Origin: an uncultured Flavobacteriaceae bacterium
GTDB taxonomy: Bacteria > Bacteroidota > Bacteroidia > Flavobacteriales > Flavobacteriaceae
NCBI GenBank assembly: GCA_943789365.1
Contig: CALSTV010000001.1
Span: 1,488,001 to 1,552,000, forward strand
DNA length: 64,000 nucleotides
Reading direction: 5' to 3'
Numbering within the stretch: the first letter of the stretch is position 1; every line of letters starts with the position of its first letter. Both the position numbers and the translations under genes were made by a program. The notes under the pieces were generated by a model, which saw only the letters and a list, made by a program, of their open reading frames with translations, did not search any database and was not told where the DNA came from. This document shows, in pieces, positions 1 to 64,000 of this stretch.

Positions 1-1581
1 ATCCGTTCTGGAGTGGTGTTTATGCCTATGCATTTTGGACGTATCCTAGACAAGGATTACGGTAGAGCTAACAACCTTACCAATACATTAATTGATCCGA
101 TTTCAAAAGAGCCCGATTTTAAATACGCGGCTGTTGAAGTAACAAAGTACAAAAAAGAACAGCAAAAAATCTGTATCATTGGTGCAGGAGCTGCCGCCTA
201 TCGTTTTGTTCAGACCTATAGAGAAAACAACGAAACCGATCAGATAGATGTATTCTCAAAAGAACAAACACCTTTTTACAACCGTGTGTTATTGCCGGAA
301 TATGTAAGTGAGGAGTTGACCTGGGAGCAACTGCAAAAAATTAAAAAAGGAGAACTGGACAAACTCAAAGTAAACCTGCATGCCAATGTATATATTACTG
401 AGATTGACAGAGAAAATAAAAAGGTATTGGATAGCAATGGTGTATTGCACGATTACGACATCGTTATTATGGCCACAGGAAGTAGAGCCTTTGTTCCAAA
501 AGACGCACAACTCGATCTTCCAGGGCGTTTTACCATGCGTAACAAAGCCGATGCCGACGGCCTCAAGGATTACCTAGAACAAACGGGCTTGCCACACGAG
601 GAACAACACGTAGTTATTGTAGGGGGCGGATTGTTAGGTTTAGAACTTGCTGCGGCCTTGAACAAACGAAATGTAAATATTACTGTTGTGCAACGTGCAT
701 CGCGATTGATGGAACGTCAACTCGACAGAGTAGCGAGTCGTTTGCTAGCCCAAGACGTTCAAGAAAGAGGTATTCAAATCTATTTTGACAACGAGGTAAA
801 TACCGTGTTTGAGGACGAAGAAATCAACAGTCTTTCTATCAATCTAAAAACAGGAAAAACCATTTCAGCAAACGCAATCGTATATGCTATTGGAACGATT
901 CCGAATATAGAACTGGCAAGAAATTCGAAATTGACAGCTCAAAGAGGTGTGGTGGTCAACGAATACTTACAAACCAGCGACCCAGCTATTTTTGCCATGG
1001 GAGAAATTGCTGAGTTTAAAAACAATTTGTTTGGTATTACTTCTGCAGCAGAACAACAAGCAGATATTGCTGCCAAATATATTTTAGGAGATCTCAATAG
1101 TAATTATAAAGGTTCTGTACTGATGAACATCTTAAAGTTTGAAGATTTAGATTTGTGTAGTATTGGAAATATTGAATTTCCTGAAAACGACACGAGTTAC
1201 GAAGAAATTCTTTTGATGGATGTTAGCAAGCGTTTTTACAAAAAATGTATTGTAAAGGATGACCGTTTGGTAGGTGCCGTGATGATGGGCGATAAAAGTG
1301 AGTTTGCCGAATTCAAAAGTTTGATTGAAGACTGCACTGAGTTGTCTGACAAACGAGACGAGCTTCTACGAGGACAAAGCAATTCGACGCCTGTTTTAGG
1401 AAAACTAATCTGCTCTTGTAGTCAGGTTGGTGAAGGAAATTTAAAGGAAGCCATTCAAGGAGGCTGTACGGAGTTTACAGCACTTTGCAAAACAACAGGA
1501 GCCGGACTTGGTTGCGGAAGCTGTAAGCCTGAAGTTAGAGATATATTGAAAAGCACCAAAGTTGAAAGTATAAATGCATAA
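1..1581 (+). CDS. Assimilatory nitrate reductase fused to FAD/NAD(P)H reductase and BFD [2Fe-2S] domain (C-terminal part)
   Basis: The reading frame is open from base 1, so the gene begins before the window. The first ~45 codons (FMPMHFG...NNLT) resemble the C-terminal end of molybdopterin nitrate reductases. A full FAD-dependent pyridine nucleotide-disulphide oxidoreductase module follows. It has a first Rossmann motif (IIGAGAAAYRF), a second NAD(P)-binding motif (VIVGGGLLGLE) and the ATGSRA and YAIGTIPN signatures. The last ~60 residues form a BFD-like [2Fe-2S] domain with a CSC pair and a GCGSC pair. The inferred role is cytoplasmic reduction of nitrate to nitrite with NAD(P)H, the reductase being carried on the same polypeptide as the molybdenum domain. 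The next gene overlaps its stop, which implies translational coupling. The reductase half is clear. The molybdenum half is inferred from a short stretch only. Confidence 0.82.
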   Translation: MRSGVVFMPMHFGRILDKDYGRANNLTNTLIDPISKEPDFKYAAVEVTKYKKEQQKICIIGAGAAAYRFVQTYRENNETDQIDVFSKEQTPFYNRVLLPEYVSEELTWEQLQKIKKGELDKLKVNLHANVYITEIDRENKKVLDSNGVLHDYDIVIMATGSRAFVPKDAQLDLPGRFTMRNKADADGLKDYLEQTGLPHEEQHVVIVGGGLLGLELAAALNKRNVNITVVQRASRLMERQLDRVASRLLAQDVQERGIQIYFDNEVNTVFEDEEINSLSINLKTGKTISANAIVYAIGTIPNIELARNSKLTAQRGVVVNEYLQTSDPAIFAMGEIAEFKNNLFGITSAAEQQADIAAKYILGDLNSNYKGSVLMNILKFEDLDLCSIGNIEFPENDTSYEEILLMDVSKRFYKKCIVKDDRLVGAVMMGDKSEFAEFKSLIEDCTELSDKRDELLRGQSNSTPVLGKLICSCSQVGEGNLKEAIQGGCTEFTALCKTTGAGLGCGSCKPEVRDILKSTKVESINA

Positions 1582-3016
1582 GACGATGAACAACGATTTA
1601 CAACGTATATTTATAAAGGGAGGTGTATTGTCTCCAGGTGAGCTCAAACAAATTATTGAATTGGCGGAAGCACTTCAGTTAAAAGAAATCTTTTTTGGTT
1701 CCCGACAAGACATCAATTTGCCTTTTAAGGAATCGGACAGAGACATCTTAAAACAATTTCCAGATTTAACGATGGATATTGTTTCCGAGGAATCGTATCA
1801 GAATATTGTATGTTCTTATGTTTCGGCAGATATTTTTCAAAATACCCCTTGGGTAAACGGTGTGAAGTATTTATACATACTCGAAAATTTTAGATACAAC
1901 CCCAAATTAAAAATCAACATTACCGACCCTCAACAGCAGTTGGTGCCTCTTTTTAGTGGTGAGCTGAATTTTATTGCTTCGGAACACGAAGATTATTGGT
2001 ATTTGAATTTAAAACTACCGCACTGGAAAGAATCTGTTTACTATCCGGTATTGATTTTTAGCTATGATATTCACAAGATATCTAAGGAAATTGAAGAAAT
2101 TTACAAGGATGCCGACGATGTGGAAGAGTTGTTTGATCTTATCAATGCCAACATTCAAACCAACAACCGAACTATTGAGAAAAAACTACAGGTTACCTAC
2201 GAGCCCTTCCCGTATTATGAAGGAATGAACAGTATTGGGAACAACAGGTATTGGTTAGGCTTGTATTGGAGAAATAACAAATATGATTTGAGTTTCTTAA
2301 AAGAATTTTCTGAATTCTGTCTGGATCATAAGGTTGGAAAAATATGTATCACTCCTTGGAAGTCGTTTATCGTTAAAGGAATTTATAAGGAAGACAAACT
2401 CACCTTGGAGAAGTTTCTAGGAAAACGAGGAATCAACGTACGCCATTCTTCTTTGGAATTGAACTGGCATATCCCAGTGGCCGATAAGGACGCTTTAGAA
2501 TTGAAGGAATTCATTGTAAAGAGTTTTGACCAAAACGACATCAGTACTTATGGTATGACTTTCGGCATTAGCAATCACGGCGACAACAAGGCGTATTTTA
2601 CGACAGCGATGGTGGAGAAAAATAAAACACCCGACATTGTTAAAGATTTTATTGTACGACCTACGTTTAATGTGCTTTATTCTAAAAACTTTGATCCAAA
2701 TTCACAGAAATATATCGTTTATGCACAAGATGTAGATAAAATTGAACTCCCAGGATTACTTATGGAGTTGAGTAGAATGTATTTCGACCAGCTCGGAGAC
2801 ACAGCAGAGGAAACAGACGCTAAGAAAACGAAAATCGAGGTCCCTGTTTTGTCTGAAGTGTACCAATGTACGGATTGTTTATCGGTATACGACAGTGCCT
2901 ATGGAGATATTGAGGCAAACATTGCTCCTAATACTTCTTTTGAAGAACTTCCAGAGGATTATTCTTGTCCGGTCTGTGAAGGTGCAAAGACGTTGTTTGA
3001 AAAGGCGAGTATATAG
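1574..3016 (+). CDS. Rubredoxin-domain protein with nitrite/sulfite-reductase-like N-terminal region
   Basis: This 480-residue protein ends in a rubredoxin domain, with CTDC then CPVC, and the GD and FEELPEDY signatures between them. It should bind one Fe(Cys)4 centre for electron transfer. The N-terminal ~400 residues are less certain. The stretch GGVLSPGELKQI...GSRQ recalls the ferredoxin-like half domain of nitrite/sulfite reductases, but I see no siroheme/4Fe-4S cysteine set. The start at 1574 overlaps the nitrate reductase stop by 8 bp; an alternative ATG lies at 1586. The overlap suggests an electron carrier or reductase partner in nitrate assimilation. No terminator is obvious downstream. 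Confidence 0.7.
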   Translation: MHKTMNNDLQRIFIKGGVLSPGELKQIIELAEALQLKEIFFGSRQDINLPFKESDRDILKQFPDLTMDIVSEESYQNIVCSYVSADIFQNTPWVNGVKYLYILENFRYNPKLKINITDPQQQLVPLFSGELNFIASEHEDYWYLNLKLPHWKESVYYPVLIFSYDIHKISKEIEEIYKDADDVEELFDLINANIQTNNRTIEKKLQVTYEPFPYYEGMNSIGNNRYWLGLYWRNNKYDLSFLKEFSEFCLDHKVGKICITPWKSFIVKGIYKEDKLTLEKFLGKRGINVRHSSLELNWHIPVADKDALELKEFIVKSFDQNDISTYGMTFGISNHGDNKAYFTTAMVEKNKTPDIVKDFIVRPTFNVLYSKNFDPNSQKYIVYAQDVDKIELPGLLMELSRMYFDQLGDTAEETDAKKTKIEVPVLSEVYQCTDCLSVYDSAYGDIEANIAPNTSFEELPEDYSCPVCEGAKTLFEKASI

Positions 3017-3061
3017 AAACATCTCCTTTACGTACTTTCGTGGATGAAATGGCCTGCGCAA

Positions 3062-3093
3062 GGTGAGATGGTGATATGGTGAAGTGGTGAAAT
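3062..3093. repeat. 8-bp tandem repeat, four copies
   Basis: Four consecutive 8-mers fit GGTGANRT (ggtgagat, ggtgatat, ggtgaagt, ggtgaaat). They lie just past the rubredoxin gene. The reverse complement resembles the TTCACTCC/TTTACTCC array at 4362-4409, so the two probably belong to one repeat family in opposite orientations. Confidence 0.7.
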
Positions 3094-3164
3094 GCTTCGC
3101 TAGTCTCGATTCAAGAAATCTTGAAACTAAATTTTTATCTTTGTTATACTAAAATCAAGTCATT

Positions 3165-3394
3165 ATGGATTTACAAGCGGAAATTAACTGGATACAAAAA
3201 GCATTATCAGAATCTAATGATCCCACTTTTGTAGAAGCTGTAAAAAACATGATACAATCAATCCGTAAACAAAGGAAACCTTGTCATCCGAACAGATGCA
3301 GGAAGATTTATTAATGGCAGAAGCAGATATCAAAGCAGGCCGTGTTTATAGTTCAGAAGAAGCAAAAAAGATTGTCAATAATTGGGAACTATAA
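3165..3394 (+). pseudogene. Frameshifted antitoxin-like small gene
   Basis: An ATG at 3165 opens a frame reading MDLQAEINWIQKAL...QSIRKQRK, which runs into a stop after about 49 codons. From about 3280 another frame continues as TLSSEQMQEDLLMAEADIK...VNNWEL up to a TAA at 3392-3394. Joined, they give one ~76-residue protein of the kind often encoded upstream of RelE/ParE toxins in Bacteroidota. The span of 230 bp is not a multiple of three, which fits one base lost near 3275-3285. No toxin gene follows. It may be a decayed toxin-antitoxin remnant or a sequencing error. A promoter-like TATCTTTG sits at 3136-3143, without a well-placed TTG. Confidence 0.6.
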
Positions 3395-3476
3395 TCAACC
3401 CCACCGCTTCACGAAAAATTAGTGCACAGAAAAAGCGTAACATCTCCTTGTAAAGTTCTTGTATAGCTAATTTTAA

Positions 3477-3505
3477 TTGCTAATCGCGTAGAATAAGTAA
3501 CTTTG
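3477..3505 (+). promoter_or_regulatory. Bacteroidota-type promoter for the DUF481 gene
   Basis: TTG at 3477-3479, an 18-bp spacer and TAACTTTG at 3498-3505 match the Bacteroidota TTG / TAnnTTTG consensus. Transcription would start near 3511, about 30 bp before the ATG. Confidence 0.55.
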
Positions 3506-3542
3506 TTTCTAGAAAAAATGGAGTAATTTTACGCAAATTGTG

Positions 3543-4301
3543 ATGAAGAAACTTTTATTGTATTTCTTGTTGTTCCCCTCAATCCTCTCGGCACAAATCA
3601 ACGAAAGTGACACGCTTAAGATAAAAGCAGGTCTTTCTCTTTCCGGATTTTACCAGGGAGGAAATGTTGAAACTTTAATTTATAGAGCCAAAACGGACCT
3701 CAGTTTTACGCTCTGGAAAAAATGGGTTTTCAAAAACCAAAACTCTTATATTTATCAGGCGTTTGGAAAAGAAAAGGCAGACGAAGATATTTTAGTTCTT
3801 AACTTTCTATACCTGAATCCTGACCGAAAAGTATATCCTTTTGCCCTGGGTTTTGTGAGCACCAATTTTCGAAGGGAAATTGAATTGCGCTATCTGACAG
3901 GTGTCGGTATTACTTTTCAGGCCTTAAGCAAAGAGGACTATTGGCTTAAGTTTTCTATTTCAAGTGAATATGAACGCACCTATTTTTCTAAGACCAGCTT
4001 TAACTATCCGGAGTACAATGGACAAGAAACCATCAATACCCTTCGTGGAACCATCTGGGCCAATGGAAAGTACAAGCTGTTTAAAGGTAAAATGGTCTTC
4101 ACACATGAAAGTTACTATCAGCCCTCTCTTGAAGATGCCAATAATTATCGTTGGCAAGCGGATTTAGGTCTTGAATTGCCTATCTGGACGTCTTTTAGTT
4201 TTAAAATAAGCTACCGCCACACCTATGAAAATATTGTCATCGAAAACCAAAAACGACAAGATCAATTTTTAACCATGGGCTTTACCTTAAAAAACTATTA
4301 G
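3543..4301 (+). CDS. DUF481 family outer-membrane beta-barrel protein
   Basis: The 252-residue protein has a signal peptide (MKKLLLYFLLFPSILSAQ). Alternating aromatic/hydrophobic strands and an aromatic-rich end (MGFTLKNY) are typical of an outer-membrane beta-barrel. The pattern with ELRYLTGVGITF and a late ELPIWTSFSFKISYRHTYEN segment fits DUF481 (YdiY-like) proteins, whose role is unclear. ATG at 3543 is preferred to the GTG three bases upstream. It appears monocistronic with its own promoter. Confidence 0.75.
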   Translation: MKKLLLYFLLFPSILSAQINESDTLKIKAGLSLSGFYQGGNVETLIYRAKTDLSFTLWKKWVFKNQNSYIYQAFGKEKADEDILVLNFLYLNPDRKVYPFALGFVSTNFRREIELRYLTGVGITFQALSKEDYWLKFSISSEYERTYFSKTSFNYPEYNGQETINTLRGTIWANGKYKLFKGKMVFTHESYYQPSLEDANNYRWQADLGLELPIWTSFSFKISYRHTYENIVIENQKRQDQFLTMGFTLKNY

Positions 4302-4361
4302 CCGCTTTCTGATTTCTAGTAATAGAATAACAATAAAAAAACCAATTCACGCATTCACCAC

Positions 4362-4428
4362 TTCACTCCTTTACTCCTTTACTCCTTCACTCCTTCACTC
4401 CTTCACTCCTTTACCCGCCAAAGGCGGG
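4362..4428. repeat. 8-bp tandem array (TTCACTCC/TTTACTCC) followed by a perfect hairpin
   Basis: Six 8-mers run without gaps from 4362 to 4409 in the order C-T-T-C-C-C at the third base, and a seventh, broken unit merges into a GC hairpin. The hairpin has CCCGCC at 4414-4419, loop AAA, and GGCGGG at 4423-4428, with no T-tract after it. The 338-bp gap 4302-4639 holds this array and the Rhs promoter; I see no gene in it. Confidence 0.8.
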
Positions 4429-4517
4429 CAGGTCACCTCACCCCCTAAAAACCCTATCCTTTTCGGAATTTTTTGGACTTCTCATTTGTTATGACAAGTT
4501 TAAAATCGAAAATATTC

Positions 4518-4548
4518 TTGCATATAACTTAACCTATGTTTAGGTTTG
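4518..4548 (+). promoter_or_regulatory. Promoter of the Rhs locus with an overlapping inverted repeat
   Basis: TTG at 4518-4520, a 20-bp spacer and TAGGTTTG at 4541-4548 form a good Bacteroidota promoter. A perfect inverted repeat (AACCTA-TGTT-TAGGTT, 4531-4546) covers the -7 element, so it could be an operator. The leader to the ATG at 4640 would be about 85 nt. Confidence 0.55.
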
Positions 4549-4639
4549 CTAACTATTAACAATTGCTCATATCTATCTATGTCTGAGAAGATGTTTTTGT
4601 TGTATAAATAGACTGTTAGATTCAAAAATAAAAAATACT

Positions 4640-7600
4640 ATGAAAAAGCACATCCTACTATTCGTTTTAGTTTTTGTAAATAATATTTGCACTTCACAGG
4701 AACCAGACGCCACAGGCCTTTACTTTAATTACAATAAATCAATTGATTTGGCCATGTCCGCTCCAAAACCTTATGTTTTTAAAGATTATAGCAAAATTGG
4801 TTCCGTAGATAATATTACCGGTGCTTTTGGTTTAAATATACCAGTGCACACAATTAAAACTCCTTATGCTGATTTTCCAATTAATATTACTTATCATACA
4901 AATGGGGTAAAATTAGATGCGATTTCTAATGAATTAGGAATAAATTGGAATTTAAACATTGGAGGAGAAATAAACAGAATCGTAAATACTGTATCTGATG
5001 ATAGAATTACCGAAGTTTATAGACCAAAACACATCCCGATAGGAAAAGACAAATGGCAGGATTTTCACTCATGGGATCTCCGACCAATAGCTTAAACATA
5101 TTTAGATATTGGAGAGGCTGCCCAACTATATGAAATAAAATTAAACGAATCGAGAGCAATTTTTGGAGCTGCAAACACTGGTGCTGGCTCCTGGTATATA
5201 AATCAATTTCCGAAATCTGCAAATAATAAAGAACCGACTATAGTAGTGAATACAGAGGTTGAATGCTTGAACGAAATGAGGTATTATGAAGGTGGTTTTT
5301 CAAGCAGAGTTCCTTTCACTTTTGACTCGGAGTTAGATTATTTTAGGGTCAATCTTTTAGGTCGTAATTTAACTTTTGTTCTCAAAAGAGTCGATGAATA
5401 CTTTTACGGCAATCTGCATGTACATTTGTCAACTATGAGACCACCTTATAACACTAAACTTTTCGAAGCTGTTTGTTTGGATGATTTGGGTTATAAAATA
5501 GATTTTGAATATGGCACACTCCCATTTTATTATTCCAACAACAAAGAACTAGGTCGATATGTAAATGCTTCTGCGATTGTAAAGTTTAATATCACCGACA
5601 AAAAAGGAATTATATACAACTTTGATAAATTGGTATTGTCTGATTATGACTATATAACTGATTTTTACCATCAATTTCAAAATTCCATAAACAACAATCG
5701 ATTTGTACAAACCAAACGCTTTGAAACAAGAGCAGACAAATGGAAATTAAGTTCAATAACGCTTCCAAATTTAGACTCCATTACCTATAGATATGATTCA
5801 AATAAATATAGTTATTTACGAAGTGTGCCAAGACGTCATGACGGTGAGTATCTGAATAAACCTTATAATTTAAAACCTGCTAAACCTCCTTATGGATTTG
5901 AATATTTGGAAAGTCAAATTGAAGATTATTCAATTCGTGAAATCGAATATAATGGACAGAAAATAAAATTTAGCTATTCAAATGAAAGACCAGATCTATT
6001 AGACGAAATTGGAAAAAACCTAATTGGTATTAGTGTTTTGGATGTAAATAACAACACGATTAGGTCATTTGAATTCAACAAGCAGTTTTATTTTTACGAT
6101 GACGAAGGACATTACGACTACAAAATGTTTTTGACAGGCGTCAATGATTCCCAAAAAGAATTTTCTTATAATTTTGAATATTACAACGCAGATCTGTTAA
6201 GAAGAAGAACAGATTTAAGATTTCATGACTTATTTGGCTATCCAAATGGGTATCTTGGTCCTAGCACCTACCCTTGTTTTCCAAAACTGTATATAAGTCT
6301 GAACGACTTATTTGGAAATAAAATATCTTATCATAAACCTTCACATAATAACTATTTTGAAATCAATGGAACAGATAGAACGCCTGACTCAGATGCTGTA
6401 AAATACGGAACAATGAATAAAGTTCTCTTCAACACGGGAGGTTCCTTGATAATTGACTATGAGAACAACACCTATTTTGATGAGCGCCTATTATCAAAAA
6501 AAACATTGGGTCCGGGGGTCAGGGTAAAAGCACTAAAATATAATGATGCAAACAATGTATTGAAAAACAAAAAGACATATAAGTATCATATTTTTAATTC
6601 TGAGGACCGTTCAAGCGGTCGGTTGCTGTACAAACCGTCTTATGCATACTTTAAAAATTATTGTTTTGACAATGAATACGATAAGGAAAATTGGGAAGAC
6701 GCTCCGGAACTGAACGTATATGAATTTGAAGACAGGTTTTCTTACAACGATCGAATGGTGTTTGATAATTTTTACACAAAAGAAACTTTAGAACAAACAA
6801 CCAATCTATCGGAAGAACTCATAGCGAAAAAGATGATTCATATATCAAATAATCCTTTGGGTCCCACTTCAGACATCTATGGACGCGAACTTATTTACAC
6901 AAATGTAACAGAAATAGAAACAAATAGTGACGAAACAAAAAACAATGGAAAAAAATGTTTTACTTATAAATATGTTGATAACAGAGGTAATGTACATGGC
7001 ACATCCGGTTTTCGTGCAGATGACATATATAATTACCCCCTGGGTGAGTATTTATCTCCCTACATCAACAGTCATGATTTTGTACCTTATTATAAGGAAT
7101 TAAGAACAATTAAGGGATTTATTGAAAAAGAAGCGAAAGAAATATATCCTTTTCCGGAGCGTAGCTTTTTCGACACCAAAGAAAATGCAAGTTTTGGAAA
7201 GATAGAAAAAGTAGCATTCTTTAATGCTAATGACGAGTTATTGCTTTCAAAAGAATACAGTTATGATTATTTGAAAAAACCCTCAATTAATAATAACAAA
7301 TTGACCAATATTAAGAGGGATTACCACAAACTTCATCAGTATTTAGAATCATCAGCCGATAGAACATTTTACAGAGGAATAAGACCTGCTGGAAATTATT
7401 CGCAAGGGAATTTTCAAAATTGGAACGGGATGCTCCTTTTTGCTCCTAATAAATTGACATTCAACTCGAAACTTGTGGTGAACAATATCTTAACAAAAAC
7501 ATATACCAAAAATGGAATTATTGAAAACAATCAAGAACTTATTTATGACAGTTTAAATGGAAATATTATTGAAGAAAAAAATTATCAAAGTGACGGTGAA

Positions 7601-8308
7601 ATTGTCCGAATAGAATATGAATATCCCGATAAAAATTCAAACGAACCCTGGATAGTTAAACTGTTTGAAAAAAACTTGATAGATATACCTTTCATAGTGA
7701 AATACTATGAAAATGACATTTTCTTAAAATCAAATAAAGATGTATTTGCTTTTGACAATAAAGATATTCCTTTATTAAAAAAATCCATAGGAATATACGC
7801 TACTAAAGAAGGCGAAACAGAAGAGAAAGAAGAACTTGTTTTTTATAAACATAATAGCAAAGGGAAACCTGTTGAAGTTTCAAAAGCAGATGGCACACAT
7901 GTTATTTATTTGTGGGGATATAATAAACAGTATCTGATTGCAAAAATAGAAAACGAAACTTTTACAAATCTGGAGGCACGCATTGGCAATAATATCGACG
8001 TTTTCCCCAATGCACAAATGGCGTCAAACGAAGATAACGACAGAACTATAGACCTCTTAGTTAATGGAGTACGCACTTATATTGGAACTGAAGGGGCGCT
8101 TCGCAATAAATTGGAAACACTTAGAATAGTTTTCCCCCAAGCCAAAGTAACCACCTATACCTACGATCCCCTTATAGGTATAACTAGTATTACCGACCCC
8201 AGAGGCCAAACCATCTATTACCATTACGACGAGTTCAACCGTTTACAAGTTGTAAAAGATGCGGAAGGCAATGTTTTGAGTAAAAACGAATACCATTATA
8301 AAAATTAA
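4640..8308 (+). pseudogene. YD-repeat/Rhs-associated N-terminal subunit, split by one in-frame stop
   Basis: One frame runs from the ATG at 4640 to the TAA at 8306-8308 and is broken only by a TAA at 5093-5095. The first part (151 residues) has a signal peptide (MKKHILLFVLVFVNNICTSQ) and the opening usual for large Bacteroidota YD proteins (TGAFGLNIPVHTIKTPYADFPINITYH). After the stop the frame stays open (TYLDIGEAAQLYEIKL...). The second part runs about 1070 residues and ends in YD-type repeats (TSITDPRGQTIYYHYDEFNRLQVVKDAEGN). Such proteins are commonly encoded just before a DUF6443/Rhs-core protein and may form the other part of its shell, as TcB does with TcC. If the second part were translated alone from GTG 5246 or ATG 5276 it would lack a signal peptide. 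It is a true nonsense mutation, a read-through site or a sequence error. Confidence 0.75.
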
Positions 8309-8316
8309 AAGTAGTT

Positions 8317-11300
8317 ATGAGAAAATTGTATATATTTTGTGGGGTCGTAATTTTACTTTATCCACGCTCCTATGCTCAGATAATAAGCGATTTAGTAAAT
8401 CGAGTACCGCACATCATATTCTATATAGATGGAGATAGAGACGGTTATGGAGACCCTTCCACGAGACGTATAACCCAAGGGATGTATCCAGATTACGTTC
8501 ATTATTGGGTGTTTAACGGACTTGATTGTGACGACACAAATTCCGATATCAATCCGCAAACCAACTGGTACAGAGATCTTGATGGCGACGGCTATGGAAA
8601 TGAAAACCAATCTATCGTACAATGTGTACAGCCCGAAAATTACGTTTCTAACCAATTAGATTGCGACGACACAAATTCCAATATTCATAACGAGAGAGCC
8701 TGGTTTTTCGATGGTGACCACGATGGTTTTGGTAATCCAGAGGACATAATAACTCAATGTACACAACCCGATGGCTATGTTTCCAATGCCTCAGATGTAT
8801 GTCCGGATTATGCCAGCTTTGAGAATAATGGATGCTCAGCATTTGGTAATGAAAATTATATACATACCACTACTTACTTAAATGCATTTTCTGAAGCCCA
8901 ATTGTCAACTATATCTGCATCCGACAAACTGGAAAACATCACGTACTTCGACGGACTCGGACGCCCAAAACAGCAAATAGCCATTGGACAAAGTCCCACA
9001 GGAAAAGACATCATCACCCCAATATTGTATGATGCATTTGGACGCCAGCCCAAAGACCATTTGCCTTATGTGCCCGGTGACACCAACAATGGCGCATTTA
9101 GAACAGGCGACCAAGAAGCAGTTCTGCAAAGCTATTATAGTGGGTTACATCCAAACGATTTTACCGAAGGCATTGCCGCTTCCAACCCTTTTTCCGAAAA
9201 AGTATTGGAAGCCTCTCCCCTCAACCGGGTGTTGGAACAAGCCGCTCAGGGAACCGACTGGGCAGTTGGTAACGGACATACCATAAAATTTGACTACCAA
9301 ACCAACAGCACTGAAGAAGTACGCCTTTTTGAGGTAGCGTTGACCAATACTTACGAACCCACGCTTATTGAAACAGGTTTCTACAACTCCGGAGAACTCT
9401 ATAAAACCATCACCAAAGATGAAAACCACGACGGTACCAGCACAAAAAACCATACCATCGAGGAGTTTAAAGACAAACAGGGACGTGTCATTTTAAAACG
9501 AACCTATGCTTCGACAGGCTCAGCACAAGTTGAAGCACATGATACCTATTATGTCTACGACGATTTTGGAAACCTGAGCTATGTAATCCCACCTTTAGTA
9601 AACACGTCAGATGGCATATCGAACACGGAGCTTGCCGAAGCGTGTTACCAGTACCAATACGATTACCGAAACCGATTGATTGAAAAGAAAATCCCGGGAA
9701 AAGATTGGGAGTATATCATCTATGACAAATTAGACCGACCTGTTCTGACACAAGATGCCAATTTAAGAGCCAACAATCAATGGTTGTTTACCAAATACGA
9801 TTTGTTTGGAAGGGTGGTGTATACAGGACGCTACAACCATTCCGAAGTATTGGACCAAAATGAAATGCAAGCTTATTTTACAGAACAAAATACCTTAGAT
9901 CCGTACAATGCCTATAACATAAACGCTACCAAAATGTACGAGGAAAAAGTACTTTCAGGAACCGGCTTTGAAAATAGTTATTATACGAATGACAACTTTC
10001 CTACAACGAATATCGAAATCCTCACCATCAATTATTTTGACGATTACCATTTTGATACCGTCGGCTTGACCTTGCCTACCTCCGTCTTAGACCAACCCGT
10101 AACCACCCGTACCAAAACCCTGGCTACGGGCTCTAAAATAAAAGTACTGAACCCAAGCCCTGAGGCTCTCGAAGGGTGGATTACGACAATCAACGCCTAT
10201 GACGAAAAGGCACGTCCCATATATACTGCCAGCCATAATGCCTATCTGGAAACCACCGATATCGTAAAAACCCAACTCGACTTTGTTGGGAAAGTAGACC
10301 AAAGCATTAGTATGCATTCCAAAACAGGGCAAGACAACATTGTGGTGCAAGACGAATTTACCTATGACCACAGCGGCAGAGCGCTAAGCCATACCCAAGC
10401 CATTGCCGACTCAGAAACGAGCCTTTTAAACGCAGTTCCCGAAAACCTTGAATTGGACGGAACTAGCCATACTGACCAGCCCATTTCGGCCACGCATTCC
10501 ATAATACTCAAACCTGGCTTTACAGCAACGCCTGGTTTTCATGCCAGCATAAGTCCAGAGACACCTAATACGGTTGCCAAAGAATTGATAAGTTTCAATA
10601 GCTATGATGAACTGGGACAGCTACAAAGCAAAAAAGTGGGTGGAGCGGTTTCTGCCGAGCTAGCAAATTCAGCAGGTTTGCAGACCATCGACTATACATA
10701 CAATATTCGTGGTTGGCTAAAAAACATAAACGAAGACACCAACGCAGACAATGACTTGTTTGACTTTAGTCTGGCGTATAACCATCCAACATCGGGAACG
10801 GCGTTGTTTAATGGGAATATCAGTCAGACCCGCTGGAGTACGCTTTCAGAAAACACTACCCCCAACCCTGTTAGCAACAGCTACAGCTATACTTATGATG
10901 CGCTAAACAGAATTACCGCTGCGGTTGACAATACCGGACATTACAATTTAAATTCCATAGGCTACGATCAGAACGGCAATATTCTAAGCTTAAGCCGACA
11001 AGGGCATACCGACAATACGGCTTCTAATTTTGGATTGATGGATGATTTGGTGTACACTTATGACACTGGCAACAAGTTATTAAGCGTAACAGATAGCGGT
11101 ACCACAAACACCGGTTTTAAAGATAACAACACGACTGGCGATGATTATTCGTATGACCTGAACGGCAATATGACCGAGGATAAAAACAAACGGATAACTA
11201 ATATAGATTACAATTATTTAAACCTACCCACAAAAATTGACATTAGTTACGGAGGAAGTTCAAATATTCGCTATATTTATGATGCGCTAGGAACAAAACT

Positions 11301-12900
11301 ATCAAAACAAGTGAGCTCCAAATTTGAAATAAGCACTACAGATTACGCAGGTAATTTTGTATATCAAAACAACCAGTTGCAATTCTTCAATCAAGCGGAA
11401 GGTTATATACAGCCCGTCATTGCGAGCGATAGCGAAGCAATCCCACAGTATGAATACGTTTACCAATACAAAGACCATTTGGGCAATGTACGTTTGTCCT
11501 ATATGAATTCAACAGGAGTCTATCAGCGTATTTTAAACAATCGTTTTACGGAAGATCTGGAAGGTTGGTTGGAAAATACGAATGCCAATAATTCTCTGGA
11601 AAATGGTCGTTTAAAATCGGAAGTACAGCAGGCTTGGTCTGGTGTAAAGCACTATTTAGAGGATTTTACAACCACTGCTGGTAAAACATTGAAAGTCAAA
11701 GTAGTTTTTGACAAAGGAAATACACAGTCCAATATACGCCTCTATCTGAATGAAAGAGACCCGGATGGCAACCATGTTGCTTATAACGTCCGAACCTACG
11801 ATTTACAAACAGGCACCTCAGAATTCAGTTATACCCCGAGCACTACCGGAAACAGCATCATTTTCCGTATTGACAAAGACAATACACATACGGATACCGA
11901 AACCTATTTTTACTTGGATGCCGTAAGTCTGGTTCAAGGGGAGTTGGAGATTGTAGAAGAATCGAACTATTATCCTTTTGGACTTCTTCATAAAGGATAC
12001 AATAATATTGTGAGTGCTAGTGGGAATAGTACTGCGCAGAAATATAAATTTGGTGGCAAAGAATACCAAGAAGAATTGGATTTGGATTGGTATGATGTTA
12101 CTGCTCGTAATTATGACCCTGCTTTGGGTAGGTGGATGAATTTAGATCCTCTTGCTGAAATGATGAGAAGACACTCTCCTTATAATTTTGCATTTGATAA
12201 TCCAATATATTTTATTGATCCTGATGGGATGGCTCCATTAGGACCAAATGATTGGTTTGAAAATGAAAAAGGAGATATTGTTTGGCATGATAGTAAGGCA
12301 GAATCTTTTACAAATGACCAAGGTGAATGGAAAAATGTAGGAGCCAATACAGAAGAAGTAAAAGAGCATTTGGGATTACCTTCAGAGCAAACGTTTTCTA
12401 AAACAGACGTTAGTCTTGTGGCTGTCGGAGGAACTAAAGGAGGAGCTCCAGGGTTAGTGTTAACAGAAGTTAGCGGGACAGTTGATTCAAGTTTAACATT
12501 AGAAAATGCAGGAGAAAATGGTGCAGAACGAATCGACGGAGAAACTTCAGTATCTGAAGTAAATATTAACACTACTATTGGTGCAAATACAAGTGCTCCA
12601 GGTATTTCTTTTGATAATATTGGAGGGGAAACAACTGCATTTGAAAAAACAACCCCATTAGGGAAGACAGATTTAGCTAGTGGAAAAATTTCTCAATCGG
12701 ATGGAGCAACAATAAAACCAACTAATTCAACAGCAGTAAATGGAACTTCCTCAATTAGTGTTGGTTTAAAAAAATATAATCAAATTACGAGAAACCATTC
12801 TAATCCTCCTCAGTCTATTGGCGTTAAAGCGAATATAGGAGCAAAACATGGTTTTAGAAAAAAAGTTTTTACAGTAAATCAAAAAATTAATTTACAATAA
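8317..12900 (+). CDS. Rhs-family polymorphic toxin: Ca-binding repeats, DUF6443, YD repeats, Rhs core, variable C-terminus
   Basis: The 1527-residue protein starts with a signal peptide (MRKLYIFCGVVILLYPRSYAQ). Three MopE/thrombospondin-3-like acidic repeats follow (DGDRDGYGD, DLDGDGYGN, DGDHDGFGN), the first two each trailed by a DCDDTNS motif. A DUF6443 segment (ENITYFDGLGRPKQQIAIGQ) begins near residue 207. A long YD-repeat region contains a coathanger-like stretch near 711-745 (SIILKPGFTATPGFHASI). The Rhs core lies near 1240-1305 (KYKFGGKEYQEELDLDWYD, then ARNYDPALGRWMNLDPLAE and FIDPDGM). After DPDGM (base 12229) the sequence differs completely from its paralogue at 14871, marking a ~220-residue variable toxin domain of unknown activity. 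The downstream gene overlaps the stop (TAATG). It is probably secreted, with the shell enclosing the toxin. At least three REP-like palindromes lie in frame inside this gene. Confidence 0.85.
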   Translation: MRKLYIFCGVVILLYPRSYAQIISDLVNRVPHIIFYIDGDRDGYGDPSTRRITQGMYPDYVHYWVFNGLDCDDTNSDINPQTNWYRDLDGDGYGNENQSIVQCVQPENYVSNQLDCDDTNSNIHNERAWFFDGDHDGFGNPEDIITQCTQPDGYVSNASDVCPDYASFENNGCSAFGNENYIHTTTYLNAFSEAQLSTISASDKLENITYFDGLGRPKQQIAIGQSPTGKDIITPILYDAFGRQPKDHLPYVPGDTNNGAFRTGDQEAVLQSYYSGLHPNDFTEGIAASNPFSEKVLEASPLNRVLEQAAQGTDWAVGNGHTIKFDYQTNSTEEVRLFEVALTNTYEPTLIETGFYNSGELYKTITKDENHDGTSTKNHTIEEFKDKQGRVILKRTYASTGSAQVEAHDTYYVYDDFGNLSYVIPPLVNTSDGISNTELAEACYQYQYDYRNRLIEKKIPGKDWEYIIYDKLDRPVLTQDANLRANNQWLFTKYDLFGRVVYTGRYNHSEVLDQNEMQAYFTEQNTLDPYNAYNINATKMYEEKVLSGTGFENSYYTNDNFPTTNIEILTINYFDDYHFDTVGLTLPTSVLDQPVTTRTKTLATGSKIKVLNPSPEALEGWITTINAYDEKARPIYTASHNAYLETTDIVKTQLDFVGKVDQSISMHSKTGQDNIVVQDEFTYDHSGRALSHTQAIADSETSLLNAVPENLELDGTSHTDQPISATHSIILKPGFTATPGFHASISPETPNTVAKELISFNSYDELGQLQSKKVGGAVSAELANSAGLQTIDYTYNIRGWLKNINEDTNADNDLFDFSLAYNHPTSGTALFNGNISQTRWSTLSENTTPNPVSNSYSYTYDALNRITAAVDNTGHYNLNSIGYDQNGNILSLSRQGHTDNTASNFGLMDDLVYTYDTGNKLLSVTDSGTTNTGFKDNNTTGDDYSYDLNGNMTEDKNKRITNIDYNYLNLPTKIDISYGGSSNIRYIYDALGTKLSKQVSSKFEISTTDYAGNFVYQNNQLQFFNQAEGYIQPVIASDSEAIPQYEYVYQYKDHLGNVRLSYMNSTGVYQRILNNRFTEDLEGWLENTNANNSLENGRLKSEVQQAWSGVKHYLEDFTTTAGKTLKVKVVFDKGNTQSNIRLYLNERDPDGNHVAYNVRTYDLQTGTSEFSYTPSTTGNSIIFRIDKDNTHTDTETYFYLDAVSLVQGELEIVEESNYYPFGLLHKGYNNIVSASGNSTAQKYKFGGKEYQEELDLDWYDVTARNYDPALGRWMNLDPLAEMMRRHSPYNFAFDNPIYFIDPDGMAPLGPNDWFENEKGDIVWHDSKAESFTNDQGEWKNVGANTEEVKEHLGLPSEQTFSKTDVSLVAVGGTKGGAPGLVLTEVSGTVDSSLTLENAGENGAERIDGETSVSEVNINTTIGANTSAPGISFDNIGGETTAFEKTTPLGKTDLASGKISQSDGATIKPTNSTAVNGTSSISVGLKKYNQITRNHSNPPQSIGVKANIGAKHGFRKKVFTVNQKINLQ
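9508..9536 (+). repeat. REP-like palindrome inside the Rhs gene (encodes ASTGSAQVEA)
   Basis: A palindromic element opens with GCTTC and closes with GAAGC, and has a CGACAGGCTCAGCACAAG core. It reads in frame as ASTGSAQVEA within the YD region, between RTY and HDTYYVYDDFG. The core matches the style of dispersed CTTCGACAGGCTCAG repeats known from many bacterial genomes. Confidence 0.6.
10156..10177 (+). repeat. Probable REP-like palindrome inside the Rhs gene (encodes SPEALEG)
   Basis: The stretch CCCTGAGGCTCTCGAAGGG has CCCT/AGGG ends and a degenerate form of the CTGAGCCTGTCGAAGG type repeat. It is in frame between KVLNP and WITTINAYDEKARP. It is more degenerate than the other copies. Confidence 0.4.
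11416..11443 (+). repeat. REP-like element at the Rhs-core insertion site, copy 1
   Basis: ATTGCGAGCGATAGCGAAGC followed by AATC is a near-copy of the dispersed GAGCGAAGCGAAGCAATC repeat class. It encodes VIASDSEAIP between EGYIQP and YEYVYQYKDHLG. The same protein position carries different repeats at 14068-14093 and 16527-16551. Confidence 0.65.
11455..12230 (+). repeat. Rhs-core direct repeat, copy 1
   Basis: This stretch and 14095-14871 are nearly identical at base level, from the codons for YQYKDHLGNVRLSYMNSTG to DPDGM. The two copies diverge abruptly right after GGGATG. Long identity on the 5' side of two different toxin tips would allow homologous exchange of the tips. Confidence 0.85.
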
Positions 12901-13478
12901 TGAAGCAAATTTTAATCTTGTTCATCTTTATATTGTCTGCATGTAGCAACCCTAAAAATTGCGAAAAGTATTATAATGACTATGTTGATTTAAGAGTTGA
13001 ATCAAAAGATAAGGACGCAATTATTGCGATAGGTAAAGCCATTGATTGTAATCAAAAAAATGAAGATTACTTGTTTGAAAAAGTTACTTATTTAATAGAG
13101 CTAAATAAAATTTCAGAAGCAAAAAATGATATGATAATTCTTCAAAATATAAATAATTCCTTCAAAAAAGAATTTCCTTTATACGGTTTACTGGAATTAA
13201 AAACAGGAAACAAAAATAAAGGAAATAAAGAATTGTCTAGGGTTTTTGATAATTTATCAAAACTAGAATATAATGAAAATAATTTTAACTTATTTTATTA
13301 TAAATTATTACTTCAAGTATATATTAAGGGGAAAAAGTTTACTTTAAAAGAAATTGAAAATCAAAAATTGTATAATAGTTCAAATGAAAAAGCAACGATG
13401 CAATATTTGGTTAACCTAATTAATTCTGAAAAAGACAGTTTAAATGTTTTGTGTAAAGCTTTTAAAATTAAAGAATAA
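12900..13478 (+). CDS. Putative lipoprotein immunity protein for Rhs toxin tip 1
   Basis: The 192-residue protein has a lipoprotein signal peptide with lipobox LSAC (Cys15). It is helix-rich and TPR-like (AIIAIGKAIDCNQ..., ISEAKNDMIILQ..., YGLLELKTGNKNKGNKEL), but I recognise no named family. Its ATG overlaps the toxin stop codon by one base (TAATG), the tight coupling expected of a toxin-immunity pair. It is visibly more AT-rich than the Rhs core, consistent with cassette acquisition. The lipid anchor would put it on the periplasmic or outer-membrane side. The immunity role is inferred from position only. Confidence 0.6.
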   Translation: MKQILILFIFILSACSNPKNCEKYYNDYVDLRVESKDKDAIIAIGKAIDCNQKNEDYLFEKVTYLIELNKISEAKNDMIILQNINNSFKKEFPLYGLLELKTGNKNKGNKELSRVFDNLSKLEYNENNFNLFYYKLLLQVYIKGKKFTLKEIENQKLYNSSNEKATMQYLVNLINSEKDSLNVLCKAFKIKE

Positions 13479-13496
13479 ATAGTTATTTAAAATGAA

Positions 13497-13527
13497 AAAC
13501 CACAGCTCTAAGTTGTGGTTTTTTTAT
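13497..13527 (+). terminator. Intrinsic terminator after immunity gene 1
   Basis: The stem AAACCACA (13497-13504) pairs with TGTGGTTT (13514-13521) across a 9-nt loop and runs into a T-tract. It closes the Rhs-immunity transcript. Confidence 0.8.
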
Positions 13528-13770
13528 GCAATAGATTTAAGTTTTACACTTTTAATTAGGGCATCGAGCGTGTATAAAATATACTTTTTATCCTGTTCGT
13601 TAAACTCAGAAATTTCTTGAAAGCGTTTTAACATCTCTGGATTTTAAAAGAGTTCCGCATTATCATTTTCTCCAAGAAAATAACCCAAAGATACTTTGAG
13701 AGCTTTAACAATTTTAAACGCTGTCTCAATAAATGGCTTTACTTCATCACGTTCCTAACGTCCAATTACA
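13524..13770 (-). pseudogene. Degraded XRE-type (HTH) regulator fragment
   Basis: Read on the minus strand, one frame gives VIGR*ERDEVKPFIETAFKI, then VKALKVSLGYFLGENDNAELF*, then a tail NPEMLKRFQEISEFNEQD up to a stop at 13524. This is the second half of a small Cro/C1-type regulator common in Bacteroidota, interrupted by two stops and lacking its N-terminal helix-turn-helix. It is a relic lying between the two Rhs toxin tips. Confidence 0.65.
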
Positions 13771-13815
13771 GGCGCGAATCCCTCCGCGTTGCCTACGTCC
13801 TCTATAAAAAAAGCC

Positions 13816-14009
13816 AACGGCAATATGACCGAGGATAAAAACAAGGGCATCACTGCCATTTCTTACAATCATTTAAACTTGCCTAGACAAGTGTTGTTTG
13901 GAACCGCAACAATATTTCCTATATTTACGATGCAACAGGCACAAAACTAGCAAAAGTGGTCAACGAAAACGGCACATAGCTATCAACAACCCAATACGCA
14001 GGCAACTAT
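13816..14009 (+). pseudogene. Decayed YD/Rhs sequence leading into displaced tip 2
   Basis: The stretch starts with NGNMTEDKNK, the same bases as at 11162. It continues as YD-repeat coding sequence with at least one frame change near 13900 and a TAG just after the codons for VVNENGT. The third copy at 16328 reads through the same point as NENGHSTTTQYAGNYVYKEGV. The sequence is therefore Rhs core that has decayed upstream of tip 2. Confidence 0.7.
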
Positions 14010-15443
14010 GTGTACAAAGAAGGTGTATTGCAGTTTTTCAACACCCCAGAGGGTTATGTAACACCAACTGTCACACCGAGCGGAGTCGAGGTGGAGTATG
14101 TCTACCAATACAAAGACCATTTGGGCAATGTACGTTTGTCCTATATGAATTCAACAGGAGTCTATCAGCGTATTTTAAGCAATCGTTTTACGGAAGATCT
14201 GGAAGGTTGGTTGGAAAATACGAATGCCAATAATTCTCTGGAAAATGGTCGTTTAAAATCGGAAGTACAGCAGGCTTGGTCTGGTGTAAAGCACTATTTA
14301 GATGGCTTTACCACCACCGCTGGTGAGGTATTAAACGTAAAAGTAATTTTTGACAAGGGGAACACCCAATCTAATGTACGCCTCTATTTGAATGAAATAG
14401 ACCCGGATGGCAACCATGTTGCTTATAACGTCCGAACCTACGATTTACAAACGGGTACCTCAGAATTTAGTTATACCCCGAGTACTACCGGAAACAGCAT
14501 TATTTTTCGAATTGACAAGGACAACACCTACACAGATACAGAAACCTATTTTTACTTGGATGCCGTAAGTCTGGTTCAAGGGGAGTTGGAGATTGTAGAG
14601 GAATCGAACTATTATCCTTTTGGACTTGAACATAAAGGATACAATAATATTGTGAGTGCTAGTGGGAATGCGACTGCACAGAAATATAAATTTGGAGGAA
14701 AAGAATACCAAGAAGAATTAGGTTTGGATTGGTATGATGTGTCTGCAAGAAATTATGATCCTGCTTTGGGTAGGTGGATGAATTTAGATCCTCTTGCTGA
14801 AATGATGAGAAGACACTCTCCTTATAATTTTGCATTTGATAATCCGATATACTTTATAGATCCTGATGGGATGATGCCTTTTGGTCCTATTAATCCTACT
14901 GGAACAGCTATAACGGTAAACAAAATAGTTAATAGAGTTGTTAGTTTTTTTAAAGGGCTTGATTATACTGATAATAGTTCTTCTACACCAAGTGTTTCTG
15001 GAGTAAGTGGTGGTCATAATATGGCTAGACCAAATGATGGAACTCCTACTCACAATGTTAATCATGATGATTTTGGAGGTACTAGAAGTAATGGAGGAAC
15101 AGCATCTAAAGTTTTAAAAGGAGTTAAAAATGTATCAGATGCTTCTCAAATAGGAACTGAAGTTATGAATTCTAATGACAAAAGCACTAATAATGGAACT
15201 ATAGATTCGAATAATAAAGATGGAGACACTACTAAATCGAGTGATGAAAAAGATCAAACAATTACTAAAACTGTTATAGCAAAGAATTTTACCGCATCCA
15301 TGGACGGTACAGCAATAGATTCAACAGAAACAGAAGTCAAATTTACGGGTGATCACGAAAAAGTTCAAAAACAAGTGGATTCCACAAAACAAGTTTCCGA
15401 TTCACAGAGAAAAACAGCTAATTTCTTCTACAATGGCAACTAA
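14010..15443 (+). CDS. Displaced (orphan) Rhs tip 2: Rhs core plus a different variable C-terminus
   Basis: The frame is open from the TAG near 13990 to 15443. It has no signal peptide and no convincing start; GTG 14010 is the first candidate. Residues up to IYFIDPDGM (base 14871) nearly copy the main Rhs protein. The final ~190 residues are unrelated to tip 1. They begin MPFGPINPTGTAITVNKIVN, are rich in Gly, Asn, Ser, Thr and Asp, and end VSDSQRKTANFFYNGN. The toxic activity is not recognisable. A lipoprotein gene overlaps the 3' end. This is the usual form of an orphan tip module kept as a recombination partner for the intact gene. It is probably silent until recombined. Confidence 0.65.
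   Translation: MYKEGVLQFFNTPEGYVTPTVTPSGVEVEYVYQYKDHLGNVRLSYMNSTGVYQRILSNRFTEDLEGWLENTNANNSLENGRLKSEVQQAWSGVKHYLDGFTTTAGEVLNVKVIFDKGNTQSNVRLYLNEIDPDGNHVAYNVRTYDLQTGTSEFSYTPSTTGNSIIFRIDKDNTYTDTETYFYLDAVSLVQGELEIVEESNYYPFGLEHKGYNNIVSASGNATAQKYKFGGKEYQEELGLDWYDVSARNYDPALGRWMNLDPLAEMMRRHSPYNFAFDNPIYFIDPDGMMPFGPINPTGTAITVNKIVNRVVSFFKGLDYTDNSSSTPSVSGVSGGHNMARPNDGTPTHNVNHDDFGGTRSNGGTASKVLKGVKNVSDASQIGTEVMNSNDKSTNNGTIDSNNKDGDTTKSSDEKDQTITKTVIAKNFTASMDGTAIDSTETEVKFTGDHEKVQKQVDSTKQVSDSQRKTANFFYNGN
14068..14093 (+). repeat. REP-like element at the Rhs-core insertion site, copy 2
   Basis: CACCGAGCGGAGTCGAGGTG, with CACC/GGTG ends, matches a second class of dispersed bacterial repeat. It encodes TPSGVEV between EGYVTPTV and EYVYQYKDHLG, the same protein position as the different repeats at 11416 and 16527. 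Confidence 0.65.
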
Positions 15444-16128
15444 TTTTATTAAACTTTCAATTATATGTATATCGTCAATAGTATTGTTTTATTCTTGCGA
15501 TAAAGAGAACTATAAAAAAGAGTTTTATTCAGATGGAACTTTAAAATCAAAAGTTCAAATAAATGATAAAGGTGTTCTTAATGGTCTTTATGAAGCATAT
15601 TATAAGAATGGTCAAACTAAAATAGCAGGAACTGTAAGGAATAACTTAAAGTTAGGCTGGTGGGATACTTATGATTCATTAGGTCATATCTCATCAAAAA
15701 AAGAGTATTTGATATTCAGAGATAGTACGTATAAAAATCAATCTATTTTTTACGATAAAACAGGGAGCATCAAAAATGATGTTAGTTCTTTTTACAAAAT
15801 AGAACTACCTGATACTATAACACTTGGTAAAAATATAGGAAGAATACATTACAATTCTAATTTTCTAAAAACAAAAGAGAAGTTTTTACAAGTTATTATA
15901 GATAATCAATATTCTGATTCTGAAATTAGAAAAGATACTTTTGTAGAAGATTTTACCAATACAAGGTTTGGTGTTTTTGCTCATAAAATCGGAACAAAAA
16001 AAATAACGGGAACTATTATTGAAAAGCTCATATATGTTACTGAAATCAATAAAGATTCATCTGAATTGATTATAAAAAACCATAAAAAGTATTTTGAAAA
16101 GACAGTCTATGTAAAAGACGCTTTATAA
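15433..16128 (+). CDS. MORN-repeat lipoprotein, probable immunity protein for Rhs tip 2
   Basis: The 231-residue protein starts at the ATG at 15433, 11 bp inside the end of the tip-2 frame. It has a lipoprotein signal with a Cys at residue 22 (LFYSC). MORN/YwqK-like repeats follow between about 27 and 90 (EFYSDGTLKSKVQINDKGV, EAYYKNGQTKIAG, LGWWDTYDSLGHISSK). The rest is an unrecognised beta-rich domain. YwqK-type MORN proteins are often annotated as antitoxins in Bacteroidota. As with the first cassette, the partner is a lipoprotein placed directly after the toxin tip. The longer frame from 15349 lacks a signal peptide, so I prefer 15433. Confidence 0.65.
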   Translation: MATNFIKLSIICISSIVLFYSCDKENYKKEFYSDGTLKSKVQINDKGVLNGLYEAYYKNGQTKIAGTVRNNLKLGWWDTYDSLGHISSKKEYLIFRDSTYKNQSIFYDKTGSIKNDVSSFYKIELPDTITLGKNIGRIHYNSNFLKTKEKFLQVIIDNQYSDSEIRKDTFVEDFTNTRFGVFAHKIGTKKITGTIIEKLIYVTEINKDSSELIIKNHKKYFEKTVYVKDAL

Positions 16129-16185
16129 ATTAATTACTCATGATTAAAAACACTATGGACTACCTACTAAATTTGGTACAAATCA

Positions 16186-16329
16186 TTAAGCCACATTCAT
16201 AAAATTATTAATTCTGATTTCTAGTTCTTTTTCAGCTGGAGTTTTATATCCAATTGATAAATGTATTCTTTTGTAATTATACCAATTTATATAGCTTTTA
16301 ATTGTTTCAAATGCTCGTAAATGAGTTTT
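16186..16329 (-). pseudogene. C-terminal remnant of an IS3-family transposase
   Basis: The minus strand reads KTHLRAFETIKSYINWYNYK, then RIHLSIGYKTPAEKE, and ends in a stop at 16186. This is the usual end of the rve integrase domain in IS3/IS150-type OrfB. Everything upstream is gone; Rhs-like sequence begins directly at about 16328. An IS terminus probably lies near 16150-16185 but the other end is missing. Confidence 0.75.
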
Positions 16330-16660
16330 AAACTTGCCTATACAAGTATCGTTTGGAACCGAAACTATTTCCTGTATTTACGATGCAACAGGCACAAAAC
16401 TAGCAAAAGTGGTCAACGAAAACGGACATAGCACAACAACCCAATACGCAGGAAACTATGTGTATAAAGAAGGTGTGTTGGAGTTTTTCAATACCCCAGA
16501 GGGGTATGTACAGCCCGTCATTGCAAGTCCTTCGACAAGCTCAGGACAGGCTGCCGAGCTAAGCTATATTTACCAATACAAAGACCATTTGGGTAATGTT
16601 CGCCTGAGTTATATGGTTTGTTGCGGGTTTATAAGTACTACTTTTTCGTATTATAACTGA
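16328..16660 (+). pseudogene. Third, truncated Rhs-core fragment
   Basis: Beginning at the transposase remnant, the frame reads as YD/Rhs sequence (CIYDATGTKLAKVVNENGHS...YVYKEGVLEFFNTPEGYVQPVIAS...YIYQYKDHLGNVRLSYM). It closely matches 13873-14150. Homology stops near 16614, after which the frame runs into an unrelated tail. No core end, toxin or immunity gene follows. It is a dead fragment. Confidence 0.75.
16527..16551 (+). repeat. REP-like element at the Rhs-core insertion site, copy 3
   Basis: GTCCTTCGACAAGCTCAGGA followed by CAGGC has GTCCT/AGGAC ends. It reads in frame as SPSTSSGQA. It is preceded by CAGCCCGTCATTGCAA, the beginning of the copy 1 element, so this site looks like one repeat inserted into another. 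Confidence 0.65.
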
Positions 16661-16711
16661 CCTTTATTTTATTATACATCTTTCGTTCAAGCACCTAAAC
16701 CGCTATTTTTT

Positions 16712-16737
16712 ACATAGATTGTTCTATGCCTTTTTTT
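16712..16737 (+). terminator. Intrinsic terminator closing the Rhs region
   Basis: CATAGA (16713-16718), loop TTGT and TCTATG (16723-16728) are followed by CC and seven Ts. It terminates plus-strand transcription just as the convergent hydrolase gene ends. Confidence 0.7.
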
Positions 16738-17809
16738 ATTCAGTTCGTTGTTTTATCCATTCAATCATTATTTCCAAAACTTTTGGTGAGAAAGTCTGTT
16801 CAATAGTTGCATATTCGTTTGGTAATCCAGTTTCACTTTCTTGAAATAAATGGTTTAAATTTTCCAATTGTTTTGTTTCAACATCTTCGTTTCCATTTTC
16901 TTTCAGGGTTTTTTCGATAGTTTCAAGGTTTTCTTTTGGTGGTACTTGTAAATCATTCGACCCATTAAGGGCAAGAACCGGACATTTGGTTTTGCTCAAA
17001 GCTATTTGAGGGTCAAATTTTATAAAATCTGTTAGCCAAGGAATTGACAGTTGCTCTGAAATGGTTTGGATTTGACTTTCAGGTAACATTGCTCCAAATA
17101 CTTTAGTAAAATAATTTTTTAGTGCTGTTTGCAATTGGATTTTGTTATTGTTTGATTTTAAAATTATGTCATAAGCACCTTTCATATTATTTTGCCCTTG
17201 TGTAATTCCTACTTCTGGGACTCCCATTTTTCGTTCAATTTGTTCTTTTTGTAAAAGCATAAGCTTATCGCCTCTTATTCCAGAGCCTGCAAGAATTACA
17301 ATAAACGAAACGTCTGTATTTTCACTTGCTATAATTGGTGCAATTACACCACCCAAACTATGACCAATCAATCCAATTTTAGAATGATTAATCTCTTTGT
17401 GGGTTTTTAAAAATTCAAATGCACTTTTAGTGTCATTAACAAACCCTTTGAGTCCAGTTTTATTATAATTACCTTCTGATTCACCAGTACCTCTATCATC
17501 AACTCGTAACACAGCAATACCTCTTTTAGTAAGGTAATCAGCTATTACTAAAAATGGCTTATGGTTTAATAGTTCGGAATTTCTGTCTTGTGGACCACTT
17601 CCACTAATCAAAATTACAGCAGGAAAATCAGAACCCTTTTTTGGATAGGTTAGTGTTCCTGCAAGAGAAATATTATCAAGGTTATTTTTAAATACAACAT
17701 TTTCGGATGTATAACCAAAAGGTTCTTTAGGCTCTTGTGGCCTATTCTTTTGAGCGTATAAATTCAATGTGATAATTGTTGTTATAAAGTATAAAAGTTT
17801 TGTATTCAT
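16736..17809 (-). CDS. Exported alpha/beta hydrolase
   Basis: The 357-residue protein has a signal peptide (MNTKLLYFITTIITLNLYAQ). A full alpha/beta-hydrolase fold follows, with an oxyanion-region ISGSGPQDRN, a DDRGTGES motif and the nucleophile elbow GHSLGG (Ser151). The late Asp in LNGSNDLQVPP and the His in LNHLFQ are the likely rest of the triad. It resembles secreted serine aminopeptidase/esterase-type hydrolases of Bacteroidota; the substrate is unknown. Its start overlaps the SdpI gene by 4 bp, so it is the last gene of the ArsR-SdpI-hydrolase operon. Confidence 0.8.
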   Translation of the reverse strand: MNTKLLYFITTIITLNLYAQKNRPQEPKEPFGYTSENVVFKNNLDNISLAGTLTYPKKGSDFPAVILISGSGPQDRNSELLNHKPFLVIADYLTKRGIAVLRVDDRGTGESEGNYNKTGLKGFVNDTKSAFEFLKTHKEINHSKIGLIGHSLGGVIAPIIASENTDVSFIVILAGSGIRGDKLMLLQKEQIERKMGVPEVGITQGQNNMKGAYDIILKSNNNKIQLQTALKNYFTKVFGAMLPESQIQTISEQLSIPWLTDFIKFDPQIALSKTKCPVLALNGSNDLQVPPKENLETIEKTLKENGNEDVETKQLENLNHLFQESETGLPNEYATIEQTFSPKVLEIMIEWIKQRTE

Positions 17810-18456
17810 CTTTTTTGTTTCTTAACGTTTTGAAATTTCAGGTATGAATAGACTACAGGGATGATTGATATAATAGCAGTTACTATTATAAATAATGTAA
17901 AATTAGTTTGCTTTTCTAACAACAAACTTGAAAGTATAAGTATAAGACCTCCAATAAACCACAATTTTCCTCCTAATTTGTGTGTTTCTTTCCATACAGT
18001 TTCGTTTTCTAATGTCCAAGGTGTTCTAATTCCAATGAAGTAATTTGCTTTTATTGTTTTAAAATAATTTCCAAGAATTAAATAAAGTAAGCCTATTATC
18101 AATACCATATAATTTGGATTCGTAATAGATTGATTTTTTGCGGAATAAATTATGAATAGTGCTAATAATGACATAAAAGTGGTCATTAAGAATTTTAATA
18201 TTTGAAGCTTGTTGCCCATTTTATTCAGTTTGTTCTTTGGGTCTATTTTAGGAACAACCAAAAAGATTATATACACTAATAATGGCAGTAGAAAAGGAAT
18301 GATTATAAGTTCTGATTTACCACCGTATCTATCTATATCTCCTTTTAAATCCCAATGCATAGGAACTTTGCTTGGTAAATCATTCCATAGATATACCAAA
18401 TAGATAAATGGTAAAAGCACAATTGCAATTAGCGGTAATTCCTTTTTTAAATTCAT
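17806..18456 (-). CDS. SdpI-family (DUF1648) membrane protein
   Basis: The 216-residue protein has about six membrane segments. The DUF1648 signature comes after the first segment (LPSKVPMHWDLKGDIDRYGGKSE), and the SdpI core follows (NYFIGIRTPWTLENETVWKETHKLGGKLWF). In Bacillus, SdpI gives immunity to the SdpC toxin and sequesters the ArsR-type repressor SdpR at the membrane. Here it sits directly between an ArsR-type regulator and a hydrolase, so a comparable signalling or immunity module is plausible. No SdpC-like gene is visible. Confidence 0.85.
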   Translation of the reverse strand: MNLKKELPLIAIVLLPFIYLVYLWNDLPSKVPMHWDLKGDIDRYGGKSELIIIPFLLPLLVYIIFLVVPKIDPKNKLNKMGNKLQILKFLMTTFMSLLALFIIYSAKNQSITNPNYMVLIIGLLYLILGNYFKTIKANYFIGIRTPWTLENETVWKETHKLGGKLWFIGGLILILSSLLLEKQTNFTLFIIVTAIISIIPVVYSYLKFQNVKKQKR

Positions 18457-18458
18457 AT

Positions 18459-18713
18459 TTATTTTTTTAACGTTAGTATCCAGTTTAATAAATCCTCTAA
18501 TATGCTTGTGTTTAATGAATATTCAACAAACTGACCTTTTTTCTCACTTGTTATTAAATCTGCTCTTTTAAGAATATCAAGATGATGTGAAATACTTGGT
18601 TTGGATATATTAAATCTATCCGCAATTTCTCCAGCATTCATATCTTTTTCTTTTAACAGCTCGACAATTTGTCTTCTGGTTTCATCATTTAGTGCCTTGA
18701 AAAGAGAGTTCAT
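18459..18713 (-). CDS. ArsR-family (SdpR-like) transcriptional repressor
   Basis: The 84-residue winged-helix protein is of the short SdpR type. Its recognition helix is in GEIADRFNISKPSISHHLDIL and its wing in ITSEKKGQFVEYSLNTS. There are no metal-binding cysteines, so it is not a metal sensor of the classic kind. It is the first gene of the operon, two bases before SdpI. An inverted repeat lies directly upstream at 18724-18743, consistent with autorepression. Confidence 0.88.
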   Translation of the reverse strand: MNSLFKALNDETRRQIVELLKEKDMNAGEIADRFNISKPSISHHLDILKRADLITSEKKGQFVEYSLNTSILEDLLNWILTLKK

Positions 18714-18723
18714 TTATTTAGTT

Positions 18724-18743
18724 ATTTAGACAAATATCTAAAT
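18724..18743. promoter_or_regulatory. Operator-like inverted repeat upstream of the ArsR gene
   Basis: ATTTAGA and TCTAAAT form perfect 7-bp arms around a 6-bp spacer, ten bases before the start codon. The spacer carries the minus-strand GATATTTG, close to a TAnnTTTG box, so a bound repressor would cover the promoter. Confidence 0.65.
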
Positions 18744-18882
18744 AATATTTCAAATGCGCAAATTTAGTTAGGTTTTTAAATGGAATAAAGAAGTAGCACT
18801 GGGATTCTAAAATGTCCTTAGTTGATTTTCGGTCTCATGCAGTTGATTTATTGTATTTATTCAGGATATTTTAGCTCTTAAT

Positions 18883-19069
18883 TTATTCTTTTAAAAAAAT
18901 ATTCTTCCCTATTAATACTCCAATAAAAGCTCCTATTTGGACACTCACAACCATTCCAAAAACACTTTGATAGGCTCCTGAATGCCCAGGAAGTGAGGCA
19001 GAGGCAAGTCCGACCTATTCTCCAATAATTGCACCAACTACGAGACTTATAAACTGGATTAAATATTTT
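18883..19069 (-). pseudogene. Small membrane-protein remnant
   Basis: On the minus strand, one frame reads KYLIQFISLVVGAIIGE, then a stop, then VGLASASLPGHSGAYQSVFG and MVVSVQIGAFIGVLIGKN. It looks like two hydrophobic segments of a small membrane protein interrupted by a nonsense codon, with no convincing start. Other frames here give an improbable composition rich in Cys and Trp. The rest of the 18744-19209 gap shows nothing I can support. Confidence 0.4.
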
Positions 19070-19209
19070 CACGCTCCTCCAGTTTTCTCAGTTGGGTTCC
19101 GACTAGGAATGGTTAAAAACGACTAAGCCAAAAAGTACCCTTTTACTGGGAGGTTGCTACCCATAAAGGTTGAAATTATGAATTGCCCTTTACTTTTCAC
19201 AGTTCGTTT

Positions 19210-20811
19210 TTAATTGGGGTTTGGAAATGCTCTCATGGATGAATAGCGTTTGTAGGAATCAAATATCTCCGGATCCGGCCCCACAGTTCTTGGATCTCCG
19301 GTTCTCTTTAATTCCTCGAGCAATGCTGCTTTCAGTTCGTTCTCTGTAGCAATATACTGACTCCTTCCTGCCAGATTGTTTAAACAAAATGGATCTTTTA
19401 CCACATTGTACAATTCAAATTCAGGCCGTTTGTTGTAGATTAAATCAAAATAGGGTTTTATGAACGTATCATTGTAGTTTTCAATGATATTTATTTTTGA
19501 AGGACTGTCGTCAATATCCGTAAATGCAGCTTTCTTAATGTATTTCCCATTTGCATCCAAACCGAACATAGGTAGCAATTCATTCGGTTTTTCTGGATTG
19601 TATTTTTGGGGTGCCCCAGTAGGCCAACGTTCGGGTTTTAGGTTCCATATAAAAATACAATCACCTCCTCTTATCATACGTTGTGGATAGCCCCAATTCT
19701 TATATCGCGAAGAAGAATGTCGTTCTCTTCCTACAAACACATACTTTTTAGCGGTTTGTACTTCACTTCTACTTGTCGACCTAAGTAACGGCAGCAAACT
19801 TTTTCCTGTAAGAGGTAACATCCCTTCAGTTTTTGTTTCTGTTACTTCTATAATTGTAGGTGCGAGCTCAATAAAACCGATGGGGTCTTTTACAATTTTC
19901 CCTCCGGGAAAGCCTTTCGGATAGCGGATTGCCATGGGTACATGGGCTCCATATTCAAAGGCATTGGCCTTGGCCAGCGGAAAAGCCATGCCATTATCGG
20001 AGGTTACAATAACAATTGTATTTTCCAATTCTCCGATTTCTTCCAGGTAATTGAGCATTCTTTGCAAATGCAAATCAAACCATTCTATTTCTACGGCATA
20101 ATCTAAAAGATCACCACGAATCACATTATTATCGGGAAGGAATCCTGGTACCTCAGCATCTTTTAATTGTTTCCCCATTCGTTTCCAGGCACCTTTTTCA
20201 AAAGCTCTGTGTGGTTCCTTAGCGCCATACCAAAAAAAGAAAGGTTTGTCTTTTTTTACATTCTCAATAAAATATTTGAAATTTTCTGCATAGTTAGCCT
20301 TGCCAATACCACTTGCTACACGTTCGTCTGCTTCTTTAGTATATCTTATTTCACTGTGCGAAATACCTCCTGCATCTGTTTTTCTTCGTATAGCATCCTT
20401 GTCATTTCTTGCATATCGAAACGGACTTACCCCTTTTCCACTGCGTCCTGTAACATAGCCGTTCTTTTCCAATAGGTCGATAAAAGGCACGTATTTTTTC
20501 AACCAAGAAGAAGCGTGCTGGCCCGATTGTTCATTTTGCCAATGGTGACGCCCCGTAACAATAGCACTTCTCGAAGGTGCACAGCCGGGCGATCCTGCAT
20601 AGCAATTCTCAAAATAAATTCCTTCCCTTGCAATTCTATCAAAAGCAGGGGTATTTACAAAGTTACTTCCAGCAAAACTCGTATGTGCAAAAGATTGATC
20701 ATCGCTGATCGCAAAAAGTATATTGGGTCTTTTTGTTTTTGTTCTATTTTGGGCAAAACTCGAAGAGATAAATACCATAAACAAACCTAAAACAATGGTT
20801 TTTATTTTCAT
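19210..20811 (-). CDS. Sulfatase (S1 family), secreted
   Basis: The 533-residue protein has a signal peptide ending FAQ. The alkaline-phosphatase-fold start NILFAISDDQS supplies the metal-binding Asp pair. The formylglycine motif is Cys77-A-P-S-R, followed by the TGRHHWQN helix. The later VTSDNG segment supplies further metal ligands. It has the look of heparan N-sulfatase-like S1 enzymes. It lies downstream of the GH29 gene with a 164-bp gap and could be a separate transcript. It would remove sulfate esters from the same glycan as the neighbouring enzymes. Confidence 0.85.
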   Translation of the reverse strand: MKIKTIVLGLFMVFISSSFAQNRTKTKRPNILFAISDDQSFAHTSFAGSNFVNTPAFDRIAREGIYFENCYAGSPGCAPSRSAIVTGRHHWQNEQSGQHASSWLKKYVPFIDLLEKNGYVTGRSGKGVSPFRYARNDKDAIRRKTDAGGISHSEIRYTKEADERVASGIGKANYAENFKYFIENVKKDKPFFFWYGAKEPHRAFEKGAWKRMGKQLKDAEVPGFLPDNNVIRGDLLDYAVEIEWFDLHLQRMLNYLEEIGELENTIVIVTSDNGMAFPLAKANAFEYGAHVPMAIRYPKGFPGGKIVKDPIGFIELAPTIIEVTETKTEGMLPLTGKSLLPLLRSTSRSEVQTAKKYVFVGRERHSSSRYKNWGYPQRMIRGGDCIFIWNLKPERWPTGAPQKYNPEKPNELLPMFGLDANGKYIKKAAFTDIDDSPSKINIIENYNDTFIKPYFDLIYNKRPEFELYNVVKDPFCLNNLAGRSQYIATENELKAALLEELKRTGDPRTVGPDPEIFDSYKRYSSMRAFPNPN

Positions 20812-20975
20812 TTCCTAGTGATTATTTTTAATTGACCATGTTTCCAGCCCATGACGCGCATACAATCTAACATCGCAACTAAGATCCTAAAATGTATACA
20901 AGGACATTGTATTTCAGCATTTTTAATGTAGCTGAGGATCAAACCAATGTTCAAATTATATGTTTAAAACTAACC

Positions 20976-22460
20976 TTAAAACCCAATTTTCAGCGCATAG
21001 CCATGACTATTTCCTCTGTTTTTTGCTAGATGTACTTGTAGTCCCTCATCTGTCTGGGCCCATTCTAATTGATCTGTCACACCTAACATTTGCACCGATT
21101 TGATTGTACCCACTGAAGTACTACCAAAACTCTTAATGCTAATTTTTGTTGTTGGGTATTCCAAAGCAATCGCATACAGGGTATTTTCTTTTTGGGTAAA
21201 CCAAAAATCTTGTGGCGTAAAAGAAATGGTTTTGTCTTTTTTCTGCGCTCTATCATGCGTACCATTCATTTCTAGCACGGTAGGACCTTCGTGTGTTACT
21301 TTCCATTTTCGAGTGTTGTAAATCGCTTCTCCGTTTATTGCCAACCAGTTCCCAACAGCTCTTAGATTGTCTATACTTTCTTGAGGAACTTCACCAGAAG
21401 CATTGGGACCAATATTCAACATATAATTCCCCCCTTTACTTACAATTTCTGTCAGCCAAAACAAGAGTTCTTTTACCGATTTCCAATCGTGATCGTAGGA
21501 TTTATAGCCCCAAGAATTGTTTGTCGTTCCTACAGTTTGCCAAGGCTTTGTAATAGCCAAATGATCTTTTGGAATTTTATTGTCACCCGGAATATCAAAA
21601 TCGCCCATATCATTTCCTACACGTGAATTCACCAACATATTGGGTTGTAATTCATACGCCAATTTGTAAAAATCGGCACTTTGTTTTGGGCTTAAATAAT
21701 GCGGCATATCATACCACAAAGTTTTTAAATCGGGAAATTGCGTCAATATTTCTTTTACCTGAGGAAAGGCCTTATTTGTGAGGTAGGATTGAAAGCTGTT
21801 TGAACTTGGATCCCATGTATTCGCACCCATTTTACGTTTGGCTTTGGCATTCATTTCTCTTCCTGAAGCTGCCAAATCTGCATAGCCACAATCATTCCCG
21901 TCCATCCAATCAATATTGTGTGAATAGTACAATCCAAAATCAATCCCGTATTTTTTACAGGCATCATATAATTCTTGAACTACGTCTCTTTTAAATGGCG
22001 TAGCGTCTACAATATTATAGTCGCTTACTTTGGAATGATACATGGCAAAACCGTCGTGGTGCTTTGAGGTAATAACCAAGTACTTCATTCCAGCATCTTT
22101 TGCCAATTTAGCTATAGCATCTGCATCGAAGTCTTCGGGGTTGAATTGGGGGGCTAATGCTGCGTACTCATCTCGCGGGATTTGAGCGGTACATTGTATC
22201 CATTCTGCTACTGGAGGACGTCCGTAGTCTTCAATTTTTTTCCCTTTCCAAACACCGCCGGGAATGGCATACAATCCCCAATGGATAAACATTCCATATT
22301 TTGCGTCATTAAAATCTTCAATAGCTTGCGATTTGGACGCCTCCATTTCTGCTACCGTTTGCGCATTTTTTGTTTTTGATTTGAAAAATGAACAAGATGA
22401 AATTGTTATGGCAATGCACAATAACAAACTTTTGATTTTGATGTTATATGACTTCTTCAT
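20976..22460 (-). CDS. GH29 alpha-L-fucosidase-like lipoprotein
   Basis: The 494-residue protein has a lipoprotein signal (ISSC, Cys23). GH29 hallmarks are [39 protein letters not shown] and [10 protein letters not shown]; Asp251 in the last is the predicted nucleophile. It ends in a small beta domain. It would cleave terminal alpha-L-fucose, or a related sugar, from the glycan at the cell surface. The position beside a xylan locus is unusual for a fucosidase and hints at a mixed or substituted substrate. A TATATTTG element lies about 90 bp upstream. Confidence 0.85.
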
Positions 22461-22546
22461 GTACTATATTTTTTTCAAGGGTATGATTTCTAAACAACTC
22501 AAAATGCTCGTATTATTTTTTTGAAGTATTCTTTTCCCTTTACAAA

Positions 22547-22554
22547 CAAATATA
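22547..22554 (-). promoter_or_regulatory. Putative -7 element for the GH29 gene
   Basis: On the minus strand the bases read TATATTTG, a full match to TAnnTTTG. I find no TTG at the usual distance, so the promoter is tentative. Confidence 0.35.
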
Positions 22555-22654
22555 CGGCCGAATACGCTCATTTTTTGTGTTCATTTCTTTCAAAAACTAA
22601 TTCAATTGCATCATAATTTTATTTCAAGCTTTTTTAGTACGGATATATACTCAA

Positions 22655-22685
22655 TAAAAACACCTACCAAAAAAATGGTAGGTGC
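22655..22685 (-). terminator. Intrinsic terminator at the end of the xylan operon
   Basis: On the minus strand, CACCTACC pairs with GGTAGGTG around an A/T loop and is followed by TTTTTATT. It ends the transcript whose last gene is the cytosolic GH43. A second palindrome (AATTAGCGA-AG-TCGCTAATT, 22692-22711) lies between it and the gene. Confidence 0.75.
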
Positions 22686-22732
22686 CAATGAATTAGCGAA
22701 GTCGCTAATTGATCCGGGGGGAATCAAAATCT

Positions 22733-23773
22733 TTATTTTTCTTTATATGGATTGATAGGAACAATGGTTCCATCTGTTCGATAGGTAATCTCCGTATATT
22801 TTACAGATCTCAAATGCGTAACTCCTTTCGAGAGTGAAGCATCGTGGTAAAACAAATAACTCTTGCCTTCTATTTCACAAACTGAATGATGTGAGGTCCA
22901 ACCTACTACCGGATTTAAAATTCTACCTTTATAGGTAAAGGGTCCATATGGATTGTCTCCTATTGCGTAACAAATAAAATGCGTATCACCTGTTGAGTAT
23001 GAAAAATAGTATTTTCCATTGTGTTTATGCAACCAGGCCGCCTCAAAAAAACGACGTGCATTGTCACCTGCCAACAACAAATCCCCTGCTTCATCGAGAA
23101 TTTCAAGTTGCTTTGGTTTTTCAGAAAACGCTAATAAATCGTCGGTCATTTTTGCCACCAACGGCAGCAGCGCAGGTTCATGGTCTTGAGGTAAAAATGC
23201 GGTGGGACTTTCAGGCTGGGCGGCATTAAATTGCCCTGTTCTCCATCTTTGTAATTGTCCTCCCCATAAGCCACCAAAATACATATAATAACTACCATCA
23301 TCATCTTTAAACACGGCTGGATCTATGGAGAAACTTCCTTTTATAGCTTCTGGTTGCGCCGTAAAGGGGCCTGTTGGTGATTTGCTAGTGGCTACACCAA
23401 TACGGAAAATACCATCGTGCGCCTTGGCAGGAAAGAACAAATAATAAGTGCCGCCCTTTTCATTGGCATCTGGTGCCCACATTTGTTGTTTTGCCCAAGG
23501 CACATCGTCAACATGGAGCGCTACGCCATGATCTACTGCTTTGCTTCCAATAGCATCCATAGAGATCACATGGTAATCTTTCATTGCAAAATGACTTCCT
23601 AAATCGTCAAAAGCCTCTCCTACGTCAATATCGTGAGAAGGATAGATATATATTTTCCCGTTGAAATAATGCGCCGATGGATCGGCCGTATAGATATGAC
23701 TAACCACAGGCTTTGAAATTGCCCGTCTGTTTAAATCTTCAAAATCAATATGATCAATACTATCTTCTGGCAT
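22733..23773 (-). CDS. GH43 beta-xylosidase/arabinofuranosidase, no signal peptide
   Basis: This 346-residue five-bladed propeller enzyme has the GH43 triad: Asp31 (YTADPSAH), Asp151 (FSIDPAVFKDDDGSYYMYFGG) and Glu244 (RRFFEAAWLHKHNG). It starts MPEDSIDHIDFED, with no signal peptide or lipobox, so it should act in the cytoplasm. The gene starts 10 bp after the GPH symporter stop. The arrangement suggests import of xylobiose or an arabinoxyloside followed by internal hydrolysis. It is a clear paralogue of the secreted GH43 at 28679-29752. Exact specificity cannot be set from sequence alone. Confidence 0.85.
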   Translation of the reverse strand: MPEDSIDHIDFEDLNRRAISKPVVSHIYTADPSAHYFNGKIYIYPSHDIDVGEAFDDLGSHFAMKDYHVISMDAIGSKAVDHGVALHVDDVPWAKQQMWAPDANEKGGTYYLFFPAKAHDGIFRIGVATSKSPTGPFTAQPEAIKGSFSIDPAVFKDDDGSYYMYFGGLWGGQLQRWRTGQFNAAQPESPTAFLPQDHEPALLPLVAKMTDDLLAFSEKPKQLEILDEAGDLLLAGDNARRFFEAAWLHKHNGKYYFSYSTGDTHFICYAIGDNPYGPFTYKGRILNPVVGWTSHHSVCEIEGKSYLFYHDASLSKGVTHLRSVKYTEITYRTDGTIVPINPYKEK

Positions 23774-23783
23774 TTCTTTGAAA

Positions 23784-25241
23784 TTATTTGGTTCTTCTTT
23801 CTTTTAGTTCTTTTTCTATTTGCACCTCTAAGCTTTTATTAATTTCATAGTAAAACAACAATGCAATGCTTATAAAAAACGGAATTGCAGGATATATACT
23901 CACAAGCATTTTCGTGCCTTGTACTGCACTTTCCGGCTGTATCAATACTTCTCCTGCTACAGCTGCTTCTTTTGTAATATATCCATAAAGACCGAGAATC
24001 CATGTCAACAAAGCACTTCCTATACTAAGCCCTCCTTTTAGACCAACCATCATGGCGGAAAAAATTATGGCAGTGGCTCTTCTGTTGGTTTTCCATTCGG
24101 AATAATCGGCAACATCGGCAATCATTGCCCAGAGCAAAGGAATGGTGAGCCCGTAGAAAAACCCGTGTACTATTTGAGCCGAAAACATCAAACCTACTGA
24201 AGTTGCAGCAAAGAAATAGAATACAACAATAAATAAGGTTGAGATAAACAAGGCGGCCATAAAAACGTCTCGTTTGCCATACGTATCTGCTAACTTTTTA
24301 GACAGCGTGATCCCTACGATCATAAAAATAATACCACCGGCATTGAACAATCCAAATCCTGCTGAAACAGGGTTTTCACCAAAAAAATTAAGTCCAATGC
24401 CCGCTAGGAAATCTAATATTGGTTGAATGAATTGGGTAAGGGCAATTTTATCTACATAGTTTTCAAAATAGTACACATAAGAGCCACCTTTCATAGCCAA
24501 GGTCACAAAAATTAAAGTTGTTACCATAAGAATAATTACCCAAGGTTTGTTTTGAAATAAATCTGCTAGGTCTTCCTTTACGCTCGATTTTTGTTCAGGA
24601 GTAGGTACTATTCGTTCTCGAGTTGTGATAAATGTGATTAATAACATAAGTGTTCCAATAATAGCAAGCCAGGTCATCACTATTTCAATACCAACAGCTT
24701 TATCGCCTCCTCCAGCGGTTTCAATAATAGGCAACATAAATACTTGCACAAAGAACTGTGCGAACATCACCGCTACAAATCGATAAGATGAGATACTGTT
24801 TCGCTCTCCCATATCTCCAGTAATTACCCCGCTCAAAGCCGAATAAGGCAAATTGTTTGCTGCGTACAATAACAATAATAATGTGTAGGTCACAACTGCA
24901 TAGATAACTTTTCCTTTATACGAAAAATCAGGAGTACTAAAAGCCAATAACGAAATAACACCAAGTGGTACAGCCGTATAGAGAATCCAAGGTCTAAATT
25001 TACCCCATTTTGACATTGTTCTATCGGCAATTGCCCCAATAATTGGGTTGAACCCAAAAGCGGCAATCAAGCCTACAATTAACATGATAGCAGAAGCATG
25101 ATTTGCTTCCAGTCCATAGATATCTGTATAAAAATAAGCCAGATAGGTCATTAAGGTTTGAAATACCAAATTGGCCGCCAAGTCTCCCAAACTATAGCCT
25201 ACTTTTTCTTTAATGGATAATTTTTGTGCGGTCGTATGCAT
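23784..25241 (-). CDS. GPH-family glycoside:cation symporter
   Basis: The 485-residue, 12-helix transporter belongs to the glycoside-pentoside-hexuronide family. It opens with KEKVGYSLGDLAANLVFQ and has the IIGAIADRTMSKWGKFRPW loop typical of MelB/XynB-like members. It sits between the GH10 xylanase and the cytosolic GH43, so xylo-oligosaccharide or xyloside uptake across the inner membrane is the best guess. No TonB-dependent SusC partner is in the window, so outer-membrane uptake must be provided elsewhere. Confidence 0.85.
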   Translation of the reverse strand: MHTTAQKLSIKEKVGYSLGDLAANLVFQTLMTYLAYFYTDIYGLEANHASAIMLIVGLIAAFGFNPIIGAIADRTMSKWGKFRPWILYTAVPLGVISLLAFSTPDFSYKGKVIYAVVTYTLLLLLYAANNLPYSALSGVITGDMGERNSISSYRFVAVMFAQFFVQVFMLPIIETAGGGDKAVGIEIVMTWLAIIGTLMLLITFITTRERIVPTPEQKSSVKEDLADLFQNKPWVIILMVTTLIFVTLAMKGGSYVYYFENYVDKIALTQFIQPILDFLAGIGLNFFGENPVSAGFGLFNAGGIIFMIVGITLSKKLADTYGKRDVFMAALFISTLFIVVFYFFAATSVGLMFSAQIVHGFFYGLTIPLLWAMIADVADYSEWKTNRRATAIIFSAMMVGLKGGLSIGSALLTWILGLYGYITKEAAVAGEVLIQPESAVQGTKMLVSIYPAIPFFISIALLFYYEINKSLEVQIEKELKERRTK

Positions 25242-25268
25242 GCTTTATAGTGTCTTTTATTAGGTTTG

Positions 25269-26390
25269 TTATTGCAGTTCTAACAAGCTCGAATAGGCTT
25301 TTTTTGGTTGGTAATTCCTATCGAATAGCAGCGGGTAATTGGTACGTTGCTTTATTGGAAAATCATTAAGCCATGAGTTTTTATCGGATATTCCCCAAAA
25401 AGTAACTCTGTCAATTTTATCTTGGTGTTTTACAAACAGTTTAAATAGTTCTTGGTAGCGTGCTGCCAATGCGTCTTGAACTTGGTCTGGTAAACCTTTG
25501 GAATACGGGTCCATTGTTTTATCACCTATGTATTTTTCAAAATTCTGACTAACCTCTGCGCCAACCAATTCCCATGGATTTGGCAATACTGATATGTCTA
25601 GTTCCGTAAAACTAACCTGCACACCCAATGCGGCATAGGTAAGTATGGTTTCTTCTATTTGTTGGATTGATGGCTTTTTTAAATCCCAATGTGCTTGTAT
25701 GCCTACTCCGTCAATCCTTGCGCCATCTGCTTGTAGTTGTTTTACCAAACGCACCACTCCTGCTCGCTTTTTAGGATGGCAAATATTGTAATCGTTATAC
25801 ATAAGTTTGGCATTCGGGTCGTACTGTGCTGCCCATTTAAAAGCCTGTGAAAGATAGCCCTCTCCAAGTACGTTTAAAAAGACGGATTGACGCAAATCCC
25901 CATTTTCTTTCAACGCTTCATTTACTACATCCCAAGTACCAATTTTCCCTTTGTATCTCGACACTACCGTCTGTATGTGATTGTGAATGTAACTTGCCAT
26001 TTGGGCACTGTCCTGCTCCTCTTTCATAAATGCCGCCAATTGCGAGTGCCAAACCAATGTATGTCCTATTATATGTGCATTGATTTTTTCTCCTAAGGCC
26101 ACATATTTGTCGGCCATCTTAAAATCAAATACATTGGGTTTTGGTTGCAGGAACATCCATTTCATACAATTTTCAGGAGAAATGGTATTAAATTCTTTTT
26201 CTAGAATTCGATTCCCCTTTGTATCTGAACCCTTGATTTGACGCTCATTTAAAGCGGCTCCCACATAAAACTGGTTCTTAAAAACAGTCTGTAATGAATT
26301 CGACTCTTTTGTTGTATTCTGACTTTGATTGATATGCTTTGCACAACTTAAAACGAGCAGTCCCAGGGCAAGTAATATTATTTTTTTCAT
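25269..26390 (-). CDS. GH10 endo-xylanase lipoprotein
   Basis: The protein has a lipoprotein signal (VLSCAK). The GH10 barrel shows FNTISPENCMKWMFLQP, HTLVWHSQ, WDVVNEALKENG (acid/base Glu, residue 158 from this start), YNDYN and VSFTELDIS (nucleophile Glu263). The ATG at 26390 is preferred over a TTG three codons upstream. The mature enzyme is a single domain of typical GH10 size, surface-exposed, cutting beta-1,4-xylan internally. It is the strongest evidence that the locus targets xylan. Confidence 0.92.
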   Translation of the reverse strand: MKKIILLALGLLVLSCAKHINQSQNTTKESNSLQTVFKNQFYVGAALNERQIKGSDTKGNRILEKEFNTISPENCMKWMFLQPKPNVFDFKMADKYVALGEKINAHIIGHTLVWHSQLAAFMKEEQDSAQMASYIHNHIQTVVSRYKGKIGTWDVVNEALKENGDLRQSVFLNVLGEGYLSQAFKWAAQYDPNAKLMYNDYNICHPKKRAGVVRLVKQLQADGARIDGVGIQAHWDLKKPSIQQIEETILTYAALGVQVSFTELDISVLPNPWELVGAEVSQNFEKYIGDKTMDPYSKGLPDQVQDALAARYQELFKLFVKHQDKIDRVTFWGISDKNSWLNDFPIKQRTNYPLLFDRNYQPKKAYSSLLELQ

Positions 26391-26408
26391 CTTTATCAAC
26401 TATTAACC

Positions 26409-26442
26409 AGAGCATTCGATGCTCTCTGTTGTTACAAAACTA
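26409..26442 (-). promoter_or_regulatory. Intergenic hairpin and possible internal promoter before GH10
   Basis: AGAGCAT-TCG-ATGCTCT (26409-26425) is a perfect stem-loop, and the minus strand carries TAGTTTTG at 26435-26442 (TAnnTTTG consensus). The nearest TTG is about 26 bp away, longer than usual. The site could separate expression of GH10-GPH-GH43 from the upstream genes. Confidence 0.35.
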
Positions 26443-26509
26443 AAAATCTAAGGAGTACTTGGCTATCACAAAATGAGCAAATACTATCAAAATTGAGTAA
26501 AAGTATACA

Positions 26510-28675
26510 TTACATCTTAACAAAACGCATTGTTTTAGGACCTCTGGCTCCATCTATTTTAATCAGATAGAGACCTAATGGCAAATGCGCAATTTCTAGC
26601 GTTCCTTTTCCATTAAGTATGTTTAGGTTGCCAACTGACATATACAGTTTTCCTCTAGCATCGAAAATCGTAATTTGATCACTTCTTGAAATTCCTTGAA
26701 CACTAATGGTACTTTTAGCAGGATTTGGATATACAAAAGTTGAAGCAGTATTTTCAAAAGCATCGACCGACAAATTTTCTAGATGATCGGCTGTACCGTT
26801 TCCATCCAAATCTACAGATTCATAGGCACCAATATCTATAAGTGTTACGCCTCTGAGATTGTTTTCAAAATCGAATGTTGGTGTGTATTCAGCGGCTGTT
26901 GTACCACTGAATAGCAACATTCCTGAATTTGCAATTCCTGTGTCTAGTGCCGCACTGTTAGCACTGAGTCTAAAATCAAAATTCGATTCATCTACAAATC
27001 CTGGATTTGCATTGATCATACTAGTTACACCTCCTGCATTGGATTGACCGTTATAGGAAATATTATTCTTTCCTTTGATGTTTGAAGTAGCCCCAAATAC
27101 ACGGTAGCTATAATCGGTCGTAAATCGAGTCCAACTAATATTGTTATAAATTCGAACTTCTTTCGAGTTGTTAATTGCAATCCCCCCAGCTGCTTGGCGT
27201 CCTTCAGACAAAGGAACTGCTCCATTGTTGTATATGGTATTGTTAACCACAATTGAATAATCCGATTTATGCACTACCAAACCATTGATGCCATTTCCGT
27301 AGGCAATATTGTTGGCAAAATAAAAATACCCTGTATATTGTCCATTTGGGTTTTCATCATTTTCACCTGTACCTCTATCATTGTTCCTTGTGATATAACA
27401 TCCTGATCCATCTATGATATTTGGGAAATCAGGACAGCCATAATCACTTGTGTTAGAACAGTCGTAATTATGGTTAAAATAATGTATCTTATTGAGGTTA
27501 TCATATACCCTGTTTTTGGTAATCCGCATTTTTATTTTCTCCTTGTTATCAAATGATTTGGATTGCGCCAACACCACAGCACTCGATCCAGAGGATGTCC
27601 AAAGGGTACAGTTGTACACTTCATTATTGGTGAGTATGCAATAATCTGAATTGTTAATCCGTACACCAGAACCAGGACAGTCATATACCTTATTGCTATG
27701 CAGTGTCACGTGATGTCCTCCACCGGAAGCCCAAACAGTAATTCCCATTCCTTTGTAATAGGTGTTCTGAATCAAACGATAGCTCTCTGCTGCTTCTTTG
27801 GTAATTTGCTGACTAGGTCCTTGTATTTCAAATCCTGAAATCTCTAAGTGTATTCCGGTTCCGCAAACGAAGCCACCCGAACCATCGAATTCTATTTTGG
27901 GCGTATGTCCTGGGTAATTTCGTATCACCAACGGACCATTTAAGGTACCTGCTTTGTTTATGTTTACCAAAGCACCATTGTCAATTTCTCCATTTCCATA
28001 GCCCGAATTACGATAGGTACCATCCATGACATAAATAATATCCCCTGTAGTCCAAGAAGACACTGCTTTTGAGATTGATTTATAGGGTGTAGTCATATCA
28101 TTTCCGGCATTGGTATCTGAGCCATTATCGTCTACATACCAAGTGGTAAATCCACCTGATTTTACTACAATTTCATAAATGCCTTCTTTTAAAAAATTAA
28201 ATTTTATTCTTCCTTCAGAAGTGGTTACATCTGAGGTTAAAGTCAGCGTATAAAATGTCCATTCGTCTAAACGTACTTGTTGGGTTTGCGATGTAATATT
28301 TACCAAAGCATCCATAAGCGTTACTTTAAACTCATTTCCAACAGTTCCTTTGGCATAAAACGAAATGGTATATTCCTGACCGCCAATCAAATTAAAATAA
28401 CAATCGGCCGAATTAAACATACGCACTTCCCACGGGCTATCGACTGTTACGTTAACTTTCAAAGATGCGTCTCCGTAGTAGGTACCTTCTGAAGTTACTG
28501 TATAAGAAGCATTACCTTCAGAGGCGTTAAACCAATTGGAAGCAAAAGTAGGTTGATTTGTAAAACTTCCAATACCACCAGTATCTAAGCATTGTGCATT
28601 CACGGAAAGCATCACTAAAAGAAATACTATAAAACTCATGTTAAATAGTTGCTTGCGTACAGTACGTTTTCCCAT
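26510..28675 (-). CDS. Secreted right-handed beta-helix protein with type IX sorting domain
   Basis: The 721-residue protein has a signal peptide ending VNAQ. A CenC-like carbohydrate-binding beta-sandwich covers about residues 30-165 (NASEGNASYTVTSEGTYYGD... YTISFYAKG). A beta-helix begins at TWYVDDNGSDTNAGNDMTTP, with DUF1565-like repeats (GFEIQGPSQQ, VTLHSNKVYDC, YCILTNNEVYNC, FYFANNIAYGNG). The last ~75 residues form a type A T9SS sorting domain (VYPNPAKSTISVQG...PLGLYLIKIDG). Beta-helix folds occur in polysaccharide lyases, GH28-like hydrolases and esterases; I cannot identify the active site. It is probably a surface enzyme for the sulfated or uronic-acid part of the glycan. Confidence 0.75.
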   Translation of the reverse strand: MGKRTVRKQLFNMSFIVFLLVMLSVNAQCLDTGGIGSFTNQPTFASNWFNASEGNASYTVTSEGTYYGDASLKVNVTVDSPWEVRMFNSADCYFNLIGGQEYTISFYAKGTVGNEFKVTLMDALVNITSQTQQVRLDEWTFYTLTLTSDVTTSEGRIKFNFLKEGIYEIVVKSGGFTTWYVDDNGSDTNAGNDMTTPYKSISKAVSSWTTGDIIYVMDGTYRNSGYGNGEIDNGALVNINKAGTLNGPLVIRNYPGHTPKIEFDGSGGFVCGTGIHLEISGFEIQGPSQQITKEAAESYRLIQNTYYKGMGITVWASGGGHHVTLHSNKVYDCPGSGVRINNSDYCILTNNEVYNCTLWTSSGSSAVVLAQSKSFDNKEKIKMRITKNRVYDNLNKIHYFNHNYDCSNTSDYGCPDFPNIIDGSGCYITRNNDRGTGENDENPNGQYTGYFYFANNIAYGNGINGLVVHKSDYSIVVNNTIYNNGAVPLSEGRQAAGGIAINNSKEVRIYNNISWTRFTTDYSYRVFGATSNIKGKNNISYNGQSNAGGVTSMINANPGFVDESNFDFRLSANSAALDTGIANSGMLLFSGTTAAEYTPTFDFENNLRGVTLIDIGAYESVDLDGNGTADHLENLSVDAFENTASTFVYPNPAKSTISVQGISRSDQITIFDARGKLYMSVGNLNILNGKGTLEIAHLPLGLYLIKIDGARGPKTMRFVKM

Positions 28676-28678
28676 TAT

Positions 28679-29752
28679 TTATTCGATTAATGTGTTTAGG
28701 GCTTTCATCGTCCCGTCGTTATTGTAAAAAATTTCAGCAACTTTTACATTTCTTAAATTTGTTTGGTTTGACAGTTGAATGTCGTGGTAAAACAAATACC
28801 ATTTCCCTTTTATTTCGACAACCGAATGATGATTGGTCCATCCTTTAACTGGATGATTTAATATGCCTTTAAAGGTGAACGGCCCATATGGATTATCACT
28901 CATGGCATACACGATATAGTGCGTATCTCCTGTCGAATAACTCAAATAATACTGCCCGTTTCTTTTGTGCATCCAGGCTGCTTCAAAAAATCGCTTATCG
29001 TTATCTTTTGTAAGAATTGGGCTTCCGTCCGAATCTACTATTTGAATTTCTTTTACCTCTTCAGAGAACCCCAGCATATCCTCGGATAGTTTGACAATTC
29101 TTGGACCAATTGCTGGTGCATTAGGTTGTTCATTGTCTTTTTTATCACAATCTGCAGGTGTATATTTATTTTTATCCCAATGTTGAACTTGCCCTCCCCA
29201 TATACCTCCAAAATACATATAGAAGCTGCCGTCTTCATCTTCAAAAACGGCAGGATCTATACTATAACTGCCTTCAATAAAAGTTGGTTGGGCTGTAAAG
29301 GGCCCTTCAGGTCTATTGGAAACTGCCACACCAATTCTAAAAACATCTTCTTTGTCTTTTGCAGGGAAGTACAAATAATACTTTCCATTTTTTGTGGCGG
29401 CATCTGCCGCCCATAACATTCTTTTTGCCCAAGGAACCTCTTTGAGAGGTAAAGCAACCTCGTGCAATGTTACAGGTCCTCCAATACTGTCCATAGAGAA
29501 TACTGTATAATCGGTCATGCTGTATTGACTACCGCAGTCTCCTGGTATGCGTTCACTATTTATATCGTGTGAAGGGTATACATAAATTCTATTTTCAAAA
29601 ACATGTGCAGACGGGTCTGCTGTATAGATTTCAGAAACCAACGGTTCATTTAAAAACTTAGTACTTCTAGTTTCGCTTGCCCGATTATTTGGCTTACAAA
29701 AGGTCAAGACTAACCATCCAATTCCAACAAGCACATACCTACACTTCACCAT
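28679..29752 (-). CDS. GH43 enzyme, secreted lipoprotein
   Basis: The 357-residue protein has a lipoprotein-like leader (VLTFC, Cys19). The GH43 triad is Asp46 (EIYTADPSAH), Asp166 (YSIDPAVFEDEDG) and Glu257 (RFFEAAWMHKRNG). It matches the cytosolic GH43 at 22733 through most of its length, with an insert near 205-215. The pair would act on the two sides of the inner membrane: this one trims side chains or ends outside the cytoplasm. It is four bases from the beta-helix gene, so co-transcribed. Confidence 0.85.
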   Translation of the reverse strand: MVKCRYVLVGIGWLVLTFCKPNNRASETRSTKFLNEPLVSEIYTADPSAHVFENRIYVYPSHDINSERIPGDCGSQYSMTDYTVFSMDSIGGPVTLHEVALPLKEVPWAKRMLWAADAATKNGKYYLYFPAKDKEDVFRIGVAVSNRPEGPFTAQPTFIEGSYSIDPAVFEDEDGSFYMYFGGIWGGQVQHWDKNKYTPADCDKKDNEQPNAPAIGPRIVKLSEDMLGFSEEVKEIQIVDSDGSPILTKDNDKRFFEAAWMHKRNGQYYLSYSTGDTHYIVYAMSDNPYGPFTFKGILNHPVKGWTNHHSVVEIKGKWYLFYHDIQLSNQTNLRNVKVAEIFYNNDGTMKALNTLIE

Positions 29753-29765
29753 CTACTCCTACGAT

Positions 29766-31043
29766 TTAGTCTTTTAAAATTTTTTCGCTTCGGACCCCTC
29801 CAGACATTAGTTTTACTTGCACGATATATACTCCTGACGCAAGTTCAGAAACATCTACAGTGTTTCCTCCTACTTGTGCAATTACTTTTGACCCTACGAC
29901 ATTGTAGATTTCAACTGTTGCTACTTCTGAATCAGCTGTAATATTTAATGTAGTACTCACTGGATTTGGATACAAACCTACAGAAGCTGCTACATTTTCA
30001 TCTACACCCAAGTAAGTAGAGGTAAACATGATTTGTTGAACGTGAATCGTCCCAGCAGATTCTGTTATGGCAACACCTCCTTCCCCGTTATCCGCCTCTT
30101 CTATAAACTGCAACTTATAACCATTTTGTTCACCTGTCCAATTGGTTAAATTACTTAAATCGAAATCTATTGTTTGTACGGTTATTGGGTCATTAGCAGG
30201 TATATTGAACACCGAAGCATATTCTGCAGCGCCAGATGGGGATACAAAAGTTATTTTATTTTTAGGCGAATCGTTAATTATTTTAATTCTCAAACCTTTA
30301 TTTGCTGTTCCATCCACAGCATACAAGCCACTTTGCGTAAGATTCGGATATTTATTACTACCATCGATAGTTACTTGTAGGGTTCCCGCTACTGGTTGCG
30401 ATAAGCTTACCCCATTTGCCCCTACAAATCCTTCTGTATCACTGGCACTGTCAAATGTAAAATCGGAACGTGGTGTAGAGGGTACTTCTTCTAAAAATTC
30501 TATTTTCTCAATGATAAAACCACCTTCAGAACTAGCAATGGCAAACCCACCGTTATTGTTATCGGCTAATACTACAGACATATGGTCAAAATCCGTTTCA
30601 GAATCCCCTCCGTAATCGTAGTTCTTCCATTGTGCATTTGTCAAATCAAAATAATAGGTTTTAGACGGCCCTTTGCTTACGTTAAAAAACGTATAACGTG
30701 TATTTGTTCCTGCTGAACTCAACGGATCCGTACCTGTATTTGCTTTAAAATGTAGAGCTCTTACTCTTTCTACCTCATCGGAATCATTAATTACTGTAAT
30801 GGCGAATATTTTATAGAGGCTGGCATCTACATTCAAGTTTTGATGTGTTATTTTTGGTTTGGCATCTCCACTTCCGTTCCATGAAATAGCCAATCCATCC
30901 GAAACTATACTCGCATCGCTAGCACCACCTGCTTTCACCCATCCAAGCGCGTCTTGAGAATTTTTAAAATCGAAGGTTACCTGAGAGAACAGGCTTATAC
31001 TCATAAAGAATAGCAGTACGTTTAAAATGTAATTTTTCATCAT
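29766..31043 (-). CDS. Type IX-secreted protein with two carbohydrate-binding-like modules
   Basis: The 425-residue protein has a signal peptide ending FSQ. Two ~150-residue beta-sandwich-like modules follow, each opening with a similar phrase: VTFDFKNSQDALGWVKAGGA, and FTFDSASDTEGFVGANG. Both carry KI-type strands (ITVINDSDEVERVRALHF / LRIKIINDSPKNKITFV) and a late FDL segment (YYFDLTNAQW / IDFDLSNLTNW). A type A T9SS sorting domain follows (LYPNPVSTTLNITADSEVA...ELASGVYIVQV). No catalytic motif is visible. A surface glycan-binding role is inferred from the duplication and context. It may stand in for the absent SusD/SusE-type binding proteins. Confidence 0.65.
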   Translation of the reverse strand: MMKNYILNVLLFFMSISLFSQVTFDFKNSQDALGWVKAGGASDASIVSDGLAISWNGSGDAKPKITHQNLNVDASLYKIFAITVINDSDEVERVRALHFKANTGTDPLSSAGTNTRYTFFNVSKGPSKTYYFDLTNAQWKNYDYGGDSETDFDHMSVVLADNNNGGFAIASSEGGFIIEKIEFLEEVPSTPRSDFTFDSASDTEGFVGANGVSLSQPVAGTLQVTIDGSNKYPNLTQSGLYAVDGTANKGLRIKIINDSPKNKITFVSPSGAAEYASVFNIPANDPITVQTIDFDLSNLTNWTGEQNGYKLQFIEEADNGEGGVAITESAGTIHVQQIMFTSTYLGVDENVAASVGLYPNPVSTTLNITADSEVATVEIYNVVGSKVIAQVGGNTVDVSELASGVYIVQVKLMSGGVRSEKILKD

Positions 31044-31080
31044 AGTTTGTGTTATTTTAGGTTATTATATCTAGTTATCA

Positions 31081-31635
31081 TTATTCTTTTAGCACAGTTA
31101 CATCATCAATAAAATAGGTAGTACCCTCTTCCAAATACCAAAATTTGATTTGGTTTTTATCACTGGTATTTGGCACCATGAACATATGTGAATAGGGCTG
31201 CCATTCTTCACTCAATCGGAACTGTTTGTTTTGAAAACTCCCTTTGACATCCGATTGAAAAACCAACCCTAGTTTTCCAGTTCCTTTTGGTCCTCGTTTA
31301 GCGAAAAAGGTGACAGTGTATCCTTCGCCTTGCTTTACTGGAAATGCATTGCTAAAAGCAGTACTTACAAACCAGGGTTTTTCTCCAACTTTTCCTACAG
31401 TTACTTTTAAGGCTTTGGTACTCCCCTTATTTACATCTGTTGTCTCTATAGAAAAAGTGGCTCTACCTGTTTTTTTCGCCTGATTTGCCCACCAATAAAA
31501 AGTGCCTGTTTTTTTGTTAACACCTTCTAAGTTACTGTTTTTTATAGCCAAGGCTTGCGAATGTATACTCGCAATTGAGAAAAGACAACTTACCAAAAGA
31601 CTAGTATATATGCTAAAATTTAGATTCATTTTCAT
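31081..31635 (-). CDS. Secreted CenC-like (CBM4/9-type) carbohydrate-binding protein
   Basis: The 184-residue protein has a signal peptide ending IHSQA, then a single beta-sandwich. The pattern NSNLEGVNKKTGTFYWWANQ, KALKVTVGKVG, YTVTFFAKRG, EEWQPYSHMF and TYFIDDVTVL is that of CBM4/9/22-like modules. The final DDVTVLKE strand completes the domain, so the module stands alone with no enzyme. It probably binds the polysaccharide at the surface. A small inverted repeat (GATTCG-aagttag-CGAATC, 31655-31673) lies in the gap upstream of its start. Confidence 0.65.
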   Translation of the reverse strand: MKMNLNFSIYTSLLVSCLFSIASIHSQALAIKNSNLEGVNKKTGTFYWWANQAKKTGRATFSIETTDVNKGSTKALKVTVGKVGEKPWFVSTAFSNAFPVKQGEGYTVTFFAKRGPKGTGKLGLVFQSDVKGSFQNKQFRLSEEWQPYSHMFMVPNTSDKNQIKFWYLEEGTTYFIDDVTVLKE

Positions 31636-31731
31636 TCTTGTATTGTTGGTATATGATTCGAAGTTAGCGAATCGATGTGTTTATCTCTATCACAAATGAA
31701 GACAAGACTAATACATTTGAGGATACTTGTT

Positions 31732-33213
31732 TTATTTCATTGGATCCTCGTTTACATGTTCACGCATTTTCTTTAGTTTACTTTTGTATTTTTTCACCAA
31801 AGAGGCATTGCGCTCAATTTTCGATATATCTGTATTTTGCTTGCCATCTTTATGAAGGTCATAGAGCATGTTACCCAAATATTTTTCGCCTCTGTAAAAC
31901 TCTGTATAGGAATAATCTTTGTCGATAACTGCTTCTCCTTCTTTATATCGGGTATACACTTCCGTTTTTAGAATTGTGGATGGGTCTTCTAAGACAGGAA
32001 CTAAACTTTTACCTTGTAAATATTCGGGAGCCTCTATATTGGTCAACTCGCACAAGGTTGGGTATACATCTACTAATTCTGTAAAAGACTGTGCTTTTTT
32101 GTTCTTTGAGTGTTTTGGTGAAGAAATTAGCAAAGGAATTTTAACGGCTTCATAAAATGTACTGTGCTTACACCAAAACCCATGCTCGCCTAGGAAAAAC
32201 CCATGATCGCTCCATAAAATCACAGTGGTATTCTCTCGCAATCCTAAATCATCTAAAGACTGTAAAACCTCTCCTATCAGGGCATCCATATAACTTACAC
32301 TTGCATAATAACCATGTATCAAATTGCGTGACATTTCATCACTCAGATTTCCTGTTTTTGGGATATCCAAATACATATTCCGCAATTCTGAAGAAAAATG
32401 CTGTGACTGTATAGCAATAAACGGTGCATTATTAGGATAGTATGCATTGTCTGCCAACTGAATCTTATCGTGATCATAGAGGTCCCAATATTTTTTAGGC
32501 TGAATAAATGGCAAATGCGGAGCCACATAGCCTAATGCCATAAAAAACGGCTTATTTTGATCTTTTAATTCTCCCAATTTTTTAACGGCTCTTTGTGTTA
32601 CTTTTCCATCGTTATAAGCATAGTCGTCTACATCTGGATATTCAACAACAGGTCCCTTATTCCCGTGTGATCCCTTTTCTCCTGTTCGTTTTCGCTCAAT
32701 AGCAACCGGATCTTGATAGTCGGCTTGATGTGCTCCCCCATCTGTAACTGTCCAATGCTGTTCATGGTCGTCTGGATGGTGGTAAATTTTCCCATAGGAA
32801 ATAGATTCATAGCCATTGTTTTTAAACAGTTGATTTAAAGGAATGGCATTTGGAGCATCTACTGAGGCACGGGTTCTATAATCGTTAAAGCGTGCTTCAC
32901 TTGGCCTAATTCCAGTCATGATACTTGCTCTACTTGCTCCACAAACGGCAATATTTGTAAAGGCATTGTCGAACTGAATGCCTTCTGCTGCCAGTTTATC
33001 GATGTTTGGCGTGATCATTTTTGTTTCTCCATAAGAACTTATTTTAGGTCTAAAATCGTCTACTGAAATAAACAAGATATTTTGTTTTTGATTTGTATTT
33101 GTGACCTCTACCTCCTTAGATTTCGAATTGGTTTTAGCCGTTTTACAGGCCACAACTATTGCAGCTGTAATACAGATTCCCAGGACTATTTTTGTAGTTG
33201 AAACTATTTTCAT
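31732..33213 (-). CDS. Sulfatase (S1 family), CxASR type, lipoprotein
   Basis: The 493-residue protein starts at the ATG at 33213, 7 bp after the previous gene; the longer frame to 33255 would overlap that gene by 35 bp and spoil the lipoprotein signal (IVVACKTAK). NILFISVDDFRPKISSYG gives the metal-binding start. The modification motif is Cys91-G-A-S-R, the less common alanine version seen in iduronate-2-sulfatase-like enzymes. WSDHGFFLGEHGFWCKHS is the late metal/substrate motif of that group. It would desulfate a uronate or pentose unit of the target glycan. Confidence 0.85.
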   Translation of the reverse strand: MKIVSTTKIVLGICITAAIVVACKTAKTNSKSKEVEVTNTNQKQNILFISVDDFRPKISSYGETKMITPNIDKLAAEGIQFDNAFTNIAVCGASRASIMTGIRPSEARFNDYRTRASVDAPNAIPLNQLFKNNGYESISYGKIYHHPDDHEQHWTVTDGGAHQADYQDPVAIERKRTGEKGSHGNKGPVVEYPDVDDYAYNDGKVTQRAVKKLGELKDQNKPFFMALGYVAPHLPFIQPKKYWDLYDHDKIQLADNAYYPNNAPFIAIQSQHFSSELRNMYLDIPKTGNLSDEMSRNLIHGYYASVSYMDALIGEVLQSLDDLGLRENTTVILWSDHGFFLGEHGFWCKHSTFYEAVKIPLLISSPKHSKNKKAQSFTELVDVYPTLCELTNIEAPEYLQGKSLVPVLEDPSTILKTEVYTRYKEGEAVIDKDYSYTEFYRGEKYLGNMLYDLHKDGKQNTDISKIERNASLVKKYKSKLKKMREHVNEDPMK

Positions 33214-33220
33214 TTTCTTT

Positions 33221-34882
33221 TTATTTTGATGTAATTTTTGATGCTTTGAATCCAATTCTAATGGCTCTCGCCGCTATTTTCTGATTTTTTGTCAGTTTGA
33301 TAGGACTGTGGTACAGATTCCAGTGTTTGCTTCCAATTTCTTTGTCTAATTGATATCCTATGGAAGCTCCTTCTGTAGTGCTCTCTAATACGATTTTGCC
33401 CCTTTTTTCATTTTTAAAGATTACCTCCGAAGTAACAGGTTGTAAAAATTCTGGCCAAAATAACTGAATGAGGTCGTGCTCTGGTATAAAACCTTTATCT
33501 CCTATTTCCAACTGCCAATTGGCCAATGCTTTTCTAAAGTTGGTCATACGTTCGGCATGATTAGGATTATTTGCCAAGTTGTGTACTTCGTACGGATCGT
33601 TTTTCAGGTCGTACAATTCTTCATTTGGCTTGGTGTCCATAAAAATATAAGCGGCATCGCCTGAGAGTTCTTTGTTTCGATCCATGGCAATGAGTTTTGC
33701 ATTCATGGTAATTTGCTCACGGTACTTATTCCTGTAAATCAATGGTAAATGCGGCAAGAAATTTTTAATATACACATAACGACCATCCAGCACAGAGCGT
33801 TGCATATCGGTTACCTCATCAAAGCGATCGGCACTACCAAAGGCAAAGTTTCTAGGGGTTTGTTCATAGGTTCCTGAAAATGCTTTTCCATCGTAATGCT
33901 CGGCTGGCTTGATATTTAATAAAGAGAGCATTGTTGGTCCTAAATCCATCAGTGATACAATTCTATCATCTACGGTTCCTGCCCTTTTTTTATCTGGATA
34001 CCTAACAATTAAGGGCACATTCAACCCGCTGTTCCCTACGGCGCGTTTCTGTCGTAAAAGGTTACCTCCATGATCACTCCAAAACACAATGATGGTATTG
34101 TCTAGCAAATTATCTTCTTCCAACTCCTTTAGCAATTCTCCAACTTGTCGATCCATTTCCTCAATATTGGAATATTTCCTGGCAATGTCGTTTCTCACTT
34201 CTGGAATGTCAGCAAAATAATCGGGTACAATTACGTCTTCAGGTTGTACGGTAAGGGGTTCATCTTTGCGCATCCAAATTCGAGATTCGTGAGTAACCAT
34301 AAAATTACGCACATAAAAGAAGGGCTTATCTTTGGGGCAATCTCTATAACTTACAGTAGAAGACACCTCGTCCCAAGCTGTAAATGGCGCATTGAACTGA
34401 TAGTCACATTTAAAATTATTGGCGCAGTAATACCCTTCTCTTCTTAAGGTTTCTGTAAAGCAATGTACGTTTGAAGGTGGAACAACCTCATATTCTGGAA
34501 CGTTTCTCCCTGTTTTATCTCGTACGCCAATATAAGTATTGTGCTTTACCTCTTCAGGGGTTTTGTAGTTATGGTAGTCTCCTGTACGCATATTCTGTGC
34601 ACCCAATCTTGTGGCATACATGCCTGTAATTATAGAGAATCTGCTCGGAGCACAAACACCCACTGTAGAATAAGCATGCGTATAACGCACTCCTTCTGCG
34701 GCTAACTTATCTAAGTTAGGCGTTTTGATGACCGGATTTCCATAGACTCCTAAAATAGGGCCCATATCCTCTGCGCTTAACCAGACGACATTCAAAGGTT
34801 TCTTTTTTTGTGCTGATATCTGAATTGTACCTCCGCAAACAAATAAGAGTATAAGAAGTTGTATCTGTTTCATCATCCTCAT
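33221..34882 (-). CDS. Sulfatase (S1 family), secreted
   Basis: The 553-residue protein has a signal peptide ending ISAQ. It starts NVVWLSAEDMGPILGVYGNP and has the formylglycine site Cys77-A-P-S-R with SIITGMYATRLG after it. FWSDHGGNLLRQKRAVGNSG provides the C-terminal metal site. A ~90-residue beta-sandwich-like tail (KIVLESTTEGASIGYQLDKE...LTKNQKIAARAIRIGFKAS) resembles the C-terminal domain often added to Bacteroidota sulfatases. It is tightly packed between the two other sulfatase genes, one base from the upstream one. Confidence 0.87.
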   Translation of the reverse strand: MRMMKQIQLLILLFVCGGTIQISAQKKKPLNVVWLSAEDMGPILGVYGNPVIKTPNLDKLAAEGVRYTHAYSTVGVCAPSRFSIITGMYATRLGAQNMRTGDYHNYKTPEEVKHNTYIGVRDKTGRNVPEYEVVPPSNVHCFTETLRREGYYCANNFKCDYQFNAPFTAWDEVSSTVSYRDCPKDKPFFYVRNFMVTHESRIWMRKDEPLTVQPEDVIVPDYFADIPEVRNDIARKYSNIEEMDRQVGELLKELEEDNLLDNTIIVFWSDHGGNLLRQKRAVGNSGLNVPLIVRYPDKKRAGTVDDRIVSLMDLGPTMLSLLNIKPAEHYDGKAFSGTYEQTPRNFAFGSADRFDEVTDMQRSVLDGRYVYIKNFLPHLPLIYRNKYREQITMNAKLIAMDRNKELSGDAAYIFMDTKPNEELYDLKNDPYEVHNLANNPNHAERMTNFRKALANWQLEIGDKGFIPEHDLIQLFWPEFLQPVTSEVIFKNEKRGKIVLESTTEGASIGYQLDKEIGSKHWNLYHSPIKLTKNQKIAARAIRIGFKASKITSK

Positions 34883-34883
34883 T

Positions 34884-36302
34884 TTAATAGTGTAGTTTTA
34901 TATAATCGTCTGCTGTTAATTTGCCTTTTAAATTGCTAGGCACCTTGTTCCATTTTGAATTTCTATCTAAAGGGTGTAGTGTCGGTTTTAACAAAGGCAT
35001 TTTGTGATGTACTAAAAAGTCGTCTTGTGAAATCATCCAGGCTTCCAACACCTCTGCTAAGTGTTCTTTTTCCTTTTGGTAATTTTTGTTTTTTGCCAAA
35101 TTCTTCTTTTCATAAGGATCCGTTTTTAAGTCATATAGCTCTTCAAAAGGTTTTTTGGGAAAAGCTTTCGCTCCTTTTTCAATAAAGGCATTGACAAATT
35201 CATTGTCTCCTAAATTGTTTTCAACCACTTCTATCGAATTGTAGTTTCGAATATATTTGTATTGTTTGCCACGCACCATTCGTGAAGGAAACACCTTACA
35301 ATGTTGTATGTTTTGTTTGGTGGCAATTCCAAAAATATAATCGTGAATCGATGCTTCCTCTCCCTGAAGTGTTCTATAAAAACTCTTCCCATCTAAATAA
35401 TCTGGTATGGGTACATCTATAATGTCTAAAAAGGTAGGCAGTATATCTATTAAGGAAACCAAAGTATTTGAGGCTGAATTCGCCTTTATTTTCCCAGGCC
35501 ATTTTACAACAAGTGGCACTCTGAGTCCTGGCTCTGAGACACCCCATTTTCCCGAAATACCGTGATCTGATGCATAGACGAATACACTGTTTTTCTCGAG
35601 TTTGTACTTGTCTACCATGGCTACTATCTTTTCCAATTGCGCATTGTCATTTTTTATGTTTTGGTAATAACCGGTTTTATACGCAGCAGGCTTGTGCGAA
35701 GTATACGGCAATTTAAAAATGTCATTTGCTGTATATTCAGTTTCCTTAGCATAGGGACCATGAGGATAGTCTGAAGCGATAAATAAACAAAACGGTTTGG
35801 TCGCTTCTTTTAAGTAGGTATCGATATCTTCTAAAGGCAAAAAACGATGATTAACGGAAGGAAAGTAATGTGTCCAATCAAAAACATCGTTGGGTTTTAC
35901 ATGGCTTTTTCCTGCTAACACAACTTCATAGCCCGCCTCTTTTAAATAAGTCGTCACACTGGAAACGGACGGTTTTACTCCAATATGATTTGCAAAACAA
36001 CCATTTTTAATTGCGTACAACCCTGTATATATTTGAGAACGACTTGGCGCACAGATGGATTGTGCTACATAGGCGTTTTGAAAACGCATGCCTTCTTTTG
36101 CCAGTTTATCCACTGCAGGTGTATATACCTTTGGATTTCCATAGCAGCCATAGTCTAGCTGATCTTGATCATCTGCTAGGTAGAAAATAAAATTAGGGGT
36201 AGGTTTTTTGTTCGATTTCACAACAAATGTATGCTGAACACTTGCACTCAACAAAAAGGTTGACAGGATAACTAGACACAAGGACATAGTTGATTTTTTC
36301 AT
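34884..36302 (-). CDS. Sulfatase (S1 family), first gene of the xylan operon
   Basis: The protein has 472 residues from the ATG at 36302; the frame extends to 36329. The 36302 start gives a clean signal peptide (MKKSTMSLCLVILSTFLLSA), and a TAATTTTG promoter-like box overlaps 36327-36334, which would put the longer start outside the transcript. FIFYLADDQDQLDYGCYGNP and Cys84-A-P-S-R with QIYTGLYAIKNG identify the family. YASDHGISGKWGVSEPG is the second metal motif. It heads a likely ten-gene operon running to 22733. Confidence 0.87.
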   Translation of the reverse strand: MKKSTMSLCLVILSTFLLSASVQHTFVVKSNKKPTPNFIFYLADDQDQLDYGCYGNPKVYTPAVDKLAKEGMRFQNAYVAQSICAPSRSQIYTGLYAIKNGCFANHIGVKPSVSSVTTYLKEAGYEVVLAGKSHVKPNDVFDWTHYFPSVNHRFLPLEDIDTYLKEATKPFCLFIASDYPHGPYAKETEYTANDIFKLPYTSHKPAAYKTGYYQNIKNDNAQLEKIVAMVDKYKLEKNSVFVYASDHGISGKWGVSEPGLRVPLVVKWPGKIKANSASNTLVSLIDILPTFLDIIDVPIPDYLDGKSFYRTLQGEEASIHDYIFGIATKQNIQHCKVFPSRMVRGKQYKYIRNYNSIEVVENNLGDNEFVNAFIEKGAKAFPKKPFEELYDLKTDPYEKKNLAKNKNYQKEKEHLAEVLEAWMISQDDFLVHHKMPLLKPTLHPLDRNSKWNKVPSNLKGKLTADDYIKLHY

Positions 36303-36326
36303 GTTTTTTAAATTAGAAAAGTTACT

Positions 36327-36383
36327 CAAAATTACATTCCAACTTCTAAAAAGACTAACACTTTTGAGGATTGTACTAGTACA
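36327..36383 (-). promoter_or_regulatory. Possible promoter of the xylan operon and 12-bp palindrome
   Basis: On the minus strand, TAATTTTG lies at 36327-36334, without a good TTG. Upstream of it TGTACTAGTACA (36372-36383) is a perfect 12-bp palindrome. It is a candidate binding site for the divergent hybrid regulator. The 36330-36557 gap holds no gene. Confidence 0.4.
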
Positions 36384-36502
36384 TTTCAGTCAAAACACCT
36401 GAATTAATCTTTTTAACACTTAACTGATTGTGTTTTGGTTCTTAAATTAGGAGGAATCACCATTAGTTAAATTACTCTAAGAGAATTTTTCCAGATTCAA
36501 AA

Positions 36503-36532
36503 TTGACACTAATTCATATTGTGTTACATTTA
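36503..36532 (+). promoter_or_regulatory. Putative promoter of the hybrid regulator
   Basis: TTG at 36503-36505, a 19-bp spacer and TACATTTA at 36525-36532 match the Bacteroidota consensus except for the last base. The leader to the TTG start codon would be about 20 nt. Confidence 0.45.
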
Positions 36533-36557
36533 CTAAACAAACCAAACCCCAGTTAAT

Positions 36558-39500
36558 TTGAATTCAATTCTTCGTTTTCTATGTTGCTTTTTAGTTTGTT
36601 CTCCAATGTTACTTTCACAGGAGAAATTTGAGGAGCTAACATTTAACGCTGTAAACTCTAACATGAGTTCTAGGGCAATAACAACCATTGTTAGAGATGA
36701 CCAAGGTTTTATTTGGATTGGAACTTATGGCGATGGCTTGTATAAATTTGATGGCATAGACACTGAAAACTACAGCTACAATTGGAACGACACTAAATCG
36801 CTAAACAGCTCGAAAGTTGAAGTCTTGTTTGTAGATAGTAAAAATCAAATGTGGGTGGGAACCGACGAAGGACTGAATCTTTACGACAGGAATTCAAATG
36901 CATTTATTTCTATTCCTTTTGACACAAAAAACAAGAAAGTACCGGTTCATGCGATTGCAGAAACCGATGACAAACAATTGTTGATTGGCACCCATATGCA
37001 CGGCCTTTTTTCTGTGAATCTTGAAAACAGAAATGTTGGTAAAATTTCTTCAACACAAAACCAAACTTTCCAATATTTTGAAATAAACGCCATTTTAAAA
37101 ACGAGAAAAGGCGGTATTTTACTCGGCACAAACAAAGGAGTGTTTTCCTATATACCTTCTGAAAACTCCTACAAATACGCCATTTTTGAAACTTTAAAAG
37201 GAAAGGATTCGATAGTAGCACCTATTGAGAGTATGATTGCCATAAAAAATAAATTATGGTTAGGTACAAATGCAGAAGGTTTGATAGAAATAAAAACCGA
37301 CCCCACCAATCACTACCAACTAAAACAACATCGAATTACCAACAAACGCATCCTTACTATGGCGCAAAACAAAGAAGGCTTGCTCTTTTGTGGTACGGAG
37401 AATGATGGATTATTTGCGATAGCAAAGGAAGGTGAAACGGTAAAAAACTACCAGTACAAGTCTTCAGATAAATACGGTCTCAAATCGAATTCCATTTGGT
37501 CGCTGTTTATCGACCCCGAAGATAGAATGTGGGTAGGTTATTACAACAATGGCTTGGACGTTGTAGATAAAAATTACAGTAAATTTAAACAGATTGAAAG
37601 CATTGCAAATCAGCCTCAATCTTTAAATGCAAGTTCAGTAACCGCTATTGCAAAGGACAAAAACGAAAGACTTTGGATTGGAACCATTGAAGGAGGTGTC
37701 GATGTATACGATTTAAAAAACAACACATTCACCCATCTTGTAAACCAAAAAAACAAGATTGCTAAAGGACTCAAAAGTTTAGATGTGCAAACTGTATTTA
37801 TAGACAGTCGCCAAAATATTTGGGTGGGTACATGGAGTTCAGGTCTCTATTTCTTAAAAAATGGCAGCGAGCAATTTGTAAATTGGAATTTGAGCAATAG
37901 CCGTCTCAAGTCGAATAGAATACTCACTTTTGATGAAGATTCTAAGGGTCTTATTTGGATTGGCTCTTTTGGAAGCGGAGTGTATTCGTACAACCCAACA
38001 CAAAACCAACTTACACATTATAATTCTGATTCATTTGCTGCTTTAAACATCCATTCAGGATACGTCCGCAAACTTTTAGTCGATGCCAACGATCATATCG
38101 TATTGGGTACACGCAAAGGCTTGTACAAAATAAAAAAAACAAACGGGAGTTACGAGGTAAGCGCTCTTAATAATAACATTAGAAATCGTTTGCAAGAAAA
38201 TAGAAGTCAGTATATCATCACTTCAATTTTTGAAGACAGTCAAAATAAGTTATGGCTAGGTACAGATGGATATGGTCTCTGTGTTTACGACGCAAAAAAT
38301 GAGAATGTAACTTGGTTCAATCAAACAAACGGCCTTATTCACAGCACTGTTGGTTGTATCACAGAGGCAGACAATGGGTCGATCTGGATTGGAGGTAATA
38401 GAGGGCTTTCAGAATTAAATCCTAGTACACAGACCTTCATCAATTACAATAGTCAAGACGGACTCCTGTCTAACAATTTTAATTACAATGCCGTTTTTAA
38501 AAACAGCAATGGAGATCTTTATTTTGGAAACTATGGAGGTATCAACTACTTCAACCCCAAAAACAGCAATCGGAACAAACTAAAACCTCAAGTGTACCTC
38601 ACCGGGTTAAAGTTATTTAACAAACCCGTTACACCTACAACCGAAAATACACCTTTGGAAAAACACATTTCCGAAACACAGGAAATTACGCTGAAACACG
38701 ACCAGTCTGTTTTTACCATAGAGTATGTAGGAATCAATTATACCCATACAGAACAGAACCATTATGCATACTATCTAGAAGGTTTTGAAAAAACATGGAA
38801 TTATGTAAACTCAAACAGAACGGCAACCTATACAAATATTCGTCCTGGAACCTATACCTTTAAAGTAAAAGCTGCAAATAATGATGGTGTTTGGAATGAA
38901 ACCCCCACAACACTTCGCATTCGGGTTTTACCTCCTTGGTGGAAGAGTCATATTGCTATTGTACTATACATATTAGCGCTCTTGGGATTGAGCTATTTTG
39001 TTCGTCGATTTAAAAACGAACGCGAAAACAAAAAGAGAATTATAAAAAATCAACAGGAAGAACGCAAACAAATTGAAGTTCTAAATGCTAAAAAAATACA
39101 GTTCTTTACGAATATTTCTCATGAATTCAGAACACCTTTAACGCTAATTTTAAATCCTTTGGAAGACATCCTCGACAATGCTACATTACAACTTCCTCCC
39201 GAGGTGAAAGAGAAACACCAAACGATACATAAAAACACCAAAAGATTATCGCGATTGATCGATGAACTGATGGACTTTAGAAAGTTACAGTTCAATAAAA
39301 TGACTTTAAAAGCATCAAAAATTCAAACAAACACCTTTGTCTCAGAAGTTGCGAGCTATTTTGAGGAAGAAGCACTGCAAAGAAACATTATTCTTTCTGT
39401 GGAACCCGATGAACACATGAAGGAACTTTGGGCAGATCCTTCCATGCTGGAAAAAATCATTTTTAACATCCTTTCTAATGCCTTTAAAGCGACTCCAGAA

Positions 39501-40682
39501 AACGGAATGGTTACTGTTAAAATCAGTACTTCAAATGAACCTGTACTACTACCCCTAATCGATAAAAACACTCCCTTACCTGCCGTTGAAATTACTATTA
39601 AGGATACGGGAACGGGAATCAAACAAGAAAACCTGTCCAAAATATTTGAACGTTTTTATCAAGCCAAAGAAATGGATAAACAATACTATGGCGGTACTGG
39701 AATTGGGCTTGAGGTAGTTAGAAGTTTTGTGGATTTACACAAAGGAAAAATTTTGGTAAACAGTAAAGAAAATATTGGAACTCAATTTATACTCTATTTC
39801 CCACAAGGAAACAAGCATTTCGACCCTACCGAAATTGTAACAAACGGGATAGAACACAGCATACAAAAAAACAAAAAAACGGAAGTACCTATTCCTGTCT
39901 CAGAAGAGAAGGGACCCAAAAAGACAAAAAAATCTTTACTCATTGTTGAAGACAACACAGAACTTAGAAACTACCTCAAAAAAGAATTGCAAAATGAGTA
40001 CACACTGTTTACAGCAGAAAATGGAAAGCAAGGTTTTGACAAGGCAAACAAAGCCATCCCAGATTTAATCATTACCGATGTCATGATGCCAATAATGGAT
40101 GGCTATGAGTTCTGTGCGAAGATTAAACAAGACCTAAAAACAAGTCATATCCCACTACTGATGCTCACTGCTAAAGGAATGGAAGCAGACCGAATTAAAG
40201 GAATTGATGCGGGGGCAGATGTTTATATGAACAAGCCCTTTAATATGAAAATACTACGTTCACACCTCAAACAACTCATTACAAGTAGACAAGTTTTATT
40301 TACCAAGTATTTTAACGGTGTGAGTGAAAACAAAATAACGGATAACACAACGTCTTTAGATAAACAATTTATTACTAAAGTACTCGATTATATCCATGAA
40401 AACCTAAGCGATCCTAAATTGAATGTCGAAAATTTAGCCGAAGAATTATTACTGAGCCGTAGTAAACTCTACAGAAAAATTAAGGCACTTACGGGCGATA
40501 CTGCCAATGAATTCTTACGAAAAGTACGCCTTGAAAAAGCAAAACAATTGATTGAAACTACAGAAGACACCATAAGTGAGGTATGTTATCAGGTAGGGTT
40601 TTCTTCTCCTTCCTATTTTACAAAGTGCTTCAAAAAACATTTTGACGTACTACCCACAGAAATAAGACCCCACAAAAAATAA
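36558..40682 (+). CDS. Hybrid two-component system regulator (HTCS)
   Basis: The single 1374-residue protein has a signal peptide ending MLLSQE and a double beta-propeller sensor of Reg_prop repeats (WIGTYGDGLYKFDG, MWVGTDEGLNLYD, LWIGTIEGGVDVYD and more). A Y_Y_Y domain lies near 720-790, and one membrane helix near 799-815. A histidine kinase follows (NISHEFRTPLTLI, His855; ATPase motifs DTGTGIKQENL and GGTGIGLEVV). A receiver has Asp1174 in TDVMMPIMDGYEF, and the C-terminus is an AraC-type HTH. The start codon is TTG: a stop lies at 36534-36536 in frame and no ATG comes before the signal peptide. It should sense a glycan fragment in the periplasm and activate the divergent xylan operon, and perhaps the xyl genes. 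Confidence 0.92.
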   Translation: MNSILRFLCCFLVCSPMLLSQEKFEELTFNAVNSNMSSRAITTIVRDDQGFIWIGTYGDGLYKFDGIDTENYSYNWNDTKSLNSSKVEVLFVDSKNQMWVGTDEGLNLYDRNSNAFISIPFDTKNKKVPVHAIAETDDKQLLIGTHMHGLFSVNLENRNVGKISSTQNQTFQYFEINAILKTRKGGILLGTNKGVFSYIPSENSYKYAIFETLKGKDSIVAPIESMIAIKNKLWLGTNAEGLIEIKTDPTNHYQLKQHRITNKRILTMAQNKEGLLFCGTENDGLFAIAKEGETVKNYQYKSSDKYGLKSNSIWSLFIDPEDRMWVGYYNNGLDVVDKNYSKFKQIESIANQPQSLNASSVTAIAKDKNERLWIGTIEGGVDVYDLKNNTFTHLVNQKNKIAKGLKSLDVQTVFIDSRQNIWVGTWSSGLYFLKNGSEQFVNWNLSNSRLKSNRILTFDEDSKGLIWIGSFGSGVYSYNPTQNQLTHYNSDSFAALNIHSGYVRKLLVDANDHIVLGTRKGLYKIKKTNGSYEVSALNNNIRNRLQENRSQYIITSIFEDSQNKLWLGTDGYGLCVYDAKNENVTWFNQTNGLIHSTVGCITEADNGSIWIGGNRGLSELNPSTQTFINYNSQDGLLSNNFNYNAVFKNSNGDLYFGNYGGINYFNPKNSNRNKLKPQVYLTGLKLFNKPVTPTTENTPLEKHISETQEITLKHDQSVFTIEYVGINYTHTEQNHYAYYLEGFEKTWNYVNSNRTATYTNIRPGTYTFKVKAANNDGVWNETPTTLRIRVLPPWWKSHIAIVLYILALLGLSYFVRRFKNERENKKRIIKNQQEERKQIEVLNAKKIQFFTNISHEFRTPLTLILNPLEDILDNATLQLPPEVKEKHQTIHKNTKRLSRLIDELMDFRKLQFNKMTLKASKIQTNTFVSEVASYFEEEALQRNIILSVEPDEHMKELWADPSMLEKIIFNILSNAFKATPENGMVTVKISTSNEPVLLPLIDKNTPLPAVEITIKDTGTGIKQENLSKIFERFYQAKEMDKQYYGGTGIGLEVVRSFVDLHKGKILVNSKENIGTQFILYFPQGNKHFDPTEIVTNGIEHSIQKNKKTEVPIPVSEEKGPKKTKKSLLIVEDNTELRNYLKKELQNEYTLFTAENGKQGFDKANKAIPDLIITDVMMPIMDGYEFCAKIKQDLKTSHIPLLMLTAKGMEADRIKGIDAGADVYMNKPFNMKILRSHLKQLITSRQVLFTKYFNGVSENKITDNTTSLDKQFITKVLDYIHENLSDPKLNVENLAEELLLSRSKLYRKIKALTGDTANEFLRKVRLEKAKQLIETTEDTISEVCYQVGFSSPSYFTKCFKKHFDVLPTEIRPHKK

Positions 40683-40695
40683 AAGGAATTTTAAA

Positions 40696-40809
40696 ATGAC
40701 AGCCCAAAATAAAATTCGATATTTACGCATCGAACAGGGTGCACACAACCTATTTTGGACCCATCCTGAAATTATAGATTCCATTTGGGAATTTTTTCAA
40801 CGCTTTTAA
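40696..40809 (+). pseudogene. C-terminal fragment of an alpha/beta-hydrolase-like protein
   Basis: The 37-codon frame reads TAQNKIRYLRIEQGAHNLFW, then THPEIIDSIWEFFQRF and a stop. The EQGAH followed by a helix with FF is the usual end of alpha/beta hydrolases, including carbohydrate esterases, where the His is catalytic. Only the tail remains. It starts 14 bp after the HTCS gene and could be the relic of an esterase gene deleted from the locus. The rest of the 40683-41028 gap holds the xylB promoter and the perfect palindrome TTATCGATAA (40843-40852). Confidence 0.4.
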
Positions 40810-40842
40810 TTACTCATAATTTACGTAAACCTTTAAGTAAGA

Positions 40843-40852
40843 TTATCGATAA
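40843..40852. promoter_or_regulatory. Palindrome with central CG, candidate LacI-type operator
   Basis: TTATCGATAA is a perfect palindrome centred on CG, the hallmark of LacI-family operators. It lies about 130 bp upstream of the xylB promoter, far for direct repression, so the role is speculative. Confidence 0.25.
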
Positions 40853-40972
40853 AAACAGAAAAACAACTTTAATACCTGTATTTCAAGTTGTTATATTGTT
40901 TTTTGTTCTTTTTTCACTAGTATTCGAAATAAAGAAATACAGTTCAAAATAAGCCCCTTTTTTTTAAATTTA

Positions 40973-41002
40973 TTGACAAATATGGGGGTTACTTTATCTT
41001 TG
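40973..41002 (+). promoter_or_regulatory. Promoter of the xylBA genes
   Basis: TTG at 40973-40975, a 19-bp spacer and TATCTTTG at 40995-41002 match the TTG/TAnnTTTG consensus. Transcription would start near 41009, leaving a leader of about 20 nt before the TTG start codon of xylB. Confidence 0.7.
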
Positions 41003-41028
41003 TTTTACACAATTTAAAACACCCTCTT

Positions 41029-42507
41029 TTGTATTATATAGGATTCGACATAGGAAGTTCGTCTGTAAAAGTTGCCATCGTACATGCGCAGACAGGAGAA
41101 AAACTAGCAGCAGTTCATGAACCACAAGAAGAAATGGCTATCACAGCCCTACATTCCGATTGGGCAGAACAAGATTCTGATATGTGGTGGCAATATACTT
41201 GTATGGCTACAAAGCGCGCTATTAAAGAATCGAATATCGATGCGACCAAAATTACAGGAATCGGTATTTCGTATCAAATGCACGGTTTGGTTGTTGTTGA
41301 CAAACAAGGAAAACCCCTTAGAGATTCTATTATTTGGTGCGACAGTCGAGCTGTTGAAATTGGAAACAATGCTTTTGACGAGATTGGAAATTCTACTTGC
41401 GCTCGTAAGCTTTTGAACGCTCCAGGAAACTTTACGGCTTCAAAACTTAAATGGGTACGCGATAATGAACCAGACGTGTACTCAAAAATTCATAAGTATA
41501 TGTTACCAGGCGATTATATTGCCTACAAACTAACAGGCGTGTTTAATACCACCAAAAACGGTTTATCTGAAGGGATTCTTTGGGATTATGAGTCGGACAC
41601 CTTAGCTCATTTTTTATTGGAACATTATGGAATTGATCCTTCTTTGACACCAGACATTGTGGAAAATTTCACAAACCAAGGTTCGGTAAATGAAAAGGGA
41701 GCTGCTCAAAGCGGATTGCCTATAGGCGCAACTGTAAATTACCGAGCAGGTGATCAACCCAATAACGCACTTTCATTGAACGTGTTCAACCATGGTGAGG
41801 TTGCGGCTACCGGTGGAACTTCCGGAGTAATCTACGCAGTTACAAATTCCTTACAATCTAAAGAGTCTTCAAGAATAAATAATTTTGCACATGTGAATTA
41901 CACCAAAGAAAATCCAATTCTTGGAAAGTTGATGTGTATCAATGGATCGGGTATTCAGTACCGATGGATGAAAGACAATTTAGCAGCCAATACCTATGAA
42001 GAAATGAACCTAAAAGCCGAAGAAGTTCCTGTAGGATCCGATGGTTTGGTTATCATTCCGTTTGGAAATGGAGCTGAAAGAATTTTAAATAATAAAAATG
42101 TAGGTTCACACTATTGCAACCTTAATTTCAATAAGCATTCAGATGGACATATGTATCGTGCAGCCCTAGAAGGCATCGCTTTTTCTTTTGTATATGGAAT
42201 GGACATTCTGAAAAACGACAATGCAGTTATCAATGTTATCAGAGCTGGAAATGACAATCTTTTCCGTTCTGAAATTTTCTCAAATACGGTCGCTACCCTA
42301 ATCGGTCATGAAATCGAAATTTACAATACTACTGGATCTGTCGGTGCAGCCAGAGCAGCTGGTTTAACCGACGGTGACTTTAAAAAGTTTGGAGACAATA
42401 TTACTCAAAATGACCATGTTATGACCTATATGCCTCTAAATAACAAGGAACCCTATTTGGAAGCATATACCCAATGGAAAAAAGAACTCGAAAACTTGTT
42501 GGGATGA
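41029..42507 (+). CDS. xylB: Xylulokinase
   Basis: The 492-residue FGGY-family kinase starts YYIGFDIGSSSVKVAIVHAQ. It has QMHGLVVVD and SIIWCDSRA, the DYIAYKLTG segment, and GDQPNNALSLN with GEVAATGGTSGV in the second domain. It phosphorylates D-xylulose to D-xylulose 5-phosphate with ATP in the cytoplasm. The only start that keeps the first strand is TTG at 41029, which suits the short leader from the promoter at 40973-41002. It is followed by xylA after 115 bp. Confidence 0.9.
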   Translation: MYYIGFDIGSSSVKVAIVHAQTGEKLAAVHEPQEEMAITALHSDWAEQDSDMWWQYTCMATKRAIKESNIDATKITGIGISYQMHGLVVVDKQGKPLRDSIIWCDSRAVEIGNNAFDEIGNSTCARKLLNAPGNFTASKLKWVRDNEPDVYSKIHKYMLPGDYIAYKLTGVFNTTKNGLSEGILWDYESDTLAHFLLEHYGIDPSLTPDIVENFTNQGSVNEKGAAQSGLPIGATVNYRAGDQPNNALSLNVFNHGEVAATGGTSGVIYAVTNSLQSKESSRINNFAHVNYTKENPILGKLMCINGSGIQYRWMKDNLAANTYEEMNLKAEEVPVGSDGLVIIPFGNGAERILNNKNVGSHYCNLNFNKHSDGHMYRAALEGIAFSFVYGMDILKNDNAVINVIRAGNDNLFRSEIFSNTVATLIGHEIEIYNTTGSVGAARAAGLTDGDFKKFGDNITQNDHVMTYMPLNNKEPYLEAYTQWKKELENLLG

Positions 42508-42569
42508 TGAGGGTTGATAGGAGCAGGAAGAGAGAAGTGAAGAGTTAGGAGTAATAAGTAAGTAGAAAA

Positions 42570-42597
42570 AGCCGAAAGCCGAAAGCAAATAGCAGAA
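42570..42597. repeat. Degenerate 7-bp tandem repeat between xylB and xylA
   Basis: Four 7-mers (agccgaa, agccgaa, agcaaat, agcagaa) lie in a purine-rich, partly repetitive 115-bp spacer. The style recalls the 8-bp arrays at 3062 and 4362. It may simply be slippage-derived spacer. Confidence 0.5.
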
Positions 42598-42622
42598 AGT
42601 TAAACATAAAAAAATCAATCGT

Positions 42623-43954
42623 ATGTCAAAATTAACAATCGGAAGTAAAGAATACTTCAAAGGAATTGGAGAGATTAAATTCGAAGGAAAATATTCAAAA
42701 AATCCTTTAGCCTATAAATACTACAATCCAGATCAAATCGTTGCAGGAAAAACGATGCGTGAACACTTTAAATTTTCTGTTGCATATTGGCATACCTTCT
42801 GTGGTCAAGGGTCGGATCCATTTGGTCCTGGGACACAAAATTTTGAGTGGGATCAGCATTCAGATCCATTACAAGCAGCCAAAGACAAGGCAGATGCCGC
42901 TTTTGAGTTTATCACCAAAATGGGATTCGACTATTACTGTTTCCACGATTTTGATTTGATTCAAGAAGGCGCAACTTTTGAAGTGTCTGAAGCGCGTTTA
43001 AAAGAAATTGTGGCCTATTTAAAAGAAAAACAAGCAGCTTCTGGTGTAAAATTATTATGGGGAACTGCCAACTGCTTCTCCAATCCAAGATATATGAATG
43101 GTGCGGCTACCAATCCTAATTTTGATGTGCTTGCCAGAGCCGGGGGTCAAATAAAATTAGCCTTGGATGCAACTATGGAATTGGGCGGTGAAAACTATGT
43201 GTTTTGGGGAGGTAGAGAAGGTTATATGTCTTTACTAAATACCGATATGGGCCGTGAGTTAGACCATATGGGACAGTTTTTAGGCTTGGCAAAGGACTAT
43301 GCACGTGGTAAAGGTTTTAAAGGGAATTTCTTTATTGAACCAAAGCCAATGGAACCTACCAAACATCAATATGATTTTGATGCTGCAACGGTTGTTGGTT
43401 TCTTAAACAAACACAATTTGCAAGACGATTTTAAAATTAACTTAGAGGTAAATCACGCTACCTTAGCAAGTCATACCATGCAACATGAAATGGATGTAGC
43501 CGCTCAAGCAGGTATGCTCGGAAGCATTGACGCGAACCGTGGAGATTACCAAAACGGATGGGATACGGATCAGTTTCCTAACAATATTCAAGAAACCGCA
43601 GAAGCCATGTTGGTATTTTTACAAGCCGGTGGGTTGCAAGGTGGCGGTGTAAACTTTGACGCCAAAATCCGTAGAAATTCAACAGACTTAGAAGACGTAT
43701 TCTTAGCACATATTGGAGGTGCAGATACCTTTGCTAGAGGATTGTTGGTTGCTGAAAAAATTATGCAAGAATCAGACTATAAAGCCTTGAGAGAAAAACG
43801 CTACAGTTCTTTTGATACGGGTAAAGGAAAAGAGTTTGAAGAAGGTAAATTATCTTTTGAAGATTTATACAAAATCGCCAAAGACAATGGAGAGTTGCCA
43901 AGTATTAGTGGTAAACAAGAGTTGTTTGAAAATATAGTTAACCAACATATTTAA
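42623..43954 (+). CDS. xylA: Xylose isomerase
   Basis: The 443-residue protein is full length for a class II xylose isomerase. It has VAYWHTFCGQGSDPFGPGT (the catalytic His), the YYCFHDFDL strand, FWGGREGYMSLLNTD, and the metal-binding FFIEPKPMEPTKHQYDFD and EVNHATLASHTMQHE. SIDANRGDYQNGWDTDQFP completes the signature. It converts D-xylose to D-xylulose in the cytoplasm using Mg or Mn. The ATG is unambiguous. A strong terminator follows directly. Confidence 0.95.
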   Translation: MSKLTIGSKEYFKGIGEIKFEGKYSKNPLAYKYYNPDQIVAGKTMREHFKFSVAYWHTFCGQGSDPFGPGTQNFEWDQHSDPLQAAKDKADAAFEFITKMGFDYYCFHDFDLIQEGATFEVSEARLKEIVAYLKEKQAASGVKLLWGTANCFSNPRYMNGAATNPNFDVLARAGGQIKLALDATMELGGENYVFWGGREGYMSLLNTDMGRELDHMGQFLGLAKDYARGKGFKGNFFIEPKPMEPTKHQYDFDAATVVGFLNKHNLQDDFKINLEVNHATLASHTMQHEMDVAAQAGMLGSIDANRGDYQNGWDTDQFPNNIQETAEAMLVFLQAGGLQGGGVNFDAKIRRNSTDLEDVFLAHIGGADTFARGLLVAEKIMQESDYKALREKRYSSFDTGKGKEFEEGKLSFEDLYKIAKDNGELPSISGKQELFENIVNQHI

Positions 43955-43962
43955 TGGAAATA

Positions 43963-43998
43963 AGGGTGTTAAATGAAATTAACACCCTGCTTTTTTTT
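43963..43998 (+). terminator. Intrinsic terminator between xylA and the sugar porter
   Basis: AGGGTGTTAA (43963-43972) pairs perfectly with TTAACACCCT (43979-43988) across a 6-nt loop, followed by GC and eight Ts. The porter starts 20 bp later with no promoter of its own visible, so its expression may depend on read-through. Confidence 0.85.
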
Positions 43999-44018
43999 AA
44001 CACTACAAACAACAAACC

Positions 44019-45437
44019 ATGGAAACATCAAATTCGAAATATCTTATTAAACTAACACTTGTTGCCACTTTAGGAGGGCTCCTTTTTGGATACGACACCG
44101 GAGTTATTTCCGGGACTGTAGGTTCTTTAGATGCCTTTTTTGTGATTCCAAAAGGCCTCAGTGAAACGGCTGCAAGTGCCTTTAAAGGTTTTATTGTTTC
44201 CAGTGCTTTGATTGGTTGTATTATTGGCGGTATGTTTGGTGGCATTATCAGTAAAAAATTAGGACGAAAGAAAGGGCTCATTTTAGCCGCTGTTTTATTT
44301 CTTATTTCCGCCTTGGGTTCTGCGATGCCAGAAATGTTGATTGCTCCCATTGGAAAAGGAGACCACACACTTTCAACTGTTTTTATCGTATATAGAATCA
44401 TTGGTGGAATTGGTGTAGGACTCGCCTCGATGCTTTCTCCATTATATATCGCCGAAATTGCACCTGCAAATAGCAGAGGAAAACTCGTGTCTTTTAACCA
44501 ACTCGCCATTGTGGGTGGTTTTATGGTCGTTTACTTTGTAAATTACTTTATTGCCAAAGGCGGCGGTTCAGACGCTTGGCTCAATGCTGTTGGTTGGCGG
44601 TGGATGTTTGCCTCTGAAATTATTCCCGCAGGTTTGTTCTTAGGACTCTTGTTTTTTGTTCCGGACACGCCACGTTCGCTAGTACTTAGAAACAAGCCAG
44701 AGGAAGCGCTACGTGTTTTAACCAAAGTAAACGGGGCAGAAAAAGGAAATAAAATTCTAGAAGAAATCATTGTTTCCATGAATGAAAAAGTATCTGGAAA
44801 CTTATTTTCTTTTGGCTGGTTGATCATTGTCATTGGTGTACTCATTTCTGTTTTTCAACAATTTGTAGGTATCAATGTGGTACTGTATTATGCGCCTGAA
44901 ATTTTTAAAACTATTTCATCAGGTACAGACAGTGCTTTGTTAATGACAATTATTGTTGGGATTGTAAATTTCTTATTTACCATTATTGCTGTAAAAACGG
45001 TCGACAAATACGGAAGAAAACCATTGATGCTTATCGGTGCACTTGGTATGGCAGTTGCTATGCTATCGTTAGGTTTTGTATTCTTTGCTGGCGCATCTGG
45101 ATATATGGCCTTGTTTTGTATGATGTTGTATGTGGCTAGTTTCGCAGTGAGCTGGGGACCTGTAGCTTGGGTGTTATTGTCAGAAATTTTCCCAAATAAA
45201 ATTAGAGGAAGAGCCTTGGCAGTAGCTGTTGCAGCGCAATGGATTTCTAATTATTTGGTGTCTTTTACCTTCCCAATGATGAACGATAATTCCTATTTAA
45301 CAGAGAAATTTAACCACGGATTTGCCTATTGGATTTACGGAATTATGAGTATTCTGGCTACACTATTCATTCTAAAGTACGTGCCAGAAACCAAAGGAAA
45401 AACCTTAGAAGAAATGGAGAAACTTTGGGAAAAGTAG
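44019..45437 (+). CDS. xylE: MFS sugar porter (xylose:H+ symporter-like)
   Basis: The 472-residue, 12-helix protein belongs to the sugar-porter family. Signatures are GGLLFGYDTGVISGT, GGIISKKLGRKKGL, PLYIAEIAPANSRGKLVSFNQL, QQFVGINVVLYYAP, VDKYGRKPLMLIG and VPETKGKTLEEME. Position after xylBA points to xylose, but the family also moves glucose, galactose and arabinose, so the symbol is provisional. The gene is set apart by a terminator just upstream. Confidence 0.82.
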   Translation: METSNSKYLIKLTLVATLGGLLFGYDTGVISGTVGSLDAFFVIPKGLSETAASAFKGFIVSSALIGCIIGGMFGGIISKKLGRKKGLILAAVLFLISALGSAMPEMLIAPIGKGDHTLSTVFIVYRIIGGIGVGLASMLSPLYIAEIAPANSRGKLVSFNQLAIVGGFMVVYFVNYFIAKGGGSDAWLNAVGWRWMFASEIIPAGLFLGLLFFVPDTPRSLVLRNKPEEALRVLTKVNGAEKGNKILEEIIVSMNEKVSGNLFSFGWLIIVIGVLISVFQQFVGINVVLYYAPEIFKTISSGTDSALLMTIIVGIVNFLFTIIAVKTVDKYGRKPLMLIGALGMAVAMLSLGFVFFAGASGYMALFCMMLYVASFAVSWGPVAWVLLSEIFPNKIRGRALAVAVAAQWISNYLVSFTFPMMNDNSYLTEKFNHGFAYWIYGIMSILATLFILKYVPETKGKTLEEMEKLWEK

Positions 45438-45456
45438 TTTTCAAAAACGTTGAAAA
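45438..45456. promoter_or_regulatory. Inverted repeat between the convergent porter and LacI genes
   Basis: TTTTCAA-AAACG-TTGAAAA has perfect 7-bp arms and begins at the base after the porter stop. It is either a weak terminator or an operator-like site; no T-tract follows directly. Confidence 0.35.
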
Positions 45457-45509
45457 ATAATCAAAAGAGGCATGCGATTACTCATAATTTTTTTTGGAAA
45501 TAATTTTCT

Positions 45510-46532
45510 TTAAAGCGTTGAAGCACGTTCTATGATACTTGTTTTCACTGTCTTAATTCTTGGTGCTAAGGTGGTTTCTGCTTCCATAGCCTCCAATCGC
45601 TCTACTAAAAACCGCATCGATTGTTCGCCCATAAAAACACCGTGTTGACTTACGGTGGTCACTTTTGGAGTAACATGTTGTGCCAATTCACCGTTGGTAA
45701 AACCAATAAGAGATATGGTCTCTGGAATGTTTATTCCTTGATTTTTTAGTATTTCTAAAGCCTCAATAGTTGCCGATTCTTCCAAGCAAAGAATAGCATC
45801 TACTTCTTTACTAGCGACCACTATTTTTAATAAGGTTTCCAAATCATCGTTTTTGCCTATCCTAAGAATAAGGTTTTCATCCACTATTATCTGATGTTCT
45901 TGAAGTGCTTGTTTGTACCCTTTTATACGCAATTTCCCAACGCTGGTATGGCTAATTATTGAGACCAAAGCAATGCGCTTTCTTTTGTTTTTTATAAAAT
46001 AAGACGTGGCATGATAGGCTGCGGCTACATCATCTACTATGACCTTATCACAATTAATTTCTTCAGTTACCCTGTCCATCATCACCATACCGATTCCGTA
46101 TTTTTCAGACCCTTCAAAATGATTGAACTTTTGTAATTTTTGAGTCTCTTCAGCAATTGACACAATAAACCCATCAACAGTTCCACTTAAAAAATAATTA
46201 GTTGCGGCTACTTCTTTTTCATGGCTGTCATGAGAAATAGATATAATTACATGGTAACCATGTTCATTGGCAATTTTTTCTACACCACTAAAGACTTTTG
46301 CAAAATAGAGGTTTAATAAATTCGGTAATATCAAACCAATGGTTTTGGTCTTATTTCGTTTTAGACCCAAGGCAAAAACATTCGGCTTGTACCCGTTTTC
46401 TTCGGCATATGCCTTGATTTTAATGCGCGTTTCACGCCCAATATCATGGCTGTCCTTCAAGGCTTTTGAAACCGTAGCAATAGACACCTTGAATTCGTTG
46501 GCAATATGTTTAAGTGTGATTCTTTTGCTCAT
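45510..46532 (-). CDS. LacI-family transcriptional regulator
   Basis: The 340-residue protein has an N-terminal HTH (ITLKHIANEFKVSIATVSKALKD), a hinge (YKPNVFALGLKRNKT) and a periplasmic-binding-type sensor (KTIGLILPNLLNLYF, DGFIVSIAEE, VDAILCLEESATIEAL, ISLIGFTNGELAQHVTP). It lies at the end of the xyl cluster on the opposite strand. A xylose- or xyloside-responsive repressor is the reasonable inference. A perfect 15-bp palindrome lies upstream at 46598-46612. Confidence 0.85.
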   Translation of the reverse strand: MSKRITLKHIANEFKVSIATVSKALKDSHDIGRETRIKIKAYAEENGYKPNVFALGLKRNKTKTIGLILPNLLNLYFAKVFSGVEKIANEHGYHVIISISHDSHEKEVAATNYFLSGTVDGFIVSIAEETQKLQKFNHFEGSEKYGIGMVMMDRVTEEINCDKVIVDDVAAAYHATSYFIKNKRKRIALVSIISHTSVGKLRIKGYKQALQEHQIIVDENLILRIGKNDDLETLLKIVVASKEVDAILCLEESATIEALEILKNQGINIPETISLIGFTNGELAQHVTPKVTTVSQHGVFMGEQSMRFLVERLEAMEAETTLAPRIKTVKTSIIERASTL

Positions 46533-46597
46533 GGTCGCTAAAAAAAGTTGGGCATTGCTAAAATAGACAATTCTAAGGAAATCTATTCCTAAACCTT

Positions 46598-46612
46598 GAT
46601 TCTTGAAGAATC
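46598..46612. promoter_or_regulatory. Perfect palindrome upstream of the LacI gene
   Basis: GATTCTT-G-AAGAATC is a perfect 7+1+7 palindrome, 66 bp before the LacI start codon. It could be an autoregulatory operator. The 46533-46870 gap holds no gene I can support. Confidence 0.4.
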
Positions 46613-46870
46613 ATTTACTAACTATCGCTATCCTACCAAACTAAATCTCCTAACTTCCATTGTAGTCATTCTTAGTTTTCTTTTCAAAACAATCATTTAA
46701 CAAAAAATACTCTTTAAAAACCGTAATAAAAGTCAGTTTTTAATGCTATTATCTTCAAATTAAACAGAAGTCTCTCTGTGTTTTTCAATGCCATTTTTTT
46801 AAGTATCTTTAAAAGGAAAAATTGCGAATTCCGTCTTTTCTTGGATAGGTTTTCTTATAAAAAAACTGTT

Positions 46871-47395
46871 ATGAAATCGAAAAAATCAAAACCACTTGAA
46901 GTCATTGTTGACAAAATTCTGTATATCAGAAATCAAAAAATTATGCTAGATACAGACCTAGCCATCCTCTATGGTACAACTACCAAACGCTTGAACGAAC
47001 AGGTTAAAAGAAATCAAAATCGATTTCCTCCAAACTTTATGTTTCAATTAACATCAAAAGAGAAGGACGAGGTGGTCGCAAAATGCGACCACCTCGAAAA
47101 TTTAAAATTCTCTTCTAGAAATCCCTATGCATTTACTAAGCATGGGGCTTTGATGTTAGCCAATGTATTAAGAAGTGACAAAGCCATTGCTGCAAGTATA
47201 ACCATCGTTGAGACTTTTATAAAAATGAGAGAAGTTCTCGCCATGGATGTAAAACTAAAAGCTGAAATCGAAAACATCAAACAGCGAATAGGGAAGCAAG
47301 ATAAAAACATGGAACTGGTCTTCAAAACCTTGGAAACCTTACTTTCAAAAAATGAGCAGTCCACAACAAGAAAACAAATTGGATACACTTCTTAA
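46871..47395 (+). CDS. ORF6N-domain protein
   Basis: The 174-residue protein starts at ATG 46871; the frame extends further up without an ORF6N-like start. The ORF6N/KilA-N-type domain covers about residues 10-100: VIVDKILYIRNQKIMLDTDL, LYGTTTKRLNEQVKRNQNRF, PPNFMFQLTSKEKDE, and AFTKHGALMLANVLRSDKA. A coiled-coil tail follows. Such proteins come from phages and mobile elements, where they are thought to bind DNA; they are common as single genes in Bacteroidota. No prophage is attached. Confidence 0.88.
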   Translation: MKSKKSKPLEVIVDKILYIRNQKIMLDTDLAILYGTTTKRLNEQVKRNQNRFPPNFMFQLTSKEKDEVVAKCDHLENLKFSSRNPYAFTKHGALMLANVLRSDKAIAASITIVETFIKMREVLAMDVKLKAEIENIKQRIGKQDKNMELVFKTLETLLSKNEQSTTRKQIGYTS

Positions 47396-47406
47396 ATATA
47401 ATTGCT

Positions 47407-48945
47407 ATGTTAATCAAAGTTTATGGTTCTGCCGTGTTCGGTATTGAAGCCACCACCATTACAGTAGAAGTAAATATAGACCAAGGAATAGGCTATCATT
47501 TGGTTGGATTGCCCGACAATGCGGTTCGAGAAAGCAGTTACCGAATCTCAGCTGCACTGAAAAATATAGGTTATAAATTTCCAGGGAAAAAAATTACCCT
47601 GAACATGGCACCAGCAGATATGCGGAAGGAAGGCTCTTCTTATGACCTAACCTTGGCCGTTGGTATTTTAGCCGCCTCCAATCAAATGAATAGTGATGCT
47701 ATTGCCGATTATATTATCATGGGCGAACTGTCCTTAGATGGGAGCCTACAACCCATAAAAGGTGCTTTACCTATTGCTATTAGGGCGAAGGAGGAAGGTT
47801 TTAAGGGCTTTATTCTACCCAAACAAAATGCCAAAGAAGCGGCTATTGTAGAAGGACTCAAGGTCTATGGAATAGAAAACATCACAGAGGCGATTTCTTT
47901 TTTTAATGGCGAATCGGCATTGGAAGCTACGGTAATCGACATTCAAAAACAATTTCAAGACACTTTAGAAAATCCCGAATTTGATTTTGCAGATGTGAAA
48001 GGTCAGGAATCCATCAAACGTTGTATGGAGATTGCAGCTGCCGGTGGGCATAATATTATCTTAATTGGTCCTCCTGGATCTGGAAAAACGATGCTCGCCA
48101 AACGATTGCCCACCATTCTTCCTCCTATGACTTTGGAGGAAGCTTTGGAAACCACCAAAATTCATTCTGTCGTAGGTAGAATTAAAGAAGATTTTGGCTT
48201 GATGAGCGAACGTCCATTTCGTTCACCACATCACACCATTTCCGATGTTGCTTTGGTGGGTGGAGGACAATACCCGCAGCCTGGTGAAATTTCGATGTCG
48301 CATAACGGTGTGCTATTTTTAGATGAATTGCCTGAATTTAAACGAACCGTATTGGAAGTCATGCGACAACCTTTGGAAGATAGAGAAGTAACCATCTCAA
48401 GGGCTCGGTTTACGGTTACCTACCCTAGTAGTTTTATGTTGGTGGCTAGTATGAATCCGAGTCCGAGTGGTTTTTTTAACGACCCGAACAGCCCTATGAG
48501 TTCTTCACCACAAGAAATGCAACGTTATATGGGAAGAATCTCAGGGCCGCTCTTAGACCGAATCGATATTCATATTGAAGTAACCCCTGTTCCTTTTGAA
48601 AAATTGTCCGAAGTACGTTTAGGAGAACCCAGTGCCGTGATTCGAAACAGGGTAACCAAAGCAAGGGAAAAGCAAACCCTTCGTTTTTCAGCTTGCGAAA
48701 ACACGCACTACAACGCGCAAATGTCGGTCAAACAAATTCGCACTTTTTGTGACTTAGACAAGGCGTCCAAAGACATGCTAAAATCTGCCATGGAGCGCTT
48801 GAATTTATCTGCCAGAGCTTATGATCGAATTTTAAAAGTAAGCAGAACCATTGCCGATTTGGACAATGAAGAACATATATTGCCTAGTCATATTTCTGAA
48901 GCTATTCAATACAGAAGTTTGGATAGAGAAGGGTGGTTGGGGTAA
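47407..48945 (+). CDS. yifB: YifB/ComM-family magnesium chelatase-like AAA ATPase
   Basis: The 512-residue protein has an N-terminal Lon-protease-like fold (VNIDQGIGYHLVGLPDNAVRE, GELSLDGSLQPIKGALPIA). An AAA+ module follows, with Walker A GPPGSGKTML near residue 220, Walker B LFLDELPEF and the FRSPHHTISD insert. A C-terminal Mg-chelatase region comes last (NLSARAYDRILKVSRTIADL). In Vibrio and Haemophilus, ComM is a branch-migration helicase in natural transformation. It begins 11 bp after the ORF6N gene, probably by chance. Confidence 0.92.
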   Translation: MLIKVYGSAVFGIEATTITVEVNIDQGIGYHLVGLPDNAVRESSYRISAALKNIGYKFPGKKITLNMAPADMRKEGSSYDLTLAVGILAASNQMNSDAIADYIIMGELSLDGSLQPIKGALPIAIRAKEEGFKGFILPKQNAKEAAIVEGLKVYGIENITEAISFFNGESALEATVIDIQKQFQDTLENPEFDFADVKGQESIKRCMEIAAAGGHNIILIGPPGSGKTMLAKRLPTILPPMTLEEALETTKIHSVVGRIKEDFGLMSERPFRSPHHTISDVALVGGGQYPQPGEISMSHNGVLFLDELPEFKRTVLEVMRQPLEDREVTISRARFTVTYPSSFMLVASMNPSPSGFFNDPNSPMSSSPQEMQRYMGRISGPLLDRIDIHIEVTPVPFEKLSEVRLGEPSAVIRNRVTKAREKQTLRFSACENTHYNAQMSVKQIRTFCDLDKASKDMLKSAMERLNLSARAYDRILKVSRTIADLDNEEHILPSHISEAIQYRSLDREGWLG

Positions 48946-49001
48946 GGAAGCTAAAATATTTACACCCATATTTGACTTGGAGACACAACGACGTTCTAAA
49001 T

Positions 49002-49047
49002 AAAATTCACTTATTTAGTGAATTTTTAAATAATTTAACTAATTTTG
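49002..49047 (+). promoter_or_regulatory. Operator-like inverted repeat and promoter of the HigB/HigA-ImmA pair
   Basis: AAAATTCACT (49002-49011) and AGTGAATTTT (49017-49026) are perfect 10-bp arms around a 5-bp loop. TAATTTTG (-7 type) lies at 49040-49047. The repeat covers the -33 area, so binding by the HigA-like protein would repress the pair. A short-range YifB terminator role is possible too. Confidence 0.6.
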
Positions 49048-49070
49048 CAATATGAAAGAATGACATATTT

Positions 49071-49391
49071 ATGGAAATAAAATTCGAAAAAGATTACTTA
49101 GAACAACTATATGAAAATGGCAAAGCTAGAAATAAAAAGTATCGCTTTCAAAATACAGTAATAAAAAAATACAAGAACGCAATTGACAAATTAAGAGTTG
49201 CAAATCAAATTGAAGACTTGTACCCTATAAAAAGCTTGAATTATGAAAAATTAAAAGGAGACAAAAATGGTTTAGAATCAATTAGAGTTGATCAAAAATT
49301 TCGTATCGAATTTATTTCGTCTATCGAAGGAGAAGAACCTAATTACATAACCATTTGCTCAATTGTAGAATTAAGTAATCATTACAAGTAA
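49071..49391 (+). CDS. HigB-like toxin (RelE/ParE fold)
   Basis: The 106-residue basic protein has the HigB pattern: a first strand and helix (EIKFEKDYLEQLYENGKAR), a middle stretch DLYPIKSLNYEKLKGDKNGL, and the end SIRVDQKFRIEFI...ITICSIVELSNHYK. HigB toxins cleave mRNA on the ribosome. The gene is 12 bp upstream of a HigA-type antitoxin gene, the usual toxin-first order of hig modules. Confidence 0.82.
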   Translation: MEIKFEKDYLEQLYENGKARNKKYRFQNTVIKKYKNAIDKLRVANQIEDLYPIKSLNYEKLKGDKNGLESIRVDQKFRIEFISSIEGEEPNYITICSIVELSNHYK

Positions 49392-49403
49392 AACCCGAAA
49401 ATC

Positions 49404-50495
49404 ATGGCAACAAAAAACAATATACCGTTTGAAGCTACACACCCAGGATCACTTATTAAAGATGAATTAGATGTTAGAGATGACATAAATCAAAAAGATT
49501 TAGCTAAGGAAATGGGAGTAAAAGCATCTTTCTTAAATGAAATAATCAAAGGTAAAAGACCTATTACAGCGGATTATGCAATAATATTAGAGAAAATATT
49601 AGGAATCTCTGCTGACTATTGGATGCGATTTCAATCTCAATACGAAATAGACAAAGCTAGAATAAAGAAGAAAAACATTGAACGAATTAAATCAATTGAA
49701 ATATGGGAAATAATCAAGGAATATGTTCCTATTAAATATTTTAAAAAATTCAAATATTTTACAGATTCAATTGAAGAGGATATAAGGATCATAATGAACA
49801 TCTATAATGTTTCAAATATTGATGGCTTAGTAGATTCCGCAGCTAAGAATAAGTTTGCTTATTATAGAAAATCTGAAAAATTACAGATCGATGATAAAAA
49901 CATACTTGCATGGAGCTCTATAGCTACTTATGAAGCAAGTCAGCAAAAATCAAATAAATTCTATTCTGAAAATATTGATCAATTATGTATCCAATTAAAT
50001 GAGGTTTTTTATAAGAACGAAAACACATTAGAGAACGCAAGAAGAGTGTTAAACCAATTTGGAATTAAGTTTATTATAATTCCTAAATTAGAAAAAACAC
50101 CAATTGATGGATATTCATTTTGGTCTGGGGATAATCCTGCAATTGCTTTAACATTAAGACACGGAAGAATCGATAATTTTGCATTTACATTAATGCACGA
50201 AATAGGGCATATAGCGCTACATCTATCCAAAGACAGAAACTCAGAATTTGTAGATTTTTATCGTGAAAAAAATAAAAATACAGCTGAAAAAGAAGCAGAT
50301 AATTTTGCTCAATCTAAATTAATCCCTAGTGATATTTGGAACGAAATAATTGAAAAACACATTCCTTTAAATGATGATAAAATCATTGAATTAAGCTCGC
50401 ATTATTTTATAAACCCTGCCATCTTATTCGGAAGAGCTTGTTTCGAAATGGACGCATATGCTTTTAAGACAAGAATTAATAAAAGATTAAAGTAA
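49404..50495 (+). CDS. HigA antitoxin fused to ImmA/IrrE metallopeptidase domain
   Basis: The 363-residue protein has an N-terminal HigA-type XRE domain (THPGSLIKDELDVRD...NQKDLAKEMGVKASFLNEII, then ILGISADYWMRFQSQYE). A helical linker leads to a C-terminal ImmA/IrrE-like zinc peptidase with HEIGH (FTLMHEIGHIALHL) and a third ligand region EKEADNFAQSKLIP. Ordinary HigA is ~100 residues, so about 260 residues are added. ImmA-type peptidases cleave repressors, so the fusion could link toxin release to proteolysis of a regulator or itself. The functional link is inferred. Confidence 0.88.
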   Translation: MATKNNIPFEATHPGSLIKDELDVRDDINQKDLAKEMGVKASFLNEIIKGKRPITADYAIILEKILGISADYWMRFQSQYEIDKARIKKKNIERIKSIEIWEIIKEYVPIKYFKKFKYFTDSIEEDIRIIMNIYNVSNIDGLVDSAAKNKFAYYRKSEKLQIDDKNILAWSSIATYEASQQKSNKFYSENIDQLCIQLNEVFYKNENTLENARRVLNQFGIKFIIIPKLEKTPIDGYSFWSGDNPAIALTLRHGRIDNFAFTLMHEIGHIALHLSKDRNSEFVDFYREKNKNTAEKEADNFAQSKLIPSDIWNEIIEKHIPLNDDKIIELSSHYFINPAILFGRACFEMDAYAFKTRINKRLK

Positions 50496-50716
50496 ATTCA
50501 GGTAAACAAAACACTCGCATTAAAAATAAGGGCTCCTGTCGTACTTCAAAGATTTGTGATTTATTCACTAAATCTAGAACCTATTATATTCATCTATAAA
50601 AAGCTGTAGTATACTTAAGCTTTACTTAATCATAATCTGACGGTTTTATACTTATCGACCTTCCTCTTAAGGCATAACTAAAAACTCCGTCAAATTAATA
50701 AAATACATTTAAAAAT

Positions 50717-50866
50717 TTGAATACAGATATATTAAAACAGTTTTTAGAGGAGCTACACAAAGAACAGCTTACTGCACAAAATCACCCAGATTTGATGAAG
50801 AAATTGATTTGGCACAAAGTTATTCTTTTAAATCATCCTGTATTCGCACATCTTAAAATGTTTTAA
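50717..50866 (+). CDS. Possible small protein, uncharacterised
   Basis: A 49-residue frame from a TTG reads NTDILKQFLEELHKEQ, then KKLIWHKVILLNHPVFAHLK and a stop. It overlaps the 3' end of the response regulator by 14 bp on the opposite strand. Amphipathic helices are plausible but there is no recognised family, and it may be a remnant. The rest of the 50496-50852 gap has nothing else I can support. Confidence 0.25.
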   Translation: MNTDILKQFLEELHKEQLTAQNHPDLMKKLIWHKVILLNHPVFAHLKMF

Positions 50867-51623
50867 ACAACTTGAATACTTCTGTTTTATAGGATTTGCT
50901 AATGGGTATTTTATGTGAGCCTACAAACAATTGGTTGCCCTCAAACCCAGTGATCAAATCAGTATTTACGATATAACTTCTATGTGTTCTCATAAAAATT
51001 GATTTTGGTAGCTGTTCTTCAATTTTTTTCATAACAATCGAATACAAAAAAGTTTCCTTTTTGGTATAGACGGTTGAATAGTTGCTATCTGCCTGAATAA
51101 ACAAAATTTCATCTAACAACACCCTTTTAAAATGACTGTCTTTTTTTAAAAATAAACTGTCTTTAATCTGTAAAACTTGGTTATCGGAATCTTCAAATTT
51201 TCTCGTTTTCAAGAGGTCAACTTCTGGCATTTTCTTAGAAAAATTCAACAAAGCCAGTTCTATTGCTATTCCTACTTGACGATCGTTAAATGGTTTTAAT
51301 ATGTAAGCATAAGGAGCAACACTTTTTGCCCGCTCCACAATATGTGAATCTGCATTGGACGTTAAAAAAATAAATGGTATGTCGTATTTTGTTTTTATAA
51401 TTCTTGCCAGTTCTATGCCGTCTTTATCTCCTTTAAGAATGATATCTAGAACTAATAAATCGACTTCAGAATTCTCCGCCAACATTGCTATGGCAGCATC
51501 GGAGGTTAATGCGATGCCAACTACTTCATAGTTCATTGCATTTAACCTTTCTGATATATCTTGCGCCAATAATGCCTCATCTTCAACTACAAGAATTTTT
51601 ACTTTGGTGTTTTTGTTTTGCAT
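50853..51623 (-). CDS. Response regulator, LytTR DNA-binding type
   Basis: The 256-residue protein has a receiver domain (VKILVVEDEALLAQDISERL; phospho-Asp in DLLVLDIILKGDKDGIELA; ILKPF near 110). A LytTR domain follows (FKRVLLDEILFIQADSNYST ... MKKIEEQLPKSIFMRTHRSY, IVNTDLITGF). It binds DNA as a LytTR beta-fold. It starts 13 bp after the kinase stop and is surely its partner. Confidence 0.92.
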   Translation of the reverse strand: MQNKNTKVKILVVEDEALLAQDISERLNAMNYEVVGIALTSDAAIAMLAENSEVDLLVLDIILKGDKDGIELARIIKTKYDIPFIFLTSNADSHIVERAKSVAPYAYILKPFNDRQVGIAIELALLNFSKKMPEVDLLKTRKFEDSDNQVLQIKDSLFLKKDSHFKRVLLDEILFIQADSNYSTVYTKKETFLYSIVMKKIEEQLPKSIFMRTHRSYIVNTDLITGFEGNQLFVGSHKIPISKSYKTEVFKLFKTF

Positions 51624-51636
51624 GGTTTCCTATTAA

Positions 51637-53421
51637 CTAAGTTGCTTTCACATTCAGTTTCCAATGGGTTCCTTTCTCATTAATTTTCTCAATCGTACCG
51701 TCCAATTGCAAGATCAACGAATTGATAATTTTGAGTCCCAACGAATTGCTTTTCCCTTCAGCATCGGCTTCAAAGCCAATACCATTATCACGTATATCGA
51801 TTTCCAACCGACCCGCAGCCCTTGGTTTTATTCGAACTAACAAGGAAGGGTTTTCAATCCCAGAATAAGCGTACTTTAGCGCATTAAGAATCAACTCATT
51901 TACGATCAAAGCTAAGGGGATAGCGTTATCTATACCTACACTTACTTCTGCAATATCGAACTCTGGTTCAAAATTGGCTTGGTATCCATGAAACAGACCC
52001 AACACCAATTCTTTAATATACTCATCCACGTGAATTCGTGTATCCACACCTTCTTGGTATAGTTTGCGATGCACTAATGAAAGTGCTTCTACTCTATTTT
52101 TTCCTGTAATAATTGCTTCCTGCGCTGGGTGTCCTGATAGTTTACTACTTTGCAAACTGAGCAAACTGGATATCATCTGTAAATTGTTTTTTACACGGTG
52201 ATTCAATTCCCTCAATAACAGTGCTTTTTCTTGTTCCTTATGGCTAATAATTTCTTTTTGATTAAAGAGTTCTTTATTTGTTTGCCTAATTTTTTTATTC
52301 CCTCTAAAAAGTAAGTATGCTAGGAAAACAAACAGTAATACACCTATTGTCAATGCAATCACCCACCTTTTTTGATTGCTATTCTCAATATGTAAAATAC
52401 CTATTTCCGATTCACGCTTTTCAATTTCATACCCTGACTTTAGTTGCTCCAATTTTTGAATATTGGTTTTGTTTACCAAACTGTCTTGATATTTTTGATA
52501 AATTTTTTGAAACTTAAGGGCTTCTGCGTGACTCCTTTTTTCTTCATACAAACTTGTGAGCATCCGACTAATATCTCGTACTTGTTCTTTTAATCCATTT
52601 GCTTCTGCAAGCGAAAATGCCTCTAAGTATTGACGTTCTGCCAGCGCAAATTTACCTTCCTTTTGAAAAACTGCACCCAATTCTGCAATGTATACAGACG
52701 CCGAGTACCAATCTTGACTTTCTTTCAATATTGGTATGGCCTCATTAAAATGCTCTTTTGCAAATTTGAATTTAGATTTCGTGGCATAAACCATTCCTAA
52801 ATTCCCCAAAGCATATCCTTTTAAAATAGGGTGTTCAGAAGCGATCTTCGATTTGAGGACTTCTTGAAAATTTGCTTTTGCTTTATTCAAATCACCAAAC
52901 AAGCGATACGCTTCTCCTAGGTTTAACAAGGTGCTATATAAATTTATTTTCTGCTCAGAATTTCGGTAAATTTCTCTGGCTTTTTTATAATAAATTATTG
53001 CCTTTTGATAATCTTCATCAATTAAATAATTACCAGCAATTTGATTGTAAGAAGCTGCTTGATTTTCAAGCAAACCCAAAGACTCATATACTTTTAAGCC
53101 TTTTAAGGAAGCCTCAAAAGAAAGACTGTTATTTCCTAATTCTCGTTGAATGCTACTCGTCGATTCCCAAATTCTTGCTACTAATAAGGGGTCATTAAGC
53201 TCTAAGGCATATGCTAAAGACAATTGAACAAACTGTAAAGCTTGATTCAAATCGGAATGCTTGACAGCGATGAGCCGCAATTCTTGAGCTTGTCTTTCTT
53301 TTGACAGATGTTCTTTCTCATAAACACTCAAAAGACTATCTATATTCTTAAAATTTTGAGAAAAAGACAACTTCGAAAATAGAACTAGAAAAAAGCAAAA
53401 TCTCTTTAAGCTTAGGACCAT
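51637..53421 (-). CDS. TPR-sensor histidine kinase (HisKA_2 type)
   Basis: The protein has about 594 residues from ATG 53421; a TTG four codons upstream is less likely. A signal peptide ends LSFSQ. A TPR array spans about residues 45-320 (NQAASYNQIAGNYLIDEDYQ, NLGEAYRLFGDLNKA, AYALGNLGMVYATKSKFKFA). One membrane helix (RWVIALTIGVLLFVFLAYLLF) and a coiled coil precede the kinase. The phosphoacceptor is in RELNHRVKNNLQMISSLLSL, with the ATPase motifs NELILNALKYAYS and DNGIGF. It would sense a signal through periplasmic TPRs and pass phosphate to the adjacent LytTR regulator. Confidence 0.9.
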   Translation of the reverse strand: MVLSLKRFCFFLVLFSKLSFSQNFKNIDSLLSVYEKEHLSKERQAQELRLIAVKHSDLNQALQFVQLSLAYALELNDPLLVARIWESTSSIQRELGNNSLSFEASLKGLKVYESLGLLENQAASYNQIAGNYLIDEDYQKAIIYYKKAREIYRNSEQKINLYSTLLNLGEAYRLFGDLNKAKANFQEVLKSKIASEHPILKGYALGNLGMVYATKSKFKFAKEHFNEAIPILKESQDWYSASVYIAELGAVFQKEGKFALAERQYLEAFSLAEANGLKEQVRDISRMLTSLYEEKRSHAEALKFQKIYQKYQDSLVNKTNIQKLEQLKSGYEIEKRESEIGILHIENSNQKRWVIALTIGVLLFVFLAYLLFRGNKKIRQTNKELFNQKEIISHKEQEKALLLRELNHRVKNNLQMISSLLSLQSSKLSGHPAQEAIITGKNRVEALSLVHRKLYQEGVDTRIHVDEYIKELVLGLFHGYQANFEPEFDIAEVSVGIDNAIPLALIVNELILNALKYAYSGIENPSLLVRIKPRAAGRLEIDIRDNGIGFEADAEGKSNSLGLKIINSLILQLDGTIEKINEKGTHWKLNVKAT

Positions 53422-53439
53422 AATTTTAACCAATAATCG

Positions 53440-53976
53440 TTACGGATAATCCGGAGACTCTACTCTGATTATTGGATCGATAAGAAAAAACATCTCTTTG
53501 TTACCAACATTCAAAGAAAAAAGCACACTGTATGAAAAGTAAAAGTCTTTCATTTCACGTTTTGCCGCATTTCTTACCTTGAGGGTTGCTGAACATGCTC
53601 CATTAGGCATTACACATAGTGACCCATCTTCTAATGCAGAAGCTGTAGTTCCACATTCAAATACCGAATCGTACAAACCTTTAGTCAATACACTATTAAA
53701 GTCAGTGTTTTTCGTTACATTTTTCAAAGAACAACAAACTAAAGTGGGTTCAAAATCGTCATTTTCAAATACGAGTTTAAAATTGATAGATTCTCCTTGT
53801 TTATAAGAAGGAAGTCTTGATCCTTCTATAGTAGTAAAGCTATCAACTTTTATAGGTTCTGAAATTGTTCCAGTTCCAAGGTTGCAATTAGTAATAGCTT
53901 CAATTAATAAACTTTCTTGGACATTCAATACAATGTCATTCGTAGAAAGCGTCGAGTTGCTTATCTCATTTTTCAT
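53440..53976 (-). CDS. Hypothetical protein, unrecognised
   Basis: The 178-residue protein runs from ATG 53976 (KNEISNSTLSTNDIVLNVQE). It is rich in beta-strand and has several Cys (LVCCSLKNVT, FECGTTAS, LCVMPNGACSATLKVRN). No signal peptide or family is recognised. It lies 18 bp before the kinase on the same strand and is probably co-transcribed. The Cys-rich middle and the LNVG...FFLIDPIIRV end may form an immunoglobulin-like fold, but this is a guess. Confidence 0.55.
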   Translation of the reverse strand: MKNEISNSTLSTNDIVLNVQESLLIEAITNCNLGTGTISEPIKVDSFTTIEGSRLPSYKQGESINFKLVFENDDFEPTLVCCSLKNVTKNTDFNSVLTKGLYDSVFECGTTASALEDGSLCVMPNGACSATLKVRNAAKREMKDFYFSYSVLFSLNVGNKEMFFLIDPIIRVESPDYP

Positions 53977-54264
53977 TAGCAATTAAGGGATAAAATTAAT
54001 AAAAACCCTCCATTTTAGATTTTAACTATGGGAGGGGTACATAAAATCTGATATAAATCTAATAAAAATAAATGAATGCCCTAACGAGATTCGTCAAATT
54101 TTCTTTCATCGAAGCTGTAACCACTCAATAACAAATTGTATTCACTCACAAAATCGACTCATTGACTCATATGTTTTCATCAACAATTCAAAAGCACTCA
54201 TATTTGAAGTACCAAAAAGAAGTTGGTATGAAATAAGCAATACACTTAGGGCGTGTAAAATAAT

Positions 54265-54300
54265 TCTCGTGCAATTTATAAATCATAAATATGCACGAGA
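54265..54300. repeat. Inverted repeat in a gene-free gap
   Basis: TCTCGTGCA (54265-54273) and TGCACGAGA (54292-54300) are perfect 9-bp arms with an 18-nt AT-rich loop; AATAAT-like bases extend them outward. It lies in the 53977-54473 gap. A short coding-like stretch (LQASAPIINFLKAKECQKGF) reads near 54329-54418 with a stop, possibly a gene remnant. Confidence 0.5.
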
Positions 54301-54473
54301 TTATTATTTTCAATAATTTGTTAATTAGAAGCCACTTACAGGCATCAGCACCTATTATTAATTTTTTGAAAGCAAAAGAATGCCAAAAAGGGTTTGTATT
54401 TTTAAAAGGAAACTACTAACTTAGAAGAGTTGTTCATCATTACTTATTACAAACACCTCTTAATGCTTTGCTT

Positions 54474-54740
54474 ATGTTATCTTATAGAACCGAAATCCGA
54501 AACTCACCAAAAGAACAAACATTAAAAATATACCTAAGTGACATTTCGTTAGACGAAGAGTTACAAGGACTACTGGAAAATATAAATGGAGTTCGTATGG
54601 TGGAAGTCCAGAAAAGTGTAAGCCGAAATCGCGTTGCTGAAAATTTGACTGTTTTTAGAAAAGAAAACATCACTATCAATGACTTAAAGACTAAGATAGA
54701 TGGTTTTTTAAGCAGCTTTTTTGAACGTGTAGACATCTAA
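54474..54740 (+). CDS. Small hypothetical protein
   Basis: The 88-residue protein starts at ATG 54474 (LSYRTEIRNSPKEQTLKIYL). The pattern of strand-helix-strand-helix (TLKIYLSDISLDEELQGLLE, VRMVEVQKSVSRNRVAENLT, LKTKIDGFLSSFF) suggests a small ferredoxin-like fold such as seen in HMA/ACT-type domains. No catalytic residue is evident. It converges on the OmpA gene, with 9 bp between their stops. The function is unknown. Confidence 0.5.
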   Translation: MLSYRTEIRNSPKEQTLKIYLSDISLDEELQGLLENINGVRMVEVQKSVSRNRVAENLTVFRKENITINDLKTKIDGFLSSFFERVDI

Positions 54741-54749
54741 TAGACGTCC

Positions 54750-56543
54750 CTACTGTTCATTTGGATCGTTGACTTCAATATCTAATTCTTCAGATTTTTT
54801 TTGCAAAAGTTCTTGTGAACTCATTTCATTGTGCTCGTCGGGGTTTGTGATAACAAATTCAATTCTTCGATTTTTTTGATGTTCTTCTTCCGTGCAATCA
54901 ACACTGTCAGAACAATCATTTATCAATTTGGTTTCTCCATAACCTCTCGATGTAATTCTATCTGCATGAACTCCATTTTGAATAACCCACAACCGTAGTA
55001 CACTAGCCCTTCTGTCTGATAGTTCAAGATTATAGGACGCCTTACCTCTACTGTCTGTATGTGCTTTAATATCAACATTGATATGCGGATATTTGTTCAT
55101 AATATCTATTACTCTTTTTATATGTTTGATAGATTCCGGACGAATATCAGTTTTATCAAATCCAAAATAAATTGGTTTTATTTTTAGCATTAACTCTCCT
55201 CTCGTCTCAATAATATCGGAATGCGCGAGAGACACATCTACGTTTAGTGTATCGTTATTGATCTCTGTGGTCGTTATCATACGTTCGTTTGGTTCGAAAT
55301 GTAATTTTTCTGCCCTTATCATGTAGTCTTCACTGCAATTAACAACAAATTCAAACTCACCCTTAGCATTGGAAATTACACTGTCTAGAAAAGCCCTCTT
55401 TTCGTCCAACAAGTATACATGGGCGCTATCTAATACAATACTTGCTATTTCTTTTTTATAAATAGTGTCTCTGTCTTTGTTCACTACCAAAGTGCTGTCC
55501 ATAATGGTTTCATTCCCTTTATTAATTTCAAGGACATTATCCATTTCAACATGCTCTTGCGAATACAGTTTAAGTGTGGTAATGGTATCTACTTCAGTTT
55601 CTAATTCATAAACAATCCCTTTGATAATTTGGCGACAACTAAATTCAAAAGTATAAATGTCGTCATCTCCTTTACCTCCAGGTCTGTTCGAGGAAAAATA
55701 CCCTTTGTTTTTGGTGTTTTTAAAAGCAATGCCAAAATCATCACTATAACTATTGACAGGATGTCCTAAGTTCTCCAAATCACCTGCTGGCGCACCAGCT
55801 TCTATAGGTATTCTAAAAATGTCCAATCCGCCTTGACCGGATGTCTGACCATCACTTGAAAAATAGAGTTCATCTTTCCATACATAAGGAAACATTTCCT
55901 TTCCTTGTGTATTTACAGAAGGCCCTGCATTAATTGGAGATCCATAGCTGCCATCAGGTCTAATTTCAACCCGATAGATATCTGTTTTTCCAAAACCACC
56001 TAGCCTATCAGATACAAAATACAATTGGGACTCGTCTTCACTTAAAGCCGGGTGTCCTGTTTGGAAATTGGGACTGTTAAACGGCATTGCTTGAACAATC
56101 CAATCCTCGTTGTCAGATTTTGTGGCTTTGTACAACTGTATCAAATTCCTTCCTATTGAATCGGTAACATATTTTTTGTTGAAATAATTACTTCTTGAAA
56201 AATAAACCGTGTTTCTATCTTTTGTATAAACTAAATCTGCATCGTGGTATTTTGTATTTATCTTGTCCGAATATCGGGCAACAGAATCAAAGCTCCCATC
56301 TGGTTTTAATTTTGCAGTATACAATTCTAAGTAAGGCTGATTATTGGTACTCCATTTCGGTTGTTTGATAGACTTTTCTTTTCGTGATGAAGAAAAAAGC
56401 ACCAAAGAGTCATTGTACTGAATCATTCCAAAATCCTGATTCTTAGAATTGATATTTACGTTTTTCACAACACAGGTTTGTTCCTGCGCTGCAAGAGCAC
56501 ATACACTTAAAAAAATCAGCCAAAAAGTATTTATTTTAAACAT
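54750..56543 (-). CDS. OmpA-family protein with PD40 repeats
   Basis: The 597-residue protein has a signal peptide ending LAAQE. PD40/WD40-like beta-propeller repeats span about residues 40-290 (DRNTVYFSRSNYFNK, LSEDESQLYFVSDRLGGFGKTDIY, KDELYFSSDGQTSGQGGLDIF, YFSSNRPGGKGDDDIYTFEF). A beta-rich connector follows. An OmpA_C peptidoglycan-binding domain ends it (FGFDKTDIRPESIKHI, DIKAHTDSRGKASYNLELSD, RASVL and ITSRGYGETK). It should anchor the outer-membrane complex to peptidoglycan. It is the third gene of the giant-repeat protein - PorP/SprF - OmpA set, a grouping typical of type IX cargo operons. Confidence 0.9.
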   Translation of the reverse strand: MFKINTFWLIFLSVCALAAQEQTCVVKNVNINSKNQDFGMIQYNDSLVLFSSSRKEKSIKQPKWSTNNQPYLELYTAKLKPDGSFDSVARYSDKINTKYHDADLVYTKDRNTVYFSRSNYFNKKYVTDSIGRNLIQLYKATKSDNEDWIVQAMPFNSPNFQTGHPALSEDESQLYFVSDRLGGFGKTDIYRVEIRPDGSYGSPINAGPSVNTQGKEMFPYVWKDELYFSSDGQTSGQGGLDIFRIPIEAGAPAGDLENLGHPVNSYSDDFGIAFKNTKNKGYFSSNRPGGKGDDDIYTFEFSCRQIIKGIVYELETEVDTITTLKLYSQEHVEMDNVLEINKGNETIMDSTLVVNKDRDTIYKKEIASIVLDSAHVYLLDEKRAFLDSVISNAKGEFEFVVNCSEDYMIRAEKLHFEPNERMITTTEINNDTLNVDVSLAHSDIIETRGELMLKIKPIYFGFDKTDIRPESIKHIKRVIDIMNKYPHINVDIKAHTDSRGKASYNLELSDRRASVLRLWVIQNGVHADRITSRGYGETKLINDCSDSVDCTEEEHQKNRRIEFVITNPDEHNEMSSQELLQKKSEELDIEVNDPNEQ

Positions 56544-56555
56544 AAATATTCATTT

Positions 56556-57464
56556 TTAGAAAAATCTGGGACTTTTCATATTTCGTTTATTGAAGCTATA
56601 AATCAATATCAATTCATGCGATCCGGCATTCAAAACCCCAAAGTCGCTCGTTGTATAGTCATAGGCATATCCGACTCTTAATTTTTGTGTGGCCTGAATA
56701 CCTACCATGGCCGATACAGAATCTTCAAACCTATGGGATATCCCTAGTTCAAATACCGATTTCACTAACAAATTCAAGGACAAGTCTATTGAAAAAGGAG
56801 CGCCAAAACTTCCTTTAATCATCGTGGATGGTTTTAACTTTAATTCGTCCGTTAGGTCAAACACATATCCAGAAGTTAAATAAACCGGCGCTTTTTCAGA
56901 GGCTGTACTTTCAATGGCGCTATCGTCTCCAATATGTTTTGTTTCCAAAAGATTTGGCACCGATAACCCTGCATAAAATTTGTTCGTATAAAAATACATT
57001 CCTGCCCCAAAATTAGGGGAGATTTGATTTACAGGCACATTCAATGGATCCCCGGGAGTTACGGTTGTCAACAGACCAATATCTAAAAAAGTAGCCCCTG
57101 CTTTGATTCCAAAAGCCAATCTGCTTTCTTCTCCAGTAAATATTGTAAATGAGAAATCTCCAAAGACATTATTCTCTTTTACAGGTCCAATCTCATCGTG
57201 AATAACAGAAAGGCCAAGACCAACGGCGCGTCCAACCGGCGCATCAAATGACAATGTAGCTGTTCTAGCCGCACCTTGTACACCTACCCATTGCGTACGT
57301 CCAAGCAAACCAATAACGGGCACACCTCTGGCACCCGCATAGGCCGGATTAACGATACTCATATTATACATATATTGTGTATAATGAGGATCTTGCTGCC
57401 CGGAAGCCTTCCGAACGGCACAGAGTACGAGTACAGTTACAAGTATGTATTTTAATTTCCTCAT
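56556..57464 (-). CDS. PorP/SprF-family type IX secretion-associated outer-membrane protein
   Basis: The 302-residue protein has a signal peptide ending ASG, then QQDPHYTQYMYNMSIVNPAYAG, the signature of the family. Barrel strands follow (LGLSVIHDEIGPVKENNVFG, LAFGIKAGATFLDIGLL, FYAGLSVPNLLETKHIG) and the end SHELILIYSFNKR. Members pair with one type IX cargo each, as SprF does with SprB, and help its secretion or surface anchoring. It begins 6 bp after the giant protein gene, so it should serve that cargo. Confidence 0.9.
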   Translation of the reverse strand: MRKLKYILVTVLVLCAVRKASGQQDPHYTQYMYNMSIVNPAYAGARGVPVIGLLGRTQWVGVQGAARTATLSFDAPVGRAVGLGLSVIHDEIGPVKENNVFGDFSFTIFTGEESRLAFGIKAGATFLDIGLLTTVTPGDPLNVPVNQISPNFGAGMYFYTNKFYAGLSVPNLLETKHIGDDSAIESTASEKAPVYLTSGYVFDLTDELKLKPSTMIKGSFGAPFSIDLSLNLLVKSVFELGISHRFEDSVSAMVGIQATQKLRVGYAYDYTTSDFGVLNAGSHELILIYSFNKRNMKSPRFF

Positions 57465-57469
57465 GTACT

Positions 57470-60400
57470 TTATCTTCTTAAATATACCCAGCCTGTTTGA
57501 GGGGGTCTGTCATTATTGTTAAATTCTATCGTATAGAAATAGGTGCCATCCGGAACATCATCTGAACCTAAATTTACCGTACCATCTGACAATCCATCCC
57601 ACCATACCGGTGCAGTATTTGGGTCTCCGGAGTGTGCATAACTAAACACTTTTTTACCCCATCTGTTTACAATTACTATTCTATAATTTGGATACAAAAC
57701 AGCTAAATTTGTAATCTCAAAGGTGTCATTCAAACCATCTCCGTTTGGTGTGAATTCTTCAGGAATAAAGAAATCTATGTTTACATTGACTTCTACAGTG
57801 TCCTGGTCATCTTCGTCGAAATTATTATTTCCAGGTGTAGAATCCGTATCTATCTCATTTTCCGATTGCACTTGCGCTGTATTATCCCATTCTCCTGTCG
57901 ACAGTACTTTTACTCTTATCGTTAAGTCAATTTCGGTTCCTACCAATACCGTACCTACATCCCAAATACCCGAAAACTCATCGTAACTACCTTGAGCTGT
58001 ATCATAACTCACAAATTCATAACCCGAAGGCAGCTTGTCTAGCACCTGAACCCCGGTAGCAGGACTTGGCCCCATATTCTTTAAGCGAATTATAAACTCT
58101 ATTTCATCACCTGAAGTAGGGGTATTATCACTTACGAGTTTTTCCAATTCTAAATCACTGATTGAAACAGGGTTTATGGTAATACAACTGCTATCATCGG
58201 CATTGTTCGCATCTACATTTGAAGACCCGAGTACCGTTGCACAATTTTCATAAGCACCCGAAGCTTTAACCAAGGCGGCAATTAATAGTACTTCTGAAGA
58301 TTCTTTTACAACAGACCCCATGGTCCATATGCCTGTATTCACATCGTAAATTCCCGAAGTAGATCGGTAGGTCAAATATTGATAGCCGTCTGGAACAACA
58401 TCTTGTACTTGTACTCCATAGGCATCTAATTTCCCTGCATTAATCAATTCAATCCTGAAAGTTATTTCAGCACCTACGTTGGGAGTCAGGTCACCGTCCA
58501 AAATGGTTTTTTCAACCGCCAAATTCAATCCGGATATATAGGAAATTCCAATACAAGCATAATCGTCTTCATTCGCAGCACCATTGCCTGGTGTAGAATC
58601 CAAATCATCTTCATTCATGGCAATTATTTCAGCACAATTGTCATAATCACCAGTTCCTAAAACAATCACATCAATAGATAAAATCACTGTTTTATTCGGC
58701 AGAACTTCACCAACAGACCAAATTCCATTGCTGCTATTATAAACTCCTGTAGTTGAGGCATATTTCACAAATTGATATCCTGAAGGCAATAAATCACTTA
58801 CCACCACTCCCGTGGCAACAGATTGTCCATCATTGGTAACTTTTATTTCAAAGGTTTTTTGATTGCCTATACTTGCCTCATCCGTTTGGTCACTAAACTC
58901 TTTGGTCAAACTCAAATCCACATCTCTGACGGGTACAATAATGGCGCTATCTTGGTTGTTTGACGGGTCCAAATCATTTTGATCGGCAACGAGATTCGAG
59001 GTACTGTTTTCGATTATTAGTCCTACGGTATTCAACCTTACCGAAGCATTTATGTTCAATGTTTCTGTTGCTCCGTTTGGTATTGCACCAATACTCCAAA
59101 GCCCAGAGCCACTATTGTAACTACCTTGCCCGTCATCACTAAGATACCTTACCTCTGGAGGCAGCACATCTGTTATACTAACCCCTGTGGCTGCATTCGG
59201 CCCGTTATTGGTAACCGAAATCGTGTAAACCACAGTTCCCAATTCAACCGGACTAGAATTGTCTACCGTTTTTTGAACACTAAGATCGGCTGCTGTGACC
59301 ACAATGGTTTCACTTAAATCATCTGCGGTTGCATTGGTATCTAACTGATCTTGGGTATTTGAAATGGTATTGGTATAACTTTTCCCTGAAGTTCCTGCCG
59401 CTACCTCAACTCTGAGCAATAAGGTTTCCGATGCACCAGCAGTAAGTGTACCCACAATCCATTCCGGCGCTATCCATAGACCCTGCGTTGGAATACCCGA
59501 CACGTAGGTAAGTCCGGCCGGTAACAGGTCTTCTACGATTAAATTGGTAGCATCAATTGCCCCATTATTGGTAACCGTTATGGTGTATATCACTTGGTCT
59601 CCTTCGTTGGGCTGGTTGTTATTTACATGTTTTGCAAGAACGATATCTGTTTCATTATTTACATAAATAGAAGCTTCTAAAACATCTCCCACTACCGTTG
59701 GGTCTGCCTCATCCCCTTCCGCGGCCGTCATGGTGTTGGTGATTGTAGATCCGGATGTCCCTCCATCTACAGTTGCTTCAATAATAAGTTCTTTTGAAGC
59801 ACCATTTGCAATGGCACCTATCATCCAAATTCCAGAACCTGGATTGTAATCTCCACCACTGTTATCGGAAACATACGTGACACCATTCGGAAGGTTATCT
59901 CTTAGACTTACACCAGTAGCATCGCTGGTTCCGTTATTGCTAACAGATAAGGTATAATTTATAGTTTCGCCAACAATTGGTGTAGAATTATCAACCGATT
60001 TCACACTAATCAAATCTGTTGATGATACCACTACTTGTTCCTCATTGTCATCTATTGTTGCGTTGGTATCCAATTGATCCTGTCTATTGACTACCGTATT
60101 GATTAGAGTTTGTCCGGCAGTTCCAGAAGCAATATTTACTTGTAAAATAAGCGTCTCTGTAGCGCCTGCATCCAATTCATTCAAGGTCCAATCTGGATAG
60201 GCCCATGTACCGGCAGAAACCGTCCCTGCTACATATATCAGCCCATTAGGAAGCGTATCGGTTAGGGTCATATTGGTGGCTCTGATGGTACCATTATTGG
60301 ATACGGTTATACTGTATAAAACGGTATCTCCTTCATTTGGCGTTGGGTTGTTCACCACCTTGGTTAATACAATATCTGTTTCATTATCTATATGAATCGT

Positions 60401-63400
60401 TGCTTGCAATTGATCTCCTGCGGTAGTAGGATCTTGCTGATCACCTACTGCGCTTGTAGTCGTATTTGTAATGGTACTACCTGCTGTTCCGACCTCAACA
60501 GTTGCTTCAATTAGTAAGGTTTTAGACATCCCATTGGCAAGATCTCCAACCGTCCAAATTCCTGATCCAAAGTTATAGGCTCCGTTGCTATCATCACTAT
60601 GATAGACAACTCCTTGCGGTAAGTGATCTGTCAAATAAATATTCGTGGCATCACTGGTTCCATTGTTTGTTACTTTGATACTATAAGTGATAACCTCTCC
60701 TTCATCAGGAGTTGTATTGTCAACTGTTTTTATAGTAACTAAATCAGCAACGGTAACGGAAATCGTTTCTTCCAAATCATCTTGTGTTGCATCGTTATCC
60801 AGTTGGTCTTGCGTATTACTAATGGTATTTGTAAGTGCTTGACCCGCTGTATTCGCCGCTACTTCAACCTTAACAATCAATGATTCTGAAGCTCTCGGAG
60901 CTAAGCTATTTAGCTTCCAAACAGGTGCATTCCAACTTCCTGCGGTGGGCGTTCCGGAAACATATAAAAGCCCGGCCGGTAATATATCTGTTATTTCTAT
61001 ATTGGTTGCTTCAATAATACCATTGTTCAAAACCGTAATGGTATATTCTATCTGTTCACCTTCGTCAGGGTTGTTGTTGTTGACCGTTTTGCTGAGTACA
61101 ATATCAGTTTCATTATTTATATGAATTACGACTTCTAGCACATCCCCATTTGTACTAGGATCGGCCTGATCTCCCGAAGCCGGTGTTGTGTTATTTGTAA
61201 TCGACGTTCCTGCGGTACCAACATTGACTGTACATTGAATTGTGATTGATTCTGAGTCTCCATTATCGAGATTTCCAATAGTCCAAAGTCCGGACCCACT
61301 ATTGTACATTCCAGAGCTATCATCTCCAATATAAGTAAGTCCTGAAGGTAATAGATCCACTAAAGATACCTCTGTTGCATCGCTTGTACCGTTATTTGTT
61401 ACAGATATCGTGTAGGCAATCGTGTCTCCTTCTTCAGGTGTTTGATTGTCTACTGTTTTTACAGTTACCAAATCAGACGCAGTTACTACAATGGTTTCTT
61501 CCATATCATCTAAAGAAGCATTCGAATCTAGTTGGTCTTGCGTATTGCTAATGGTATTCGTAAGTATTTGACCTGCCGTTCCGGAATCCACCACAACTGT
61601 TACCAGAATTCTTTCCGATGTACCAGTTGCTAATTTTGAAATCGTCCATACTGACCCCGACCAATTTCCGGTAGTTGGTATGGCCGACACATAATTGAGA
61701 CCGGCCGGAAGTACATCGGTAATTTGAACATTCGTTGCATCTATCAATCCAGCATTTTCGACCTCAATTGTATACACAACATTATCGCCTTCATTCGGTG
61801 TTAAATTATCCGCAACTTTTGAAAGAACTATGTCTGTTTCATTATCGATAAAGATAGCTGCTTCTAATACATCACCTGTATTTGTGATATCGGTCTGATC
61901 GGACAAGGCGGCAATCGTTCTATTGGTGATTGTAGTCCCAGCAGTACCTGCATCTATAGTTGCTTGGATGATCAGTTGTACGGTTGAGCCTCGTATTAAG
62001 TCACCGATTGTCCATATACCAGAGTTATTATCAAAAGCGCCAGCGCCATCATCACTTGCATAGGTTACTCCCGCAGGTAAATGATCTACTATAGAAACAT
62101 TGGTGGCGTTTGACGGACCGTTGTTTGTAACTTCTATAGTATAATTTACGGAGGTTCCCACACTTGGTGTAGCATTGTCAACTGATTTTATTGTCACCAG
62201 ATCTAAAGCAGTTACACTTATGGTTTCCTCAGCGTCATCTAGGGTTGCATTGGTATCCAATTGGTCTTGAGTGTTGCTTATCGTGTTCGTCAAGTCATGA
62301 CCTGCGGTTCCGACGTCTACATTTGCAGAAAGCAGCAAGGTTTCGGTCGCTCCTGCCGGCAAACTGTTTATTTCCCATATTGGATTTGTCCATACACCAG
62401 TGGTTGGAATGGCAGAAATATATGTCAAACCGGTCGGTAATAGATCTTCTATACGCAGATTTGTAGCAGCAATAACACCGTTATTTGTAACCTTAATGGT
62501 GAATAGTACATCATCTCCTTCATTCGGATTCAAGTCATTTGCAACTTTAGAAAGAACGATGTCTGTTTTATTATCTATATAAATAGTAGCCGATAGGACA
62601 TCTCCATTTGTCCCTGGATCCGATTGATCTCCACTAGCTGCTATGGCTGTGTTTACAATGGTCATTCCAGCTGTACCGTTATTAACAGTAGCTACAATCT
62701 GTAAACTCGCAGTGTCTCCATTTGCCAAATCTCCAATATTCCAGACCCCAGTAGCAGATGAATAGGCACCGCCACTATCATCACTTACATAGCTAAGTCC
62801 GAATGGCAAGTTATCAATCAGACTAATTCCTGTAGCATCACTCAATCCGTTATTAGCAACGGTAATTGTATAGGTAATGGTATCCCCTTCATTTGGCACA
62901 GAATTGTCAACAGTTTTAACAGTAACCAAATCTGAAGAAGTCACCACAATGGTTTCTTCCAAATCATCTGGCGAACTATTAACATCCAATTGGTCTTGGA
63001 TATTGCTAATGGTATTGGTAATGTTTTGACCTGCTGTACCTGGGTCTACACGTGCATCAATCAATAAAATTTCTGAGCCTCCCGGAGCAATAGCGTTGAT
63101 GGTCCAAATAGGACTGTTCCAAATTCCTGTTGAAGGGATACCTGAAACTAAGGTCAACCCGGCAGGTAAAATATCGGTAATTTCAATATTGGTTGCCGTA
63201 ATAGAACCTTCATTGCTTACAGCAATCGTGTATCTTATAACATCACCTTCGTTAGGGTTGCTATTATTTACTGTTTTCGAGAGTACGATATCCGTTTCAT
63301 TGTTTACATAGACCGCTGCTTCCAAGACATCTCCTGTGGCAGTTAAATCGGTTTGATCTCCGGTAGCTGCAGAAGTTTTATTGATAATGGTTGTTCCTGC

Positions 63401-64000
63401 GGTATTGGCATCAACAGTTGCTTCTATTGTGATACTTGTGGATGCACCGTTTGCCAAGGACCCAATCGTCCAAATTCCTGAGCCGCTATTATAGCTTCCG
63501 GAATTGTCACTTACGTAGGTAATTCCATCAGGTAAAATATCGACTAATGACAGTCCGGTGGCATCATTTGGTCCTTGATTCGATACCTGTATGGTGAATT
63601 GAATGGTATCTCCTTCTTCAGGACTGCTATTGTCCACGGATTTAACAGTAACCAAATCTGCCGAAGCCACTACAATGGTCTCCTCTAAATCATCAGGAGT
63701 TGCATTGGTATCCAATTGATCTTGTGAAACCTGCACTCTATTGGTAATACTTTGACCCGCGGTTCCTTCGGCTACCTTGGCCTGAACGAGTATCGACTCA
63801 CTCGCACCGTTGGCAATACTTCCAATATCCCAAAACGGAGGGTTCCAAACACCTGTCGTAGGAGTAGCCGATACAAACAACAGCCCTGGTGGCAGAACTT
63901 CTCGTATTTCCACATTTATGGCCGCAATAGGTCCGTGATTCATAACAGCAACGGTATAAGTGACAATATCTCCTTCATTTGGACTCGCATTATTTACCAC
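57470..64000 (-). CDS. Giant DUF11-repeat surface protein with type B T9SS sorting domain (C-terminal part)
   Basis: The gene is cut off by the window edge; 2176 residues are visible. They contain about 17 DUF11-type beta-sandwich modules. Fourteen alternate between two sorts: one starts ETDIVLSK...NPNEGD, the other DLVTVKSVDN...PEEGD, so the unit is ~250 residues. Three divergent modules follow (DVDLSLTKEFSDQ, GLNLAVEKTILDGDLTP, SDLELEKLVSDNTPTSGD). The end is a type B/CHU_C sorting domain (FIPEEFTPNGDGLNDTFEI ... IVNRWGKKVF ... DGTYFYTIEF). It is a probable adhesin or gliding/surface fibre exported by type IX secretion with the following PorP/SprF protein. Confidence 0.88.
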   Translation of the reverse strand: MVNNASPNEGDIVTYTVAVMNHGPIAAINVEIREVLPPGLLFVSATPTTGVWNPPFWDIGSIANGASESILVQAKVAEGTAGQSITNRVQVSQDQLDTNATPDDLEETIVVASADLVTVKSVDNSSPEEGDTIQFTIQVSNQGPNDATGLSLVDILPDGITYVSDNSGSYNSGSGIWTIGSLANGASTSITIEATVDANTAGTTIINKTSAATGDQTDLTATGDVLEAAVYVNNETDIVLSKTVNNSNPNEGDVIRYTIAVSNEGSITATNIEITDILPAGLTLVSGIPSTGIWNSPIWTINAIAPGGSEILLIDARVDPGTAGQNITNTISNIQDQLDVNSSPDDLEETIVVTSSDLVTVKTVDNSVPNEGDTITYTITVANNGLSDATGISLIDNLPFGLSYVSDDSGGAYSSATGVWNIGDLANGDTASLQIVATVNNGTAGMTIVNTAIAASGDQSDPGTNGDVLSATIYIDNKTDIVLSKVANDLNPNEGDDVLFTIKVTNNGVIAATNLRIEDLLPTGLTYISAIPTTGVWTNPIWEINSLPAGATETLLLSANVDVGTAGHDLTNTISNTQDQLDTNATLDDAEETISVTALDLVTIKSVDNATPSVGTSVNYTIEVTNNGPSNATNVSIVDHLPAGVTYASDDGAGAFDNNSGIWTIGDLIRGSTVQLIIQATIDAGTAGTTITNRTIAALSDQTDITNTGDVLEAAIFIDNETDIVLSKVADNLTPNEGDNVVYTIEVENAGLIDATNVQITDVLPAGLNYVSAIPTTGNWSGSVWTISKLATGTSERILVTVVVDSGTAGQILTNTISNTQDQLDSNASLDDMEETIVVTASDLVTVKTVDNQTPEEGDTIAYTISVTNNGTSDATEVSLVDLLPSGLTYIGDDSSGMYNSGSGLWTIGNLDNGDSESITIQCTVNVGTAGTSITNNTTPASGDQADPSTNGDVLEVVIHINNETDIVLSKTVNNNNPDEGEQIEYTITVLNNGIIEATNIEITDILPAGLLYVSGTPTAGSWNAPVWKLNSLAPRASESLIVKVEVAANTAGQALTNTISNTQDQLDNDATQDDLEETISVTVADLVTIKTVDNTTPDEGEVITYSIKVTNNGTSDATNIYLTDHLPQGVVYHSDDSNGAYNFGSGIWTVGDLANGMSKTLLIEATVEVGTAGSTITNTTTSAVGDQQDPTTAGDQLQATIHIDNETDIVLTKVVNNPTPNEGDTVLYSITVSNNGTIRATNMTLTDTLPNGLIYVAGTVSAGTWAYPDWTLNELDAGATETLILQVNIASGTAGQTLINTVVNRQDQLDTNATIDDNEEQVVVSSTDLISVKSVDNSTPIVGETINYTLSVSNNGTSDATGVSLRDNLPNGVTYVSDNSGGDYNPGSGIWMIGAIANGASKELIIEATVDGGTSGSTITNTMTAAEGDEADPTVVGDVLEASIYVNNETDIVLAKHVNNNQPNEGDQVIYTITVTNNGAIDATNLIVEDLLPAGLTYVSGIPTQGLWIAPEWIVGTLTAGASETLLLRVEVAAGTSGKSYTNTISNTQDQLDTNATADDLSETIVVTAADLSVQKTVDNSSPVELGTVVYTISVTNNGPNAATGVSITDVLPPEVRYLSDDGQGSYNSGSGLWSIGAIPNGATETLNINASVRLNTVGLIIENSTSNLVADQNDLDPSNNQDSAIIVPVRDVDLSLTKEFSDQTDEASIGNQKTFEIKVTNDGQSVATGVVVSDLLPSGYQFVKYASTTGVYNSSNGIWSVGEVLPNKTVILSIDVIVLGTGDYDNCAEIIAMNEDDLDSTPGNGAANEDDYACIGISYISGLNLAVEKTILDGDLTPNVGAEITFRIELINAGKLDAYGVQVQDVVPDGYQYLTYRSTSGIYDVNTGIWTMGSVVKESSEVLLIAALVKASGAYENCATVLGSSNVDANNADDSSCITINPVSISDLELEKLVSDNTPTSGDEIEFIIRLKNMGPSPATGVQVLDKLPSGYEFVSYDTAQGSYDEFSGIWDVGTVLVGTEIDLTIRVKVLSTGEWDNTAQVQSENEIDTDSTPGNNNFDEDDQDTVEVNVNIDFFIPEEFTPNGDGLNDTFEITNLAVLYPNYRIVIVNRWGKKVFSYAHSGDPNTAPVWWDGLSDGTVNLGSDDVPDGTYFYTIEFNNNDRPPQTGWVYLRR

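Follow-up and report, generated by a model that had tools for sequence, protein, structure and literature searches.

How the glycan attacked by a set of sulfatases and xylanases would enter the cell is the question raised by an operon in a 64,000-nt stretch of the genome of an uncultured Flavobacteriaceae bacterium (hereafter, the window). Our analysis makes it likely that this operon is one half of a sulfated-xylan system that is split over two loci and probably switched by a single HTCS regulator. The basis for this reading in sequence is gene content, the clusters of relatives, a SusC clade and a shared promoter motif, from which we infer protein locations, HTCS binding, co-induction and substrate.

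Make-up and boundaries of the operon

A Pfam profile search placed the sulfatase and xylanase genes in a minus-strand operon at 22733-36329, beside an HTCS gene and xylose genes. The first-pass annotation had listed three sulfatases, a GH10, two GH43, a GPH symporter, a beta-helix protein and two binding-like proteins in this operon, and Pfam and TIGR matches confirmed that inventory. The features, in window coordinates, are as follows:

34884..36329, minus strand, ATG at 36302: sulfatase a, first gene of the operon (PF00884, E 2.1e-43)
33221..34882, minus strand: sulfatase b (PF00884; top solved match 9bb9, S1_8A, E 1.5e-75)
31732..33255, minus strand: sulfatase c, or SULF_c (PF00884; top solved match 6hhm, E 4.9e-88, then 5fql, 4.1e-59)
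31081..31635, minus strand: small CBM_4_9-like protein (PF02018, E 4.8e-4, below the Pfam cut-off)
29766..31043, minus strand: T9SS-tailed protein with predicted beta-sandwich domain(s) (PF18962)
28679..29752, minus strand: GH43 with a probable lipoprotein signal (PF04616, E 1.8e-30; lipobox by eye)
26510..28675, minus strand: protein with CBM, right-handed beta-helix and T9SS tail (PF02018, PF13229, PF18962)
25269..26399, minus strand: GH10 xylanase, likely a lipoprotein (PF00331, E 1.7e-102; solved matches are endoxylanase structures)
23784..25241, minus strand: GPH symporter (PF13347, E 7.9e-74; TIGR00792 above cut-off)
22733..23773, minus strand: xylosidase-like GH43, no visible signal peptide (PF04616; top solved matches 5glk, 6xn0, 4mlg)
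22659..22686, minus strand: terminator-like hairpin closing the operon (11-pair stem, T-tail)
36558..40682, plus strand: HTCS regulator, a single chain of propeller sensor, kinase, receiver and AraC-type HTH (Pfam domains)
41029..42507, plus strand: xylulokinase-like FGGY kinase (PF00370; homologs in relatives' clusters)
42623..43954, plus strand: xylose-isomerase-like protein (PF01261, E 6.7e-7, below cut-off)
44019..45437, plus strand: MFS sugar transporter (PF00083, E 7.1e-126)

The top solved match of sulfatase a was likewise 9bb9 of S1_8A (E 5.1e-37), and the C-X-P/A-S-R...TG motif is kept in a, b, c and a fourth sulfatase nearby. Reading the translation of the window GH10 showed that WDVVNEA and FTELD are both retained, and these we take to be catalytic. 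We infer that the GH43 at 22733..23773 is cytoplasmic. The small CBM_4_9-like gene is likely the start of a second transcription unit. In a structure model of the T9SS-tailed protein at 29766..31043 (pLDDT 62), the first domain most resembled CBM-like folds (Z up to 12.5), making the protein a candidate for surface glycan binding; its solved relatives matched the tail only, bar one insignificant hit. The family profile of the beta-helix protein matched CBM domains of xylanases and a rhamnogalacturonan lyase, and its fold was near Pel9A (Z 28.7), one among many beta-helices.

A fourth sulfatase and a GH29 had been noted just beyond this gene set. Both are present past the operon end, at 19210 and 20976, respectively, and the hairpin at 22686-22659 suggests that they form a separate unit, although terminator-like consensus matches are no proof in themselves (22 found vs. 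13.0 ± 3.1 in shuffled sequence). In the clusters listed for relatives, neither gene turned up as a best match, and both probably lie outside the operon unit.

The absence of a local SusC/D pair, remarked upon in the first-pass annotation, was borne out by a profile search that found no SusD (PF07980) and no TonB-plug (PF07715) match anywhere in the window. By plug match the window thus contains no TonB-dependent receptor, and the operon falls outside the canonical definition of a PUL, in which a SusC/D pair adjoins the enzyme genes. Across the genome, 78 PF00884 matches merged to 76 sulfatase genes, and of 10 groups of at least three sulfatases, 5, including that of the window, have no SusD within 40 kb. 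Such separation of a sulfatase group from SusC/D is thus not rare in this genome. Chance clustering in such a sulfatase-rich genome was nevertheless rejected as an explanation of the operon, because relatives share its gene order and the identity of its genes.

Relatives and a second locus

Sulfatases a, b and c, GH10 and GPH occur in one order repeated across relatives, and 18 of the 19 relative loci that are informative have SusC/D directly upstream of the operon. The 24 relatives compared are not independent: L101 and L102 belong to one genome, the SusC of L112, L117 and L118 are nearly equal, and the query itself contained sulfatases of G046 and G043, to which contigs L105 and L106 belong. 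Missing from the window operon is a GH30/GH59-like gene of the relatives. Among the window proteins compared with the G046 GH30/GH59-like protein, the small CBM protein gave a match (171 residues) and the beta-helix protein a weak one, and no others did. The idea that the small CBM protein is a remnant of the missing gene was unsupported, since L117 and L118 carry separate genes of its size (179-aa homologs). Within the genus, sulfatase a was found at E <= 1e-100 in one of six genomes, namely this one, which may reflect recent gain here or loss in other members.

The whole genome contains 11 SusD matches and 32 plug matches (31 above cut-off). One SusC/D pair, at C1:966206-970896, belongs to a second locus (C1:961-998 kb, hereafter locus 2) about 510-540 kb from the window operon, which also encodes a sulfatase-GH10 fusion, GH3, GH5, an esterase, further sulfatases and its own HTCS. 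The best match of the G046 SusC in this genome was C1:967729-970884, within the locus-2 susC at C1:967726-970896 (54% identity; next best, 34%), and the G046 SusD was 48% identical to the locus-2 SusD vs. 22-32% to the ten other SusD. In a SusC tree, the locus-2 protein paired with the G043 SusC (support 100/99) within a 20-row sulfated-xylan clade (100/100), outside which fell all 10 other SusC rows of the genome. In G043 both gene sets form a single cluster, with SusC and SusD 64 and 58% identical to the locus-2 pair. G207 was considered as a second split genome and proved uninformative, because its SusC lies at the end of one contig and sulfatase a is on a different one.

The regulators and flanking genes were also compared. 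The window HTCS is 52-54% identical to the HTCS of G046 and G043 and 31% identical to that of locus 2, and 73-82% identical homologs of the xylose-isomerase-like protein adjoin xylan genes in relatives.

A shared promoter motif

A 37-bp direct-repeat motif was first spotted by eye in promoters that included those of this genome, and the matrix was subsequently derived from the relatives' promoters alone. Two of 13 candidate promoters, both from G165, were without a seed match and were excluded; despite carrying the same gene family, G165 had no such site in these two promoters (scores of -2.7 and 7.7). Scanning 399,007 bases of this genome ranked the locus-2 susC promoter first, with a score of 37.9 for the site at C1:971058-971094, followed by two window sites that score about half as high:

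31689..31725, minus strand: 37-bp motif before the small CBM gene (score 18.8, rank 2 in 399 kb; exact pattern match)
36357..36393, minus strand: 37-bp motif before sulfatase a (score 18.3, rank 3 in 399 kb; exact pattern match)

The short exact pattern, itself read from these three sites, has only these three matches in the whole genome. Twenty column-permuted matrices gave no match >18 in this genome vs. three with the real matrix, and a single match >18 was obtained in 4 Mb of simulated single-strand sequence, so that ~0.2 chance matches are expected in the scanned stretch. In relatives, the motif precedes genes of both sets and xylulokinase. A further site (score 16.9) was seen within an unrelated gene at C1:955646. 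For Bacteroides, direct repeats have been inferred as HTCS sites (PMC3878776).

These results bear on the identity of the importer. The first-pass annotation had allowed that another locus might supply the pair and advised a search for a co-regulated SusC/D elsewhere. Such a pair was found at locus 2, with co-regulation suggested by the motif; because it is of the right clade, lies ~540 kb away and shares the promoter motif, uptake is probably provided from there. The genome has ten further pairs or SusD genes that might serve instead, but their SusC rows fall outside the clade and no other site >18 occurs in the scanned stretches around them, which leaves this alternative very improbable. The operon might also have no cognate importer, with xylose or short xylo-oligosaccharides entering through general porins and the enzymes acting on what others release. 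The lack of a local pair would fit, as would the GPH symporter and the cytoplasmic-looking GH43, which are suited to small sugars. Larger substrates are suggested, however, by GH10, three sulfatases and T9SS-tailed proteins, and a same-clade pair with a matching motif is available. We consider this explanation improbable, and with the locus-2 pair as importer a monosaccharide or short-oligosaccharide route would not be needed.

A stronger, though still unlikely, competitor is that each locus is regulated by its own HTCS and that the shared motif is left over from a common past. The locus-2 HTCS, 31% identical to that of the window, could drive its susC, and the window sites are weak matrix matches. 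Against this, the 80 kb examined in G043 contain one labelled HTCS only, the ortholog of the window HTCS, with strong sites before both promoters.

Proposed system and its known counterparts

In the two-locus system that we favor, attack at the cell surface would come from locus 2, through T9SS-exported GH5, esterase, sulfatases, the sulfatase-GH10 fusion and GH3, and its SusC/D pair would import the products across the outer membrane. In the periplasm, the three window sulfatases, GH10 and the exported GH43 would desulfate and cut the oligosaccharides; the GPH symporter would carry the products inward, and the cytoplasmic GH43 would finish them ahead of xylose isomerase and xylulokinase. The window HTCS probably activates both halves through the 37-bp candidate operator, which stands before sulfatase a, the small CBM gene and the distant susC. 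What had been a gap in uptake thus becomes a testable two-locus regulon with a concrete importer, candidate operator and promoters.

The substrate is probably sulfated xylan, as the earlier annotation had proposed; this is supported by the likeness of the gene set to a published pattern and by SULF_c being nearest to 6hhm, a xylose-2-sulfatase. There is a slim chance that another xylose-2-sulfate glycan, e.g., ulvan, is attacked instead, as desulfation of xylose in ulvan is the activity of both 6hhm and an S1_8 enzyme. The window GH10 has endoxylanase relatives, however, a GH10 domain recurs in locus 2, and the Pfam matches of the operon included no ulvan-lyase or rhamnosidase family.

Sulfated-xylan PULs of North Sea Flavobacteriia follow two patterns, at times joined in one PUL (PMC6794258); a related example is PUL136 of Formosa Hel3_A1_48 (PMC6298971). 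Pattern 2, comprising GH30, three sulfatases, PL9 with CBM22, GH10 and GH43_1, resembles the window operon, in which three sulfatases and GH10 are present. A possible counterpart of GH43_1 is a GH43 placed by Pfam at family level, and a possible counterpart of PL9-CBM22 is the CBM and beta-helix protein, whose fold is near Pel9A among many. Departures from pattern 2 are the lack of SusC/D and of a GH30-like gene in the window operon, and the presence there of one more GH43 and of a T9SS-tailed protein. Pattern 1, consisting of a sulfatase-domain GH10, GH3 and two more sulfatases, is found in locus 2; in contrast to the published patterns, the two sets are here about 510-540 kb apart. Within the portions seen of the literature on sulfated-xylan loci, mainly these two papers, we found no mention of a split PUL, which could still be in print. 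PMC12125979 was set aside because it concerns beta-1,3-xylan in Vibrio, another system.

The sulfated-xylan PUL type is among the main predicted types of algal blooms (PMC6794258), and PULs are commonly located through susC/D pairs (PMC5698469). A search keyed on susC/D would not list the window operon, even though its counterparts in relatives are half of a bloom PUL type. More tentatively, and with somewhat less than even confidence, we suggest that in this lineage a common HTCS operator, rather than gene neighborhood, delimits the system, so that modules and importer move apart and together and one SusC/D pair serves scattered modules. If so, PUL surveys keyed on susC/D would miss such modules.

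In plain xylan loci of the same family (G001, G129, G189, G011, G075, G172), a GH10-GPH-GH43 core is accompanied by an HTCS (47-51% identical); unlike the window operon, these loci have no sulfatases a-c in that core, and their nearby SusC/D is of another clade. Bacteroides HTCS regulons share the regulator type, short-site repeats and some distant operons, but differ in regulators, motifs and substrates (PMC3878776). The carrageenan regulon of Zobellia galactanivorans comprises a PUL without susCD and a distal susCD pair, whereas in relatives the pair is part of the PUL itself (PMC5698469). The window operon is likewise an enzyme locus without susCD, with an in-locus pair in relatives and a related distal pair. 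Substrate and genes differ, and the Zobellia study included measurements of induction, of binding and of a mutant, whereas the present case is drawn from sequence evidence. As the two gene sets resemble published patterns and a distal SusC/D is known in Zobellia, the two-locus system would be a split version of a known system.

A sulfatase and xylanase operon apart from SusC/SusD

The first-pass annotation described a sulfatase- and xylanase-bearing operon lacking SusC/SusD, and this was borne out, as a domain search of the 64,000-nt window yielded no SusD or TonB-plug match. On the minus strand (22733-36329), transcription starts with three sulfatases (a, b and c), followed by a small CBM-like protein, a protein with a T9SS tail, a lipobox-bearing GH43 and a protein that combines CBM, beta-helix and T9SS tail; GH10, a GPH symporter and a second GH43 come last, this GH43 having no visible signal peptide (signal peptides and lipobox were judged by eye). 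Divergent from the operon are an HTCS (one-chain regulator) gene and then xylulokinase-like, xylose-isomerase-like and sugar-transporter genes. The operon's end and a separate frame are as follows:

22686-22659, terminator-like hairpin at the end of the operon
57470-64000, minus strand, open frame of 2,176 aa reaching the window's end

Across its 3 contigs (3.73 Mb) the genome contains 11 SusD genes and 32 plug matches (31 over cut-off), versus 78 sulfatase matches; a stop codon lies inside the matched frame in four of the 78. When these were merged to 76 genes for distance counts, 18 had a SusD no more than 20 kb off, and for 40 the nearest SusD was over 50 kb distant. Five of the 10 groups of at least three sulfatases, the window's included, were more than 40 kb from any SusD. 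A sulfatase group without SusC/SusD is ordinary in this genome.

Several enzymes bear on the substrate. Sulfatase c has as its best solved match 6hhm, which PMC9096561 lists as an ulvan-degradation sulfatase acting on 2-sulfo-D-xylose, alongside an S1_8 enzyme of similar specificity; the endo/exo roles of these ulvan xylose sulfatases are reversed in PMC8360166. The nearest solved structures to sulfatases a and b are S1_8. Since S1_7 also holds a carrageenan sulfatase (PMC9096561), family alone is insufficient to fix the substrate. Among solved structures, GH10 has endoxylanase relatives and the second GH43 xylosidase relatives. The family profile of the beta-helix protein hits xylanase CBM domains as well as a rhamnogalacturonan lyase, and Pel9A is one of many beta-helices close to the protein's model (pLDDT 64). 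This evidence agrees with two sulfated-xylan patterns described in PMC6794258 and a sulfated beta-xylan PUL in PMC6298971, and suggests that the substrate is a sulfated xylan.

Relatives' loci and a distant SusC/SusD

A scan of genome contigs using three orthologs of sulfatase a returned 25 loci; one, an unrelated actinobacterial match, was left out. The other 24 (58-65% identity), which are partly non-independent, are titled Flavobacteriaceae, Polaribacter, Formosa, Flavobacterium or Bacteroidetes MAGs. Nineteen extend far enough upstream to be informative (L100, L104, L109, L110 and L120 end too early), and in 18 SusC/D is directly upstream of a GH30/GH59-like gene (typed by Pfam) and sulfatase a; L098 has one additional sulfatase in between, and in L099 and L119 SusD alone is seen before the contig ends. 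The single exception, L106 of genome G043, has an HTCS in the upstream place; there one continuous cluster carries SusC/D at its far end, past more sulfatases, GH3, a sulfatase-GH10 fusion and GH5. Both gene sets form one cluster in G200 and G210 and lie at most ~35 kb apart, with other genes in between, in G199 and G213, G165 and G366 are mixed forms with SusC/D inside, and G055 has the pair directly upstream. In G357 an HTCS adjoins sulfatase a on a contig of only 7,890 bases, uninformative on SusC/D. Genome G202 holds duplicate loci, L101 and L102; in the L102 copy the GH30-like frame is short, and the beta-helix and GPH frames are split.

When SusC of the relative G046 was compared with the window's own genome, the best match was C1:967729-970884 (54% over 1,077 residues; next 34%), ~540 kb from the operon. 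G046 SusD was 48% identical to the adjoining SusD and 22-32% to the ten others. This pair belongs to the following locus:

C1:961-998 kb, locus 2: two GH3, SusC/D, HTCS, five T9SS-tailed proteins including GH5, an esterase, and four sulfatases including a sulfatase-GH10 fusion
C1:991418-994042 (L043:6419-9043), minus strand, the sulfatase-GH10 fusion, a single protein with both domains

In a tree of 39 SusC rows, the distant SusC grouped with that of G043 (100/99). Both belong to a clade of 20 rows (100/100), SusC from the relatives' loci described above, and the 10 other own rows, several long-branched, fell outside. SusC at 49-65% identity to the distant one occurred in 23 of 24 relative genomes, three as partial pieces only; G202 has two, in its duplicate loci, and G217 matches were no better than 35-36%. 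The GH10 part of the fusion retains the DVVNE and TEID motifs. Matches to the fusion were obtained in 21 of the 24 genomes (both domains in 12; sulfatase part only, to ~residue 575 of 874, in nine), and in G199 they are split over two adjacent genes. The HTCS of locus 2 shares 31% identity with the window's. Among the T9SS-tailed proteins of locus 2, two share 37% and 33% identity with the T9SS-tailed protein of the window, and BLAST similarity of a third is confined to the tail. This family (window 29766-31043; L042:10943-12205 and 15973-17169) occurs in both loci and in relatives; it has a predicted CBM-like beta-sandwich domain, and its Pfam matches are to the tail alone.

A repeat motif shared between the loci

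A 37-bp matrix was built from 11 sites in relatives, located before susC, in G043 additionally before the GH30-like gene. Its consensus, TTGCTTCAAATGTGATACTAATTTCCTCAAATGTTAT, is a repeat of TCAAATGT with period 21; Bacteroides HTCS sites have been inferred as direct repeats (PMC3878776). In 399,007 own-genome bases the top match was the distant susC promoter (37.9), followed by the promoters of the small CBM gene (18.8) and sulfatase a (18.3); the fourth and fifth scored 16.9 and 13.2. The fourth (C1:955646, minus) is inside a gene of unknown function apparently unrelated to both loci. A 4-Mb Markov null (one strand) gave one match above 18, or ~0.2 expected in the scanned bases. Twenty column-permuted matrices gave no own match above 18, versus three with the true matrix, and 0-2 over 1.35 Mb of relatives versus 40, 12 of which are training sites or a near copy. 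Leave-one-out scores of training sites were 16.3-41.2. The two G165 promoters lack the site (-2.7, 7.7).

With duplicates kept, relatives had 45 matches above 18 (15 training sites or copies). For 42, the gene 48-292 bases downstream was labelled by best match: susC (once, in G189, a plain-xylan susC), GH30-like, beta-helix protein, T9SS-tailed, sulfatases a and b, esterase, sulfatase-GH10 fusion or xylulokinase. Two of the remaining three precede an unlabelled gene, and the third lies where the stretch ends beside a fusion gene, its label missing. In relatives the motif is therefore common to both gene sets and xylose catabolism. A 20-base pattern from the three own sites had exact matches genome-wide at those three alone; allowing one mismatch gave 16 matches in all, versus 17 for a backwards control, and the 13 inexact matches are therefore noise.

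A probable two-locus system

The puzzle of the missing uptake probably resolves in a rather ordinary way, through a two-locus system whose SusC/D is distal. The window operon and locus 2 are probably co-regulated, and the locations of their proteins are predicted. New here are the split arrangement of a putative sulfated-xylan system and a candidate operator by which its parts would be tied together. A distal SusC/D in a two-locus arrangement was measured for carrageenan in Zobellia (PMC5698469), and the putative sulfated-xylan system is like it in this respect.
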